From Desulfovibrio sp. (GTDB lineage Bacteria; Desulfobacterota; Desulfovibrionia; Desulfovibrionales; Desulfovibrionaceae), in NCBI GenBank assembly GCA_031272405.1, contig JAISTW010000067.1, positions 1 through 45,777 on the forward strand: DNA of 45,777 nt, read 5' to 3'. Numbering within the stretch: the stretch's first letter is position 1; the number at the start of each line of letters is the position of its first letter. Below the pieces are notes generated by a model. It saw nothing but the letters and a program-made list of their open reading frames with translations, made no database searches and was not told where the DNA came from. Of the stretch, positions 1-45,777 are shown one piece after another. Made by a program: the position numbers and the translations under genes.

Positions 1-58
1 ACAGCCAGCGGCAGGTTTTGGCGGGCTTGGCCGTGGTCAGGCCGTATTGCGCGGGCAT
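1..58 (-). CDS. 5' end of an unidentified leftward gene (partial)
   Basis: An ATG on the minus strand (58-56) opens a frame that stays open to the left edge and encodes about 19 residues (begins MPAQYGLTTAKPAK). A GGAG sequence lies about six bases upstream of the ATG, which is good Shine-Dalgarno spacing. The fragment is too short for me to recognise a family. It is divergent from the hicA promoter that follows. It could be a chance frame, and only the sequence further left would settle this. Confidence 0.35.
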   Translation of the reverse strand, partial: MPAQYGLTTAKPAKTCRWL

Positions 59-147
59 GACGAACTCCAAACAGGGCCGTCAGGCGGCGCATGGCAGGGG
101 CGCAAGGCCCGCAGAAGAAGCTGTTATCCAGACATATCAAGGCACTC

Positions 148-175
148 TTGACTGAACGGCCAACAGTGCTATTAT
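148..175 (+). promoter_or_regulatory. Predicted sigma-70 promoter of hicAB
   Basis: TTGACT (148-153), a 16-base spacer and TATTAT (170-175) form a good -35/-10 pair. The -10 box ends only six bases before the hicA ATG at 182, so the transcript would be leaderless or nearly so, and no Shine-Dalgarno precedes that ATG. Inverted arms GCACT (142-146) and AGTGC (165-169) flank the -35 box and could be part of a HicB operator. That last point is inference from HicB family autoregulation. Confidence 0.5.
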
Positions 176-181
176 CCCGCC

Positions 182-464
182 ATGAACAACAAACAGCGGA
201 AAAACGCTGGAAGCTATTTTTTCAAGACCAACGCCCAAAAATCTACCGTGGAATGATATTGAATCACTGTTTGGGGCGGTTGACTGCCAAGTCATTGAAG
301 GGGCTGGCTCGCGCGTTTCATTCAGATTTGCGCGGGTAAATGAAGATGGCGGCACAACGGTATTCCGTGAAGATTTCCACCGTCCGCATCCAGGCAAAGA
401 AGCTAGGCCGTACCAAGTGGAAAGGGCGAGAAATCTATTGACAGCGATAGGACTATTGCCATGA
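182..464 (+). pseudogene. hicA: HicA-family mRNA interferase toxin, frameshifted
   Basis: HicA toxins are small double-stranded-RNA-binding-like RNases held inactive by HicB. Translation from ATG 182 gives MNNKQRK and then leaves frame at a run of five A (200-204). Reading with one A fewer gives a HicA-like protein of about 93 residues, continuing TLEAIFSRPTPKNLPWNDIE and later IEGAGSRV and FHRPHPGKE, ending at TGA 462-464. No start codon exists in the downstream frame between its preceding stop (183-185) and the shift, so a frameshift is needed to make full-length toxin. The stop overlaps the hicB ATG as ATGA (461-464), so the operon structure is intact. Either the toxin is inactivated, the run is a sequencing error, or slippage at A5 produces some toxin. 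Confidence 0.75.
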
Positions 465-799
465 AAGAATCTACTACTCAGGACTATAAGGGGTATACGC
501 CTCTTATGCGCTACAGTGAAGAGGACGGCTGTTTTGTCGGAGAAGTGGCGGGACTCAATAACCACGGCATTTCTTTTGAAGGTGAAACAGAAGAGGAAAT
601 CCGCAAGGATTTTGAGAACGCTGTTGATTTTTATCTGGAAATTGAGCCACAGCCTGAGAAGCCGTTTTCCGGCTGTGTCAGGCTTCACATTCCCCCTGAC
701 ATCCATCTTGAACTGTGCCGGAAAGCCCAAAGAGCGGGCGCGGACAGTTTTGACGCATGGCTTGTGCGGGAATTGAAAGAAACCGTCTTGCACGCCTGA
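461..799 (+). CDS. hicB: HicB-family antitoxin
   Basis: This is the antitoxin partner of the frameshifted hicA just upstream, overlapping it by ATGA. The 112-residue protein has the partial RNase-H-like HicB fold at the N-terminus (the Y-x-x-x-x-x-YSEEDGCFVGEV strand, then HGISFEGETEEEI). A ribbon-helix-helix-like DNA-binding tail follows at about residues 75-112 (SGCVRLHIPPDIH, then an amphipathic helix). This is the long HicB type with a DNA-binding C-terminus, which normally binds and represses its own promoter. The frame is intact, so the antitoxin outlives the damaged toxin, the usual direction of decay in such pairs. Confidence 0.85.
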   Translation: MKESTTQDYKGYTPLMRYSEEDGCFVGEVAGLNNHGISFEGETEEEIRKDFENAVDFYLEIEPQPEKPFSGCVRLHIPPDIHLELCRKAQRAGADSFDAWLVRELKETVLHA

Positions 800-804
800 T
801 CTCC

Positions 805-978
805 TTATCTCCACGCGGCATAGGGCTTCTGAAACACTAGGTCTTTTGTCACAATGACGTTAAACTGATAGCCGGGCCTGATCTCCAGAGTCGGCTTTAC
901 GTTGAGATTTTTTCTGCATCCCACTTCTGGCCGGACATATACCGCAATCGGGCCGATACCAGCATCTGTAGTGTCCCC
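805..978 (-). pseudogene. Remnant of a VirB10/TrbI-type conjugation protein (C-terminus)
   Basis: On the minus strand an open stretch of about 57 codons ends at TAA (807-805) and has no start codon. A stop lies directly upstream at 981-979. Its end reads PTLEIRPGYQFNVIVTKDLV, followed by FQKPY. This resembles the C-terminal strand of VirB10/TrbI proteins, the outer-membrane-spanning component of type IV secretion and conjugation machines (typical pattern IRPGxxxxVxVxKDLVL). I see no other part of the protein upstream. It is best read as debris of an integrated conjugative or mobilisable element next to the toxin-antitoxin locus. The assignment rests on one motif. Confidence 0.5.
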
Positions 979-1240
979 TCAAAATCAAGCCACCAGCTGA
1001 AGTTGTTGCATCCTGAATTACGCCGGGCTGTTGTGGTCAACCGCCTGTAAAATGGGCTTTTGTCAACCCTGTCTGGAAGAAAATTTCAGAAATGGGAGCT
1101 TCCCGCGCACCTATCGCACGCCCCGCGCCTGAGCGGCATCGCTGTTACGGAATACACAATGCCCATCGGCGCGCTGTCTGCTGCAAAAATATTTTTTATA
1201 TATGCAACATACTGTAAATACACAATAAGTTGCTAATTGC
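979..1240. other. Non-coding stretch between the conjugation remnant and the OMP promoter
   Basis: I see no convincing gene here. On the minus strand a second short open stretch overlaps the VirB10-like remnant in another frame, but it shows no recognisable motif. The last 70 bases become strongly AT-rich (1180-1235), as expected for an upstream promoter region. Confidence 0.4.
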
Positions 1241-1250
1241 GGGGGGGGGG
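1241..1250 (+). repeat. Homopolymeric G10 tract upstream of the OMP gene
   Basis: Ten consecutive G lie 13 bases upstream of the predicted -35 box (1264) and about 90 bases before the start of an outer-membrane protein gene. Tracts of this length slip during replication. In host-associated bacteria such tracts at the promoters of surface proteins change expression. Here the tract would alter spacing between any upstream activator site and the promoter. Confidence 0.7.
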
Positions 1251-1263
1251 TATTTTTGAAGCA

Positions 1264-1291
1264 TTGACTAAAATTTTTTTTGGCATACAAA
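1264..1291 (+). promoter_or_regulatory. Predicted promoter of the OMP gene
   Basis: TTGACT (1264-1269), a 16-base AT-rich spacer and TACAAA (1286-1291). The -10 box is weak, which suits a promoter that needs help from a factor binding near the G10 tract. Confidence 0.45.
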
Positions 1292-1300
1292 GTAAAAAAC

Positions 1301-1328
1301 TTTTAACCAAACCGTTTTAACCAAACCG
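1301..1328 (+). repeat. Perfect 14-bp tandem duplication in the OMP leader
   Basis: The unit TTTTAACCAAACCG occurs twice head to tail (1301-1314 and 1315-1328). The second copy runs straight into the Shine-Dalgarno GGAGGA (1328-1333), seven bases before the ATG at 1341. It lies within the predicted 5' untranslated leader. Confidence 0.8.
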
Positions 1329-1340
1329 GAGGATAACAAC

Positions 1341-2063
1341 ATGATCAAGCGTTTCCTGTTGGCGCTGGCGTTGGTTGTCGCCTTGTGCGCGCCCGCCTCG
1401 GCCGAAGTCAAAGGCGTTTATGGCGGCCTCAAATTCATTGACTCCATTTTCAGCACCGGCAGCATGTCCAGATCGGGATACGTTGCCAGCGAGACAAGCA
1501 GCTATTCCCAGAATACCATCGGCGGCGGCATCTTTGTCGGCTATGACTTTTTCCCCCAGAACCAGGTGCCCGTCCGCGCCGAAATTGAATACGCCATCCG
1601 CACCAACGCGAATACTTCATGGGATAAAAGCTATGTTGCACTTGGTCACACACTTAAAGGTGAACTGGAAGGCCAGTGGAACCTTCAAACCCTGTTCCTG
1701 AACGCCTATTGGGACTTCCACAACAGCACCGCCTTTACGCCTTACATCGGCGCTGGAATCGGCATGGGCTTCATCAACAGCCGATACAATCTTTCAGCAA
1801 GCTTAGACGGGTATAATTTTTACGATCACTCCACCACCAACACCCAAACCGTCTTTGCCTGGAACGTCGGAGTCGGCTGTTCATACGCCTTCACAGAAAA
1901 CCTTTCCGCCGACCTGGCCTACCGTTTTGTCGGCCTTGGATACACCGAAACTGAAAAAACAGTTGGAATCACAGACGGAACCAATTCCATCTCCGAAAAG
2001 CAGAAAATCGGTTTTGCTCCCTACGCCAACGAGTTCAGCCTTGGCCTGCGCTTCACCTTCTAA
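1341..2063 (+). CDS. Outer-membrane beta-barrel protein (OmpW/opacity-like)
   Basis: The 240-residue protein begins with a clear Sec signal peptide (basic MIKR, hydrophobic core, cleavage after about APASA at residue 21). The rest alternates polar and hydrophobic residues in short strands rich in Tyr, Gly and aromatic residues, such as GGIFVGYDFF, TPYIGAGIGMGF and LAYRFVGLGYT. It ends in a terminal Phe (LGLRFTF), the recognition signature of the BAM insertion machinery. Length and layout match the small 8-stranded barrel families (outer membrane protein beta-barrel domain, OmpW/OmpA-like). The ligand or role cannot be told. It stands alone with its own promoter and terminator. The G10 tract and tandem repeat in front are its notable features. 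Confidence 0.85.
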   Translation: MIKRFLLALALVVALCAPASAEVKGVYGGLKFIDSIFSTGSMSRSGYVASETSSYSQNTIGGGIFVGYDFFPQNQVPVRAEIEYAIRTNANTSWDKSYVALGHTLKGELEGQWNLQTLFLNAYWDFHNSTAFTPYIGAGIGMGFINSRYNLSASLDGYNFYDHSTTNTQTVFAWNVGVGCSYAFTENLSADLAYRFVGLGYTETEKTVGITDGTNSISEKQKIGFAPYANEFSLGLRFTF

Positions 2064-2074
2064 CGTCTGACCAC

Positions 2075-2100
2075 AGCCCGGATGGTCCCCCGTCCGGGCT
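2075..2100 (+). terminator. Hairpin after the OMP gene
   Basis: AGCCCGGA (2075-2082) pairs perfectly with TCCGGGCT (2093-2100) across a 10-base loop, 12 bases after the OMP stop. The following sequence is C/T-rich rather than a clean T run. It sits between two convergent genes and may serve both. Confidence 0.6.
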
Positions 2101-2110
2101 TCCCCCTCCC

Positions 2111-2785
2111 CTAGACCACACGGAAGCCGGCGGCCTCCAGCGCCTGAACGCTGATTGCGCCTTCACGCAACAGGCGCAGGGCCTTGCCTCCCTGCCCTGT
2201 CGCGGCAAGAGGCTCCACCAGGGTGGACGGCAGACCGCCGGACGGGGGGAGCGCGCCTTCAAAAACGCCGTGCCGCGCGCCGGACGCTTCCAGCGCGCGC
2301 GCCAGCAGACAGTCCAGGGACTGAAGACGGCTTGCGGGCGGGCGGCCGTGCAGATTGGCGCTGCTGGCCGTCAGCGGGCAGCCGGCAAGCCGCGCCAGAA
2401 GCGAGGCTTCGCTGTGCGGGCTGACGCGCACGGCGACCAGACCGGCGGCGTTGACCAAAAGCTCCGGCAACACGGGCAGGGCGGGCAACAGCACAGTCAG
2501 GGGGCCGGGCCAGAACTGTCGGTAAAGACGCTCCGGGGCGGCTTCCAATCGCGCGAAAGCCGCCGCCTGTTTCCTGTCCGCGGCAAGCAGCGGCAAAGGC
2601 TGCCCCCTGTCGCGACCCTTGACCCGGTAAACGGCTTCCACGGCGGCCGCGTCAAGGCACCGACACCCCAGGGCGTAAAAGGTCTCCGTGGGGAAAACAA
2701 GCAGGCCGCCGCCGTTCAGGCAGCGCGCCGCCTCAGCGACGGCGCGATTCAAGGATGGCACAAGAACAGGGGCGCGCCGCTTCAT
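2111..2785 (-). CDS. Sua5/YciO/YrdC-family L-threonylcarbamoyladenylate synthase-like protein
   Basis: The family converts L-threonine, bicarbonate and ATP to threonylcarbamoyl-AMP, the first step of t6A37 modification of ANN-decoding tRNAs. The 224-residue protein shows the family motifs in order: FPTETFYALG (about 31-40) in place of the usual PTET.YGLG, a basic KGRDRGQPLPLL loop (about 56-67), FWPGPLTVLL (about 91-100) and LTASSAN (about 138-144). Some residues of the consensus vary, so the exact paralogue (TsaC, YciO) is uncertain. The ATG directly abuts the stop of the STT3 gene upstream, so it is the third gene of a leftward rsmG-STT3-tsaC operon. Confidence 0.8.
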   Translation of the reverse strand: MKRRAPVLVPSLNRAVAEAARCLNGGGLLVFPTETFYALGCRCLDAAAVEAVYRVKGRDRGQPLPLLAADRKQAAAFARLEAAPERLYRQFWPGPLTVLLPALPVLPELLVNAAGLVAVRVSPHSEASLLARLAGCPLTASSANLHGRPPASRLQSLDCLLARALEASGARHGVFEGALPPSGGLPSTLVEPLAATGQGGKALRLLREGAISVQALEAAGFRVV

Positions 2786-5077
2786 CTACAGCACTTCATA
2801 AATTCTGGAAAAAACATTGTCGTAGACCAGACGGAAATAGGGAGAAAAACGCCGGTCCTGGGGAGAACCCGTCAACAGCTGCACCATGAGGGAATTGTAC
2901 AGGGTTTCGTCCATAACCAGTTTTTCTCCCGTGATGGTGTTGAAGAAAAAATGCACGTTGCGGCGTCCGGAAAGAAAGGCCTTCCGCTCCTCCGGGCTCG
3001 CCCCGGGATGAGCCTCGAACCATTCCCGCACGGCGCTGCGGGTCACCAGACCGGTTTCGCCGAACACGTTTATGGAGGCGGCCAGCACGGTTTTGTCCCA
3101 GCCGTGGAGCCGCACGGCCCCTGTGTCCAGCTTGTAGGACAAGCCCTGCGGGATGATGGAAAGCGCCCCTCCCGTGCTCTGCCGCGCGACGAAATTCCAG
3201 TTGCCGAAATTGCTGATCCAGAACCCCAGACGCAACATTTCAAAACTCACCACGACGAACTGGCGGCCTTTGCGCTCCAGAAGCGGCGTCTCCGGGGAAC
3301 GCAGTCTGTCCATCAGGCTTTGGGCCGCGACGGCGTCCAGATTCTCAAAAACTCTTCCGGGGTCATTGTCGGCCAAGGCCGTATAACAGATGAGCTGTCT
3401 GGCGAAACGCGCGTTGTCCGTGGCGAAGACAGCCGCCGGAAGATAGAGTGACGGGCCCGCGTGCTGCGCTCCGTCGGCTATGGTCGCCCGGCGCGCAAAG
3501 TGGTGGGCCGCGTAGCCCCAATCCCACCACAACCAGAGCATGCTGTCCGGCGGGCTTATGTTGCCGGCGCGTCTGAGGGCTTCCGCGTGGCGGCGGTTGA
3601 TCATGGGGCCCTGAGACATGGCCTGGATCATGTCCGCGAAAGGCGCGACAAGCAGAATAACCAGAATGGCGCTGGTCAACGCGCCCAGACCGGCCCCGCC
3701 CCGCCCGCGCCACAGACGCCGCAAAACCCAGTAGATGGGCAATGTCAGGCCAATGGCCACAATGGGCGTGCCGAACATGACCATGCGCCCGCCGAGTTTG
3801 GTGCTGAGAAGGCCCAGCACGCCCAGAGGCAATAAAAAAAGCGCGCCCGGACGCCGGAAGACGACAAGGACGAAACCGAACAAACCCAGCACGGAAGCCC
3901 AGGCCCAGGGATGAAAATAGGCAAACAGGGCGGAGAAGCTCAGATCCTGCACTTCCGTGATGGATTGGGCTATGGAGGGAAAAACCAGACTGATCGCCTC
4001 GCCGGTGGACTTCACGTCTCCGGCGTGCTTGAGGTACGCGTCGGCATGATTGAGTATGGTGTTCAGAATGCCGCCCCGGATCAGCAACAGGACAACGCCC
4101 GCCCAGAACAGGGCCAGCAGGACGGGATGGCTCAGGGTCTGGCGCAGTTTGCGGGCCTGCCCGAGCCCGGCGAGCAAGACCAGCAGACTTGCGGCCAGGC
4201 CCGGCGGGCCGGCGAGGGCAGGCAGGGCGTAGGCCAAAGAACCAATCAGCAACAGCTTTCCGCGCCCACGGGGCGCCATGACCAGGCTCATGAAGGCCAG
4301 CAGGGCCACGTTGCAACGGGCGAGATAAGGAAAAACGGAATGCCACTCCTGCGTCCACCAGGAGAGCATGCCGGAAAGACCGATGAGGACTGTCCATTCC
4401 CAGCGGAGGGGATTGCCCGGATGTCCCAGGGAGGCCGCGTGCCCCTTTTGGAGACCGTCGGCCGTTTTCAGGCCGGAACCGAGCGCCAGACGCCTGAGTA
4501 TCATCTGCGGCAGCAACATGTAGCGCATGGCCCAACAGGCCGGGGCCAGGCTCATGAGCATGGGGAAAAACAGGGTCACCAGATCGGTGTCATAGTAGCC
4601 CAAAAGCGTTCTGCCCAGAAAAGCCGGGGCCAGCGTCGTCAACAGGCCGGCCGCGAGCCCGGCCTCCATGCTGTCGAAAGCCCAGACCCAGGCGAAAACC
4701 ACGCAGGCCACAAGGCTGGCCAGCACAGCCGGGAACCAGAAAGCCACCGCCGCCGGATAACTTTGCAGCATTTCCGACAGGGCGGAGAGCATGGCCGCCA
4801 TGGGGTGGCCCACCGCCAGGCCAAAGCCCTCCGCGCCGGCCACCCAGTGGTAGGCGTCGTGCGTGGCCAACAGCCATTCACGGCCCAAACGGTATTCCGG
4901 ATTTTGCCAACAGGGCCATTCCGTCATGCGCAGGGCGAAAGCAATGCCCAAGGTGGCCAGGGCCCAGAACAGGCCACGCCGCCACAGACGCGAGGAATCG
5001 GCGTACGCCACCGCCGACTTGCGCGTTGCCGACGCAACGGCGCTGTTTTCAGGACCGGGGGCGGACATGTCCTTCAC
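2786..5077 (-). CDS. STT3/PglB-type oligosaccharyltransferase
   Basis: This is a membrane enzyme that transfers a lipid-linked oligosaccharide to asparagine in extracytoplasmic proteins. The 763-residue protein has about a dozen hydrophobic segments in the first 470 residues and a soluble periplasmic C-terminal domain. Diagnostic features are an acidic first external loop (LATHDAYHW, about 70, the D-x-x region that binds metal and substrate) and the invariant WWDWGY motif at about residue 520. Homologues from Desulfovibrio are known to be active N-glycosyltransferases. Its ATG overlaps the rsmG stop (ATGA) and its stop abuts the TsaC-like gene. No glycan-assembly genes are adjacent, so the glycan must be made elsewhere. 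Confidence 0.88.
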   Translation of the reverse strand: MKDMSAPGPENSAVASATRKSAVAYADSSRLWRRGLFWALATLGIAFALRMTEWPCWQNPEYRLGREWLLATHDAYHWVAGAEGFGLAVGHPMAAMLSALSEMLQSYPAAVAFWFPAVLASLVACVVFAWVWAFDSMEAGLAAGLLTTLAPAFLGRTLLGYYDTDLVTLFFPMLMSLAPACWAMRYMLLPQMILRRLALGSGLKTADGLQKGHAASLGHPGNPLRWEWTVLIGLSGMLSWWTQEWHSVFPYLARCNVALLAFMSLVMAPRGRGKLLLIGSLAYALPALAGPPGLAASLLVLLAGLGQARKLRQTLSHPVLLALFWAGVVLLLIRGGILNTILNHADAYLKHAGDVKSTGEAISLVFPSIAQSITEVQDLSFSALFAYFHPWAWASVLGLFGFVLVVFRRPGALFLLPLGVLGLLSTKLGGRMVMFGTPIVAIGLTLPIYWVLRRLWRGRGGAGLGALTSAILVILLVAPFADMIQAMSQGPMINRRHAEALRRAGNISPPDSMLWLWWDWGYAAHHFARRATIADGAQHAGPSLYLPAAVFATDNARFARQLICYTALADNDPGRVFENLDAVAAQSLMDRLRSPETPLLERKGRQFVVVSFEMLRLGFWISNFGNWNFVARQSTGGALSIIPQGLSYKLDTGAVRLHGWDKTVLAASINVFGETGLVTRSAVREWFEAHPGASPEERKAFLSGRRNVHFFFNTITGEKLVMDETLYNSLMVQLLTGSPQDRRFSPYFRLVYDNVFSRIYEVL

Positions 5078-5751
5078 CTGGTGGCAAGCGCCCAGAAACG
5101 GCGTTTTTTGTCCGCGATGTCATAGGCGTACTCATTTGTCAACATCCAGTGTTCGGGCAGCCGGGCCGGAGCTTTTTCCGCTGCCAGAACAAGCAGCGCT
5201 CCCCCGGGACGCAAATGCGGGCGCGTCAGTTCAAGCAGTCTGGGCCAGGGCAGAAAGGCCCGGCTGACAATGGCGTCCGCGCGGTCACGCGGTTGGCGGC
5301 GGGAAACAAAAAAGTCTTCCACGGAACCGCGAAACACGGTGGTGCGCGGCAGCTTCAGACCGGCGAGGACTGTTGAAAGAAACAGGGCCCGCTTTTCACG
5401 GCGTTCCACCATATGGTACTGCCCGTCCGTCCAGAGCAGGCGCAGGGGGATACCGGGCAAACCCGCTCCGGCCCCGAGGTCCCAGACTTCGGGTTCGGCG
5501 GGCAGGGACAGACGCGGGAGAAAATCCGCAAGATAAAAGCTGTCCGCCGCCAGAAAGGCCAGCATGTCCGCCGGACGCCGGACGCCCGACAAATTGAAGG
5601 CTTTGTTCCATTGCGCCAACAGCTCCACATAGGCGATCAGTCCCTCAAGGGCCGTTTCGTCGACGTTGACGGACGGGACGCGGGCAGCCAGGCCGCGCGC
5701 GAGTTCACGCAGTTCGTTTCTGACGGCAAAGCGTTGTGTTCCCGAAAGCAT
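5074..5751 (-). CDS. rsmG: 16S rRNA (guanine-527-N7) methyltransferase RsmG
   Basis: RsmG (GidB) methylates G527 of 16S rRNA with S-adenosylmethionine. The 225-residue protein has the class I methyltransferase core with the SAM-binding motif LGAGAGLPGIPLRLL at about 94-108, preceded by the family-typical NLSGVR segment (about 53-58) where substrate RNA is gripped. Its end overlaps the STT3 start by ATGA. It is divergent from fabD, with about 145 bases between the two starts. A housekeeping gene leading an operon with an oligosaccharyltransferase looks like a lineage-specific arrangement. Confidence 0.9.
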   Translation of the reverse strand: MLSGTQRFAVRNELRELARGLAARVPSVNVDETALEGLIAYVELLAQWNKAFNLSGVRRPADMLAFLAADSFYLADFLPRLSLPAEPEVWDLGAGAGLPGIPLRLLWTDGQYHMVERREKRALFLSTVLAGLKLPRTTVFRGSVEDFFVSRRQPRDRADAIVSRAFLPWPRLLELTRPHLRPGGALLVLAAEKAPARLPEHWMLTNEYAYDIADKKRRFWALATR

Positions 5752-5817
5752 ATGCCGATAATAGCCCCGCCCGGAGGATATGGCAAGATGTCCGACGCTC
5801 CGGGAGCATTTACAGGC

Positions 5818-5846
5818 TTGCCTTGGATAAAAAAATCAGCTATATT
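5818..5846 (+). promoter_or_regulatory. Predicted promoter of the fabD-argS operon
   Basis: TTGCCT (5818-5823), a 17-base spacer and TATATT (5841-5846), about 50 bases before the fabD ATG, within an AT-rich patch. Confidence 0.55.
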
Positions 5847-5895
5847 TTTTTATTTGAGAGTCAATTTGGCAGACACGGATATCGGGGAGACGGTC

Positions 5896-6873
5896 ATGAG
5901 TCGCTATGCGTTGCTTTTTCCCGGACAAGGCTCGCAGCAGGCCGGAATGGGGCGGGAACTGGCGGAATTTTCCAAAGAAGCGATGGAATTCTGGAAGCTG
6001 GCCGAACGCGTCAGCCGTTTGCCCCTGCGCGAAATATACTGGGACGGGGACGAGGCCGCCATGAGCGACACGCGCGCCCTGCAACCGGCCCTGGCCGCGG
6101 TCTGCCTCAATCTCTGGCGGGAGGCCGCCGGACGCGTTTCCCCTCTGGGAGCGGCCGGCCACAGTCTGGGGGAATTTTGCGCCCTGGCCGCGGCCGGAAC
6201 GCTGGAAGCGAAGACGACGCTGGAACTGACCGCCCTGCGCGGCCGGTTGATGGCCGAGGCCGACCCTTGCGGCAAGGGATCCATGGCGGCCCTGCTGAAG
6301 CTGGACGAAAGCGCCGTGGCCGGCATCGTGGCCGAAGTGAAGGCCTTGGGCGACGACATGCTGCTGATAGCCAATTACAACACGCCGGCCCAATTTGTGG
6401 TCAGCGGCTCCAAAACGGCTGTGACCAGGGCTTGCTCCCTGGCCAGGGAACGCGGCGGCCGCGGGATGGTTCTTAACGTCGGCGGAGCGTTCCACAGTCC
6501 CATGATGGCCGAGGCCTCCGAAGAATTTGCCGTCGCCCTGCGCAAGGCGACCTGGAGCAGGCCCCGCTTCCCGGTCTATTGCAATGTGACGGGCCGGGCC
6601 GCGAGGGACGGCGAGAGTCTGAAGGAAAATCTGCTCGCGCAGATGACCTCGCCCGTGCTCTGGACAGAAACCATCCGCAGCCAGTTCGCCGACGGCGTCC
6701 GCCGCTGGCTGGAACTGGGCCCCAAGGCTCTGCTCGGCAAGATGGTGCTCCCGTGCCTGGGCGATTCGGTCTCGCCGGAAAGCGTGCGTTGTGATTTCGC
6801 CGACGATGCCGAAAAATTGCACGGCCTGTTCCGGGATGTGCCGCAAAACGGCCAAGCCGACGACAAAACCTGA
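5896..6873 (+). CDS. fabD: Malonyl-CoA:ACP transacylase FabD
   Basis: FabD loads malonyl groups from CoA onto acyl carrier protein for fatty-acid synthesis. The 325-residue protein starts with the family signature LFPGQGSQQAGMG (7-19), has the nucleophilic Ser90 in GHSLGE, and GGAFHSPMM (about 195-203), which carries the catalytic His. I chose the ATG at 5896 because GGGGAGA lies just upstream and family homology begins there; the frame is open further upstream but has no family similarity. It may also supply malonyl-ACP to the polyketide-like cluster at 33-45 kb, which has no transacylase of its own in view (inference). Confidence 0.95.
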   Translation: MSRYALLFPGQGSQQAGMGRELAEFSKEAMEFWKLAERVSRLPLREIYWDGDEAAMSDTRALQPALAAVCLNLWREAAGRVSPLGAAGHSLGEFCALAAAGTLEAKTTLELTALRGRLMAEADPCGKGSMAALLKLDESAVAGIVAEVKALGDDMLLIANYNTPAQFVVSGSKTAVTRACSLARERGGRGMVLNVGGAFHSPMMAEASEEFAVALRKATWSRPRFPVYCNVTGRAARDGESLKENLLAQMTSPVLWTETIRSQFADGVRRWLELGPKALLGKMVLPCLGDSVSPESVRCDFADDAEKLHGLFRDVPQNGQADDKT

Positions 6874-6888
6874 TTTCGGGGAGAAACC

Positions 6889-8544
6889 ATGCGCGCCACG
6901 GAAAACCTGCGCAACGCCCTCAAGAAAATACTGGACGAAGAAGGTCTTGTCTGGCCCGCCAAAACGGTTATCGAACCGCCTAGGGACGCCGGGTTCGGCG
7001 ACCTTTCCGTCAATGCGGCCATGTTGCTGGCCCGGGAAGCCAGAGTTCCGCCGCGCGAGCTGGCGCAAAAGTTCGCCCGTGCTCTGAAGGAACGCTGCCC
7101 GGATGTGGAAAATGCGGAAGCCGCAGGACAGGGCTTTTGCAACGTGACCTTTGCCCCGGCTTTCTGGCGCAAGGTCGTGCTTGACGTCGAATCCGCCAAA
7201 GATGCCTATGGGACGGGCACGCTCGGCGGCGGAAACAAAGTTTTGCTGGAATACGTTTCCGCCAACCCCACAGGTCCGCTGCACATAGGACACGGCCGCG
7301 GCGCCGCCGTGGGCGACAGTCTGGCCAGGTTGCTGCGCAAGACGGGATACGACGTGCAAACCGAATACTACATCAACGACGCCGGACGGCAGATGCGCCT
7401 GCTGGGCCTGTCCGTCTGGCTTGCCGTCCGGGAACTGGCCGGACGCCCGGCAGAGAAGCCGGAAGAATATTACAGGGGTGCCTATATCGCCGACATAGCG
7501 CGTGAAATGCTTGACGCCGCGCCGGATCTGGCCGACCTGCCGCAGGAGGAGGGGGCGGAGCGTTGCCGACAATGGGCCGGCGGAAAAATTCTCGACGGCA
7601 TCAAGGAGGATCTGCAACGCTTCAGGGTTGAGCATGAGGTCTGGTTTTCGGAAAAATCCCTGCTGGACGACGGGGCGGTTGACGCCGGTTTCGCCGCGCT
7701 GACCAGGGCCGGCTACACGTTCAGCGATGAGGGGGCGTTCTGGTTCGCCACATCGCGTCTGGGGGACGACAGGGACCGGGTTCTCAAAAAATCCGACGGC
7801 AACCTGACCTATTTCGCCACGGACATAGCCTATCACCACAACAAATACAAACGCGGCTACACGCGGCTGATAGACGTGTGGGGGGCCGACCACCACGGCT
7901 ATATCCCGCGTATGCGCGCTGCCGTCGCGGCCATGGGTGAAGCCCCGGAAAGCTTTGACGTGGTGCTGATCCAGCTTGTGACCCTGCTCAGGGACGGCAA
8001 GCCTGTCGGCATGTCCACGCGGGCCGGAACGTTTGTGACTCTGGCCGAAGTGATGGATGAAGTGGGGGAGGACGCCGCGCGCTTCATGTTCCTTTCACGC
8101 AAAAGCGACAGCCCGCTGGATTTTGATCTGGAACTGGTCAAAAAACGCACCCTGGACAATCCGGTCTATTATGTGCAGTATGCCCATGCCCGCGTATGCG
8201 CCGTGCTGCGCCGCGCTTCCGAACGGGGAGTCGTCCCCGGCGAAAACACGGAGCCGGCCCTTCTTGAATATCTGGATACGCCGGAGGATATGGGACTTTT
8301 ACGCAAAATCGCCGTCTTCGAAGATGTGCTTGCTCAGGCCTCGCGTTATCTCGCCCCGCACCATGTCAGCGTGTACCTGATGGAACTGGCGGGACTTCTG
8401 CACAGTTATTACGCCAAACAGCAGGTGCTGTTGACGGACGACCCCGAACGCTCCTTGGCGCGGCTGGCGCTCATGAGGGCCGTGGGACAAACATTGCGCA
8501 ACGGCCTCGACATTCTGGGCGTGAGCGCCCCGGAAACCATGTGA
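6889..8544 (+). CDS. argS: Arginyl-tRNA synthetase
   Basis: This class I aminoacyl-tRNA synthetase charges tRNA-Arg. The 551-residue length is typical. It carries the N-terminal additional tRNA-recognition domain, the HIGH motif as HIGH (132-135) within ANPTGPLHIGHGRG, and a KMSKS-loop equivalent around GMSTRAGTF (canonical KMSKS is absent, as in many ArgRS). A C-terminal anticodon-binding helical domain reads YVQYAHARVCAVLRR. It follows fabD by 15 bases with a GGGGAGA ribosome site and leads by 24 bases into the SPOR gene, so the genes are co-transcribed. Confidence 0.96.
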   Translation: MRATENLRNALKKILDEEGLVWPAKTVIEPPRDAGFGDLSVNAAMLLAREARVPPRELAQKFARALKERCPDVENAEAAGQGFCNVTFAPAFWRKVVLDVESAKDAYGTGTLGGGNKVLLEYVSANPTGPLHIGHGRGAAVGDSLARLLRKTGYDVQTEYYINDAGRQMRLLGLSVWLAVRELAGRPAEKPEEYYRGAYIADIAREMLDAAPDLADLPQEEGAERCRQWAGGKILDGIKEDLQRFRVEHEVWFSEKSLLDDGAVDAGFAALTRAGYTFSDEGAFWFATSRLGDDRDRVLKKSDGNLTYFATDIAYHHNKYKRGYTRLIDVWGADHHGYIPRMRAAVAAMGEAPESFDVVLIQLVTLLRDGKPVGMSTRAGTFVTLAEVMDEVGEDAARFMFLSRKSDSPLDFDLELVKKRTLDNPVYYVQYAHARVCAVLRRASERGVVPGENTEPALLEYLDTPEDMGLLRKIAVFEDVLAQASRYLAPHHVSVYLMELAGLLHSYYAKQQVLLTDDPERSLARLALMRAVGQTLRNGLDILGVSAPETM

Positions 8545-8568
8545 CATCTTGCTGGAGAAAATGTCGTC

Positions 8569-9372
8569 ATGCCTCAATCGTCGCGCAAAAGCCGCGCCAA
8601 AGCAAAAATCTCCGAAAAACCCCCTGAAAGGGCCGCCGCGCGAAAAAATCGTCTTACGCTCAGCCTTTCCAGGACGCTGGCTCTGATGTTGTGCCTTGTG
8701 TTCGCCGTGACGATCGCCTGGGCCTTTTTCATGGGCTACATGGTGGGCCGCGGACAAAATCCCGCGCAACGCGTGGAACAGATGACCGCTCTGCTTCACG
8801 ACGAAAAACCGGCCCCCGACATGGGACATGACGACGGAAACAATGCTCCCGCTACGAGCGCGAAAACAACCGGGGCGCCCCCGGACGGAATCGGCGGCGA
8901 AGCAATGCGGCAGGATGCGGCCGCTGATCCGGAAAACAGGGACAGAACGCGGGTTGAGGGACTCCCGGACACAGGGACAGACCGAAGCAAAGTCACAGAC
9001 GATAAACTTTCCGGGCCGCCGCTTGCCTTTGATCCCATGAATCCGCCGGCAGGCGCCGCCCTTGCCGCCTGGGGAGAAGGCGGGCCAAAGGCGAAGGCCG
9101 CTCCGCCGAAGGCGGAGGAGCGGTTCGATTGGGTTTTCCAAATGGCGGCGTTTCGCGATAAAACCGACGCGGACGCATTGCAGAAACGCCTGGAAAATGC
9201 CGGCTACAAGGCAGAGAGCCGCAGGAGCGGCAAGGTACGCCTGGTGCTGGTGCGCTTGCGCGGCGGCGAGACAGATGCCGCGCGTCTGCGCGATGAGGCG
9301 CGCAAACTCAAGCTGGATGCGCCCCTGCTTCAGTCCAAAAAACCGGTAATGGAAAAAAATGCCAAACGCTGA
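8569..9372 (+). CDS. Inner-membrane SPOR-domain protein
   Basis: The SPOR domain binds denuded peptidoglycan glycans at division sites. The 267-residue protein has a short basic cytoplasmic tail, one transmembrane helix (about 33-56), a long low-complexity periplasmic linker rich in Pro, Asp and Ala (about 70-180), and a C-terminal SPOR domain (about 185-260, beginning FDWVFQMAAFRDKTDAD). This is the FtsN/DedD-like layout. The next gene, mlaE, starts inside its last codons (14-base overlap), so translation is coupled. Placement between argS and the mla genes suggests an envelope-maintenance operon. Confidence 0.85.
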   Translation: MPQSSRKSRAKAKISEKPPERAAARKNRLTLSLSRTLALMLCLVFAVTIAWAFFMGYMVGRGQNPAQRVEQMTALLHDEKPAPDMGHDDGNNAPATSAKTTGAPPDGIGGEAMRQDAAADPENRDRTRVEGLPDTGTDRSKVTDDKLSGPPLAFDPMNPPAGAALAAWGEGGPKAKAAPPKAEERFDWVFQMAAFRDKTDADALQKRLENAGYKAESRRSGKVRLVLVRLRGGETDAARLRDEARKLKLDAPLLQSKKPVMEKNAKR

Positions 9373-10174
9373 AAAAACTGAAACGGGAATGCGCGCCATC
9401 CTCGCGGCTGCAAGCCGATGGGGCCTTGACTGCCTCCGTTGCGTCGGGGAAACGACGCTCTTCATGCTCGCCGGCCTGAAGCGCATTTTCTCCGACATCA
9501 GAATTTTCCGGCGCACCATCCAGCAACTTTACGTCATCGGCTACAAATCCCTGTTCGTCATTCTTCTGATCGGCATCTTTTGCGGCATGGTGCTGGGCCT
9601 GCAGGGCTATTACACGCTGGTGAAATTCGGCTCCGTCGGCATGCTCGGCTCCGCCGTCTCCCTTTCGCTGGTTCGTGAACTCGGCCCGGTGCTGACCGCC
9701 ATCATGCTCACCGGCAGGGCCGGCTCCTCCATGGCGGCCGAAATCGGCGTGATGCGCATCAGCGATCAGATTGACGCCCTGGAGGTCATGGACATAAATC
9801 CCCTGGCCTACCTGGTCAGCCCGCGCCTTCTGGCCTCAATGATTTCCTTCCCCCTGCTCACGGGGCTTTTCGACGTCATCGGCATCTTCGGCGGCTACCT
9901 GACAGGCGTGCTGATGCTTGACATCAACGAAGGCGCCTATTTTTACCGCATCGCCAATTCCGTCACCATGTCCGATCTGACGGGCGGTTTCGTGAAGGCT
10001 TTTGTTTTCGGGCTGCTGGTCACCACAATCTGTTGCCATCAGGGCTACAACACCCACCGCCGCCGCGACAGCGTCGGCCCGGAGGCCGTGGGCAACGCCA
10101 CAACTTCGGCGGTGGTGATTTCCTGTGTGTTGATTCTGGCCGCGGACTATGTGTTGACTTCGTTTTTATTGTGA
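9359..10174 (+). CDS. mlaE: MlaE-family lipid ABC transporter permease
   Basis: This is the integral membrane subunit of the MlaFED complex, which moves phospholipids between the inner membrane and the periplasmic MCE ring. The 271-residue protein shows the MlaE/permease family signature: LGPVLTAIMLTGRAGSSMAAEIG at about 107-129 (only its core is quoted by family), IDALEVMDINP (about 139-149), and five to six hydrophobic segments. The N-terminal extension of about 40 residues ahead of the first membrane segment is slightly long. It overlaps the SPOR gene by 14 bases and is followed after 21 bases by mlaF. Confidence 0.92.
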   Translation: MPNAEKTETGMRAILAAASRWGLDCLRCVGETTLFMLAGLKRIFSDIRIFRRTIQQLYVIGYKSLFVILLIGIFCGMVLGLQGYYTLVKFGSVGMLGSAVSLSLVRELGPVLTAIMLTGRAGSSMAAEIGVMRISDQIDALEVMDINPLAYLVSPRLLASMISFPLLTGLFDVIGIFGGYLTGVLMLDINEGAYFYRIANSVTMSDLTGGFVKAFVFGLLVTTICCHQGYNTHRRRDSVGPEAVGNATTSAVVISCVLILAADYVLTSFLL

Positions 10175-10195
10175 CTTTATGACGGACTGAACAGC

Positions 10196-11020
10196 ATGCA
10201 GACATCGCAAACGTGGGACATAGCGTTTTCGCACCTGGACGCCGGTTACGGCGAACATGCGGTGTTGCGCGACATCAGCGCCGTCCTGCCCGCCGGCAAA
10301 ATCTCCGTCATTCTCGGCGAGTCGGGGAGCGGCAAGTCAACGCTGCTCAAGCACATTATGGGGCTTTCCCGTCCCATGGGCGGGCAGGTGCACATTGCCG
10401 GACAGGACATCTTCGCCCTCGACGCGACCACGTTCCGACGCCTGCGCCGTCACATGGGAGTGCTCTTCCAGGACGGCGCGCTGCTCGGCGCGCTGGATCT
10501 GGTCGAAAACGTGGCCCTGCCCCTGAGCGAACACCTGTCCCTGTCCCCAAAGCTGCTCAGGGAAGCGGCTCTGCGCGTGCTGGATATGGTTGGGCTTGAG
10601 GAATTCGCGGACTATTACCCCAACCAGCTTTCCGGCGGCATGCGCAAGCGCGCGGGGTTGGCGCGGGCCATCATCGCGCAGCCGCGCATTCTGCTCTGCG
10701 ACGAACCGACCTCGGGGCTTGACCCGGTCACGGCCGCTAAAATGGACGAACTTTTGCTGTCCATGCACACGCAATTTCCCGAAATGACCATCGTCGTCGT
10801 CAGCCACGACCTCGCCAGCTTCAAGGCCGTTGCGGAACACGTTCTGGTCATCAGGGACAGCGGTCTGTGTTTCGTCGGCAGTCCGGCGGAGCTTTTGAAC
10901 AGCGCTGATCCGTATTTGCGTCAATTCCTGGAACGCCGCTCCGGGGACGCGGGGGTGGCGCGGCAAAGACCGATGAACGCCGGCGTGCAGGAAGCCCTGA
11001 CAAGATGGCTGGCTTCATGA
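10196..11020 (+). CDS. mlaF: MlaF-family lipid ABC transporter ATPase
   Basis: This is the ATPase powering MlaE. The 274-residue protein has the Walker A GESGSGKST (41-49), the Q-loop LFQDGALLGAL (about 90-100), the signature motif LSGGMRKRAGLARA (about 146-159), the Walker B ILLCDEPTSGLDPVTA (about 168-183) and the switch His in VVVSHDL. The GALLGAL text after the Q-loop is typical of MlaF/Mkl-type ATPases. There is no mlaB STAS gene next to it, unlike in Escherichia coli. Confidence 0.93.
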   Translation: MQTSQTWDIAFSHLDAGYGEHAVLRDISAVLPAGKISVILGESGSGKSTLLKHIMGLSRPMGGQVHIAGQDIFALDATTFRRLRRHMGVLFQDGALLGALDLVENVALPLSEHLSLSPKLLREAALRVLDMVGLEEFADYYPNQLSGGMRKRAGLARAIIAQPRILLCDEPTSGLDPVTAAKMDELLLSMHTQFPEMTIVVVSHDLASFKAVAEHVLVIRDSGLCFVGSPAELLNSADPYLRQFLERRSGDAGVARQRPMNAGVQEALTRWLAS

Positions 11021-11045
11021 AAAATCTTTGTTCGCGGTGCGCGGC

Positions 11046-11065
11046 GTTGATGAAAGTTGATGAAA
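11046..11065 (+). repeat. Tandem 10-bp repeat before mlaD
   Basis: GTTGATGAAA is repeated twice (11046-11055, 11056-11065) in the mlaF-mlaD gap, directly upstream of a predicted promoter. It could be an operator or a chance duplication. Confidence 0.4.
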
Positions 11066-11069
11066 GTTG

Positions 11070-11098
11070 TTGACAATTTTTCTTGCCCTGCATAACAA
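11070..11098 (+). promoter_or_regulatory. Predicted internal promoter for mlaD-mlaC-mlaA
   Basis: A consensus TTGACA (11070-11075), 17-base spacer and TAACAA (11093-11098) lie in the 118-base gap between mlaF and mlaD, the only sizeable gap in the mla operon. It would allow the periplasmic and outer-membrane parts to be made independently of mlaEF. Confidence 0.55.
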
Positions 11099-11138
11099 TC
11101 TTGAAGTGCAAGGGAGCGTCAAGCTGGAGTATTCACAG

Positions 11139-11588
11139 ATGTACCGTACCCGAGAAATTGCAGTCGGTTTTTTTATGCTTGTCGGACTTGCCTGCCTTAC
11201 CTGGCTTACGGTAAAGCTAGGCAAAATGGAATTCGTCTCCCAGGGAGGCTTTGAGCTTTCGGCGCGTTTTGACTCCGTATCAGGCTTGCGCGTGGGAGCG
11301 GATGTGGAAATGGCCGGCGTCCCGGTGGGCCGCGTGGTCGCCATTTCCCTGGATCCGGACCCCATGCGCGCGCAGGCCGTTGTGCGCCTGCGTTTGAGCA
11401 GGAATCTCCAACTTTCCGAAGACAGCATCGCCTCCATCAAAACAAGCGGCCTCATCGGAGACAAGTATATCAGCCTTTCCAGGGGGGGCGCGGAAAAGAC
11501 GCTGGGCTTCGGCGACACCATACAGGAGACGGAATCCTCTGTTGATCTGGAATCCCTTATAGGTAAATACGCATTTGGAGGTGTCTGA
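11139..11588 (+). CDS. mlaD: MlaD-type MCE-domain protein
   Basis: MlaD proteins form a hexameric ring on MlaE that holds lipid in the periplasm. The 149-residue protein has one N-terminal transmembrane anchor (about 7-26, VGFFMLVGLACLTWLTV) and a single MCE domain (about 38-118: ARFDSVSGLRVGADVEMAGVPVG and TSGLIGDKYISLS). I chose the ATG at 11139, with GGAG nine bases upstream, because MYRTREIAVG matches the usual MlaD start; an upstream in-frame ATG (11067) would lie inside the predicted promoter. The length is normal for single-domain MlaD. Confidence 0.92.
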   Translation: MYRTREIAVGFFMLVGLACLTWLTVKLGKMEFVSQGGFELSARFDSVSGLRVGADVEMAGVPVGRVVAISLDPDPMRAQAVVRLRLSRNLQLSEDSIASIKTSGLIGDKYISLSRGGAEKTLGFGDTIQETESSVDLESLIGKYAFGGV

Positions 11589-11590
11589 TC

Positions 11591-12232
11591 ATGCGCGTTG
11601 CCGTGTTTCGCCTTTTGCCGATTCTCGTCGCTTTTTTCCTCTGGTGCGGATTTTCTCAGGCGTCGGCCGCGGACAACTCCGCATCCGCGGCGCGTCGGGC
11701 TCTGGAAATTTCCACAGACCGCATTCTGACCTGCATCAAAAATCCCGATTACGTCAATCCGGTCACGCGTCCTCCGCTGCGCCGCCAGATTGAGGAAGAA
11801 GTGCTGCACATATTCGACTTCGCGGAATTTTCCTCGCGTACCGTGGGCCAACGCTGGCGCTCCTTCACGCCGGAGCAGCAGCAAAACTTCAGCGACGCAT
11901 TCGCCGATCTGCTCATCACCACCTATGTGAGCAAAATAGACGGCTATAACGGCGAGAATGTGGCCTATGCGGGTGAAACGGCCTCGGGCGACAAGGTGGA
12001 AGTCCGCACCGTCATCACCATGAAGGACGGCAAAAAGGTGCCGGTGTCCTACCGTATGCTCCCCAAGGGCAATGCCTGGCGCGTGTATGACGTGCTTATC
12101 GAAAACGTCAGCCTGGTCAAGAATTACCGCGACCAGTTCAAGGGCATTCTCAACAAGGACACGCCGGAGAGCCTCATTGAGAGGATCCGCAACAAAGTGA
12201 AGGAAGTGCGTCAACAGCATGCGACGAAATAA
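11591..12232 (+). CDS. mlaC: MlaC-family periplasmic phospholipid shuttle
   Basis: MlaC carries phospholipid between MlaA at the outer membrane and MlaFED at the inner membrane. The 213-residue protein has a cleavable signal peptide (to about residue 25, FSQASAAD). The mature protein has the MlaC/Ttg2D pattern of a helical N-half (FDFAEFSSRTVGQRWRSFTPEQQQNF, about 76-101) and a sheet C-half (VSYRMLPKGNAWRVYDVLIENVSLV). The start lies three bases after the mlaD stop and the end overlaps mlaA by 14 bases. Confidence 0.92.
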   Translation: MRVAVFRLLPILVAFFLWCGFSQASAADNSASAARRALEISTDRILTCIKNPDYVNPVTRPPLRRQIEEEVLHIFDFAEFSSRTVGQRWRSFTPEQQQNFSDAFADLLITTYVSKIDGYNGENVAYAGETASGDKVEVRTVITMKDGKKVPVSYRMLPKGNAWRVYDVLIENVSLVKNYRDQFKGILNKDTPESLIERIRNKVKEVRQQHATK

Positions 12233-13070
12233 TGGTGCACGCCGCGGGACGTCATTGCTCCCCCTGCTCTGTTGCCTGCTCTGTTCCGTTTGTTTCGCCC
12301 TTCCCACGACGGACGTCGCCGCGGCATCCGCAAAATCCGAAACTGCGCCCTCCACCCTGTACGTCAAGGGGGCGCCCATGGCGCCCGGAGCCATCACCGT
12401 GCATCCTGCCGGGCAAACGTCCAACTCCCTCGACGACTACGACGACGCAGCCGACGACGAGGTCATCGCCGATCCTTTGGAACCCTGGAACCGCTTCTGG
12501 TTCAGATTCAACAACTTTTTTTATCTCCATGTCGCCAAACCGGCATACCAGGGCTACGCCGCCATCACGCCGCCGCAGCTCCGCAGCGGATTTTCCAATT
12601 TTTTCCATAACTTGTGGTTTCCCGTGCGTTTTGTAAACAACATTCTCCAATTTCGTCTTTTTGAGGCGGGCGTGGAATTCGGCCGTTTTTTCATCAATAC
12701 GACCACCACCCTGGGTTTCGCCAACATCGCCAGGGACAAAAAAACCATAGTCCCTGTGGATCCGAGCGGGGAAGACTTTGGGCAAACCTTGGGCCGCTGG
12801 GGAATAGGACACGGTTTTTACATAGTCTGGCCCTTTATCGGCCCCTCATCGCCGCGCGACACGCTGGGCCGCATCGGAGACCTGTTCGCGGACCCGTTTT
12901 TCTATGTCAGCCCCTGGGAACTCGCCACCGGTTCCGAAATGTACCTGCGCTTCAACGATCTGGGCGAATTGCTGCCGCTCTACGAGGACATGCGCAGGGC
13001 GGCGGTTGACCCCTACATCGCCATGCGGCAGGCCTACGTCAATTACCGCCGCGTTCAGGTAAATCGGTAG
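12219..13070 (+). CDS. mlaA: MlaA/VacJ-family outer-membrane lipoprotein
   Basis: MlaA sits in the outer membrane and removes mislocalised phospholipids from the outer leaflet for retrograde transport. The 283-residue protein has a signal sequence with several Cys (LLPLLCCLLCS, about 14-24), one of which is probably the lipidation site. An acidic linker follows, then the VacJ domain from about residue 85 (DPLEPWNRFWFRFNNFF, then RSGFSNFFHNL, TLGFANIARD, EDFGQTLGRWG). With mlaE, F, D and C it makes a full Mla pathway in one operon. Confidence 0.92.
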   Translation: MRRNNGARRGTSLLPLLCCLLCSVCFALPTTDVAAASAKSETAPSTLYVKGAPMAPGAITVHPAGQTSNSLDDYDDAADDEVIADPLEPWNRFWFRFNNFFYLHVAKPAYQGYAAITPPQLRSGFSNFFHNLWFPVRFVNNILQFRLFEAGVEFGRFFINTTTTLGFANIARDKKTIVPVDPSGEDFGQTLGRWGIGHGFYIVWPFIGPSSPRDTLGRIGDLFADPFFYVSPWELATGSEMYLRFNDLGELLPLYEDMRRAAVDPYIAMRQAYVNYRRVQVNR

Positions 13071-13081
13071 CAGCGCGCGTC

Positions 13082-14056
13082 ATGCCGGATGCCCTGCTTG
13101 ACGTCGAACATCTCAGCGTCCGTTTCTTGGCGGACGGCAGACTGCTGCCCGCCGTCAACGACGTCAGCTTCACGCTGACGTCCGGTTCCGTGACCTGTCT
13201 TGTCGGCGAATCCGGCTGCGGCAAAACGCTGACAGCGCGCGCGGTGTTGAAGCTCCTGCCGGAAAACGCGACAGCGTCCGGAAAAATTCTCTTCCGGGGC
13301 GAAGACGTTCTTGCCCTGGGAGAAAAAGATTTGCTCCGCTTCCGCGGGGGACGCGCCGCCATGATTTTTCAGGAGCCCATGACTTCGCTCAACCCCGTGC
13401 TCAAGGTCGGGGAACAGGTTGCCGAACAGTTGCGCCGCCACCTCGGCCTCTCGGCCGCCACGGCGCGCCGCCGCGTCGAGGAGCTTTTCGCCGAAGTCGG
13501 CATCCCTTCGCCCGGTCTGCGGTATGACGATTACCCGCACCAACTGTCCGGCGGCATGCGCCAGCGGGTCATGATCGCCATGGCCCTTTCCTGCCGCCCG
13601 GAACTGCTCCTGGCCGACGAGCCGACCACAGCCCTTGACGCGACCATACAGGGCCAGATCCTGCGCCTTATCGTATCCCTGAGTCGGGAGCGGGACATGG
13701 CGGTGCTTTTCATTACCCACGATCTTGGCGTTGTGGCCCAGATCGCCGATTTTGTCGGAGTCATGTACGCCGGATGCCTTGTGGAACACGCGCCGGCCGA
13801 AGATTTTTTCTCCGGGCCGCGCCATCCCTACAGTCAGGGACTCCTCCATTCCGCGCCCGGCAGGCACTGCCTGCGCCTGAAGCGCATGCCGACCATTGAA
13901 GGAACCGTGCCCGCCCTGAAAGACATGCCCCCCGGTTGCCCCTTTCACCCGCGCTGTCCCAAATCCTCGCCCCAGTGCCGGGAAGCCGCGCCGCCCTGCG
14001 CCGCGACTGTGAACGGCATGGGAGGAGAGCACAAAACAGTCTGCTGGCATGTCTGA
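13082..14056 (+). CDS. OppD/DppD-type ABC transporter ATP-binding protein
   Basis: The 324-residue protein has Walker A GESGCGKT (about 42-49), Q-loop [12 protein letters not shown] (about 98-109), signature [12 protein letters not shown] (about 155-166), Walker [14 protein letters not shown] (about 177-189), and the C-terminal peptide/nickel-transporter extension with [11 protein letters not shown] (about 281-291) that holds a Cys cluster. The family energises uptake of peptides or nickel together with a second ATPase (OppF) and two permeases. None of those partners is adjacent: mlaA lies upstream and a YigZ gene overlaps downstream. The partner subunits must be encoded elsewhere, or the gene is an orphan. 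Confidence 0.85.
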
Positions 14057-14684
14057 TTCCATCTATCCCATACCGGAGGCCGCGCCGGACGATCCCCACT
14101 GCTCCGAAATCGCCGTGCGCCGCAGCCGTTTTCTGGCGGCCTGCGCGCACACGCCCGATGCGGCTTCCGCACGGGCCTTTGTGGAGGAACGACGCGGCCT
14201 GCACCCTGAGGCCACGCACCATTGCTGGGCCTACGTGGCCGGTCCGCCCGGCGGCACGGCCCACATGGGCGCGTCTGACGACGGAGAACCCCACGGCACG
14301 GCCGGACGCCCCATGCTGAACATCTTGCTGCACTGCGGCGTGGGGGAACTCTGCGTGGTGGTGAGCCGATGGTTCGGCGGGGTCAAGCTGGGCACGGGCG
14401 GTCTGGCGCGGGCCTATCAGGAGGCGGTGCGCGAAAATCTGGCCGGCCTCTCCCTAACGGAACGCGCGCCCCTGACCCGTTTAAGCGCGCGCCTGGCCTA
14501 TGCCCATCTGGACGGCCTGTACCGTTTGCTGCCGCGTTTCAGGGCAAAAATCACCGCTCTGGAACACGGAACCGATGTCGCCGTGCGGCTTGCATTGCCT
14601 CGGACGCTGGGAGAGGAGTTCACACAGGCCGTCGCCGGGCTGACCAACGGCGCCGCGGTCTTGACGGCAGCACCTGACGAATGA
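14049..14684 (+). CDS. YigZ/IMPACT-family protein
   Basis: The 211-residue protein matches the YigZ family (N-terminal Impact domain plus C-terminal DUF1949-like domain), which is linked to translation stress but has no settled bacterial reaction. Recognisable blocks are SRFLAACAHT (about 26-35), ATHHCWAYVAG (about 55-65), SDDGEPHGTAGRPML (about 77-91) and VVSRWFGGVKLGTGGLARAY (about 106-125). The start overlaps the ABC ATPase gene by eight bases. The downstream neighbour is separated by about 160 bases with no clear terminator. Confidence 0.88.
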   Translation: MSDSIYPIPEAAPDDPHCSEIAVRRSRFLAACAHTPDAASARAFVEERRGLHPEATHHCWAYVAGPPGGTAHMGASDDGEPHGTAGRPMLNILLHCGVGELCVVVSRWFGGVKLGTGGLARAYQEAVRENLAGLSLTERAPLTRLSARLAYAHLDGLYRLLPRFRAKITALEHGTDVAVRLALPRTLGEEFTQAVAGLTNGAAVLTAAPDE

Positions 14685-14843
14685 CGGCGCAAACCCGCCT
14701 TGCGTGTCCCTTGGTCGTGATCGGCAGTCCGGGGAAGCCTTTTTCGCGGCCGGATAAAAAGCCGCTTTACGAAGCGCGCAAAACATCCTATGCTGTGCAA
14801 TGTCATTCGTTCAAACAGACATGGTGTTTGACGCAGGTGTTTC

Positions 14844-15854
14844 ATGAACCATCGAGAAATACTCGCCGGCCCTTTGAGCATAGCACTTCTTGCGACAGCG
14901 TTTTGCGTCTGGAGCGTTTTCGGCAACGACATCAATATATGCTCAAGTTCAGGCTGTTTCCTGTACCAGGATTTCACGCTCAACGGCGTCTCCCTGTGGT
15001 GGATCGGGGCAACGGTTTTCTCCGTTCTGGCCCTGTTGTCTCTGGTCGGCGCCGCGTCTCTGGGCAGGCTCGTGTCCGGCCTTGCCCTGTGCGGCGACAT
15101 TTGCCTGCTCCTGCTCATGGCCCTGACGGCGCCCTGCGTTAACTGCCTTATTGTCGCGCTGTTCTTCGCCGCTTCCTACATGACCTTCACCTACGCGGCT
15201 GAAAAGAGGTTCACGCGCACCGGCCGCCAGAACGGCAAAATACGAAACTCCGTGCTGCTCTGGCTCTGGCTCGCTCTTTTCACCATCAACATCGGCGCCA
15301 CAGTGCGCACCTTGGCCGGTCCCTGGCCCATCGTCGAAGCCGGCGACGAGGTGACGACGCGTCTGTTTTTCTCCCCCTCCTGCTCGAGCTGCCGGGAGGC
15401 TGTCGCCATTCTTTCCGGCCACGTGGAAGTGGCCTTTTACCCTGTGGCGGAAACGGAAAACGATCTCTATAAAATCGTAAAGATGCGCGAGTCGCTCGAT
15501 TCCGGCGAAAGCGTCATTGACGCTCTCAACGGGGCGCAGGAAATCCAGACGCCTGCGGGCGTGGCGGCCTACAGTCCGAAATTTCTTTTCCTGCGCTTCA
15601 AACTGTTGTGCAACAAGGCTCATGTTTACCTTGCCGGCTCACATGTCGTGCCGTTTTTCGAATACCGCGGTATGCCGACCATGCTCAAGCCTGACCGCGC
15701 CCAGCGGCAATCGCCCTCACTGTCCCAGCAGGGCAGGCGACAGGACAGGCAGAACATGACGACTCCGGTCAATGCCGCTCCCAACGCCTCCGATGATGTT
15801 CCCGTCTCGCCGCTTGTAGAGGGACGATGCGCGCCGAACGCTCCTTGCCCGTAA
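14844..15854 (+). CDS. Predicted VKOR-like membrane protein fused to a thioredoxin-like domain
   Basis: The 336-residue protein has about five transmembrane helices in its first 155 residues. Two cysteine pairs sit where VKOR proteins keep their redox centres: C33/C38 in the first external loop (NICSSSGC) and CxxC at 98-101 (APCVNC) at a membrane edge. From about residue 170 a soluble domain begins with RLFFSPSCSSCREAV, a thioredoxin-like strand and CxxC (180-183). Fused VKOR-thioredoxin proteins make disulfide bonds by passing electrons to quinone, so this could serve cytochrome and envelope protein folding. The last 60 residues are Pro/Asn/Gln-rich and look disordered. The VKOR assignment rests on Cys layout and topology and is not certain. 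Confidence 0.55.
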   Translation: MNHREILAGPLSIALLATAFCVWSVFGNDINICSSSGCFLYQDFTLNGVSLWWIGATVFSVLALLSLVGAASLGRLVSGLALCGDICLLLLMALTAPCVNCLIVALFFAASYMTFTYAAEKRFTRTGRQNGKIRNSVLLWLWLALFTINIGATVRTLAGPWPIVEAGDEVTTRLFFSPSCSSCREAVAILSGHVEVAFYPVAETENDLYKIVKMRESLDSGESVIDALNGAQEIQTPAGVAAYSPKFLFLRFKLLCNKAHVYLAGSHVVPFFEYRGMPTMLKPDRAQRQSPSLSQQGRRQDRQNMTTPVNAAPNASDDVPVSPLVEGRCAPNAPCP

Positions 15855-15891
15855 ATTCTGCCGACAAAAGCAAAAACTTGTTGGATTGGGC

Positions 15892-15920
15892 TTGACTCAA
15901 TTCTCCCTCCCGGTTATTGT
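15892..15920 (+). promoter_or_regulatory. Predicted promoter of the rsbRD-N/dsrMKJOP operon
   Basis: TTGACT (15892-15897), 17-base spacer and TATTGT (15915-15920), about 85 bases before the first gene. The leader between contains an inverted repeat GAAAACGC/GCGTTTTC around 15953-15968 (ggggAAACGCcgcGCGTTTtcc) that could fold as a small hairpin. Confidence 0.5.
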
Positions 15921-16006
15921 TTGAAGAGCTGTGTCTTGTGTCGTCGTGGGGAAACGCCGCGCGTTTTCCTCACGAAAACTTTTGTTTCTGAAAGTTCGCG
16001 TCTGCT

Positions 16007-16531
16007 ATGGATATACGGGATTGTTTTCGTAAGTACCGGGATGAGATACCGCGTCTCTGGACGGAAGCGGTGTACGCCACGTATCCCTTTGAGACGAAAG
16101 GCGTTCTGAGGACGGTCAGCGACCCTTTCGGCAACCCGGGCGCCGACATGACGCAAGAAGCGGCGAAGGGCTTGTACGATGCCGTCGCCGGAGAGGAAAC
16201 AAGCATAGACGACGTCAGGGCATCCCTGGAACGTTTTGTGAAACTGCGCGCGGTGCAGCGGCACACTCCAAGTCGGGCGCTGGGCGTTTTTTTTCTGCTC
16301 AAACCCATTATGCGGGAGAAATTCGCGCCGCACTGCGCAACGCCCGCGGCGGTCAGCGATTACCTGACGGCGGAATCCCGCCTGGACAGTCTGGCGCTCA
16401 TGGCTTTCGACATGTATATGGCTGACCGTGAAACACTGGCTCAAGCGCGGATTGACGAAATCCGCGACAGATATGCGCAGATTGCGCGATGGGCCCGGTC
16501 CTTCAAGGCCGGTTCGCTGATCGCGGGCTGA
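16007..16531 (+). CDS. RsbRD N-terminal-domain-like protein preceding dsrM
   Basis: The 174-residue protein is soluble and mainly helical, with the pattern of the RsbRD N-terminal sensor domain: a helix with a DEIPRLWTEAVYATYP core (about 12-27), then PFGNPGADM, then a central helix ending RHTPSRALGVFFLLKPIMRE (about 84-103). In stressosome RsbR proteins this domain senses a signal. Here it is free-standing, with no STAS domain. A gene of this kind sits in front of dsrMKJOP in Desulfovibrio genomes as far as I know. It is 28 bases upstream of dsrM and shares its promoter, so a regulatory or assembly role for the Dsr complex is plausible but unproven. Confidence 0.75.
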   Translation: MDIRDCFRKYRDEIPRLWTEAVYATYPFETKGVLRTVSDPFGNPGADMTQEAAKGLYDAVAGEETSIDDVRASLERFVKLRAVQRHTPSRALGVFFLLKPIMREKFAPHCATPAAVSDYLTAESRLDSLALMAFDMYMADRETLAQARIDEIRDRYAQIARWARSFKAGSLIAG

Positions 16532-16559
16532 ATACACATACTTAAAGCGAGGTGGGGGG

Positions 16560-17585
16560 ATGTTTATATCGTTACTGCTGGTGCTGCTCATAGGCGCCAT
16601 CGCCTGGGCCGGTTCCACGGCTGGTTTTTCCTCTCTGTTCGGCGTGGCTTTGCCCTGTGCGGCGGTTGCCGTCTTCATCGGCGGCATGATCTGGCGCATG
16701 GTGTACTGGGCGAGATCGCCGGTCCCTTTTTGCATACCCACAACAGGCGGTCAGGAACAGTCGCTCGATTTCATCAGGCAGGAAAAATTCGACTGCCCCA
16801 GCACACAGGGCGGCGTCATTGTCCGCATGTTTCTGGAAATCTGTCTTTTCCGCTCCCTCTTCCGCAACACCTCGGCCGATGTGCGCGCGGATATGCCCGG
16901 CAACAACGGTCCCGGGACCATATACTATTCCTCCAAATGGCTCTGGTGCTTTGCTCTGCTGTTCCATTACTGCTTTTTGCTGGTCTTTCTCAGACATTTT
17001 CGCTTTTTCATGGAACCCGTGCCCTGTTGGGTCACCTGGCTTGAAACCGTTGACGGCATAATGCAGGTTGGGACGCCGCGCTTTTTCATGACCGGCGGTA
17101 TTCTGCTCGCGGCTCTGCTCTTCCTGCTGGGACGGCGTGTTTTCAACCAGCGGTTGCGCTGCATCTCTCTGTTGAATGACTATTTCCCCCTGTGGCTTCT
17201 CATAGGCATCGTCTGCACGGGCATCTGCCTGCGCTATTTCGACAAGACGGAAATCGCCTTGGTCAAGGTGTTCATCATGAGCGTCACGCAATTTTCGCCC
17301 GATTCCGACGCCGCCAAGAACATCGCTCCGCTTTTCTTTGTGCATCTCACCCTGGTGTCAACCTTGCTTGCGTATTTCCCCTTTTCCAAGCTCACGCACA
17401 TGCTGGGGGTCTTTTTCAGCCCCACACGCAATCTGGCCAACAACTCGCGCCGCGTAAGGCATATCAATCCCTGGAATCCCCCCAAGCAGTTTTTCACCTA
17501 CGCGGAATATGAGGACACATACCGCGACGCCATGGCCGAAGCCGGCCTGCCGCTGGAAAAAGCACCCGACAAGGCCGCCGAGTAA
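16560..17585 (+). CDS. dsrM: DsrM, cytochrome b subunit of the DsrMKJOP complex
   Basis: DsrM is the NarI-like diheme membrane subunit that exchanges electrons with menaquinone and passes them to DsrK. The 341-residue protein has about six hydrophobic helices. His residues within or next to them, in FHYCFLLVFLRHF (about 137-149), FVHLTLV (about 260) and KLTHML (about 279), are candidate heme b ligands. The start is preceded by AGGTGGGGGG. dsrK follows after 11 bases. Together with DsrK it forms the module common to all sulfate reducers. Confidence 0.95.
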   Translation: MFISLLLVLLIGAIAWAGSTAGFSSLFGVALPCAAVAVFIGGMIWRMVYWARSPVPFCIPTTGGQEQSLDFIRQEKFDCPSTQGGVIVRMFLEICLFRSLFRNTSADVRADMPGNNGPGTIYYSSKWLWCFALLFHYCFLLVFLRHFRFFMEPVPCWVTWLETVDGIMQVGTPRFFMTGGILLAALLFLLGRRVFNQRLRCISLLNDYFPLWLLIGIVCTGICLRYFDKTEIALVKVFIMSVTQFSPDSDAAKNIAPLFFVHLTLVSTLLAYFPFSKLTHMLGVFFSPTRNLANNSRRVRHINPWNPPKQFFTYAEYEDTYRDAMAEAGLPLEKAPDKAAE

Positions 17586-17596
17586 GGAGTCGTACT

Positions 17597-19234
17597 ATGG
17601 CAAAACTACCCACGCCACAAGAGCTTATAGCCTCTCGCCCCCCTCTTTCCGGGGAGAGCTGGCTTGACGTCAAACCGGAATTTGCGCCGGGTTCTTTCTG
17701 TTACCCCGCCAAAAAAGAAACCATGGAACTGCTGCACATGCCCAACCCCCACGAGTGGGATCCAACGGCTGACGACTGGGGGCTGCCGGAAAACTGGGAG
17801 CAGGTTCTCTGCGACGCCTTTGCCGACAGATTGGAAAAACATCGCTCGCTGAAGCTTTTTATGGATATCTGCGTGCGTTGCGGCGCCTGCGCGGACAAAT
17901 GCCATTTCTTTCTGGGCACCAACGATCCCAAAAACATGCCTGTTCTGCGCGCTGAGCTGCTGCGCTCGCTCTACAGACGCGATCACACCATGCTCGGCAA
18001 AATCCTGGGAAAGGCAGCCGGGGCTCGCGGCTGGGACACAAGCGTCGTCAAGGAGCTTTTTTATTACGCATACCAGTGTACGGAATGCCGCCGATGTTCG
18101 CTCTTCTGTCCTTACGGCATAGACACGGCGGAAATCACCATGATAGTCCGCGAGTTGCTGCACGAGGTGGGACTGGGAACGCACTGGATCATGGACCCGG
18201 TCAAAAATTGCAGCTTTACCGGAAACCATCTGGGCATTCAACCGCATTCCTTTGTCGAAATCGTGGAAATGCTGGCGGACGACTGCGAAACCGTCACCGG
18301 AATCCGCCCCAAAACGCCCTTCAACAAAAAGAACGCCGAAATACTCTTCATAACGCCGTCCGGGGACGTGTTCGCCGACCCCGGCATTTATACGTTCATG
18401 GGCTATCTGTTGCTCTTCCACGAGCTGGATCTGGATTACACGCTCTCCACATACGCTTCCGAAGGCGGCAATTTCGGTTCCTTCACATCGTTCAACATGG
18501 CCAAGAAACTCAACGCAAAAATGTATGCCGAAGCCGAGCGGCTGAACGTCAAATGGATATTGGGCGGCGAATGCGGGCACATGTGGCGCGTCATCAACCA
18601 GTATATGGACACCTATAACGGCCCCGCGCCAGCCAACATGATTCCGCCGGTCTCCCCCATCACCGGCACCGCCTTCGCCAACGCGGCATCCACAAAAATG
18701 GTGCACATCGCCGAATTCACGGCTGACCTGATCCACCACAACAAACTCAACCTTGACCCAAGCCGCAACGACCACATCATAACCACCTTCCACGATTCCT
18801 GTAATCCGGCCCGGGGCCTGGGCATGCTGGACGAACCGCGCTATGTGCTCAAGGCGGTCTGCAACAATTTTGTGGAAATGCCCGAAAACACCATCCGCGA
18901 GCAGACCTTCTGCTGCGGCGCCGGTTCCGGTCTGAACACGGAAGAAATCATGGAACTGCGCATGCGCGCCGGTATGCCGCGCGGCAATGCGCTCCGTTAT
19001 GTGCAACAAAAGTTCGGCGTCAACCATATGGCCTGCGTGTGCGCCATAGATCGCGCCACGTTGCCGCCTCTTGCCAACTACTGGGCGCCGGGCGTCACAG
19101 TGAGCGGTTTGCACGAACTGGTCGCCAACGCGCTGGTGATGGAAGGCGAACAGAAACGCACCATGGACCTGCGCCAGGAGGATCTTCCCGGCATTGAAGA
19201 GGACGAACCCGCGGCGCAAGAGGGGGGCGAATAA
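17597..19234 (+). CDS. dsrK: DsrK, HdrD-like iron-sulfur subunit of DsrMKJOP
   Basis: DsrK is the cytoplasmic catalytic subunit thought to reduce the DsrC trisulfide or disulfide produced by sulfite reductase. The 545-residue protein has two 4Fe-4S motifs, CVRCGACADKC (C92, C95, C98, C102) and CTECRRCSLFC (C161, C164, C167, C171), and a CCG-type catalytic cluster domain with CNPARG near 400 and FCCGAGSG near 440, as in heterodisulfide reductase HdrD. Neighbours dsrM (upstream) and dsrJ (start directly after its stop) fix the identity. The C-terminus is an acidic tail. Confidence 0.96.
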   Translation: MAKLPTPQELIASRPPLSGESWLDVKPEFAPGSFCYPAKKETMELLHMPNPHEWDPTADDWGLPENWEQVLCDAFADRLEKHRSLKLFMDICVRCGACADKCHFFLGTNDPKNMPVLRAELLRSLYRRDHTMLGKILGKAAGARGWDTSVVKELFYYAYQCTECRRCSLFCPYGIDTAEITMIVRELLHEVGLGTHWIMDPVKNCSFTGNHLGIQPHSFVEIVEMLADDCETVTGIRPKTPFNKKNAEILFITPSGDVFADPGIYTFMGYLLLFHELDLDYTLSTYASEGGNFGSFTSFNMAKKLNAKMYAEAERLNVKWILGGECGHMWRVINQYMDTYNGPAPANMIPPVSPITGTAFANAASTKMVHIAEFTADLIHHNKLNLDPSRNDHIITTFHDSCNPARGLGMLDEPRYVLKAVCNNFVEMPENTIREQTFCCGAGSGLNTEEIMELRMRAGMPRGNALRYVQQKFGVNHMACVCAIDRATLPPLANYWAPGVTVSGLHELVANALVMEGEQKRTMDLRQEDLPGIEEDEPAAQEGGE

Positions 19235-19618
19235 ATGTACAACGCCAAAGCTGTGATAACCGGAATACTCATTTTCCTTGTCCTGTGTACATCCCCGTTT
19301 TGGGCCTCCAGAACGGGCAAAGACTACACAAAGACCGGCATAGTCCTGCCCAAGGACGAAAAAAACTGCGTTGAGAACAGGGATTTCATGCGCGCCGAGC
19401 ACATGCGGTTGCTCAACGAGTGGCGCGATGAAGCCCTGCGCCGGGAAAACCGTCTCTATACAGCAACGGACGGCAGAAAATGGAACATCAGTCTGCAGAA
19501 CACCTGTCTGAAATGTCATAACAACTACAAAGAATTCTGCCAAAAATGCCATGTGGCCAACAGCGTTTACCCCTACTGCTGGACGTGCCATATCATTCCC
19601 GGGGAGAAAAACCAATGA
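19235..19618 (+). CDS. dsrJ: DsrJ, triheme periplasmic cytochrome c
   Basis: DsrJ is the small c-type cytochrome of the complex. The 127-residue protein has an uncleaved N-terminal membrane anchor (about 6-24) and three CxxCH heme sites clustered at the C-terminus: CLKCH, CQKCH and CWTCH (about 90-120). An extra Cys (KNC, about 46) is in the position where a Cys heme ligand is known for this family (His/Cys ligation). The start abuts the dsrK stop, and the stop overlaps the dsrO ATG (ATGA at 19615-19618). Confidence 0.95.
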   Translation: MYNAKAVITGILIFLVLCTSPFWASRTGKDYTKTGIVLPKDEKNCVENRDFMRAEHMRLLNEWRDEALRRENRLYTATDGRKWNISLQNTCLKCHNNYKEFCQKCHVANSVYPYCWTCHIIPGEKNQ

Positions 19619-20397
19619 ACAAAAGCAGACGAAGCTTTCTGAAGGTAGCCGGTCTTTCCGTGTTTGCCCTGAGCAGCGGCATGGCAGCCGCGCCGGGAAC
19701 GGCGGGGGCCCAGATTGCCCCAGGCAGTTACGGCAGAGGTGAAAGCGCCCTGCATGCCAAGCGCTGGGCCATGGTCATAGACACGCGCAGGTTCGCCGGT
19801 CCCGAAGACTACAAACCCTTGATTGAGGCCTGCCACAAAGTCCACAATGTCCCCGACATTCCTGACGCGCAGAATATCAAATGGTTCTGGCTGGACAGCT
19901 ATGAACACACGTTCCCGGACGACATGAACACGTACCTGGACGCCAAGACACGTTCCGCCTCCTACCCGCTCCTGTGCAATCACTGCACAAATCCGCCCTG
20001 TGTGCGCGTGTGTCCTACCCAGGCCACCTACAAAATGGAAGACGGCATCGTCGCCATGGATTACCACCGCTGCATCGGCTGCCGTTTCTGTATGGCCGGA
20101 TGCCCTTACGGCGCGCGTTCGTTCAACTTTAAGGATCCTCGTAAATTTCTCCCCGCAACGGTTCCCAATCCGGGCTTTCCCACCAGAATGATCGGCGTTG
20201 TGGAGAAATGCACCTTTTGCGCGGAACGGCTCGCCGTCGGACAAATGCCCGCCTGTGTGGAAGCGTCGAAAGGACGCCTCCTGTTTGGGGATCTGGAAGA
20301 CGAGAAATCAGGTGTCCGTCAGGCGCTTGCCTCGAATTTCAGCATACGCCGCAAACCTTCGCTCGGCACGCAGCCCGGCGTTTACTACCTTATATAG
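19615..20397 (+). CDS. dsrO: DsrO, periplasmic ferredoxin subunit
   Basis: DsrO carries iron-sulfur clusters on the periplasmic side. The 260-residue protein begins with a twin-arginine signal (SRRSFLKVAGLSVF, 4-17), so it is exported folded by Tat. The mature part has ferredoxin Cys sets CNHCTNPPCVRVC (about 119-131), CIGCRFCMAGC (about 150-160) and CTFC (about 198), as in NrfC/HybA-type subunits. I chose the ATG at 19615 because the Tat signal begins there and it overlaps the dsrJ stop by ATGA. dsrP follows after 12 bases with a GGGAGAA site. Confidence 0.95.
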   Translation: MNKSRRSFLKVAGLSVFALSSGMAAAPGTAGAQIAPGSYGRGESALHAKRWAMVIDTRRFAGPEDYKPLIEACHKVHNVPDIPDAQNIKWFWLDSYEHTFPDDMNTYLDAKTRSASYPLLCNHCTNPPCVRVCPTQATYKMEDGIVAMDYHRCIGCRFCMAGCPYGARSFNFKDPRKFLPATVPNPGFPTRMIGVVEKCTFCAERLAVGQMPACVEASKGRLLFGDLEDEKSGVRQALASNFSIRRKPSLGTQPGVYYLI

Positions 20398-20409
20398 GGA
20401 GAACTGGCC

Positions 20410-21579
20410 ATGCTTGAAAAACTGCTTTCGGCTCCCAAAACATACTATCTCTGGCTCATCTTCCTGCTCTGTCTCATCGCCGGTTGCGCGTGCGTCTATC
20501 TGCAACAACTGGGGGAAGGTCTCTCCATCACGGGCATGAGCAGGGATGTTTCCTGGGGCCTGTATATTTCCCAATTCACCTACTTTGTCGGCGTGGCGGC
20601 TTCGGCCGTCATGCTGGTCCTGCCGGCCTATTTCCACCACTACAAAAAATTCAAGCGCATGATCATTTTCGGCGAATTTATGGCTGTCGCCGCCGTGGTC
20701 ATGTGCGCGCTCTTTATTGTTGTTGATCTGGGGCAGCCGCAACGCATGCTCAACGTCATGCTCCACCCCACGCCCAACTCCGTCATGTTTTATGACATGA
20801 TGGTGCTTATCGGCTATCTCACCCTGAACATCATCATCGGCTGGGTCACGCTGGAAGCGGAACGCCTTGGCGTGGAGCCGCCCAACTGGGTCAAACCACT
20901 CATCTATCTCTCCATTCTCTGGGCTTTTTCCATCCACACCGTCACGGCTTTCCTGTATGCCGGCATTCCCGGTCGCCATTACTGGCTCACCGCCATCATG
21001 GCCGCGCGTTTTCTGTCCTCGGCATTCTGTTCCGGGCCGGCCATCCTGTTGCTGCTGGTTTTCCTCGTCCGCAGGCTGACGGGCTTCGACCCGGGCAAGG
21101 AAGCCGTCAAAACGCTCTCCACAATCATTGTCTACGCCATGTGCATAAACGTGTTCTTCTATCTGCTCGAACTCTTCACAGCGTTCTACAGCCAAATACC
21201 CGGGCATTCGGAACCTATCGCCTTCCTCTTCGCCGGGCATGACGGGCATATGGCCTGGGTGAGCTACTGGATGTGGGCCGCCGTAATCATGGCCTTTTTG
21301 TCCCTGGCCATCCTGATTCCGCCGTCCTCGCGCGACAATCCCACGCTCCTGCCCGTCGCGCTGGTCATGCTGGTGGCGGCCACCTGGATCGACAAGGGGC
21401 TTGGCCTGCTCATCGGCGGTTTTACGCCCAATATGTACGAAACCGTCACTCCCTATATGCCGACCGGGCGGGAGATCATCGTCGCGCTGGGCGTTTACGC
21501 CATCGGCGCGCTGGTCTTGTCCCTGCTTTGGAAAATTGCCCTTGGCGTAAAACGTGAGGTCAACAATTTCTCGGACTGA
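20410..21579 (+). CDS. dsrP: DsrP, NrfD-like integral membrane subunit
   Basis: DsrP is the NrfD/PsrC-type membrane protein that pairs with DsrO and exchanges electrons with menaquinol. The 389-residue protein has about ten transmembrane helices and family text such as SWGLYISQFTYFVGVAASAVML (from about 50) and FLYAGIPGRHYWLTAIMAARFL (from about 180). It is the last gene of the dsr operon, and a strong intrinsic terminator follows about 60 bases downstream. Confidence 0.95.
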   Translation: MLEKLLSAPKTYYLWLIFLLCLIAGCACVYLQQLGEGLSITGMSRDVSWGLYISQFTYFVGVAASAVMLVLPAYFHHYKKFKRMIIFGEFMAVAAVVMCALFIVVDLGQPQRMLNVMLHPTPNSVMFYDMMVLIGYLTLNIIIGWVTLEAERLGVEPPNWVKPLIYLSILWAFSIHTVTAFLYAGIPGRHYWLTAIMAARFLSSAFCSGPAILLLLVFLVRRLTGFDPGKEAVKTLSTIIVYAMCINVFFYLLELFTAFYSQIPGHSEPIAFLFAGHDGHMAWVSYWMWAAVIMAFLSLAILIPPSSRDNPTLLPVALVMLVAATWIDKGLGLLIGGFTPNMYETVTPYMPTGREIIVALGVYAIGALVLSLLWKIALGVKREVNNFSD

Positions 21580-21638
21580 TTTTCGGTCCGGCAACGAAAA
21601 CAACAGTACCCGCAACTTCAGCCTGCATGGTAGTCCTG

Positions 21639-21670
21639 GGGCCGGGAGCGCACTCCCGGCCCGCATTTTT
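21639..21670 (+). terminator. Intrinsic terminator of the dsr operon
   Basis: GGGCCGGGAG (21639-21648) and CTCCCGGCCC (21653-21662) form a perfect 10-bp stem with a CGCA loop, followed by GCATTTTT. This is a classic strong Rho-independent terminator for dsrMKJOP. Confidence 0.92.
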
Positions 21671-21940
21671 GCAAGCATTTCAGCGTAAGGCGATCAATGC
21701 CATTCGCCGTTGACAGTTTATAACCACTCAACCAAGATCAAACCGGCAACGCGACGCCGAAACCACAGTGCGAAAAAACTGGACAGCGCCTCAAAAATCT
21801 TATATTCCAGCGTCCACTGAATATCCGCCGGATGTGCGGTGTCGTCTGAACAGAGGTTTTAACGGAAATATCCGCAAGGCCATTGTTGGCCGCGTATTGT
21901 GGGCGATGACGAACAGACGCGACAAAAGGAGAATTACTTG
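21671..21940. other. Leader region between the dsr terminator and the nuclease gene
   Basis: I see no gene in this 270-base stretch. It probably holds the promoter of the downstream nuclease, but no convincing -35/-10 pair stands out. AATATCCGC occurs twice about 40 bases apart (near 21820 and 21865). Confidence 0.35.
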
Positions 21941-22462
21941 ATGCATCGCTTTCTCTTGCCTGCATTTTTGATTCTGTCCTTCACCTGCTCCGCCTATGCC
22001 GCGCAAATCGAAGTCGCTTTCTCTCCGGAAGGAAAGGCCATTGACCTGGTTCTCAAAGTCATCAACAAGGCCCAGAAAAGCGTACACGTTGCGGCCTACC
22101 ATTTTACCAACGGCCAAATCGCTCAAGCCCTGGCTGCCGCGCATAAACGCGGCATTGACGTGCGGGTGGTAGCGGACAAGGTTGACAACAGCCAAAAGAA
22201 GAAAACGTCTGCCGTTGGTTACGTTGTGGAACACGGGATACCCATGCGGCTCAACGGCCAGTATACTGTTTTGCACGACAAGTTTCTGGTTGTGGACGGA
22301 AAGCACGTCCAGACAGGCAGCTTCAACTACACCATCGCCGCGACACAGAAGAACGCCGAAAACGTGCTGGTTGTCTGGGACAATCCGATGGTAGCCGGGC
22401 AGTACGAGCAGGAATGGGCCAGGCTGTGGTCTGCGGGGGAAGCGATCAAGCTGGAGCAGTGA
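21941..22462 (+). CDS. Secreted phospholipase-D-superfamily nuclease (Nuc-like)
   Basis: The 173-residue protein has a signal peptide (cleavage after about SAYA, residue 20) and one HKD catalytic motif, HDKFLVVDGKHVQTGSFN (H-x-K-x4-D-x6-GS-x-N, about 110-127). Single-HKD secreted proteins of this size are the Nuc/EndA-type endonucleases, which dimerise to form the active site. I chose the ATG at 21941 because AAAGGAG lies nine bases upstream and the signal peptide starts there. A role in degrading external DNA or a lipid-cleaving activity are both possible; nuclease is more likely from the size. Confidence 0.82.
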   Translation: MHRFLLPAFLILSFTCSAYAAQIEVAFSPEGKAIDLVLKVINKAQKSVHVAAYHFTNGQIAQALAAAHKRGIDVRVVADKVDNSQKKKTSAVGYVVEHGIPMRLNGQYTVLHDKFLVVDGKHVQTGSFNYTIAATQKNAENVLVVWDNPMVAGQYEQEWARLWSAGEAIKLEQ

Positions 22463-22492
22463 CGTCCATGACAGATATTCCGCTGTCTTCCT

Positions 22493-24250
22493 TCACCTTC
22501 CCCCCATGCGCAGGATTTCACGGCTGTACAGGCCGCGCGTTTCCTCCATGTAGGTCGCGTCGATGCCGCCCTTCCAGGTGGTTATTTCCGTAAAACGTTT
22601 GGGTATACGGGCCTTTTGCGGGTCAAAACCAGTACCCATCTTCAGTTTCCAGCGCAAATCCCGAACAGCCCCCGCCGCTTCGGGCAAAACACCCGCCATA
22701 TCCTCGAGCCCGAGGCTTGACAGACATTCTTGCAGTTTCTCCGTTGTGTAGACCTTGCGGGCAAAAAGACAGGCCACCATGCAAGTGAGCATGACGCGAT
22801 CATGCTCGTCCTTGAGCAGATACTTGACGGCGGCCCCGGCGTCTTTCTCCGTGACTGTCTGGTCGAAACTGTAACCACCGTTGTCCAGATGGGAATGGCG
22901 GAATCCCAGAGTCTGGGCCACGAAAAAAACTTCGCCTGTGGCGTAACCGGCCATCTCCTGACCCAGCACGCAGGCAAAATCATCGCCGCCATAACACGCG
23001 GCCGCGGCCAGCGCCCCCTGCCCCAGAAGCCGGTAAAAATCGTTGTCGCGTCCGGCCAGATGACGCAGAGCCGTTTCAAAGCCTTCCCACTCCCCAAAGC
23101 GCAGGGGGACAAGCGTCTCCTTTTCGCTGACAAGCCCTTTTTCAAATGCCTCGGCAGCCCATGCCAGGGCCACGCCGGCGCTCATGCAGTCCAGACCTGT
23201 TTTTTCGGTTTCGTCCATCAGGCTGAGCACCCGTTCCGGATCGGTGATATGCAGCATGGTGCCCAAGGAGAACAGAGGCTCGTAGTCGTAAGGCACCTGT
23301 TTGTACAGATAATCATGCTCATCCCCAAACTGCTCGCGCAGCAGGGCGATGTGTATGCAGCCCACAGGGCAGCCCGCGCAGGCGCTTTGGCGCAGCAGCA
23401 GGTCTTCAGCAATGCGTTGGCCGGTCATGTCGCTGATGCCGGAGTCGGAAGTTTTTTGCAGATTGCGCCAGGGCAGGGCGTGGAGCTTGTTCAGAGGTTC
23501 GAGATTTTCCGGGGTGCCAAGATCGTGATATTTGCGCATGGCGGATGTGGTGGTGACGGCAAGCTGGATGTCCCTGACCAGGGAGGGATAACTCTTGCCG
23601 GGCGGCAGTGCGGAGACGCTGTCGCCAACCACTTGAATGCCCTTGATGTTTTTGCCGCCAAGCACCGCGCCGGAACCAAGGCGCCCGAAATGACGGAAGG
23701 AATCCACATTGATGCAGGCGAATCCAACGCCATTTTCCCCGGCCCGCCCGATGCGAATGGTGGAGCGGTGCCCCGAGAAGCCCTTCACCATGCCGCGCAT
23801 GTACTTACCCGTGCGGAACACGTCCGCCCCGCGCAAAAAGGGAACGGGCACAGCGCGGACGCGATGTCCGCCCACAATCAGGCAGGAAAGTTCCGACGCG
23901 CGACCGGTGACGACGAGGGCGTCATAGCCGGCGAAACGCAGCGCCAGGGCAAGTCGGCCGCCAGCGTGGCTTTCCGTCCATTGGCCGTTGTAAGGAGAAC
24001 GAAAGCCGCACACACACTTGCTCATCAAGGGGAAAAGACCCGTTAACGGCCCCACGGCAAAGATAATGGGCTGCTCTTCAGCATCCGGGGATGCGGCGGC
24101 AAGGCCGGACGCCTCATAGAGGGCGGCTGCCAGGCCGCTACCGCCCAGGTGTTCTGCGCGCAGGCCGAATTCCTCCACCCGCGCTTTGCCGGACGTGGCG
24201 TCATAATGCAAAATGCGGGAAAACGGACGGGCAATGTCAATTGGGGGCAT
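22493..24250 (-). CDS. Aldehyde:ferredoxin oxidoreductase family protein (tungsto/molybdopterin)
   Basis: AOR-family enzymes oxidise aldehydes to acids with a bis-tungstopterin or molybdopterin cofactor and reduce ferredoxin. The 585-residue protein follows the family: GGSGLAAALYEA (about 32-43), GPLTGLFPLMSKC, GHRSTIRIGRAGEN, and the Fe-S ligands CAGCPVGC at about 290-297 with a later Cys near residue 490, the same spacing as in archaeal AOR. The ATG at 24250 overlaps the polyferredoxin stop by 14 bases, so the two are co-translated; the frame stays open upstream but only across the ferredoxin gene. The substrate is not evident. The subfamily could be AOR proper or a less characterised branch. 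Confidence 0.88.
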   Translation of the reverse strand: MPPIDIARPFSRILHYDATSGKARVEEFGLRAEHLGGSGLAAALYEASGLAAASPDAEEQPIIFAVGPLTGLFPLMSKCVCGFRSPYNGQWTESHAGGRLALALRFAGYDALVVTGRASELSCLIVGGHRVRAVPVPFLRGADVFRTGKYMRGMVKGFSGHRSTIRIGRAGENGVGFACINVDSFRHFGRLGSGAVLGGKNIKGIQVVGDSVSALPPGKSYPSLVRDIQLAVTTTSAMRKYHDLGTPENLEPLNKLHALPWRNLQKTSDSGISDMTGQRIAEDLLLRQSACAGCPVGCIHIALLREQFGDEHDYLYKQVPYDYEPLFSLGTMLHITDPERVLSLMDETEKTGLDCMSAGVALAWAAEAFEKGLVSEKETLVPLRFGEWEGFETALRHLAGRDNDFYRLLGQGALAAAACYGGDDFACVLGQEMAGYATGEVFFVAQTLGFRHSHLDNGGYSFDQTVTEKDAGAAVKYLLKDEHDRVMLTCMVACLFARKVYTTEKLQECLSSLGLEDMAGVLPEAAGAVRDLRWKLKMGTGFDPQKARIPKRFTEITTWKGGIDATYMEETRGLYSREILRMGGR

Positions 24251-24716
24251 GGCCGCTCTCCTTACGGATACGGACAGATGGGACGGGAATCGCGTCGTCC
24301 GGCGCGTCCCTGTCGGCGTCGTCCGTGAATTCGATGCAGCCGTATGGACAAAACGGCGCACATTGGCCGCAATGGACGCACAGATAAGGCAATCCGCTAT
24401 CCTGCTCCATCTGTATGGCCTTGACCGGGCAGACGCCGGCGCATTCGCCGCAGCGCAGACAAAGCTCATGGCGCACTATGACGCCGCCGCCCTTGCGTTG
24501 CGTCAAGGCGGCCGTGGGGCATGTTTGAGCGCAGGGGGCCGGTTCGCAAGCCACGCAGACATCGGCTTCAAAACCGGTAGTCAGACCGCCTGAAGAACGG
24601 ATGTGAATGCCGGCCGTCGTCCAGGAATGCAGTTTGTGCACAAGTCGGGCACAGGCCAACACGCAACATTGACAACCGATGCAGCGGTCCATGCGCGGCG
24701 TTCTGAGATGCTTCAT
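24237..24716 (-). CDS. Four-cluster ferredoxin-like electron carrier of the AOR operon
   Basis: The 159-residue protein has four Cys sets for 4Fe-4S clusters: CIGCQCCVLAC (about 12-22), CVACEPAPCAQTC (about 54-66), CLRCGECAGVC (about 85-95) and CVHCGQCAPFC (about 111-121). The layout matches the HycB/AorA-like polyferredoxins that accept electrons from AOR enzymes. The ATG at 24716 overlaps the stop of a small upstream gene (ATGA), and its end overlaps the AOR start by 14 bases. No signal peptide is present, so it acts in the cytoplasm. Confidence 0.88.
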   Translation of the reverse strand: MKHLRTPRMDRCIGCQCCVLACARLVHKLHSWTTAGIHIRSSGGLTTGFEADVCVACEPAPCAQTCPTAALTQRKGGGVIVRHELCLRCGECAGVCPVKAIQMEQDSGLPYLCVHCGQCAPFCPYGCIEFTDDADRDAPDDAIPVPSVRIRKESGHAPN

Positions 24717-24862
24717 GACGGGACACCTTTGTTTTTTCCCACTGTACAGTGAAAAACGACATCGGGCAAGATTGAGAATTCGTCCACGACAACGCGGCAT
24801 TCCAACGGAGCGGTCGCGGACAATCCGGGGCAAAACTTTGCGCAGATCGGGTATTGCAACAT
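24713..24862 (-). CDS. Unrecognised 49-residue Cys-containing protein heading the AOR operon
   Basis: I do not recognise this protein. ATG 24862-24860 is preceded by a near-perfect AGGAGG (24875-24870) at seven bases, and the stop overlaps the polyferredoxin ATG as ATGA. The order small gene - ferredoxin - AOR is therefore translationally coupled throughout. The product begins MLQYPICAKFCPGLS and has four Cys (7, 11, 22, 40) and no membrane segment. It does not end in Gly-Gly, so it is not a MoaD/ThiS sulfur carrier. It could be a small Fe-S or assembly partner, or only a translated leader that couples expression. Confidence 0.55.
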   Translation of the reverse strand: MLQYPICAKFCPGLSATAPLECRVVVDEFSILPDVVFHCTVGKNKGVPS

Positions 24863-24930
24863 TTCTGCGCCTCCTGTAAAAAACGGCCCATGAACGTAGG
24901 ATGCGTCCATCCCTTTTGCGTGTGTCGAGC

Positions 24931-25566
24931 ATGTTGAGCCCGGAAACGATGGCCGCCTTTTTTGCGACGGCGCTTCTGCTCGGCGTCGCGCCAGGGCCGG
25001 ACAACATCTTTGTGCTGACCCAGTCGACCCTGTACGGGGCGCGGGCGGGCATAGCCGTCACGATTGGTCTGGTCAGCGGCCTGTGCGTTCACACAACAGC
25101 TGTGGCTCTGGGAGTGGCGGCCCTTCTGCAAAGCCTGCCCGCCGCCTTCACGGCGCTCAAGATTCTGGGCGCCGCCTATCTGTTGCACTTGGCCCGTCTT
25201 TGTTTTCTGGCCGGAACGACGAAGGCCGACTTGCTGCGGAAGGGGGACTTCCCGGGATACGCCGCCCTGTACAGACGGGGCGTCGTGATGAATGTTACCA
25301 ACCCCAAGGTCACCCTGTTTTTCCTGGCCTTTTTGCCGCGGTTTTGTGATGCCGGACGGGGCAACGTCTTCTGGCAGACCATAATGTTAGGCGGCCTGTT
25401 CATCTGCGCGACAATACTGGTATTCTTCAGCGTGGCCGGTCTGGGGGGACGCCTGGCGGCATGGTTCGCCCGCTCGCAGCGTGGTCAGGCTCTTGCCCAC
25501 CGCCTGACCGGTCTCATTTTCATCGCTCTAGCGCTGTCCCTGTTGTTTGCCGAAGTTGGCGGATGA
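24931..25566 (+). CDS. LysE/RhtB-family amino-acid exporter
   Basis: The 211-residue inner-membrane protein has about six hydrophobic helices and the family signature VAPGPDNIFVLTQS near the N-terminus (about 16-29), followed by GARAGIAVTIGLVSG and LKILGAAYLL. LysE/RhtB proteins export amino acids or small metabolites by proton exchange. I chose ATG 24931 because MLSPETM fits the family start and length; an in-frame ATG at 24901 would add ten residues and neither has a strong ribosome site. It is divergent from the AOR operon with about 70 bases between. Confidence 0.85.
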   Translation: MLSPETMAAFFATALLLGVAPGPDNIFVLTQSTLYGARAGIAVTIGLVSGLCVHTTAVALGVAALLQSLPAAFTALKILGAAYLLHLARLCFLAGTTKADLLRKGDFPGYAALYRRGVVMNVTNPKVTLFFLAFLPRFCDAGRGNVFWQTIMLGGLFICATILVFFSVAGLGGRLAAWFARSQRGQALAHRLTGLIFIALALSLLFAEVGG

Positions 25567-25597
25567 ACGGCGCGGCGGAAATATCGGCGAAATTTGA

Positions 25598-25626
25598 TTG
25601 ACGCGTCCGAATGTTCCGCGTATTTT
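25598..25626 (+). promoter_or_regulatory. Predicted promoter of katA
   Basis: TTGACG (25598-25603), 17-base spacer and TATTTT (25621-25626). A leader of about 115 bases follows before the catalase ATG. Confidence 0.45.
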
Positions 25627-25662
25627 TGTATAAGTCCGCCAGAAATTGACTTTCCAGTATTA

Positions 25663-25680
25663 TAAACAAGCGTTTGTTTA
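25663..25680 (+). promoter_or_regulatory. Palindromic site in the catalase leader
   Basis: TAAACAA (25663-25669) and TTGTTTA (25674-25680) are perfect inverted arms four bases apart, downstream of the predicted -10 box. The size and AT-rich arms suit a repressor operator, for example a PerR/Fur-family peroxide sensor. The regulator identity is a guess. Confidence 0.45.
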
Positions 25681-25746
25681 CAAAAATATTTCCCTCCCGG
25701 CGGGCTGTTGCCACTTTAAACCTTTACCCTGTAAGGAGGCGAGGAC

Positions 25747-27252
25747 ATGACGACAAGGAAAAGACTGACGACCGAGGCGGGCGCGCCCGTTGCGGACAAC
25801 ACCAACTCCGCAACCGCCGGCAGCCGCGGCGGCATGCTGCTGCAAAATCTCTGGCTTCTCGAAAAACTCGCCCATTTCGACCGGGAGGTCATCCCGGAGC
25901 GGCGCATGCACGCCAAGGGATCCGGGGCGTACGGAACCTTCACCGTAACCCACGACATTACCCGGTATACCAGAGCCAAACTGTTTGAGACTGTCGGCAA
26001 AAAGACTGAGGTGTTCGTTCGCTTCTCAACCGTGGCCGGGGAGCGCGGCGCCGCCGACGCTGAACGGGACATCCGCGGTTTCGCCATCAAGTTCTATACG
26101 GAAGAGGGCAATTGGGATCTGGTGGGAAACAACACTCCAGTTTTTTTTCTGCGCGACCCCTTGCGCTTCCCGGACCTGAACCATGCCGTGAAACGCGACC
26201 CAAAAACCAACATGCGTTCGGCCCAGAACAATTGGGATTTTTGGTCAATGCTCCCCGAAGCCCTGCACCAGGTCACCATCACAATGTCCGACAGGGGCAT
26301 CCCCTTCTCCTACCGTCACATGCATGGTTTCGGCAGCCACACCTTCAGCATGTTCAACGCCGACAACAAACGGACATGGGTGAAATATCACTGGCATACC
26401 CGTCAGGGCATAAAAAATCTCAGCGACGCCGAGGCCGAGGCCGTTATCGCCAAAGACCGGGAATCCCACCAGCGCGACCTGTTTGAGGCAATCTCCCGCG
26501 GAGACTTCCCCCTATGGGATTTTTTCATTCAGGTAATGACTGAAGAGCAGGCAAAAAATCACAGGGAAAATCCCTTTGATCTGTCAAAGGTATGGAGCCA
26601 GAAGGAATATCCCCTGATTCCCGTGGGCGTGCTGGAATTGAACCGCAACCCGGAGAACTACTTTGCCGAGGTAGAGCAGTCCGCCTTCAATCCCGCCAAT
26701 ATTGTTCCCGGCCTCGGGCTGTCGCCGGACAAAATGCTCCAGGGCCGGCTTTTTTCCTACGGAGACGCCCAGCGCTACCGGCTCGGCGTCAACCACCACT
26801 CCATCCCTGTCAACGCTCCCAAATGCCCTGTTCACTCCTATCACCGGGACGGTCAAATGCGGGTGGACGGCAATTATGGCGCAGCAACGTCCTACCAGCC
26901 CAACAGCTACGGAGAATGGGCGGAAAATCCCGAGCAGCGCGAACCACCGCTGGAGATTCAGGGCAGGGGGGATTGCTATGAACCCAAGGACGATCCGTCC
27001 GATGACTGCTTCTATCAGGCCGGGGATCTGTACAGGCTTCTCGCGGAAGACAAAAAACAGCTTTTGATTGAAAACACCGCGCGCAATATCGGCCCGGTGA
27101 CGGAGAACATCAAGTATCGGCACGCCGCCCATTGCCTGCTGGCGGACAGGGATTACGGGGCCAAGCTTGCCGGCGCCCTGGGGCTGAATCTGGACAAGGT
27201 CGTCGAACTGTCCGGGATGAGCCACAAGGAACGCATGAAGGCCACATCCTGA
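25747..27252 (+). CDS. katA: Monofunctional heme catalase (small-subunit clade)
   Basis: Catalase converts hydrogen peroxide to water and oxygen. The 501-residue protein has the distal His55 in the family motif [13 protein letters not shown], the Asn region [10 protein letters not shown], and the heme-ligating Tyr338 in [14 protein letters not shown]. The length is that of clade 3 small-subunit catalases. The start has AAGGAGG upstream. In an anaerobe this gives protection during oxygen exposure. The gene has its own promoter and two stacked hairpins at its end. Confidence 0.96.
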
Positions 27253-27253
27253 C

Positions 27254-27271
27254 ACGCCCTGCGGCGTTTTT
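27254..27271 (+). terminator. Short hairpin with T run after katA
   Basis: ACGCC/GGCGT (27254-27258, 27263-27267) with a CTGC loop runs straight into T5. The stem is short, and this probably works with the next hairpin. Confidence 0.55.
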
Positions 27272-27273
27272 AC

Positions 27274-27306
27274 GGGCAAGGGGCCGCAGCCTCTTGCCCT
27301 ATTTTT
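27274..27306 (+). terminator. Second terminator hairpin after katA
   Basis: GGGCAAG (27274-27280) pairs with CTTGCCC (27293-27299), followed by TATTTTTG. It sits between the convergent katA and ilvD genes. Confidence 0.75.
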
Positions 27307-27330
27307 GTCGCGGCGTACATTGCGGACATC

Positions 27331-29001
27331 TTATTTATACCGGGCTCCGCCAGCCGCCGAACTGACCTGCGCGGCATAACGCCGCAACACGGGGTACGGA
27401 CAGACCTTTTCCCGGGCATGGCAACGCTCTTTGCGCCGCGCCAACTCCTCCACGTCGACAAGTAAATCCAGCCTGCGTCCGGGAATGTCAATCCGGATGA
27501 AATCACCTTCCCGCACCAGGGCGATGACGCCGCCGTCGGCGGCTTCTGGAGAAATATGCCCTATGGCCGCGCCGTTTGTTCCCCCGGAAAAACGTCCGTC
27601 CGTGAGCAGGGCCACATCCTTGCCCAGCCCCATGCCCGTGATGGCCGCCGTTGGGGAAAGCATCTCGCGCATACCCGGTCCGCCTCTCGGTCCCTCGAAA
27701 CGTATCACGACCCCGTCGCCCGGCTTGATCTCGCCGTCCAAGATGGCCCGCATGGCATCTTCTTCTCCGTCGAAAACGCGGGCTCGCACGTCGCGGCGCA
27801 TCATTTCCGGCGCCACGGCCGACTGCTTGACCACGGCGCCGTCTGGAGCCAGTGTTCCGCGCAGTATGGCGATGCCCCCCTGACTGGAGTAGGCCCTGTC
27901 AACGCTGCGGATGACATCGGCATCCAGAATATCGGCATTTGCGATATTGTCCCCCACAGTCCGGCCGCTGACAGTCAAACAGTCCTTGCGGATGAGGCCC
28001 AGCTTGTCCAATTCCTTCATCACCGCCGGGATGCCGCCCGCGTTGTCCAAGTCAACCATAAAATGTTTGCCCGCTGGCGAAAGTTTGCAGAGGTTCGGGC
28101 TTTTGCGGCTGATTTCGTCAAAAATTTCCAAGGAAATATCCAGGCCGGCCTCTCCAAAGACGGCCGGCAGATGCAGCACCGTGTTTGTGGAACAGCCCAG
28201 GGCCATGTCCACGGCCACGGCGTTGGCCACAGCCTTGACCGTGACTATGTCGCGCGGGCGGATGCCGCGCTCCAGCATTTCCATGACTTTCATGCCGGAT
28301 GTTTTGGCCAGGCGCGTGCGGGCCGCGCTTACGGCGGGAATTGTGCCGTTGCCGGGCAAGGCCACGCCTATGGTTTCCGAAAGACAGTTCATGGAATTGG
28401 CCGTGAACATGCCCGCGCAAGAACCGCAGCCAGGACAGGCCCTTTCGGCCATTTTTTCCAGATCGTCCTCGCTTATGGCGCCTGCGCGCACACGACCCAC
28501 GGCTTCAAAGACGGTGATCAGATCTCCTCTGGTCCCTCCAGGAAGGTCGCCGGGCAGCATGGGGCCGCCGGAAACCAGAACGGAAGGCAGGTTGAGGCGC
28601 ATCATGGCCATGAGCATGCCGGGAACGCACTTGTCGCAGTTGGGGATGAAGACAAGGGCGTCAAAGGCGTGGGCGCGGGCCATAATTTCCGTACAGTCGG
28701 CAATGTACTCGCGTGACGGCAGCGAAAAACGCATGCCTTCGTGATTCATGGCCAGCCCGTCGCATACGGCGATGGCCGGAAATTCCAACGGCGTGCCGCC
28801 CGCCATGCGCACGCCGGCCTTGACGGCCTCGCCCAGAACGCGCAAATGCATGTGGCCGGGGACGACCTCGCTGGCGGAGTTGACGACGCCCACCAGAGGA
28901 CGGTCCATTTCTTCCCTGGTCAACCCCAGAGCGTACAACAGGGAACGGTGAGGAGCTTTCTCCAGACCGCTTTTCATGGTGCGGCTACGTGTGTCGTTCA
29001 T
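27331..29001 (-). CDS. ilvD: Dihydroxy-acid dehydratase
   Basis: IlvD dehydrates 2,3-dihydroxy-3-methylbutanoate and -pentanoate in valine, leucine and isoleucine synthesis, using an Fe-S cluster. The 556-residue length is typical. Cluster ligands are seen in NCDKCVPGM (about 121-129) and [18 protein letters not shown] (about 192-209). Catalytic and substrate blocks include [12 protein letters not shown] and [16 protein letters not shown]. It is a single-gene unit facing leftward. A second in-frame ATG eight codons downstream is an alternative start. Confidence 0.96.
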
Positions 29002-29188
29002 GGTCTTGTCCTTTGATTTATTGCAAGCCTGTCCAAAAATGTTTGAATATCAGAATAATCGCCGATTCACAAGGAAAATGCACCTGTTCCGGGCGGCTGG
29101 AGCAGGGAAAATCTATTGTTCCCGCGATGAAATAGGATTATGCTTTCTCGTCGTCAGCGGCGTTAGGTTTTGTCCGCAAGGAGGCAAA

Positions 29189-29671
29189 ATGGTTGCACGC
29201 GGTCTGATCTTGTCTGTGGTATGCTTTTTGTGTACAGCGGTTTTTGCCGCAGCCCGGGAAGGGTATGTCGTTCGCATTGAAGACGACGGAGTCATCGTTT
29301 TCAGCGAAAACAGAGACTTGTCCGACCCGTTGAAAAGATACTCTTTTTATGGGGTTGAAGTGCCCACTGTGCGTCAACCTATGGGGCCGGAGGCTTTGGC
29401 CTGGTTGCGGGAACAATTGCCTCCCGGCAAAAAAATCAATGTGGATGCGGCAGGCAAGGAAGAAGCCAGCGGCACGCGGGCAATGGTCCGGATTGACAGC
29501 GATTCCGTGAATTACCAGCTTCTCGCCCAGGGTTACGCCTGGATCAATCGGGCGCTGTGCAGGGCCGTTTTCTGCCGCCGCTGGTATATACAGGAACACC
29601 ATGCGGTACAGGAAAAGCGTGGTTTGTGGAGTCTCGGCCTGTCAACGCCGCCTTGGCAATGGAGTCGGTGA
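29189..29671 (+). CDS. Secreted SNase-like (thermonuclease-fold) protein
   Basis: The 160-residue protein has a signal peptide (to about residue 21, AVFAAA) and an OB-fold of the staphylococcal nuclease type: YVVRIEDDGVIVF, RYSFYGVEVPTVRQPMGPEALAWLREQLPPG, then VNYQLLAQGYAWI. The catalytic Arg/Asp/Glu set of true thermonuclease is only partly recognisable, so activity is uncertain. I chose ATG 29189 because AAGGAGG lies five bases upstream and the signal peptide starts there. It ends directly before the response-regulator ATG at 29672, suggesting co-transcription. Confidence 0.75.
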   Translation: MVARGLILSVVCFLCTAVFAAAREGYVVRIEDDGVIVFSENRDLSDPLKRYSFYGVEVPTVRQPMGPEALAWLREQLPPGKKINVDAAGKEEASGTRAMVRIDSDSVNYQLLAQGYAWINRALCRAVFCRRWYIQEHHAVQEKRGLWSLGLSTPPWQWSR

Positions 29672-31051
29672 ATGAGCGAAAGATCACATATTCTGGTTAT
29701 AGATGACGAAAAAAATTATCTTCTGGTGCTGCAGACTCTGCTCGAAGACGCCGGATACGCCGTAACGGCTGTCAACGATCCTGAAACAGCCCTGGCTTTT
29801 CTGGAGGAGAGCGAGGTGGACGTCGTCGTGACGGACATGAAGATGCCCAAGATCACCGGGCAAGGGGTGCTGCAACGCGTCAAAAAATCCTGGCCGCACA
29901 TTCAGGTGCTCATCATGACGGCTTTCGGCAGTATTGAAAGCGCTGTCGAGGTGATGAAATTCGGGGCCTTTGACTATATCACCAAACCGTTTTCCAATGA
30001 TGAGCTTTTGCTTTCTGTGCGCAACGCGGCCGAGCTTGCCCGCGCCCACAGACAGTACCGAATTTTGCAGGCGGCCATGGAAGACAGATACGGCGTGCAT
30101 AAAATAGTAGGCCGCAGCCGGGCCATCCACGATGTTCTGAGCATGGTTGATCGTGCCGCGCCAAGCCGCGCCACGGTGCTCATTACCGGAGAATCCGGCA
30201 CCGGCAAAGAACTGGTCGCCCGCGCCATCCATTACACAAGTCCGCGCAAGGACAAACCCTTTGTTTCCGTCGACTGCATGGCGCTGAATCCAGGTGTGCT
30301 GGAAAGCGAACTTTTCGGGCACGAAAAAGGGTCCTTCACCGGAGCCGTGGCCATGCGCCGGGGCCGTTTTGAGCAGGCCGACGGGGGCACGCTGTTTCTG
30401 GATGAAGTGGGGGAACTGACGCTGGATTTGCAGGTCAAGCTGTTACGTGTGTTGCAGGAGCGCCGCTTTGAGCGCGTCGGCGGAACGGTTCCCCTTGAAG
30501 TGGATATACGCATTGTCGCCGCTACCAATAAAGATTTGACCGGCCTGGTGAAACTGGGTCAGTTCCGTGACGATTTATTCTATCGTCTGAATGTGGTGCA
30601 TATTCCCATGCCGCCCCTGCGCGAACGGAGAGAAGACGTTCCCGTGCTCGTGACCCATTTTGTGGAAAAAGCCGCTACGGAAAACAATATGCCGCCCAAA
30701 TCCTTCACGCCTGAAGCGCTCAATTACCTTACAGGCTATGAATGGCCAGGCAATATACGCCAGCTCGAAAACGTGGTGGAGAGCTGCCTTGTGCTGGGTT
30801 CCGGGGCCGCCATAGGCGTGGACGATCTGCCGCCCGACATCCGCGACGAGGAGGCGCAGTTCAAAAGCGCTGTGGATTTGCTTCCCGTGGAACTTGACCT
30901 GGCCGATACCCTGGAGAAAATTGAGGCCGCGCTCATTCGCAGGGCTTTGGCCAGGGCGAAACTTAAGCAGGTAGATGCGGCAAAATATCTTGGCATTTCG
31001 AAAAGTCTTCTGCAGTACAAGCTGGGAAAATATGGCATCACAGGGCATTGA
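29672..31051 (+). CDS. Sigma-54-dependent response regulator (NtrC family)
   Basis: The 459-residue protein has a receiver domain (about 5-120) with phospho-acceptor D55 in VTDMKMP and a conserved Lys in YITKPFS. The AAA+ domain follows (about 145-385) with Walker A GESGTGKE, the sigma-54 contact loop GSFTGA (Ser in place of the common Ala), Walker B GGTLFLDEVGEL and an R-finger region. A Fis-type helix-turn-helix closes it (about 425-455, VDAAKYLGISKSLLQYKL). It activates sigma-54 promoters after phosphorylation. No histidine kinase gene is adjacent. It overlaps cbiK by 20 bases. Confidence 0.93.
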   Translation: MSERSHILVIDDEKNYLLVLQTLLEDAGYAVTAVNDPETALAFLEESEVDVVVTDMKMPKITGQGVLQRVKKSWPHIQVLIMTAFGSIESAVEVMKFGAFDYITKPFSNDELLLSVRNAAELARAHRQYRILQAAMEDRYGVHKIVGRSRAIHDVLSMVDRAAPSRATVLITGESGTGKELVARAIHYTSPRKDKPFVSVDCMALNPGVLESELFGHEKGSFTGAVAMRRGRFEQADGGTLFLDEVGELTLDLQVKLLRVLQERRFERVGGTVPLEVDIRIVAATNKDLTGLVKLGQFRDDLFYRLNVVHIPMPPLRERREDVPVLVTHFVEKAATENNMPPKSFTPEALNYLTGYEWPGNIRQLENVVESCLVLGSGAAIGVDDLPPDIRDEEAQFKSAVDLLPVELDLADTLEKIEAALIRRALARAKLKQVDAAKYLGISKSLLQYKLGKYGITGH

Positions 31052-31865
31052 ACCCGGTTCCGGCAGGAAACGCGCCATACTGCTGGCCGCCTTCGGCGCG
31101 AGCAGCATGCAGGGGCAGGCGTCCCTGAAAAATTTCGATTCCCTTGTACGCGAACGTTTTCCGGGCATACCAGTGCGTTGGGCCTACACGTCGCTTATTC
31201 TGCGGGAACGCCTTGCCCGGGCGCGCCAAAAAAGCGACTCCGCGGCAAAGGCATTGCAGAGACTCGCCTTTGAACATTTTGAAGAAATCGCCGTTCAACC
31301 CTTGCAGACTATCGCCGGAAAGGAATATACAGAGTTGTGCCGCGCCGCGAGAGAAGTCGCCTGCAAAGCCGGTCTTGTCTGTCGTGCCGGCGCGCCGCTG
31401 TTGGCGACAGACGATGACGTGCGCGAAACAGCGCGGGCCATTGTGCGGCATCTGCCGCAGGAACGCCTGCCGAATGAGGATGTCGTGCTCATGGGACACG
31501 GCGCGCGCCATGCAGCCGTTGCGCGTTACGCTGATCTGGCCGTGGCTGTGCGCGGCCTGGACAGTCATGTACATGTAGGCGCCATGAATGGGGGCCAACG
31601 GCTGGAAGAAATACTGACCAGGATCGAGGGCAGTCGCGTTTGGCTTATGCCTCTGCTTTCGGTTGTCGGCCGTCACGCCGTGCAGGACATGGCCGGAGAG
31701 CAGGAAACGTCATGGCGTTCGCGCATTGAAGCAAGCGGAAGAACCTGCGTGCCGGTGTTGAAGGGTATGGCGGAATGCGCCGGTTTTGCGGAAATTTGGT
31801 TGCGCCACCTTGGGGCTGTCGTCCGGGCGCTGGGCTGGACCTGCAAATCTGTTAGTACGGAGTAA
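31032..31865 (+). CDS. cbiK: Sirohydrochlorin cobaltochelatase CbiK
   Basis: CbiK inserts Co2+ (and in Desulfovibrio also Fe2+) into sirohydrochlorin for cobalamin and siroheme-type cofactors. The 277-residue protein has the two metal-binding His regions of the family, VLMGHGARHAA (about 152-162) and VVGRHAVQDMAG (about 214-225), plus QPLQTIAGKEY (about 90-100). There is no signal peptide, so this is a cytoplasmic form. I chose ATG 31032, 20 bases inside the response-regulator gene; an upstream non-ATG start is possible. Overlap with the regulator gene indicates coupling. Confidence 0.9.
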   Translation: MASQGIEPGSGRKRAILLAAFGASSMQGQASLKNFDSLVRERFPGIPVRWAYTSLILRERLARARQKSDSAAKALQRLAFEHFEEIAVQPLQTIAGKEYTELCRAAREVACKAGLVCRAGAPLLATDDDVRETARAIVRHLPQERLPNEDVVLMGHGARHAAVARYADLAVAVRGLDSHVHVGAMNGGQRLEEILTRIEGSRVWLMPLLSVVGRHAVQDMAGEQETSWRSRIEASGRTCVPVLKGMAECAGFAEIWLRHLGAVVRALGWTCKSVSTE

Positions 31866-31868
31866 GTC

Positions 31869-32702
31869 ATGAGTAAACATTGTGCGCTACTTGTGTGGCT
31901 GGCGCTGTCCCTGGCCGGCTGCGCTTCAGAGAGAACCCAGACGCTTCAGACGGCGGGTGCGGACGCGCCCGTTGTCTCCGGTGGAGTCAACCTCTTCAAC
32001 CCGTGGCTGAACACAACTCTTCCCAATTCCCGCCGTCTCTCTGCGGACGGCGAACAAATGGCCAAGCAGATAGGCTCCGGAGCACAGCGCATTGAAGGTG
32101 AAGCTGCCTACCGCAAGCGCTGGCGGGAAGAGCTGTACCCTGTTGTTTTCGGCGACATGCGCGCCCCGCATGAAATTCTCGTCCTGCTTGATTTTGCCGC
32201 GCCGCAGAGCGAAAAAGTCTGGCAGGCTGTCGTTGACGCCGCGAAAAGCCTTTCCCCAAAGCAAATCAAGATCGTCGTTTATGGCAACAGCAGGGAACAG
32301 TACGGTACCGACCTGCTGGGCTTCGCCATATGGCTGAGCTGGTCGCGTCCAGAGCAGGCCATGCCTTGGCTCAGCCATGCCCTGTCGCGCTGGAACGCCG
32401 TCAAGGCCGAACAAAAACGCCTCAGAGGGCGCTCCGTGCCCTTTGTCAACGAATTTGACGCCACAGCCAAACCGGAAGATTATCCCATCATATACACCTA
32501 CATGCAGCGGCTGCGCCCGCCGGTTTCGGCCAACGACGAATTGGAGATATCCAGATACTGCTATGACGCGGGCAACGTAAACATGTATCAGGCGGCGCAA
32601 ATCGGAACATATTACGGCGTCAAGGCGTTCCCGGCCGTGATTGTGGACGGCAGGCCGCTGGGTTCGCCAGGCGCGAACTCAATCCTGGCCGCTCTGGAGT
32701 AA
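31869..32702 (+). CDS. Lipoprotein with DsbA/thioredoxin-like fold lacking CxxC
   Basis: The 277-residue protein has a lipobox (LSLAGC, Cys18) and a large soluble domain. The segment EILVLLDFAAPQSEKVW (about 101-117) matches the first strand and active-site helix of DsbA-like proteins, but the CxxC position reads APQS. Near the C-terminus GVKAFPAVIVDGR (about 255-267) matches the cis-Pro strand of the same fold. It is therefore probably a redox-inactive, ligand-binding or chaperone version. The assignment is from fold-like patterns and not a firm family match. It follows cbiK by three bases, so it belongs to the regulator-cbiK operon. Confidence 0.65.
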   Translation: MSKHCALLVWLALSLAGCASERTQTLQTAGADAPVVSGGVNLFNPWLNTTLPNSRRLSADGEQMAKQIGSGAQRIEGEAAYRKRWREELYPVVFGDMRAPHEILVLLDFAAPQSEKVWQAVVDAAKSLSPKQIKIVVYGNSREQYGTDLLGFAIWLSWSRPEQAMPWLSHALSRWNAVKAEQKRLRGRSVPFVNEFDATAKPEDYPIIYTYMQRLRPPVSANDELEISRYCYDAGNVNMYQAAQIGTYYGVKAFPAVIVDGRPLGSPGANSILAALE

Positions 32703-32744
32703 ATCGCCTCCGAGTTCTCCAATGAGTTTACATTGATAGAGAAA

Positions 32745-32776
32745 GCCCCGTGACGTCGTCGTCCGTCACGGGGCTC
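32745..32776 (+). terminator. Long perfect hairpin at the end of the cbiK operon
   Basis: AGCCCCGTGACG (32745-32756) pairs perfectly with CGTCACGGGGCT (32765-32776) over an 8-base loop. There is no T run on the plus strand. On the minus strand the stem is followed by TTTCTCT, so orientation is unclear. Outer arms CTCCGAG (32709-32715) and CTCGGAG (32775-32781) could form a competing pair. Confidence 0.6.
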
Positions 32777-32781
32777 GGAGA

Positions 32782-33154
32782 GAGAAAAGCGCCGAATATT
32801 GCAGTTATCCGGCTTTGACAGGGAATATACCATACGCCGAAAGTTTTCCCGTGTTTGTCTTTCATGCGACACTTTCAAAAATTTTTTAGCGCTAGAGAAT
32901 GCCTTCTTTAATTATGAAATGTCCTGTTGTGTTATCGTTGGTGTCGCCATCCGAAAGGCTTGCGAGGGTCTGAAAAAATATTCTGATGCACGCTGCCTGT
33001 CACCTTGAAATCTTGGTGGTTATGCGTTATTTTTTTATTGAGACTGTTGCACGGTGAAATACTCCACCGGCTAAAGCCGACGGCTTCGGGAACAGCCGCA
33101 ATGTAATAGCTTGTTTTTCTTAATATTCAACAATGTCAAGACGAAGAGGGGTGC
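32782..33154. other. AT-rich non-coding stretch at the edge of the polyene-like cluster
   Basis: No gene is supported here. Base composition shifts from GC-rich to AT-rich. At 33068-33086 the sequence contains CGGC/GCCG and the palindrome AAGCCGACGGCTT, resembling the short subterminal hairpins of IS200/IS605-type or REP-like elements. No transposase is present. The promoter of the downstream cluster should lie between here and 33155 but is not obvious. Confidence 0.4.
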
Positions 33155-33442
33155 ATGAAAAAACTGTTCGTAGTCTTTTTGATTGCTTTTTTGGGATTTT
33201 CTTTACCCGGTTGTGCCTGGCTTGGCCGAACAACAGGAAAGGCAAAGGCCAAGATGGAGAGAAAGGTGGATGATATAGACCGCGCTTACCATCAAGGCTA
33301 CTCTGAAGAAAAAAGAAAGACGTCAGAAAACTCGGCATCGCGCTCTGACGCCAAGCAAGTTCCAGAGGAAGATCCAGCAACCTCATCTGAAGAACAACAG
33401 CAAAAACAACAAAAAGACGTTGAGACCACAACTTCAATATAA
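33155..33442 (+). CDS. Small lipoprotein of unknown function
   Basis: The 95-residue protein has a lipoprotein signal with lipobox SLPGC (Cys20). It is followed by a short mature part that is highly charged and rich in Lys, Glu, Gln and Ser, with a Gln-rich stretch near residue 85. No domain is recognised, and most of it looks disordered. It lies 17 bases before the first ketosynthase gene, so it is the probable first gene of the polyene-like operon. Confidence 0.7.
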   Translation: MKKLFVVFLIAFLGFSLPGCAWLGRTTGKAKAKMERKVDDIDRAYHQGYSEEKRKTSENSASRSDAKQVPEEDPATSSEEQQQKQQKDVETTTSI

Positions 33443-33459
33443 CGCAAAAAATACCAGTG

Positions 33460-34689
33460 ATGAGACATCGCGTAGCTATAACTGGACTTGGCATAATTTC
33501 ATGTCTTGGCACGAGTCCCAATGAGGTTGCCGAAGCTCTTTATGAAGGCAAATCTGGCATTATAGCCGATTACGAACGCAAACAACTGGGCTTTTTCTCT
33601 TGCCTCACAGGCGCTATTGCGCCGTACATCAGTCATTTTCCTCTCTCCCGGAAGCAACGCAAAACTATGCCGGATTTTGCCCAATGGGCCGTGGAAGCAA
33701 GCGCGCAGGCTCTACGGCAGGCTGAATTTCCACTTGAAGACCTCCATAATGAACGAAGCGGCATTCTTTTTGGTTGCGACTCCAGCGCACTGGCACCTAT
33801 TGAGCAAACCACGATTTTGCTGGAAAAGAAAAATACAGCATCCCTCGGCAGTGGTTTGGTATTTCGTTCGATGACTTCCTGTGTCACCATGAACCTGAAT
33901 ACCGTGTTCGGTACGCAGGGGGCTTGCTGGACTATAAGCAGCGCCTGCTCCAGCGGTGCCCATGCCTTGGGACAAGCGGCTGATCTCATTATGCTTGGCA
34001 GGCAGGACAGGATGCTGTGCGGTGGAGCCCAAGAAATTAACTGGCAGTCTATGTGCAGTTTCGACGCTCTTGGCGCTTTTGCATCCAGAGAGGATACACC
34101 CCATACCGCCAGCCGACCTTTTGATGCCGAACGTGATGGACTAGTCCCCAGCGGGGGTGCAGCCGCTCTATTTCTGGAGCGTTACGATCTTGCTCAAAAA
34201 CGTGGGGCCAAAATCCTCGGCGAAGTGGCAGGATACGGCTTTTCTTCTGACGGAGAAAATATTGCCGTTCCAAGTCAAAACGGATTGTACCGCGCCATGT
34301 GCATGGCTTTGAAAACGGCAGGAATGGAACCACAGGATATTGATTACATTTGTGCGCATGCGACTTCCACGCCTGTTGGCGACAGCGTAGAAGCTCGATG
34401 TATAACAACGCTGTTCGGTGAAAAAACGGTACCCGTGTCGTCAACGAAGTCCATGACCGGCCATGAATTGTGGATGTCTGGGGCGGCGCAGGCAGTCTAC
34501 AGCGTAATCATGGCCAAGAATCAATTTCTGGCTCCAAACTGTAATTTCAACACCCCTGACAACGATTCTGCATCTCTTGATATTATCCTTGAAACTCGTC
34601 ATGCAGCCCCCAAGGCGACTTTATGCAATTCAGCTGGATTCGGAGGGACAAACGCCTCGCTCGTCTTGCGATTCCGGGAGAATGAATGA
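33460..34689 (+). CDS. Beta-ketoacyl-ACP synthase, FabB-like (ketosynthase 1)
   Basis: This enzyme condenses malonyl-ACP with an acyl primer or chain. The 409-residue protein has an intact thiolase-fold active site: Cys163 in TISSACSSG, His300 in CAHATSTPVGD and His335 with Lys330 in TKSMTGHELWMSGA. The KSMTGH region and the end (SAGFGGTNASLVLRF) are closer to FabB/KAS I than to FabF. In aryl-polyene clusters such a ketosynthase (ApeO-like) elongates the polyene. ATG 33460 is preferred over GTG 33457; neither has a good Shine-Dalgarno. It overlaps the next gene by four bases (ATGA). Confidence 0.88.
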   Translation: MRHRVAITGLGIISCLGTSPNEVAEALYEGKSGIIADYERKQLGFFSCLTGAIAPYISHFPLSRKQRKTMPDFAQWAVEASAQALRQAEFPLEDLHNERSGILFGCDSSALAPIEQTTILLEKKNTASLGSGLVFRSMTSCVTMNLNTVFGTQGACWTISSACSSGAHALGQAADLIMLGRQDRMLCGGAQEINWQSMCSFDALGAFASREDTPHTASRPFDAERDGLVPSGGAAALFLERYDLAQKRGAKILGEVAGYGFSSDGENIAVPSQNGLYRAMCMALKTAGMEPQDIDYICAHATSTPVGDSVEARCITTLFGEKTVPVSSTKSMTGHELWMSGAAQAVYSVIMAKNQFLAPNCNFNTPDNDSASLDIILETRHAAPKATLCNSAGFGGTNASLVLRFRENE

Positions 34690-36182
34690 CAAGCGCCGAT
34701 AAACCCTTTGTGGTCATTGGGGGCGGCATATCCGGAATGGCGGCAGCACTGGTTTTGGCGAAGTTTGGATTTTCTGTTGTTTTGATTGAAAAAAGAAAGC
34801 AGCTTGCTCCCACAATCCGCGGCTTTTCAAGACAGGGCACGAATTTTGACACTGGCCTTCACTATGTGGGTGGACTCCAGCCCGATGGCCCTTTGACCCG
34901 CTATTTCAGCTTTCTCGGACTGAGCGATGTCCCTTTTACAAATCTCTGTCAAAATTGCTTTGATCGCATTCGTTTCGCCGACAGAGCAGAGGACATACAG
35001 TTGCCCGTCGGCCGAGATGCCATCATTGACTACCTAAGCGGTATTTTCCCGGATGACAGGCATTTTATCTCATCTTATTACCATCAAATTCAAAACCTGT
35101 TTGATTCGTCGGGGTTTTTAAATTTCAAAGGAAACTTTCGGGACGCCACAAATGCAGCATGTAAACAGGAATCCTTGGCATGTGTAGTCGACAAAGGAAC
35201 ACAAAATCCAATATTGCGCACTGTTCTCTCAATACATTCGCTCCTGTATGGCGTTTCCCCAGAAGAAACGCCATTTATCCAGCATGCAAGAGTGGCTGGT
35301 TCATACCTGGAAGGGGTAAAAACTGTCGCTGGGGGTGGCAAGATACTGGCATCCTCTTTTGAAAACCAATTAGCCAAATCTGATGTAACTTGTTCATGCG
35401 GTTCTGCAGTTACGGCGATTTCATATGACCACGCTGGTGTAAATGGGGTTGTTTTGGAAGACGAACGATTTGTTCCGGCAGCTGGCCTGCTTTTTACAGC
35501 CCATCCGAGTATATTGCCTAAATTGTTGCCTGACGGTGCTATCAAACCGGCTTTTTCCCGCAGGCTTTTATCTCTGGAGGACACTATATCATCCCATACG
35601 CTTTTTTGCTCATGTGACAGCGAGATACCCTCTGTGCAGGGCAATAATCTGTTTGTTTGCCTAAAAACAGGCATCTACCACGCATTTCGGCCAGATTGCC
35701 GTCTGGATGACGGACCATTTTATGTATCCCGCCGCGTCCCAGACAATCTGGTTACTCCCATGAATCAATCCGGCCTGATTATTTTTGCTCCTGGAAATAT
35801 CAGGGAGTATGGTGAATGGGCAGATTCAAAAACCGGGCAGCGTCCGGAGGCATACAGGATTTTTAAGAGAAGGCGGATGGAAAGACTGCTCGAAATTTTT
35901 CTGCGCCATTGTCCGGAATTTAAAAAAATCCGTGTACTGGATGGTGGAACGCCTCTGACAAACCGGGATTATTTGGGGGCACCATTAGGAGGGCTTTACG
36001 GAACTAAACATTCCCTCAATCAATTCAGCCCGCTGCCTGCTACCAAAATCCCAAATCTATGGATGGCCGGACAATCAATTATAGCGCCTGGCATTCTAGG
36101 CGCTGTCATTTCTGCATTTGTGGCTTGCGGCTTTATAGTCGGCATGGAAAAGTTACAAGCGGAGCTTCGCAAATGCATCTGA
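34686..36182 (+). CDS. FAD-dependent oxidoreductase, phytoene-desaturase/RetSat-like
   Basis: The 498-residue protein opens with an FAD-binding Rossmann motif VIGGGISGMAAALVLAKFG (about 9-27) and ends with the CrtI-type C-terminal block NLWMAGQSIIAPGILGAVIS (about 457-476). The intervening text resembles phytoene desaturases and retinol saturases (GFSRQGTNFDTGLHYVGG near 45-62). Such enzymes desaturate, saturate or isomerise long polyene chains. It is sandwiched between two ketosynthases, overlapping them by 4 and 10 bases, so it acts in the same pathway. There is no carotenoid synthase nearby. Exact chemistry is unknown. Confidence 0.82.
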   Translation: MTSADKPFVVIGGGISGMAAALVLAKFGFSVVLIEKRKQLAPTIRGFSRQGTNFDTGLHYVGGLQPDGPLTRYFSFLGLSDVPFTNLCQNCFDRIRFADRAEDIQLPVGRDAIIDYLSGIFPDDRHFISSYYHQIQNLFDSSGFLNFKGNFRDATNAACKQESLACVVDKGTQNPILRTVLSIHSLLYGVSPEETPFIQHARVAGSYLEGVKTVAGGGKILASSFENQLAKSDVTCSCGSAVTAISYDHAGVNGVVLEDERFVPAAGLLFTAHPSILPKLLPDGAIKPAFSRRLLSLEDTISSHTLFCSCDSEIPSVQGNNLFVCLKTGIYHAFRPDCRLDDGPFYVSRRVPDNLVTPMNQSGLIIFAPGNIREYGEWADSKTGQRPEAYRIFKRRRMERLLEIFLRHCPEFKKIRVLDGGTPLTNRDYLGAPLGGLYGTKHSLNQFSPLPATKIPNLWMAGQSIIAPGILGAVISAFVACGFIVGMEKLQAELRKCI

Positions 36183-37402
36183 AGCGCGTTGTAATTACCG
36201 GCATGGGGGCGGTTTCTCCATACGGAAAAGGAAGCGAGCTTTTGTTCTCAATGCTGTTTGCAGGTAAAAGCGCTGTACGGCACATTGAGTCGTTAGGCAA
36301 TATTCCAGGTCTGGGACCACGAGTGGCAGCAACTGTCCCGGATGTTGGCATAAACGAAATACCTCGCAAAATTCGGCGTTCCATGTCTGCCATGTCCTCT
36401 TACGCGTATCTTGCCGCCCTTGAGGCCATTGAGCAGGCAAAATTGGATAATGACATTGTTCAAAGCGGTCGCCTGGGGATCGCTTTGGGGACTACAATGG
36501 GCAGCCCAGTGAATTTAGAGCATTTTTTTCGTCAATATATTGCTTCGATAGGTGTAGAACAGGTAAAATCAACACTTTTTTTCAGCATAATGAGTAATTC
36601 GGCAGCCGCAAACCTTGCTCAGTCATTAGGTGTGACAGGCCGCGTACTCAGCCCCTCCGCAGCCTGCGCTTCCGGCTGTCAGGCCATTGGTTTGGGTTAC
36701 GAAGCGATTGCTTTCGGCAAGCAGGACTATATGCTGTGCGGCGGAACGGATGAATATCATCCTCTGGTATCGGGCACCTTTGATATCATGCTGGCGGCCT
36801 CTACAACTTTCAATGACACACCCGAGCAAACCCCGCGTCCGTTTGACATACGGAGAGATGGAGTAGTGTGTTCTGAAGGGGCCGGACTGATTCTGTTGGA
36901 GAGTTTTGAAGCGGCCCAAAAACGCAAGGCCACAATTTTGGCGGAAATTGCCGGTTTTGCCACAACGTGTGATAGCGGCAATATTGCCTCGCCTTGTCCT
37001 GAATCCATAGCTACCTGTATCAGGGCAGCTCTCGATAATGCCGGGATTTCCAGCAGTGATGTGGAGTACATCAACGCACACGCGACGGGGACAGAATTGG
37101 GGGATATGGCTGAAAGCCAGGCCATTGCCTCCATTTTCGGCGACAATGTTCCTGTTTCAAGTCTTAAAGGACATATTGGGCACACAATGGCCGCAAGCGG
37201 CGCGCTGGAAAGTATTGCAGCCGTGCATATGCTGAATAAAAAAACCATATTACCTACACTCAATCTCCAAGAAATTGACCCACGCTGTTCAGGTATATTT
37301 TTACCCAAAGAGACGGTTGCTTTTAATGGCAGTCTTATTGTAAAAAATAGTTTCGGTCTGGGTGGGACTAACTGCGCTCTGATTTTAAGGAGAATGCAAT
37401 GA
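36173..37402 (+). CDS. Beta-ketoacyl-ACP synthase, FabF-like (ketosynthase 2)
   Basis: The 409-residue protein is a second condensing enzyme with Cys165 in SAACASGC, His303 in NAHATGTELGD and Lys332/His337 in LKGHIGHTMAASG, all intact. It is therefore not a chain-length factor. The text matches FabF/KAS II and ApeR-like ketosynthases, which often start the chain. I chose ATG 36173 because family homology begins there (MHLKRVVITG); it overlaps the oxidoreductase gene by 10 bases. The acyl carrier protein gene begins inside its last codons (ATGA-type overlap). Confidence 0.9.
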   Translation: MHLKRVVITGMGAVSPYGKGSELLFSMLFAGKSAVRHIESLGNIPGLGPRVAATVPDVGINEIPRKIRRSMSAMSSYAYLAALEAIEQAKLDNDIVQSGRLGIALGTTMGSPVNLEHFFRQYIASIGVEQVKSTLFFSIMSNSAAANLAQSLGVTGRVLSPSAACASGCQAIGLGYEAIAFGKQDYMLCGGTDEYHPLVSGTFDIMLAASTTFNDTPEQTPRPFDIRRDGVVCSEGAGLILLESFEAAQKRKATILAEIAGFATTCDSGNIASPCPESIATCIRAALDNAGISSSDVEYINAHATGTELGDMAESQAIASIFGDNVPVSSLKGHIGHTMAASGALESIAAVHMLNKKTILPTLNLQEIDPRCSGIFLPKETVAFNGSLIVKNSFGLGGTNCALILRRMQ

Positions 37403-37662
37403 CTGACCAGGAAATTGTTCAAAAGGCATATACCGCGCTAGCCCAGGAATTTGAGCTGGATATAAGCCAGATGAACCCTGAGACGCGTCTGCGTGAGGAT
37501 CTCGGCTTGGACAGCCTAGACTATGTGGACATGGTAGTCGTGCTGGAGCAAGCCTTCGGCGTCAAGATTGGAAAAGACCCAGAGCTTACGTCCGTTCGTA
37601 CACTGGGTGATGTTCATGAATTCATACTGAACAAAAAACGTGCCCTGGAAAAAATCCAATAA
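37399..37662 (+). CDS. Acyl carrier protein
   Basis: The 87-residue protein has the phosphopantetheine attachment Ser39 in LGLDSLDYVDMV, the standard DSL motif, within a four-helix ACP. It carries the growing chain for the ketosynthases, reductase and dehydratases of this cluster. The start overlaps the ketosynthase 2 stop. It is distinct from a housekeeping acpP because it lies in the specialised cluster and has a longer, Lys-rich C-terminus. Confidence 0.92.
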   Translation: MTDQEIVQKAYTALAQEFELDISQMNPETRLREDLGLDSLDYVDMVVVLEQAFGVKIGKDPELTSVRTLGDVHEFILNKKRALEKIQ

Positions 37663-37672
37663 CGTGCATAAA

Positions 37673-38464
37673 ATGCAACAAACAGCCCTTAACACGTTTA
37701 GCAATTTTGCTTCAGTATGCAAGTTCAACATACTCTTTTTTGGCGGATTGATAGCATGGACAATTGCATATTTCCCCATCGCTTTTTTTACTTATATATT
37801 TCGCGTTCATGTGCAGCACAGTCAAAAGCAGAGGGAAATCAGGGCTCTCTCCCATTTTTACGGGAAAATTTGCTGCTTGCTTCTTGGCAAGCTTACTAAA
37901 ATTGAATATACCAATAGGAACAGTGAGCTACCCCACGCGTACATTATTACGCCAAATCATCAGTCTTTTTTTGATCCATACTGCATTGGTCTGTTCCCGA
38001 TTAAAAATCATGTGTTTTTTGTTCGCAAGTGGCCGTTCAAGATACCTCTTTACGGGATCATTATGCGAGAGGCAGGCTACTTGAATTCTGAAAATATGCA
38101 GATAAAAACATTTTTGCAACAAGCCGGGGAACTTTTGCACGATGGCGCGGCTCTGATTATCTACCCAGAAGGAACACGCAGTTCGACAGGAGAGCTCGGA
38201 CGTTTCCATTCCGGTGCATTCCTCCTTGCGATGAAATACAATGTCCCGATAGTGCCTATGTGCATAGCTGGAACTGGCAGTGTATTTCCAAAAGGAAAAT
38301 CATTCGGCAAACCGGCACAAGTACGCGTTACATTGATGGAACAGGTGAATCCGACAGCCTTTAAGCACTTTGGTGATACTGCTCATATACACATGCAACG
38401 CTATATAAAAACAGTTATGAAAGACGCATTGACGCATTTTCATGACATAAACAAATGCCGGTGA
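37673..38464 (+). CDS. PlsC-type 1-acylglycerol-3-phosphate acyltransferase-like protein
   Basis: The 263-residue protein has one or two N-terminal membrane helices (about 18-42), then the acyltransferase motifs HQSFFD (H96-x4-D101) and EGTRSSTGELGRFHSG (from about 153). PlsC-family enzymes move acyl groups from ACP or CoA to a glycerol or sugar hydroxyl. In this setting it could load the finished polyene onto a lipid anchor. The start is uncertain: ATG 37673 gives the shortest plausible form, and GTG at 37664 or 37640 would add residues. The ribosome site is weak, and translation may be coupled to the ACP gene. Confidence 0.85.
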   Translation: MQQTALNTFSNFASVCKFNILFFGGLIAWTIAYFPIAFFTYIFRVHVQHSQKQREIRALSHFYGKICCLLLGKLTKIEYTNRNSELPHAYIITPNHQSFFDPYCIGLFPIKNHVFFVRKWPFKIPLYGIIMREAGYLNSENMQIKTFLQQAGELLHDGAALIIYPEGTRSSTGELGRFHSGAFLLAMKYNVPIVPMCIAGTGSVFPKGKSFGKPAQVRVTLMEQVNPTAFKHFGDTAHIHMQRYIKTVMKDALTHFHDINKCR

Positions 38465-38492
38465 GAACGGCAAAATCAAAAGGAGATTTTTT

Positions 38493-38897
38493 ATGGGCAT
38501 CTCAAAACGTCTTTTACCTCTTTGCTTTATTTTTATCTGTACTTTTGTTATGTTGGTTGGTTGCCGAAAAACCGTCCCTGTTGAAAATATCAATAGTCCG
38601 ATGCCGATGGCTGCACAGTCTGTAAACAAAGCAAAAATTGCGGATGCCATTATTCAGGGCGGCATGGTAACAGGCTGGCAAATAACGCCTACTAGTGATG
38701 GGATAATGACAGGTATCTTGCATATCAGAAATCACACTGCGGTTGTCGCAATCACATACGATGATAAATCTTATCGTATCGATTACAAAGACAGCGTTAA
38801 TCTGAAATACAAGGACGGCAACATTCATCCATACTACAACGGATGGGTACACAATTTAGACAAAAATATTCGAGCTCGCCTAGACTCAATAAGATAA
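38493..38897 (+). CDS. Small lipoprotein of unknown function within the cluster
   Basis: The 134-residue protein has a lipobox (FVMLVGC, Cys24). A compact domain follows from about residue 46 with TGILHIRNHTAVVAITYD (about 73-90), YKDSVNLKYKDGNIHPYYNGWVHNLDK and a basic end. It looks like a small two-layer sheet domain conserved in Gram-negative lipoproteins, but I cannot name the family. AAGGAG lies upstream. It lies in the same direction as the cluster genes with a 28-base gap, so it probably belongs to the export or anchoring side. Confidence 0.75.
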   Translation: MGISKRLLPLCFIFICTFVMLVGCRKTVPVENINSPMPMAAQSVNKAKIADAIIQGGMVTGWQITPTSDGIMTGILHIRNHTAVVAITYDDKSYRIDYKDSVNLKYKDGNIHPYYNGWVHNLDKNIRARLDSIR

Positions 38898-39036
38898 TAG
38901 GCTCCGTGCTGAAAAGGCCAGCTTATGCCGGCCTTAAAATATAACAGAGTATGTTCCCGCAGGCAAGAACATTACTTTTCCAGATTGAAATAAATTGAGG
39001 CGTTTCATCCGGAATTCTATACATGCAGGCACTCCC

Positions 39037-39516
39037 ATGCTTAAATTCCCAGTCCCTGCCATAGACTTGCTGCCCCATGCTCCTCCCATGCTGTGTATAG
39101 ACGCTCTTACCGCCGCCTCTGAAACACAAGCTGAGTCCGTCGCGCATCTTGCCTGGGGACATATCTTGCTTGAACAGGATGCCATTTCTGAAGTCGGCTA
39201 TATTGAGCTTGCCGCGCAAACAGCTGGAGCGATGAAGGGATACTGGGAAAAAATTGCAGGCCGTCCCATAAGCGACGGTTACCTTGCCGCTGTACAAAAT
39301 TTTACTGTTTTTGACAAAGCATTTCTTGGAGAAACGGTCAGCATCCACATCACGCTGCTTATGGAACTTTCCGGTGTACGGTTGATTGAGGCGGAGATCA
39401 AACGATTACCTCAAAAAACAAGCGGAAATACCACCAGCACGCTTTTGGCATCGGGCAAACTGAAACTATTTTTACCTGAGGCAAGCCCGGAAGATGAAAA
39501 CAAAATCGGCACGTAA
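39037..39516 (+). CDS. Hot-dog 3-hydroxyacyl-ACP dehydratase subunit, ApeP-like
   Basis: The 159-residue protein has the FabZ/ApeP opening LLPHAPPMLCID (about 11-22) and the helix motif EVGYIELAAQTAGAM (about 54-68), whose Glu (about 59) matches the catalytic acid of FabZ. The GHFPG histidine loop that should precede it is missing. Its likely partner is the protein at 43032-43409, which has the opposite half. I chose ATG 39037 because the family text starts there; a TTG start at 38995 is less likely. It overlaps the LolA-like gene by 23 bases. Confidence 0.82.
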   Translation: MLKFPVPAIDLLPHAPPMLCIDALTAASETQAESVAHLAWGHILLEQDAISEVGYIELAAQTAGAMKGYWEKIAGRPISDGYLAAVQNFTVFDKAFLGETVSIHITLLMELSGVRLIEAEIKRLPQKTSGNTTSTLLASGKLKLFLPEASPEDENKIGT

Positions 39517-40126
39517 TCCTTATAGATATTTACTGTTGGGGATATTATTGTTTGCCCCAGTCACATGCGCCGCTCAGGACAGCGCGGATGCCCTAACCCG
39601 TCTTCAAATTTTGACATCGTCTATAACCACGCTATGTTGTAATTTTACACAGCGCACCAATATATTACTCCTAGCCGAACCGGTTGTTTCGAAGGGGAAA
39701 ATGCTCTTTCAAATTCCCAACAAGCTTGTGTGGGAAATCATGGAGCCAATGCAGGAAGGTTTTGTTCTTAATGAAGATTCAGGTTATCGGTGGGACGAAA
39801 ACAGAAAAAATCGTCGCTCATTCAAGACCTCTGATGACCAACTTGCCAAACTTATCAGCACGCAGATTCGCGCCTGGGTAAAATTTGATCAGAAATGGCT
39901 TCAATCCAAATATTCCATCCACGTGGAACAGGATCACCCACTATGCCTCGCGCTTGTCCCCCGAAACTCTGAAGCCAGATCCACAGTATCACTAATACGT
40001 ATTGTTTTTGCCAATAATGGAGTTGCAATGTCCGTGGAACTCCAAGAGGCCAATGGCAATAATACTTTCATTATATTTGAAAATGTTCATGTAAATAAAC
40101 ATATTGACAATCAGGAGTTTGAATAG
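39494..40126 (+). CDS. LolA-like periplasmic carrier
   Basis: The 210-residue protein has a signal peptide (to about residue 26) and the LolA/LolB-type fold of a half-barrel of strands: CCNFTQRTNILLLAEPVVSKGKMLFQIPNKLVWEIMEP (about 49-86), YRWDENRKNRRS. Similar proteins occur in aryl-polyene clusters, where they are thought to carry the lipid product across the periplasm. It is distinct from housekeeping lolA by context. The stop TAG is followed directly by the TTG start of the exporter. Confidence 0.82.
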   Translation: MKTKSARNPYRYLLLGILLFAPVTCAAQDSADALTRLQILTSSITTLCCNFTQRTNILLLAEPVVSKGKMLFQIPNKLVWEIMEPMQEGFVLNEDSGYRWDENRKNRRSFKTSDDQLAKLISTQIRAWVKFDQKWLQSKYSIHVEQDHPLCLALVPRNSEARSTVSLIRIVFANNGVAMSVELQEANGNNTFIIFENVHVNKHIDNQEFE

Positions 40127-42478
40127 TTGCGAATTCCTGCGGCCATTGCTTGCTACAATTTTTTTTATGACAAAAAATTGTGGCTTGTCATCCTGCATGC
40201 CGTTATTGTTATCTTGTCTCTTTTGCTGAGCGTCAACCTGAGAACGAGCGAGGATATCTCGGATTTGATACCTACACAACCGAGATACCTGACAAGAGAT
40301 TTCACATTTATAAAAAATGCGCCGTTTATGCGTATCATCGCTGTGACTGTTGGCGGAGAAGATAATCATGCCGCTCATGCAGTCATGCTTTGCGAGTCCA
40401 TCAAATGCTCTATTCTCCCCGAAGTCATGACAGGCATTGACAGTGTCTTCAGTCCCAATTTTCTTGAAAATCTGATTCGTTATACTCCCAATCTACTGAC
40501 CGTAAATCAATTGACGCAACTTCATGATACCTTGTCAAAAGCGTATATTCAAAACGCAATAGCGAGAAATAAACGTGATCTTCTTGGTCCAACAGGCATA
40601 TTCACACAAAAATTAACTGCTATTGATCCTCTGCGACTGCGTGATCTCTTTATAAAAGATATTCTTTCTGCAGATAGCTTGGGGAAATTTAATCTCAATG
40701 ATGGTTTCTTTACCGATAAAAGCGGAAAATATTCACTTGTTCTTGCAAAGCCAGCAGTTTCCATGACTGATTCAGATGGCTCAGTAAAAATAATGACAAA
40801 AATAAGGGATGCAATATCAAACTTATCTGAAAAAAATGAGATTTATATTCAGGGAAGCTACGTGCATACAGAGGAAAATGCAAACATAATAAAAAGCGAT
40901 TTGCGTAGAATAATTCCAATTTCATTTGTAGTTTTGACATTTTTACTCATCTTATTCTTTCGCAACGCATATTCTATGATTGCTCTTTGCATACCAGTTA
41001 TCTCATTGATGTCGTCAATAGCGATATTGTCCATGCTATATAATACAATTTCTGGAATAGTGCTTTCCTTTGCCAGTGTTATACTCGGCATTACTGTAGA
41101 CTACGCCATCCACACCTACTTCGTCCTGTCGCCAAGCATCGATATTTTAAATAGTTTGTCAAGGTTATCCGCGGCATTGCTGGCTTGCGCTCTGACAACC
41201 TTATCCGCATTTGTATCTTTGTATTTTTCCGATATACCTGCCATTAAACAAATGTCACTGTTTGGAGTCTCGGGCATATTGGCAGCCCTTATCGTTTCAA
41301 TATATGTCCTGCCGCATTTTGTTACTCTTAGGCCACAAAAACCTCTCCCGCCAGAGCATCCCGCGAAACCGTTAAAATTCTCTTTTTTGCTGCTGATTGC
41401 ACTCGCAAGCATTTCTCTGTTCGTGATTATAAGAGGCATATCGTCATTGAGAATTGATGGAGATATACGCAATCTGGCTTGGAAATCTGGAGCCACCCTG
41501 TCGGATGAAGAAAAAACCCGGAATATCTGGGGGTTCAACAACCAATCAATCATCATTGTTTCGGAAGGGGAAGACGGTGAACAAGGTCTGGAGAAAGCGC
41601 TCCGCATTAACGACAATGTGTGGGACATCCTCAAAAAGGAGCACATTGGCGCATCAAGCATCGCGCCTTTGCTACCTTCGGAGCAGCGTCAGCGTGTGCG
41701 TAGAGAGATATGGCGCGATTTTTGGCAGCAGGATGGCCAGAATATACTGGAGGAAGTAAAAAAAATTCAGTCACAAGCCGGTTTTTCAACTTTCGCATCC
41801 GCCCAGTTCGTTTCTTTAATCAACTCTGAGCCTCCGATTATTGTCCCAGCAACATTAAGAGAAATGGGCGTGGGTTTCTTCCTAGATATGTTTGTCGCAA
41901 CGACGCATGATGCAAATCTGGTCTATACAATAGTACAAACTGACGAGAAAATATCGCCGGAAGTCCACTCCAGATTATTTTTAGCAGGAGCAAGACTTGT
42001 GTCGGGCGAACTGTTTCGGCAAAAAATAGCCGGAGCTTTCAGTGATGAAATCAAACGCTTTTGCAGCGTCACGTTTTTTATGACACTATGTGTAGTAGTT
42101 CTCCTTTTCCGTACACCAAGAAGATGCCTGCCTGCGTTGCTGCCTATGTTCACCTCACTTGCAGCCACACTTTTACTCTTTCTTCTGTTTGATATTCCAG
42201 TCAATATATTCCATGCAATGTCACTCCCACTTGTTATCGCCTTGAGCGTGGATTATGGAATTTTCATGCAATCATCACTGGAAACACATACCACACATTC
42301 AACTGAGAAAGGTATTATACTTTCTGGCCTTACTACTTTAGTCGGCTTTGGTTGTCTCCTTCTAGCCCATCACCCTGCCCTTCATTCCATCGGTATAACT
42401 GTCACCACAGGAATAACAACAGCCATGGCGACTGCCCTCTGGTTGTTGCCGCGTTTACTGCGCGGACAAAATACATAA
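40127..42478 (+). CDS. MMPL/RND-superfamily exporter
   Basis: The 783-residue inner-membrane protein has about twelve transmembrane helices in two repeats, each with a large periplasmic loop (about 40-255 and about 450-620). Family marks are the acidic motif SVILGITVDYAIHTYF in the first half (about 312-328) and LVIALSVDYGIFM in the second (about 703-715), with the Asp-Tyr pair of RND/MMPL transporters. Such proteins export lipids using the proton gradient. It starts with TTG immediately after the LolA-like stop, with AGGAG nine bases before. It probably exports the cluster product. Confidence 0.9.
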   Translation: MRIPAAIACYNFFYDKKLWLVILHAVIVILSLLLSVNLRTSEDISDLIPTQPRYLTRDFTFIKNAPFMRIIAVTVGGEDNHAAHAVMLCESIKCSILPEVMTGIDSVFSPNFLENLIRYTPNLLTVNQLTQLHDTLSKAYIQNAIARNKRDLLGPTGIFTQKLTAIDPLRLRDLFIKDILSADSLGKFNLNDGFFTDKSGKYSLVLAKPAVSMTDSDGSVKIMTKIRDAISNLSEKNEIYIQGSYVHTEENANIIKSDLRRIIPISFVVLTFLLILFFRNAYSMIALCIPVISLMSSIAILSMLYNTISGIVLSFASVILGITVDYAIHTYFVLSPSIDILNSLSRLSAALLACALTTLSAFVSLYFSDIPAIKQMSLFGVSGILAALIVSIYVLPHFVTLRPQKPLPPEHPAKPLKFSFLLLIALASISLFVIIRGISSLRIDGDIRNLAWKSGATLSDEEKTRNIWGFNNQSIIIVSEGEDGEQGLEKALRINDNVWDILKKEHIGASSIAPLLPSEQRQRVRREIWRDFWQQDGQNILEEVKKIQSQAGFSTFASAQFVSLINSEPPIIVPATLREMGVGFFLDMFVATTHDANLVYTIVQTDEKISPEVHSRLFLAGARLVSGELFRQKIAGAFSDEIKRFCSVTFFMTLCVVVLLFRTPRRCLPALLPMFTSLAATLLLFLLFDIPVNIFHAMSLPLVIALSVDYGIFMQSSLETHTTHSTEKGIILSGLTTLVGFGCLLLAHHPALHSIGITVTTGITTAMATALWLLPRLLRGQNT

Positions 42479-42480
42479 CT

Positions 42481-43035
42481 ATGAAAGCAAAATTTTCAAT
42501 ACTCCTTGTCATCGCAATATCTTGCCTGATCTGCCTTGTTTCATGCTTCGAATCCCGTCGCTTCATCCTCTATGGCAATAACTCTTGTCCACAAGAACAA
42601 AGTTTGAGCTTCAGGCACAAAGTCAGCATTACGTTTCCCCGGCAGACTAACCCGGTGACTTTTGACGGCTTGCTGCAACTTGACGGACTGCCCCATAAAC
42701 CTGTCTTACGTGCGGTGGGCCTCGGCACTATGGGATTGACCATGTTCGACATGACCATTGCCAAAGGTATTCTGAAGATTTCCACTATTCACCCGGCCCT
42801 TTTGCGTATGCCGCATTTTAAGGAACACATGGCATTGTGCCTCACGAGTGTCTATGGTAGATTATTGGGCATTGACGCAGACTCTGCGAAGCCGGGGCAG
42901 AATCAGGCTGAGATAGACTTTTCGGATGAAAAACCTTGGCCGCGAAATATGAAATTCAAGCATAATAAACCTGACTATACTGTCGCTATCAGACTTGTTG
43001 AGATCCAAACCAAAATAATGGAGCCCAGACGTTGA
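42481..43035 (+). CDS. DUF3261-like outer-membrane lipoprotein
   Basis: The 184-residue protein has lipobox CLVSC (about Cys21). The mature region resembles the DUF3261 family found in aryl-polyene clusters, with a LolB-like pattern of strands (SFRHKVSITFPRQTNPVTFDGLLQLDG, LRAVGLGTMGLTMFDMTI). I infer it receives the lipid from the LolA-like carrier at the outer membrane. It starts two bases after the exporter stop and its stop overlaps the next gene (TTGA). Confidence 0.75.
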   Translation: MKAKFSILLVIAISCLICLVSCFESRRFILYGNNSCPQEQSLSFRHKVSITFPRQTNPVTFDGLLQLDGLPHKPVLRAVGLGTMGLTMFDMTIAKGILKISTIHPALLRMPHFKEHMALCLTSVYGRLLGIDADSAKPGQNQAEIDFSDEKPWPRNMKFKHNKPDYTVAIRLVEIQTKIMEPRR

Positions 43036-43409
43036 CTTCCCTCGCTGCTGAAATGCAACACTGCGTTATTTCGCCAAGAAAGGAAACAGAACCCGGCGTC
43101 TGGGAGTCTGTATTCCGCTTTCCATACAATTTCCCCGGCTTTGTCGGACATTTTCCAGGGAATCCCGTTTTACCAGGAATTGTTCAAATTTTGGCTGTCA
43201 TACACACTGCGGGGGAATTTACCCTGCATAAAATAAAAAACTGCAAATTTTCGCGTTCTGTCCATCCCGAAGAAGATTTGTCGGTACGTCTACAACTCGC
43301 CCCTGCGCAAATTTCTGGAAAATATGAGACCGTCGCTCAAGGGGAACTGAACGTGAACGGAGGAGTTTGCGCCGTGATGACACTTTACCTGAACCGCTTT
43401 GCTCTATAA
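43032..43409 (+). CDS. Hot-dog dehydratase subunit, ApeI-like
   Basis: The 125-residue protein has the FabA/FabZ histidine loop GHFPGNPVLPG (about 38-48). The acidic residue expected on the following helix is replaced by Leu (GIVQILAVIH). It therefore carries the His half of the active site, while the ApeP-like protein carries the acid half. Together they could form one heterodimeric dehydratase, as described for aryl-polyene ApeI/ApeP pairs. The start may be TTG 43032 (overlapping the previous stop) or ATG 43053. Confidence 0.8.
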   Translation: MTSLAAEMQHCVISPRKETEPGVWESVFRFPYNFPGFVGHFPGNPVLPGIVQILAVIHTAGEFTLHKIKNCKFSRSVHPEEDLSVRLQLAPAQISGKYETVAQGELNVNGGVCAVMTLYLNRFAL

Positions 43410-43419
43410 TAGTATTTCC

Positions 43420-43923
43420 ATGCTGTTGCCAACATATTTCAGACAACCCCCAAATATCGGTGGCATTTCTTGCCCGGCACCTTTATGCTGCACGATTTCC
43501 CGCTTTGTGCGCTTTGAAGAAGTTGACCCTTTGAATATTGCCTGGCACGGCCACTATGCCTCTTACTTCGAAGAGGCCCGTGTGGCTTTCGGTAAGGCTT
43601 ATGGTCTCGCTTACTTGGATTTGTATGCGGCGGGCATTGTGGCTCCCATCAAGCAAATACACATTGATTATAAGCATCCGTTGCACTTTGACGAGGAATG
43701 CCGGATTACAGCATCGCTTTTTTGGAGCGACGCTGCCCGACTCAATTTCGAGTACGAAATCACGAATAAGACCAGTATTATCACAACGCGTGGCTATACG
43801 GTACAACTGTTTCTAAGTCTGACTGGCGATCTTTATTTAGCAAAGCCGGATTATTATGAGGAATTTTGTAAAAAATGGGAAAATGGTAGTTTCATTGGCG
43901 AATTGAGGGAATGGGAGAGATAA
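43420..43923 (+). CDS. 4-hydroxybenzoyl-CoA-thioesterase-family (YbgC-like) thioesterase
   Basis: The 167-residue hot-dog protein has the 4HBT signature VDPLNIAWHGHYASYFEEAR (about 35-54) with the catalytic Asp early in the motif. Thioesterases of this family occur in aryl-polyene clusters (ApeK-like) and release or proofread acyl chains from ACP. ATG 43420 is chosen; an upstream TTG (43399) would add seven residues. It lies ten bases after the dehydratase subunit gene and continues the operon. Confidence 0.85.
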   Translation: MLLPTYFRQPPNIGGISCPAPLCCTISRFVRFEEVDPLNIAWHGHYASYFEEARVAFGKAYGLAYLDLYAAGIVAPIKQIHIDYKHPLHFDEECRITASLFWSDAARLNFEYEITNKTSIITTRGYTVQLFLSLTGDLYLAKPDYYEEFCKKWENGSFIGELREWER

Positions 43924-44060
43924 AAAAATATTTCTTTCCAACCGAGACCCATACTGCCCCCTTGACAAATGCGCTACCAATAAGCCATGATTTGGCAGGA
44001 TATGGATATGGAAACGACAGGTCTGTACATGCTCTAAATGTCTATTATATGAGGTATATA

Positions 44061-44594
44061 ATGAAAAAATTATTTATTTTAATACTTACTATGATATCTT
44101 TAACTTTTATTGGTTGTTCGAATAAATATAAGACTACAGATAATTTACAAATGTTAACAAAACTTGAGCGCAGTAAAATTGTGTACATCTCAATTTCTAA
44201 AGATGGAGTGTATGGCAGTGAAATCTATAGAGATTCAGGGAAAAAAGTTACTAATGCTCTGCAAACAGTGCTTACATCTAATGTGTCCTCAATAATTGTT
44301 GCAGCAAAAGTTGAGTCACAGAAAGAAGCTTTGCAAAATGCGAAGACGTCAGGAGCGCGTTACCTTTTTTATCCGGCGATTATACACTGGGAACAACGTA
44401 GGGCAGCATGGTCAGGTATTCCCAGCAGACTGGGTATTTCGATAACTGTTTTTGATCTTGCAAAAGAAGATGAAGATTCAATGCTTATGCAAAAGCAGTT
44501 AGATGTAAGAGGAAAAATTTTTACATTTAAAAGCCAATATGTTGAAGAACTCTTGCCACCAACTTTACAGCAATTTGTGAGTGACATTTTTTAG
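44061..44594 (+). CDS. DUF4823-like lipoprotein
   Basis: The 177-residue protein has a lipobox (FIGC, about Cys19) and a domain rich in a repeating alpha/beta pattern: RSKIVYISISKDGVYGSEIYRDSGKKVTNAL, ARYLFYPAIIHWEQR and RLGISITVFDL. This resembles DUF4823, a family of unknown role. GAGG lies eight bases before the ATG, and the region upstream (43924-44060) is AT-rich and separated from the thioesterase, so it may have its own promoter. The codon use is very AT-rich compared with the rest of the window. Confidence 0.65.
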   Translation: MKKLFILILTMISLTFIGCSNKYKTTDNLQMLTKLERSKIVYISISKDGVYGSEIYRDSGKKVTNALQTVLTSNVSSIIVAAKVESQKEALQNAKTSGARYLFYPAIIHWEQRRAAWSGIPSRLGISITVFDLAKEDEDSMLMQKQLDVRGKIFTFKSQYVEELLPPTLQQFVSDIF

Positions 44595-44903
44595 TATGTT
44601 TTTTCATGACTTGCCCTATGATTGCAGTATTTCAATTTAGTGTCAACATGACTCTAGCATTTAAGATAAAGTGAAGACTGTATGCGTAATGTTAGTTTGT
44701 TGACTCCTGCAAATGGCGCTCATGATTGTGTCGGATGTGCAGCGCAATTACCCATAGAGCATCTCTATTACCTACGAAACCTTATGCATACAACCAGCAA
44801 AAAGGATACTGCGCTTAAAAAGTATGAAAAGGCAGAAGAAAAAAAAGTGATACTGTATCCAGATTCAGGTACAGACACCTTATTGCCGTAGCAAATGTCA
44901 GGA
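44595..44903. other. AT-rich gap between convergent lipoprotein and reductase genes
   Basis: This region contains one small open frame (see 44682-44891). I see no strong terminator hairpin, although TTTTTT (44589 region) follows the lipoprotein stop. Confidence 0.4.
44682..44891 (+). CDS. Possible small protein, 69 residues
   Basis: The frame opens with an ATG and no clear Shine-Dalgarno. It encodes a Cys-containing first half (HDCVGC, about 14-19) and a Lys-rich second half. No family is recognised. It could be a chance frame in AT-rich DNA or the remnant of a larger gene. Confidence 0.25.
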   Translation: MRNVSLLTPANGAHDCVGCAAQLPIEHLYYLRNLMHTTSKKDTALKKYEKAEEKKVILYPDSGTDTLLP

Positions 44904-45635
44904 TCAGCCCGTGAAAATGCCGCCGTTCACGGATATGACTTGTCCGGTAATATAACTTGCGTCCGATGAGCATAAAAATGAGACAACCGCCGCTACTTCC
45001 TCCGGTCGTCCCACACGCTGCATAGGTATAGTGGGGGTTATCTTGTCCATGGAAAGATTGGCAAGCATTTCCGTGTCAATGAAACCTGGGGCAACTGCGT
45101 TCACAAGCACGTTACGCTTGGCAATTTCCACTGCAAGAGAACGCGTGGCTCCTATCAATCCAGCTTTTGCCGCGGAATAATTCACTTGGCCTCCTATGCC
45201 GGTTTCACCGGATGTGGAGGCCATGTTGATTATACGACCTTCGCGCTTGTGGAGCATGCGCGCCAACACAAACCCGGTCACGTTGAAGAAGCCGTGCAGA
45301 TGCACATCCAGAACGCTGTGCCAATCTTTTGCGGACATCATGGCCAAAATTCCGTCTCTGTTAAATCCGGCATTGTTGATAAGCGCATAAGGTGTATGTT
45401 CTTCAAGCAAGGGAGACAATATCTTTTTGCACTCGTCGAGGTCAGCCACATCGAAAGGCAAAAGCCGGCATTGCCGCCCTTTTGAATGTATGCTGTTCTC
45501 TATGGATTTCGCGGCGGTGTGGTCACTGCGGTAATTCAGCCATATGTCAAAGCCATCTTCGGCCAGTCGCAACGCGGTTGCTCTGCCGATGCCCTTTGAA
45601 GCGCCGGTTACGAGGGCTATTTTTACCTGCTCCAC
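44904..45635 (-). CDS. 3-oxoacyl-ACP reductase, FabG-like
   Basis: This short-chain dehydrogenase reduces 3-ketoacyl-ACP with NADPH. The 243-residue protein has the cofactor motif TGASKGIG (about 10-17), NNAGFNRDG (about 84-92), the catalytic Ser region MASTSGE, YSAAKAG (Tyr-x3-Lys, about 155-161) and a C-terminal VNGGIFTG. In this locus it is the ketoreductase (ApeQ-like) for the two ketosynthases, though it lies on the opposite strand. The start codon is GTG (45635-45633) with GGGAG upstream. An IS5-type end begins about 26 bases before it and may remove its promoter. Confidence 0.9.
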
Positions 45636-45661
45636 TTTTACGGACTCCCTGTTTGTTCGCT

Positions 45662-45777
45662 CTAGGGCGTGTTAACACAAATTGACAAGATTATATAAAG
45701 AGTATAACTTGTTCTGATGGAAATCACACATGAACAATATGAGAGAATTGCTGACTGTTTTCCACGCCAGAGGGGCA
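45662..45777 (+). mobile_element. Left end of an IS5-family insertion sequence (truncated by window edge)
   Basis: GGGCGTGTTAACAC (45665-45678) has the look of the terminal inverted repeat of IS5/IS427-type elements. It is preceded by CTAG (45662-45665), which fits the YTAR target of some IS5 members. A promoter-like TTGACA (45682-45687) and TATAAC (45703-45708) follow, and then the transposase start. Only the left end lies in the window. Confidence 0.65.
45717..45777 (+). CDS. IS5-family transposase, N-terminus (partial)
   Basis: The frame from ATG 45717 encodes MEITHEQYERIADCFPRQRG, the characteristic N-terminus of IS5-family transposases (pattern MEITxEQYxxIxxxxPxxRG), and runs off the right edge. 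It is transcribed away from fabG. Confidence 0.8.
   Translation, partial: MEITHEQYERIADCFPRQRG

What the first reader, a model, noticed from the sequence alone, without database searches (positions are those of the whole stretch)
33460..45635. A type II polyketide/fatty-acid-like cluster with aryl-polyene architecture in a sulfate reducer
Seen: two complete ketosynthases, ACP, hot-dog dehydratase pair, PlsC acyltransferase, thioesterase and FabG reductase, together with LolA-like, MMPL, DUF3261-like and other lipoprotein genes. Known: this combination is the signature of aryl-polyene (APE) and related polyene-lipid pathways that place pigments in the outer membrane. Inference: the locus makes and exports a polyene-type lipid. 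In a sulfate reducer exposed to oxygen this could be an antioxidant envelope component.
Basis: partly seen in the sequence, partly recalled or inferred. Interest (0 to 1): 0.8.

Follow-up and report, generated by a model that had tools for sequence, protein, structure and literature searches.

The report
Polyene-lipid operon with carotenoid-desaturase-like enzyme
This sulfate-reducing bacterium carries an intact run of genes related to the bacterial aryl-polyene pigment pathway plus a carotenoid-desaturase-like enzyme, and together they would likely build a polyene lipid for the outer membrane, although genes that supply the aromatic end in related clusters were not found in its incomplete genome assembly.

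Summary
It missed one: a 498-aa FAD enzyme with a carotenoid-desaturase fold between the two ketosynthases. Eleven of 18 E. coli ape genes have a homologue here (A, D, F, I, K, L, M, N, P, Q, R; N weak); seven (B, C, E, G, H, J, O) do not. KS1-CrtI-KS2 are consecutive in 38 of 79 named loci; all three are intact in 17 of 20 relatives' loci (the sets overlap). KS1 and KS2 form their own clades, apart from housekeeping FabF; KS2 is sister to ApeR. In 8 of 8 relatives examined an ApeO-like ketosynthase and an LpxL-type acyltransferase lie nearby or, in the nearest one, on another contig. Eight loci, mostly Geobacteraceae, add an aromatic ammonia-lyase. None of these was found in the window's genome, which is 80.65% complete, and the contig ends in a repeated element. 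So it is aryl-polyene-like, probably a polyene-lipid operon; 'aryl' is unproven. Similar loci were flagged in 2009 as ladderane candidates (PMC2649909).

The parts
33460..34689 (+). KS1, FabB/ApeR-related ketosynthase (GTG at 33457 or ATG at 33460)
   Evidence: PF00109+PF02801; 33% identical to ApeR; own clade of 24, sister to Bacteroidales cluster KSs
34686..36182 (+).
36173..37402 (+). KS2, ApeR-type ketosynthase (searched from 36176)
   Evidence: PF00109+PF02801; 41% identical to ApeR; clade of 24 sister to ApeR, 100/99
37399..37662 (+). acyl carrier protein, ApeF-like
   Evidence: PF00550 40.6 bits; 48% identical to ApeF over 77 aa
37640..38464 (+). PlsC-type lysophospholipid acyltransferase, ApeD-like
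   Evidence: PF01553 80.1 bits; family profile to ApeD 64.8 bits
38493..38897 (+). lipoprotein, ApeA homologue
   Evidence: hhalign of 15 family members with E. coli ApeA: probability 99.9, E 1.9e-32; no consistent Pfam family
38995..39516 (+). hot-dog dehydratase, ApeP-like (start may be 39046)
   Evidence: family profile to ApeP 67.7 bits; a profile that included ApeP found 6qsr and FabZ chains
39494..40126 (+). LolA-like periplasmic carrier, ApeL-like
   Evidence: PF03548 53.9 bits; family profile to ApeL 55.4 bits
40127..42478 (+). MMPL/RND transporter, ApeM-like
   Evidence: PF03176 58.7 bits; family profile to ApeM 153.8 bits
42481..43035 (+). DUF3261-like lipoprotein in the ApeN position (searched from 42484)
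   Evidence: 12 of 16 family members hit PF11659, the window's own only 13.8 bits; direct match to ApeN weak, probability 41
43032..43409 (+). hot-dog dehydratase, ApeI-like
   Evidence: PF07977 29.5 bits; 30% identical to ApeI over 77 aa, profile 41.6 bits
43399..43923 (+). 4HBT thioesterase, ApeK-like
   Evidence: PF13279 52.5 bits; 31% identical to ApeK
44061..44594 (+). DUF4823 lipoprotein (open frame from 43911); membership of the operon doubtful
   Evidence: PF16105 83.9 bits; GC3 0.285, lowest of the set; no counterpart listed
44904..45635 (-). FabG/ApeQ-like ketoreductase, inverted
   Evidence: 47% identical to ApeQ; 79% identical to the FabG at the end of G045's second half; also passes a general FabG model, 308 against 273 bits
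45658..45777 (+). end of a repeated element, probably an insertion sequence, that ends the contig
   Evidence: found at seven places of the genome including this one; four of the other six within 330 bases of a contig start

Best explanation
The locus is the core half of an aryl-polyene-like gene cluster with two extra enzymes, a FabB-like ketosynthase and a carotenoid-desaturase-like flavoenzyme, and it likely makes a conjugated polyene acyl chain that is predicted to be fixed to a lipid and moved to the outer membrane. Shown by sequence: the genes, their order, their conservation and their homology to ApeA, D, F, I, K, L, M, P, Q, R and, weakly, N. Inferred: KS1 and KS2 extend a carrier-bound chain, FabG reduces it and the ApeI/ApeP-like pair dehydrates it, and because no enoyl reductase was seen in the cluster the double bonds stay. 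Inferred: the CrtI-like enzyme isomerises, desaturates or saturates that polyene. Inferred: the thioesterase and the PlsC-like enzyme release the chain and join it to a lipid, and MMPL, LolA and the DUF3261-like lipoprotein carry it outward. Unknown: the starter, because aryl-starter and ApeO/ApeC-type genes were not found in the held assembly.
For: Eleven ape homologues side by side. KS1 and KS2 each one clade, apart from nine housekeeping FabFs including the genome's own; KS2 sister to ApeR. KS1-CrtI-KS2 consecutive in 38 of 79 named loci. In 8 of 8 relatives ApeO-like and LpxL-type genes lie near the core or, for G045, on another contig. Ammonia-lyase in eight such loci (one of them identified by Pfam and NCBIfam). 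Carotenoid-desaturase fold without phytoene/squalene synthase in 3 of 3 genomes tested. Purifying selection in 12 of 12 genes. ApeR makes short polyenes in vitro (PMC8358021, passages).
Against: No product is known. The ApeO/CLF pair, the ApeH-type ligase, ApeJ-type genes and ammonia-lyase were not found in this genome, so the copy may be incomplete or decayed. The DUF3261 link is weak for the window's own protein. FabG passes a general FabG model. Bacteroidales clusters have KS1 and CrtI without KS2 beside it, so the core may make something else. The genome has seven AMP-binding hits elsewhere, any of which might load a starter.
Confidence: 0.66

Rival explanations
1. It is a ladderane-type or polyunsaturated-hydrocarbon locus: the CrtI-like enzyme puts isolated double bonds into a fatty chain that is later cyclised or decarboxylated, and no conjugated or aryl polyene is made.
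For: Rattray 2009 (PMC2649909, passages) describes loci with FabF paralogues, phytoene-desaturase-like genes, radical SAM enzymes, a phenylacetyl-CoA-ligase-like gene and an Mmp-like membrane protein in Kuenenia and Desulfotalea, and similar ones in Geobacter and Pelobacter; Desulfotalea made C31:8 and C31:9 hydrocarbons. Relatives of the window's cluster carry radical SAM and PaaK-like genes.
Against: No radical SAM gene among the window's cluster genes. Both KSs keep Cys-His-His, unlike the three odd Kuenenia paralogues in that paper. Eleven homologues point to ape. Kuenenia and Desulfotalea proteins were not compared.
Confidence: 0.12
2. It is a remnant: the starter and ApeO/CLF half was lost by rearrangement around the repeated element, and the surviving core no longer makes its product.
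For: In G045 the second half ends in a FabG 79% identical to the window's; in the window that FabG is inverted, sits next to a repeated element, and the genes between are missing. LpxL is not found in G000 while the same query gives 686.5 bits in G045. A same-genus genome, G003, has a broken copy.
Against: No stop in any of the 12 genes compared and pN below pS in 12 of 12, though that test averages over both lineages. The assembly is 80.65% complete. Bacteroidales clusters have a CrtI-containing core with no ApeO-like KS seen in the fetched 21-kb stretches of L117 and L119.
Confidence: 0.15
3. It is an accessory fatty-acid synthase that supplies ordinary unsaturated membrane fatty acids (a FabA/FabB-like route).
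For: KS1 scores best with FabB models and PDB FabB chains.
Against: Scores are far below the FabB and FabF cut-offs (359.6 against 630; 346.1 against 493.75). The genome has its own FabF on another contig and that FabF groups elsewhere. At E <= 1e-30 the CrtI-like query finds 29 genomes besides its own among 149 searched (my count), so it is not a basic need. The operon carries its own export genes.
Confidence: 0.07

Closest known systems
Aryl polyene (ape) cluster of E. coli CFT073 (PMC8253772)
   Same: Homologues of ApeA, D, F, I, K, L, M, N (weak), P, Q, R.
   Different: The window has a second FabB-like KS (KS1) and a CrtI-like gene; the CrtI profile gave no hit to the ape proteins. ApeB, C, E, G, H, J and O have no specific counterpart here. 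Gene order differs.
Ladderane-candidate loci of Kuenenia and similar loci of Desulfotalea, Geobacter and Pelobacter (PMC2649909, PMC4790861, passages)
   Same: KS genes, ACP, dehydratase and a phytoene-desaturase-like gene together; relatives of the window's cluster also have radical SAM and PaaK-like genes.
   Different: No radical SAM in the window's cluster; KS active sites intact. Sequences of those loci were not compared here.
Flexirubin-type clusters (NCBIfam FlxA, FlxB)
   Same: The window's FabG scores 305.5 bits with FlxB; the Geomonas copy's ammonia-lyase scores 465.8 bits with FlxA.
   Different: Both are below the curated cut-offs (340 and 700), and no ammonia-lyase was found in the window's genome.
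CrtI-containing KS clusters of gut-type Bacteroidales (L117, L119 and others)
   Same: KS1-like KS, ACP, hot-dog protein(s), thioesterase, MMPL, CrtI-like, FabG and LolA-like; their KS is sister to KS1, 100/100.
   Different: One KS, other gene order, no KS2 beside the CrtI-like gene; a KS1-like KS lies in the fetched stretch of 12 of the 37 Bacteroidota loci (my count; many contigs are short).

Membership tests
Aryl polyene (APE) cluster | KS-chain-length-factor pair (ApeO-ApeC) | tested here: not met
   Only KS1, KS2 and one FabF in the held assembly; present in relatives. The assembly is 80.65% complete, so absence from the organism is not shown.
Aryl polyene (APE) cluster | Aryl starter: source enzyme and ApeH-type ligase | tested here: not met
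   No PF00221; best ApeH-like match 29.3 bits on another contig. Seven AMP-binding hits exist elsewhere.
Aryl polyene (APE) cluster | ApeR-type ketosynthase | tested here: met
   KS2 41% identical, sister to ApeR 100/99 (one ApeR row, long branch)
Aryl polyene (APE) cluster | Dehydratase pair ApeI/ApeP and ketoreductase ApeQ | tested here: met
   Profiles 41.6, 67.7 and 259.6 bits
Aryl polyene (APE) cluster | Two ACPs (ApeE, ApeF) | tested here: not met
   One ACP, ApeF-like
Aryl polyene (APE) cluster | Envelope and export set ApeA, D, K, L, M, N | tested here: met
   ApeN weak
Aryl polyene (APE) cluster | ApeJ-type glycosyltransferase/acyltransferase | tested here: not met
   LpxL query: nothing in G000, 686.5 bits in G045; GT2 query: nothing, without a positive control
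Aryl polyene (APE) cluster | Aryl polyene product | not testable with these tools
   Needs lipid extraction and spectroscopy
Ladderane-candidate locus | Phytoene-desaturase-like gene among KS genes | tested here: met
   34686-36182
Ladderane-candidate locus | Radical SAM enzyme in the cluster | tested here: not met
   None among the window's cluster genes; present in some relatives
Ladderane-candidate locus | KS paralogues with altered active sites | tested here: not met
   KS1 and KS2 keep Cys-His-His
Ladderane-candidate locus | CrtI-like protein in one clade with Kuste3607/Kuste3336 | not tested
   Those sequences were not fetched
Flexirubin cluster | FlxA ammonia-lyase and FlxB reductase above cut-off | tested here: not met
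   FlxB 305.5 against 340; no PF00221 in the genome
Housekeeping FabB/FabF | KSs group with the species' own FabF | tested here: not met
   Separate starred clades (E. coli FabB was not in the tree)
Carotenoid biosynthesis | Phytoene or squalene synthase in the genome | tested here: not met
   PF00494 absent from G000, G045 and G134 (0 of 3); control rings in 7 of 14

The most novel reading that the evidence does not exclude
Anaerobic bacteria have their own branch of the aryl-polyene pathway, defined by a KS1-CrtI-KS2 core, in which the carotenoid-desaturase-like flavoenzyme reshapes the carrier-bound polyene (for example by isomerising it, or by closing and aromatising its end so that no ready-made aromatic starter is needed). 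The deltaproteobacterial loci set aside in 2009 as ladderane candidates belong to this branch, so aryl polyenes and ladderane-type lipids share one polyene-making core.
Probability: 0.22. Interest if true: 0.78.

Novelty: new variant of a known kind. Interest (0 to 1): 0.52.

Why it matters
It ties two literatures together: aryl polyenes, known from clusters such as E. coli ape, and the unexplained phytoene-desaturase-containing fatty-acid loci of anaerobes. If the flavoenzyme acts on a carrier-bound polyene, a step proposed for ladderanes but not shown could be tested in culturable bacteria such as Geomonas. It would also give sulfate reducers a defined candidate for an envelope pigment.

Tried and rejected
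Housekeeping fatty-acid synthesis: rejected on the tree and on patchy presence. Carotenoid synthesis: rejected, no phytoene/squalene synthase. A complete aryl-polyene cluster in this genome: not supported, since searches for the missing genes were empty or weak. Of these, searches had G045 as positive control, the named control genomes, and none. Second-half genes hidden in the window: tblastn found only cross-hits to KS1, KS2 and the ACP. The direct hhalign of the DUF3261-like family with ApeN was weak. antiSMASH and BiG-SCAPE could not be run. Kuenenia and Desulfotalea proteins were not fetched. Fold search: no retinol saturase among the listed rows, which excludes nothing.

Literature: nine searches listed no paper on a CrtI-containing aryl-polyene cluster in sulfate reducers. 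Several lists were capped (25 of 84, 15 of 33, 10 of 57, 15 of 803) and the library lacks most subscription journals. I saw passages of PMC2649909, PMC4790861, PMC8358021, PMC8253772, PMC12806405 and PMC11324757 and listings of the rest. PMC12806405 mentions gut arylpolyene clusters and, separately, transfers from Desulfovibrio; whether they coincide was not shown. PMC11324757 was not to the point.
Full report
Observation. The window is the whole of contig C46 of a 2.21-Mb, 80-contig, 80.65% complete genome. At 33460-45635 lie genes for KS1, a CrtI-like FAD enzyme, KS2, ACP, PlsC, a lipoprotein, a hot-dog protein, LolA, MMPL, a DUF3261-like lipoprotein, a second hot-dog protein, a thioesterase, a DUF4823 lipoprotein and, on the other strand, FabG. 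Most neighbours overlap or abut. The cluster genes have GC3 0.29-0.56; eight of nine other genes of the contig that I measured have 0.62-0.76, and the ninth, the small lipoprotein gene just upstream, has 0.40. That fits foreign or exchanged DNA. In the nearest relative, G045, the same stretch is at GC 0.543 against 0.594 around it. The window also carries Nitrate_red_gam, Fer4 and NrfD proteins that look like DsrM, DsrK and DsrP (names recalled), so 'sulfate reducer' is right.

Homology to ape. Against the E. coli ape proteins, KS2 is 41% identical to ApeR and KS1 33%; both are 28-29% identical to ApeO. ACP is 48% identical to ApeF, FabG 47% to ApeQ, the thioesterase 31% to ApeK. Family profiles link PlsC to ApeD, HD1 to ApeP, HD2 to ApeI, LolA to ApeL and MMPL to ApeM (all). 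The 134-aa lipoprotein is an ApeA homologue. The DUF3261 link rests on 12 of 16 family members; the direct comparison with ApeN is weak. ApeB, C, E, G, H, J and O have no specific counterpart among the window's cluster proteins (weak cross-hits of ACP to ApeE and of both KSs to ApeO).

Conservation. With the CrtI-like protein as query, 149 related genomes gave 29 besides its own at E <= 1e-30 (my count). I fetched the 20 strongest loci, from 19 of those 29. KS1, CrtI and KS2 are all present and unbroken in 17 of 20; the others are a lone CrtI paralogue (L026), a broken copy (L032) and a contig that begins inside the gene (L039). A scan of named genomes found 515 relatives and kept 79 loci. The three genes are consecutive on one strand in 38 of 79, or 34 of 79 with strict spacing. 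Of those 34, ACP is present in 32, PlsC in 31, FabG in 28, LolA in 25, MMPL in 24, HD1 in 23, HD2 in 22, thioesterase in 18, the DUF3261-like gene in 16, the ApeA-like lipoprotein in 12 and radical SAM in 10 (many loci are cut by contig ends). Carriers include Desulfovibrio, Pseudodesulfovibrio, Geobacter, Geomonas, Syntrophus, Pelobacter and a Lentisphaerae bacterium. Of the other 41 named loci 37 are Bacteroidota by title; in 12 of these 37 a KS1-like KS lies in the fetched stretch, in another gene order (my count).

The second half. I examined 8 relatives. An ApeO-like KS and an LpxL-type acyltransferase lie near the core in 8 of 8 (G045: on another contig), GT2 in 7, a chain-length-factor-like KS in 7, an ApeE-like ACP in 6, and an ApeH-like ligase in 6 with the G045 query but only 4 with the E. 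coli query. GT2 and LpxL both match the fused E. coli ApeJ. In G045 the second-half contig (L161) ends in a FabG that is 79% identical to the window's FabG. In the window these genes are missing, FabG is inverted, and the contig stops in an element present at seven places of the genome. LpxL finds nothing in G000 but 686.5 bits in G045. Loss and missing assembly cannot be told apart.

The aryl question. In eight of the 38 KS1-CrtI-KS2 loci (six Geobacteraceae by title, one Desulfuromonadaceae, one unplaced deltaproteobacterium) an aromatic ammonia-lyase lies in the fetched stretch on the same strand. The Geomonas one (L061) was identified by model (PF00221 552.5 bits; FlxA 465.8 bits, below its cut-off of 700); the other seven match it at 899 bits or more. 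A ninth, weaker hit (L089, 285 bits) is on the other strand of a Bacteroidota locus. Those copies look like aryl-starter pathways. The window's genome has no such lyase and no close ApeH-like ligase, though it has seven AMP-binding hits elsewhere.

Tree. I chose 75 ketosynthases from the loci and one was dropped for length. KS1 (24), KS2 (24), housekeeping FabF (9, own genome included) and ApeO-like KSs (12) each fall together with starred support; KS2 is sister to E. coli ApeR (100/99) and KS1 to four Bacteroidales cluster KSs (100/100). The two E. coli rows have long branches, there is one ApeR row, and E. coli FabB was not included. G051, of the same genus, carries a KS1/KS2 pair far from the window's although its FabF is close, which suggests exchange of clusters between lineages.

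Selection. Against G045, the 12 genes compared have no stop, and pN 0.09-0.33 is below pS 0.50-0.78 in 12 of 12. Synonymous sites are near saturation, so ratios are rough, and the test averages over both lineages.

Mechanism and limits. ApeR makes short polyenes in vitro (PMC8358021, passages), and PMC8253772 proposes the ape export route (passages). By analogy, KS1/KS2, FabG and the two dehydratases, with no enoyl reductase seen in the cluster, should leave conjugated double bonds. The flavoenzyme's step is the open question. Carotenoid desaturases, isomerases and retinol saturase (recalled) all act on polyenes, which supports a polyene substrate but does not tell the reaction.

Relation to print. 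Rattray 2009 saw loci with phytoene-desaturase-like genes, radical SAM enzymes, a CoA-ligase-like gene and an Mmp-like membrane protein in Kuenenia and Desulfotalea, and similar clusters in Geobacter and Pelobacter, and proposed PUFA or ladderane synthesis (passages). Two Kuenenia phytoene-desaturase-like proteins made no lycopene in E. coli (PMC4790861, passages). The kinship suggested here is by gene content; the Kuenenia and Desulfotalea sequences were not compared. In the nine searches named under Tried and rejected I found no paper that names this combination in sulfate reducers.

Noticed in passing
window 25747-27252: Catalase gene (PF00199, 629.2 bits) about 6 kb upstream of the cluster; oxygen defence may matter to this host, but no link to the cluster is shown.
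   Followed up: no
window 12219-13070: MlaA-type lipoprotein (PF04333, 203.3 bits), an outer-membrane lipid-transport part, in the same window.
   Followed up: no
window 33155-33442: Small AT-rich lipoprotein-like gene (GC3 0.40) just upstream of KS1 with no Pfam hit; relation to the cluster unknown.
   Followed up: no
window 45658-45777: Repeated element at the contig end, found at seven places of the genome; probably an insertion sequence that broke the assembly.
   Followed up: partly
L032 9262-11469: Same-genus genome G003 (1.6 Mb, 93% complete) has a broken copy: KS1 and KS2 each in two pieces and a stop inside the CrtI-like gene.
   Followed up: no
L026 9041-10549: G086 has a second CrtI-like paralogue (40% identical to the window's) without the other cluster genes around it.
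   Followed up: no
L037 14839-15462: PagL-type lipid A deacylase gene beside the cluster in G114 (PF09411, 71.9 bits); it hints at a lipid A or glycolipid anchor.
   Followed up: no
L027 5977-7017, L034 14204-15265, L037 4809-5873: Radical SAM-SPASM genes inside the cluster of order-level relatives, absent from the window.
   Followed up: partly
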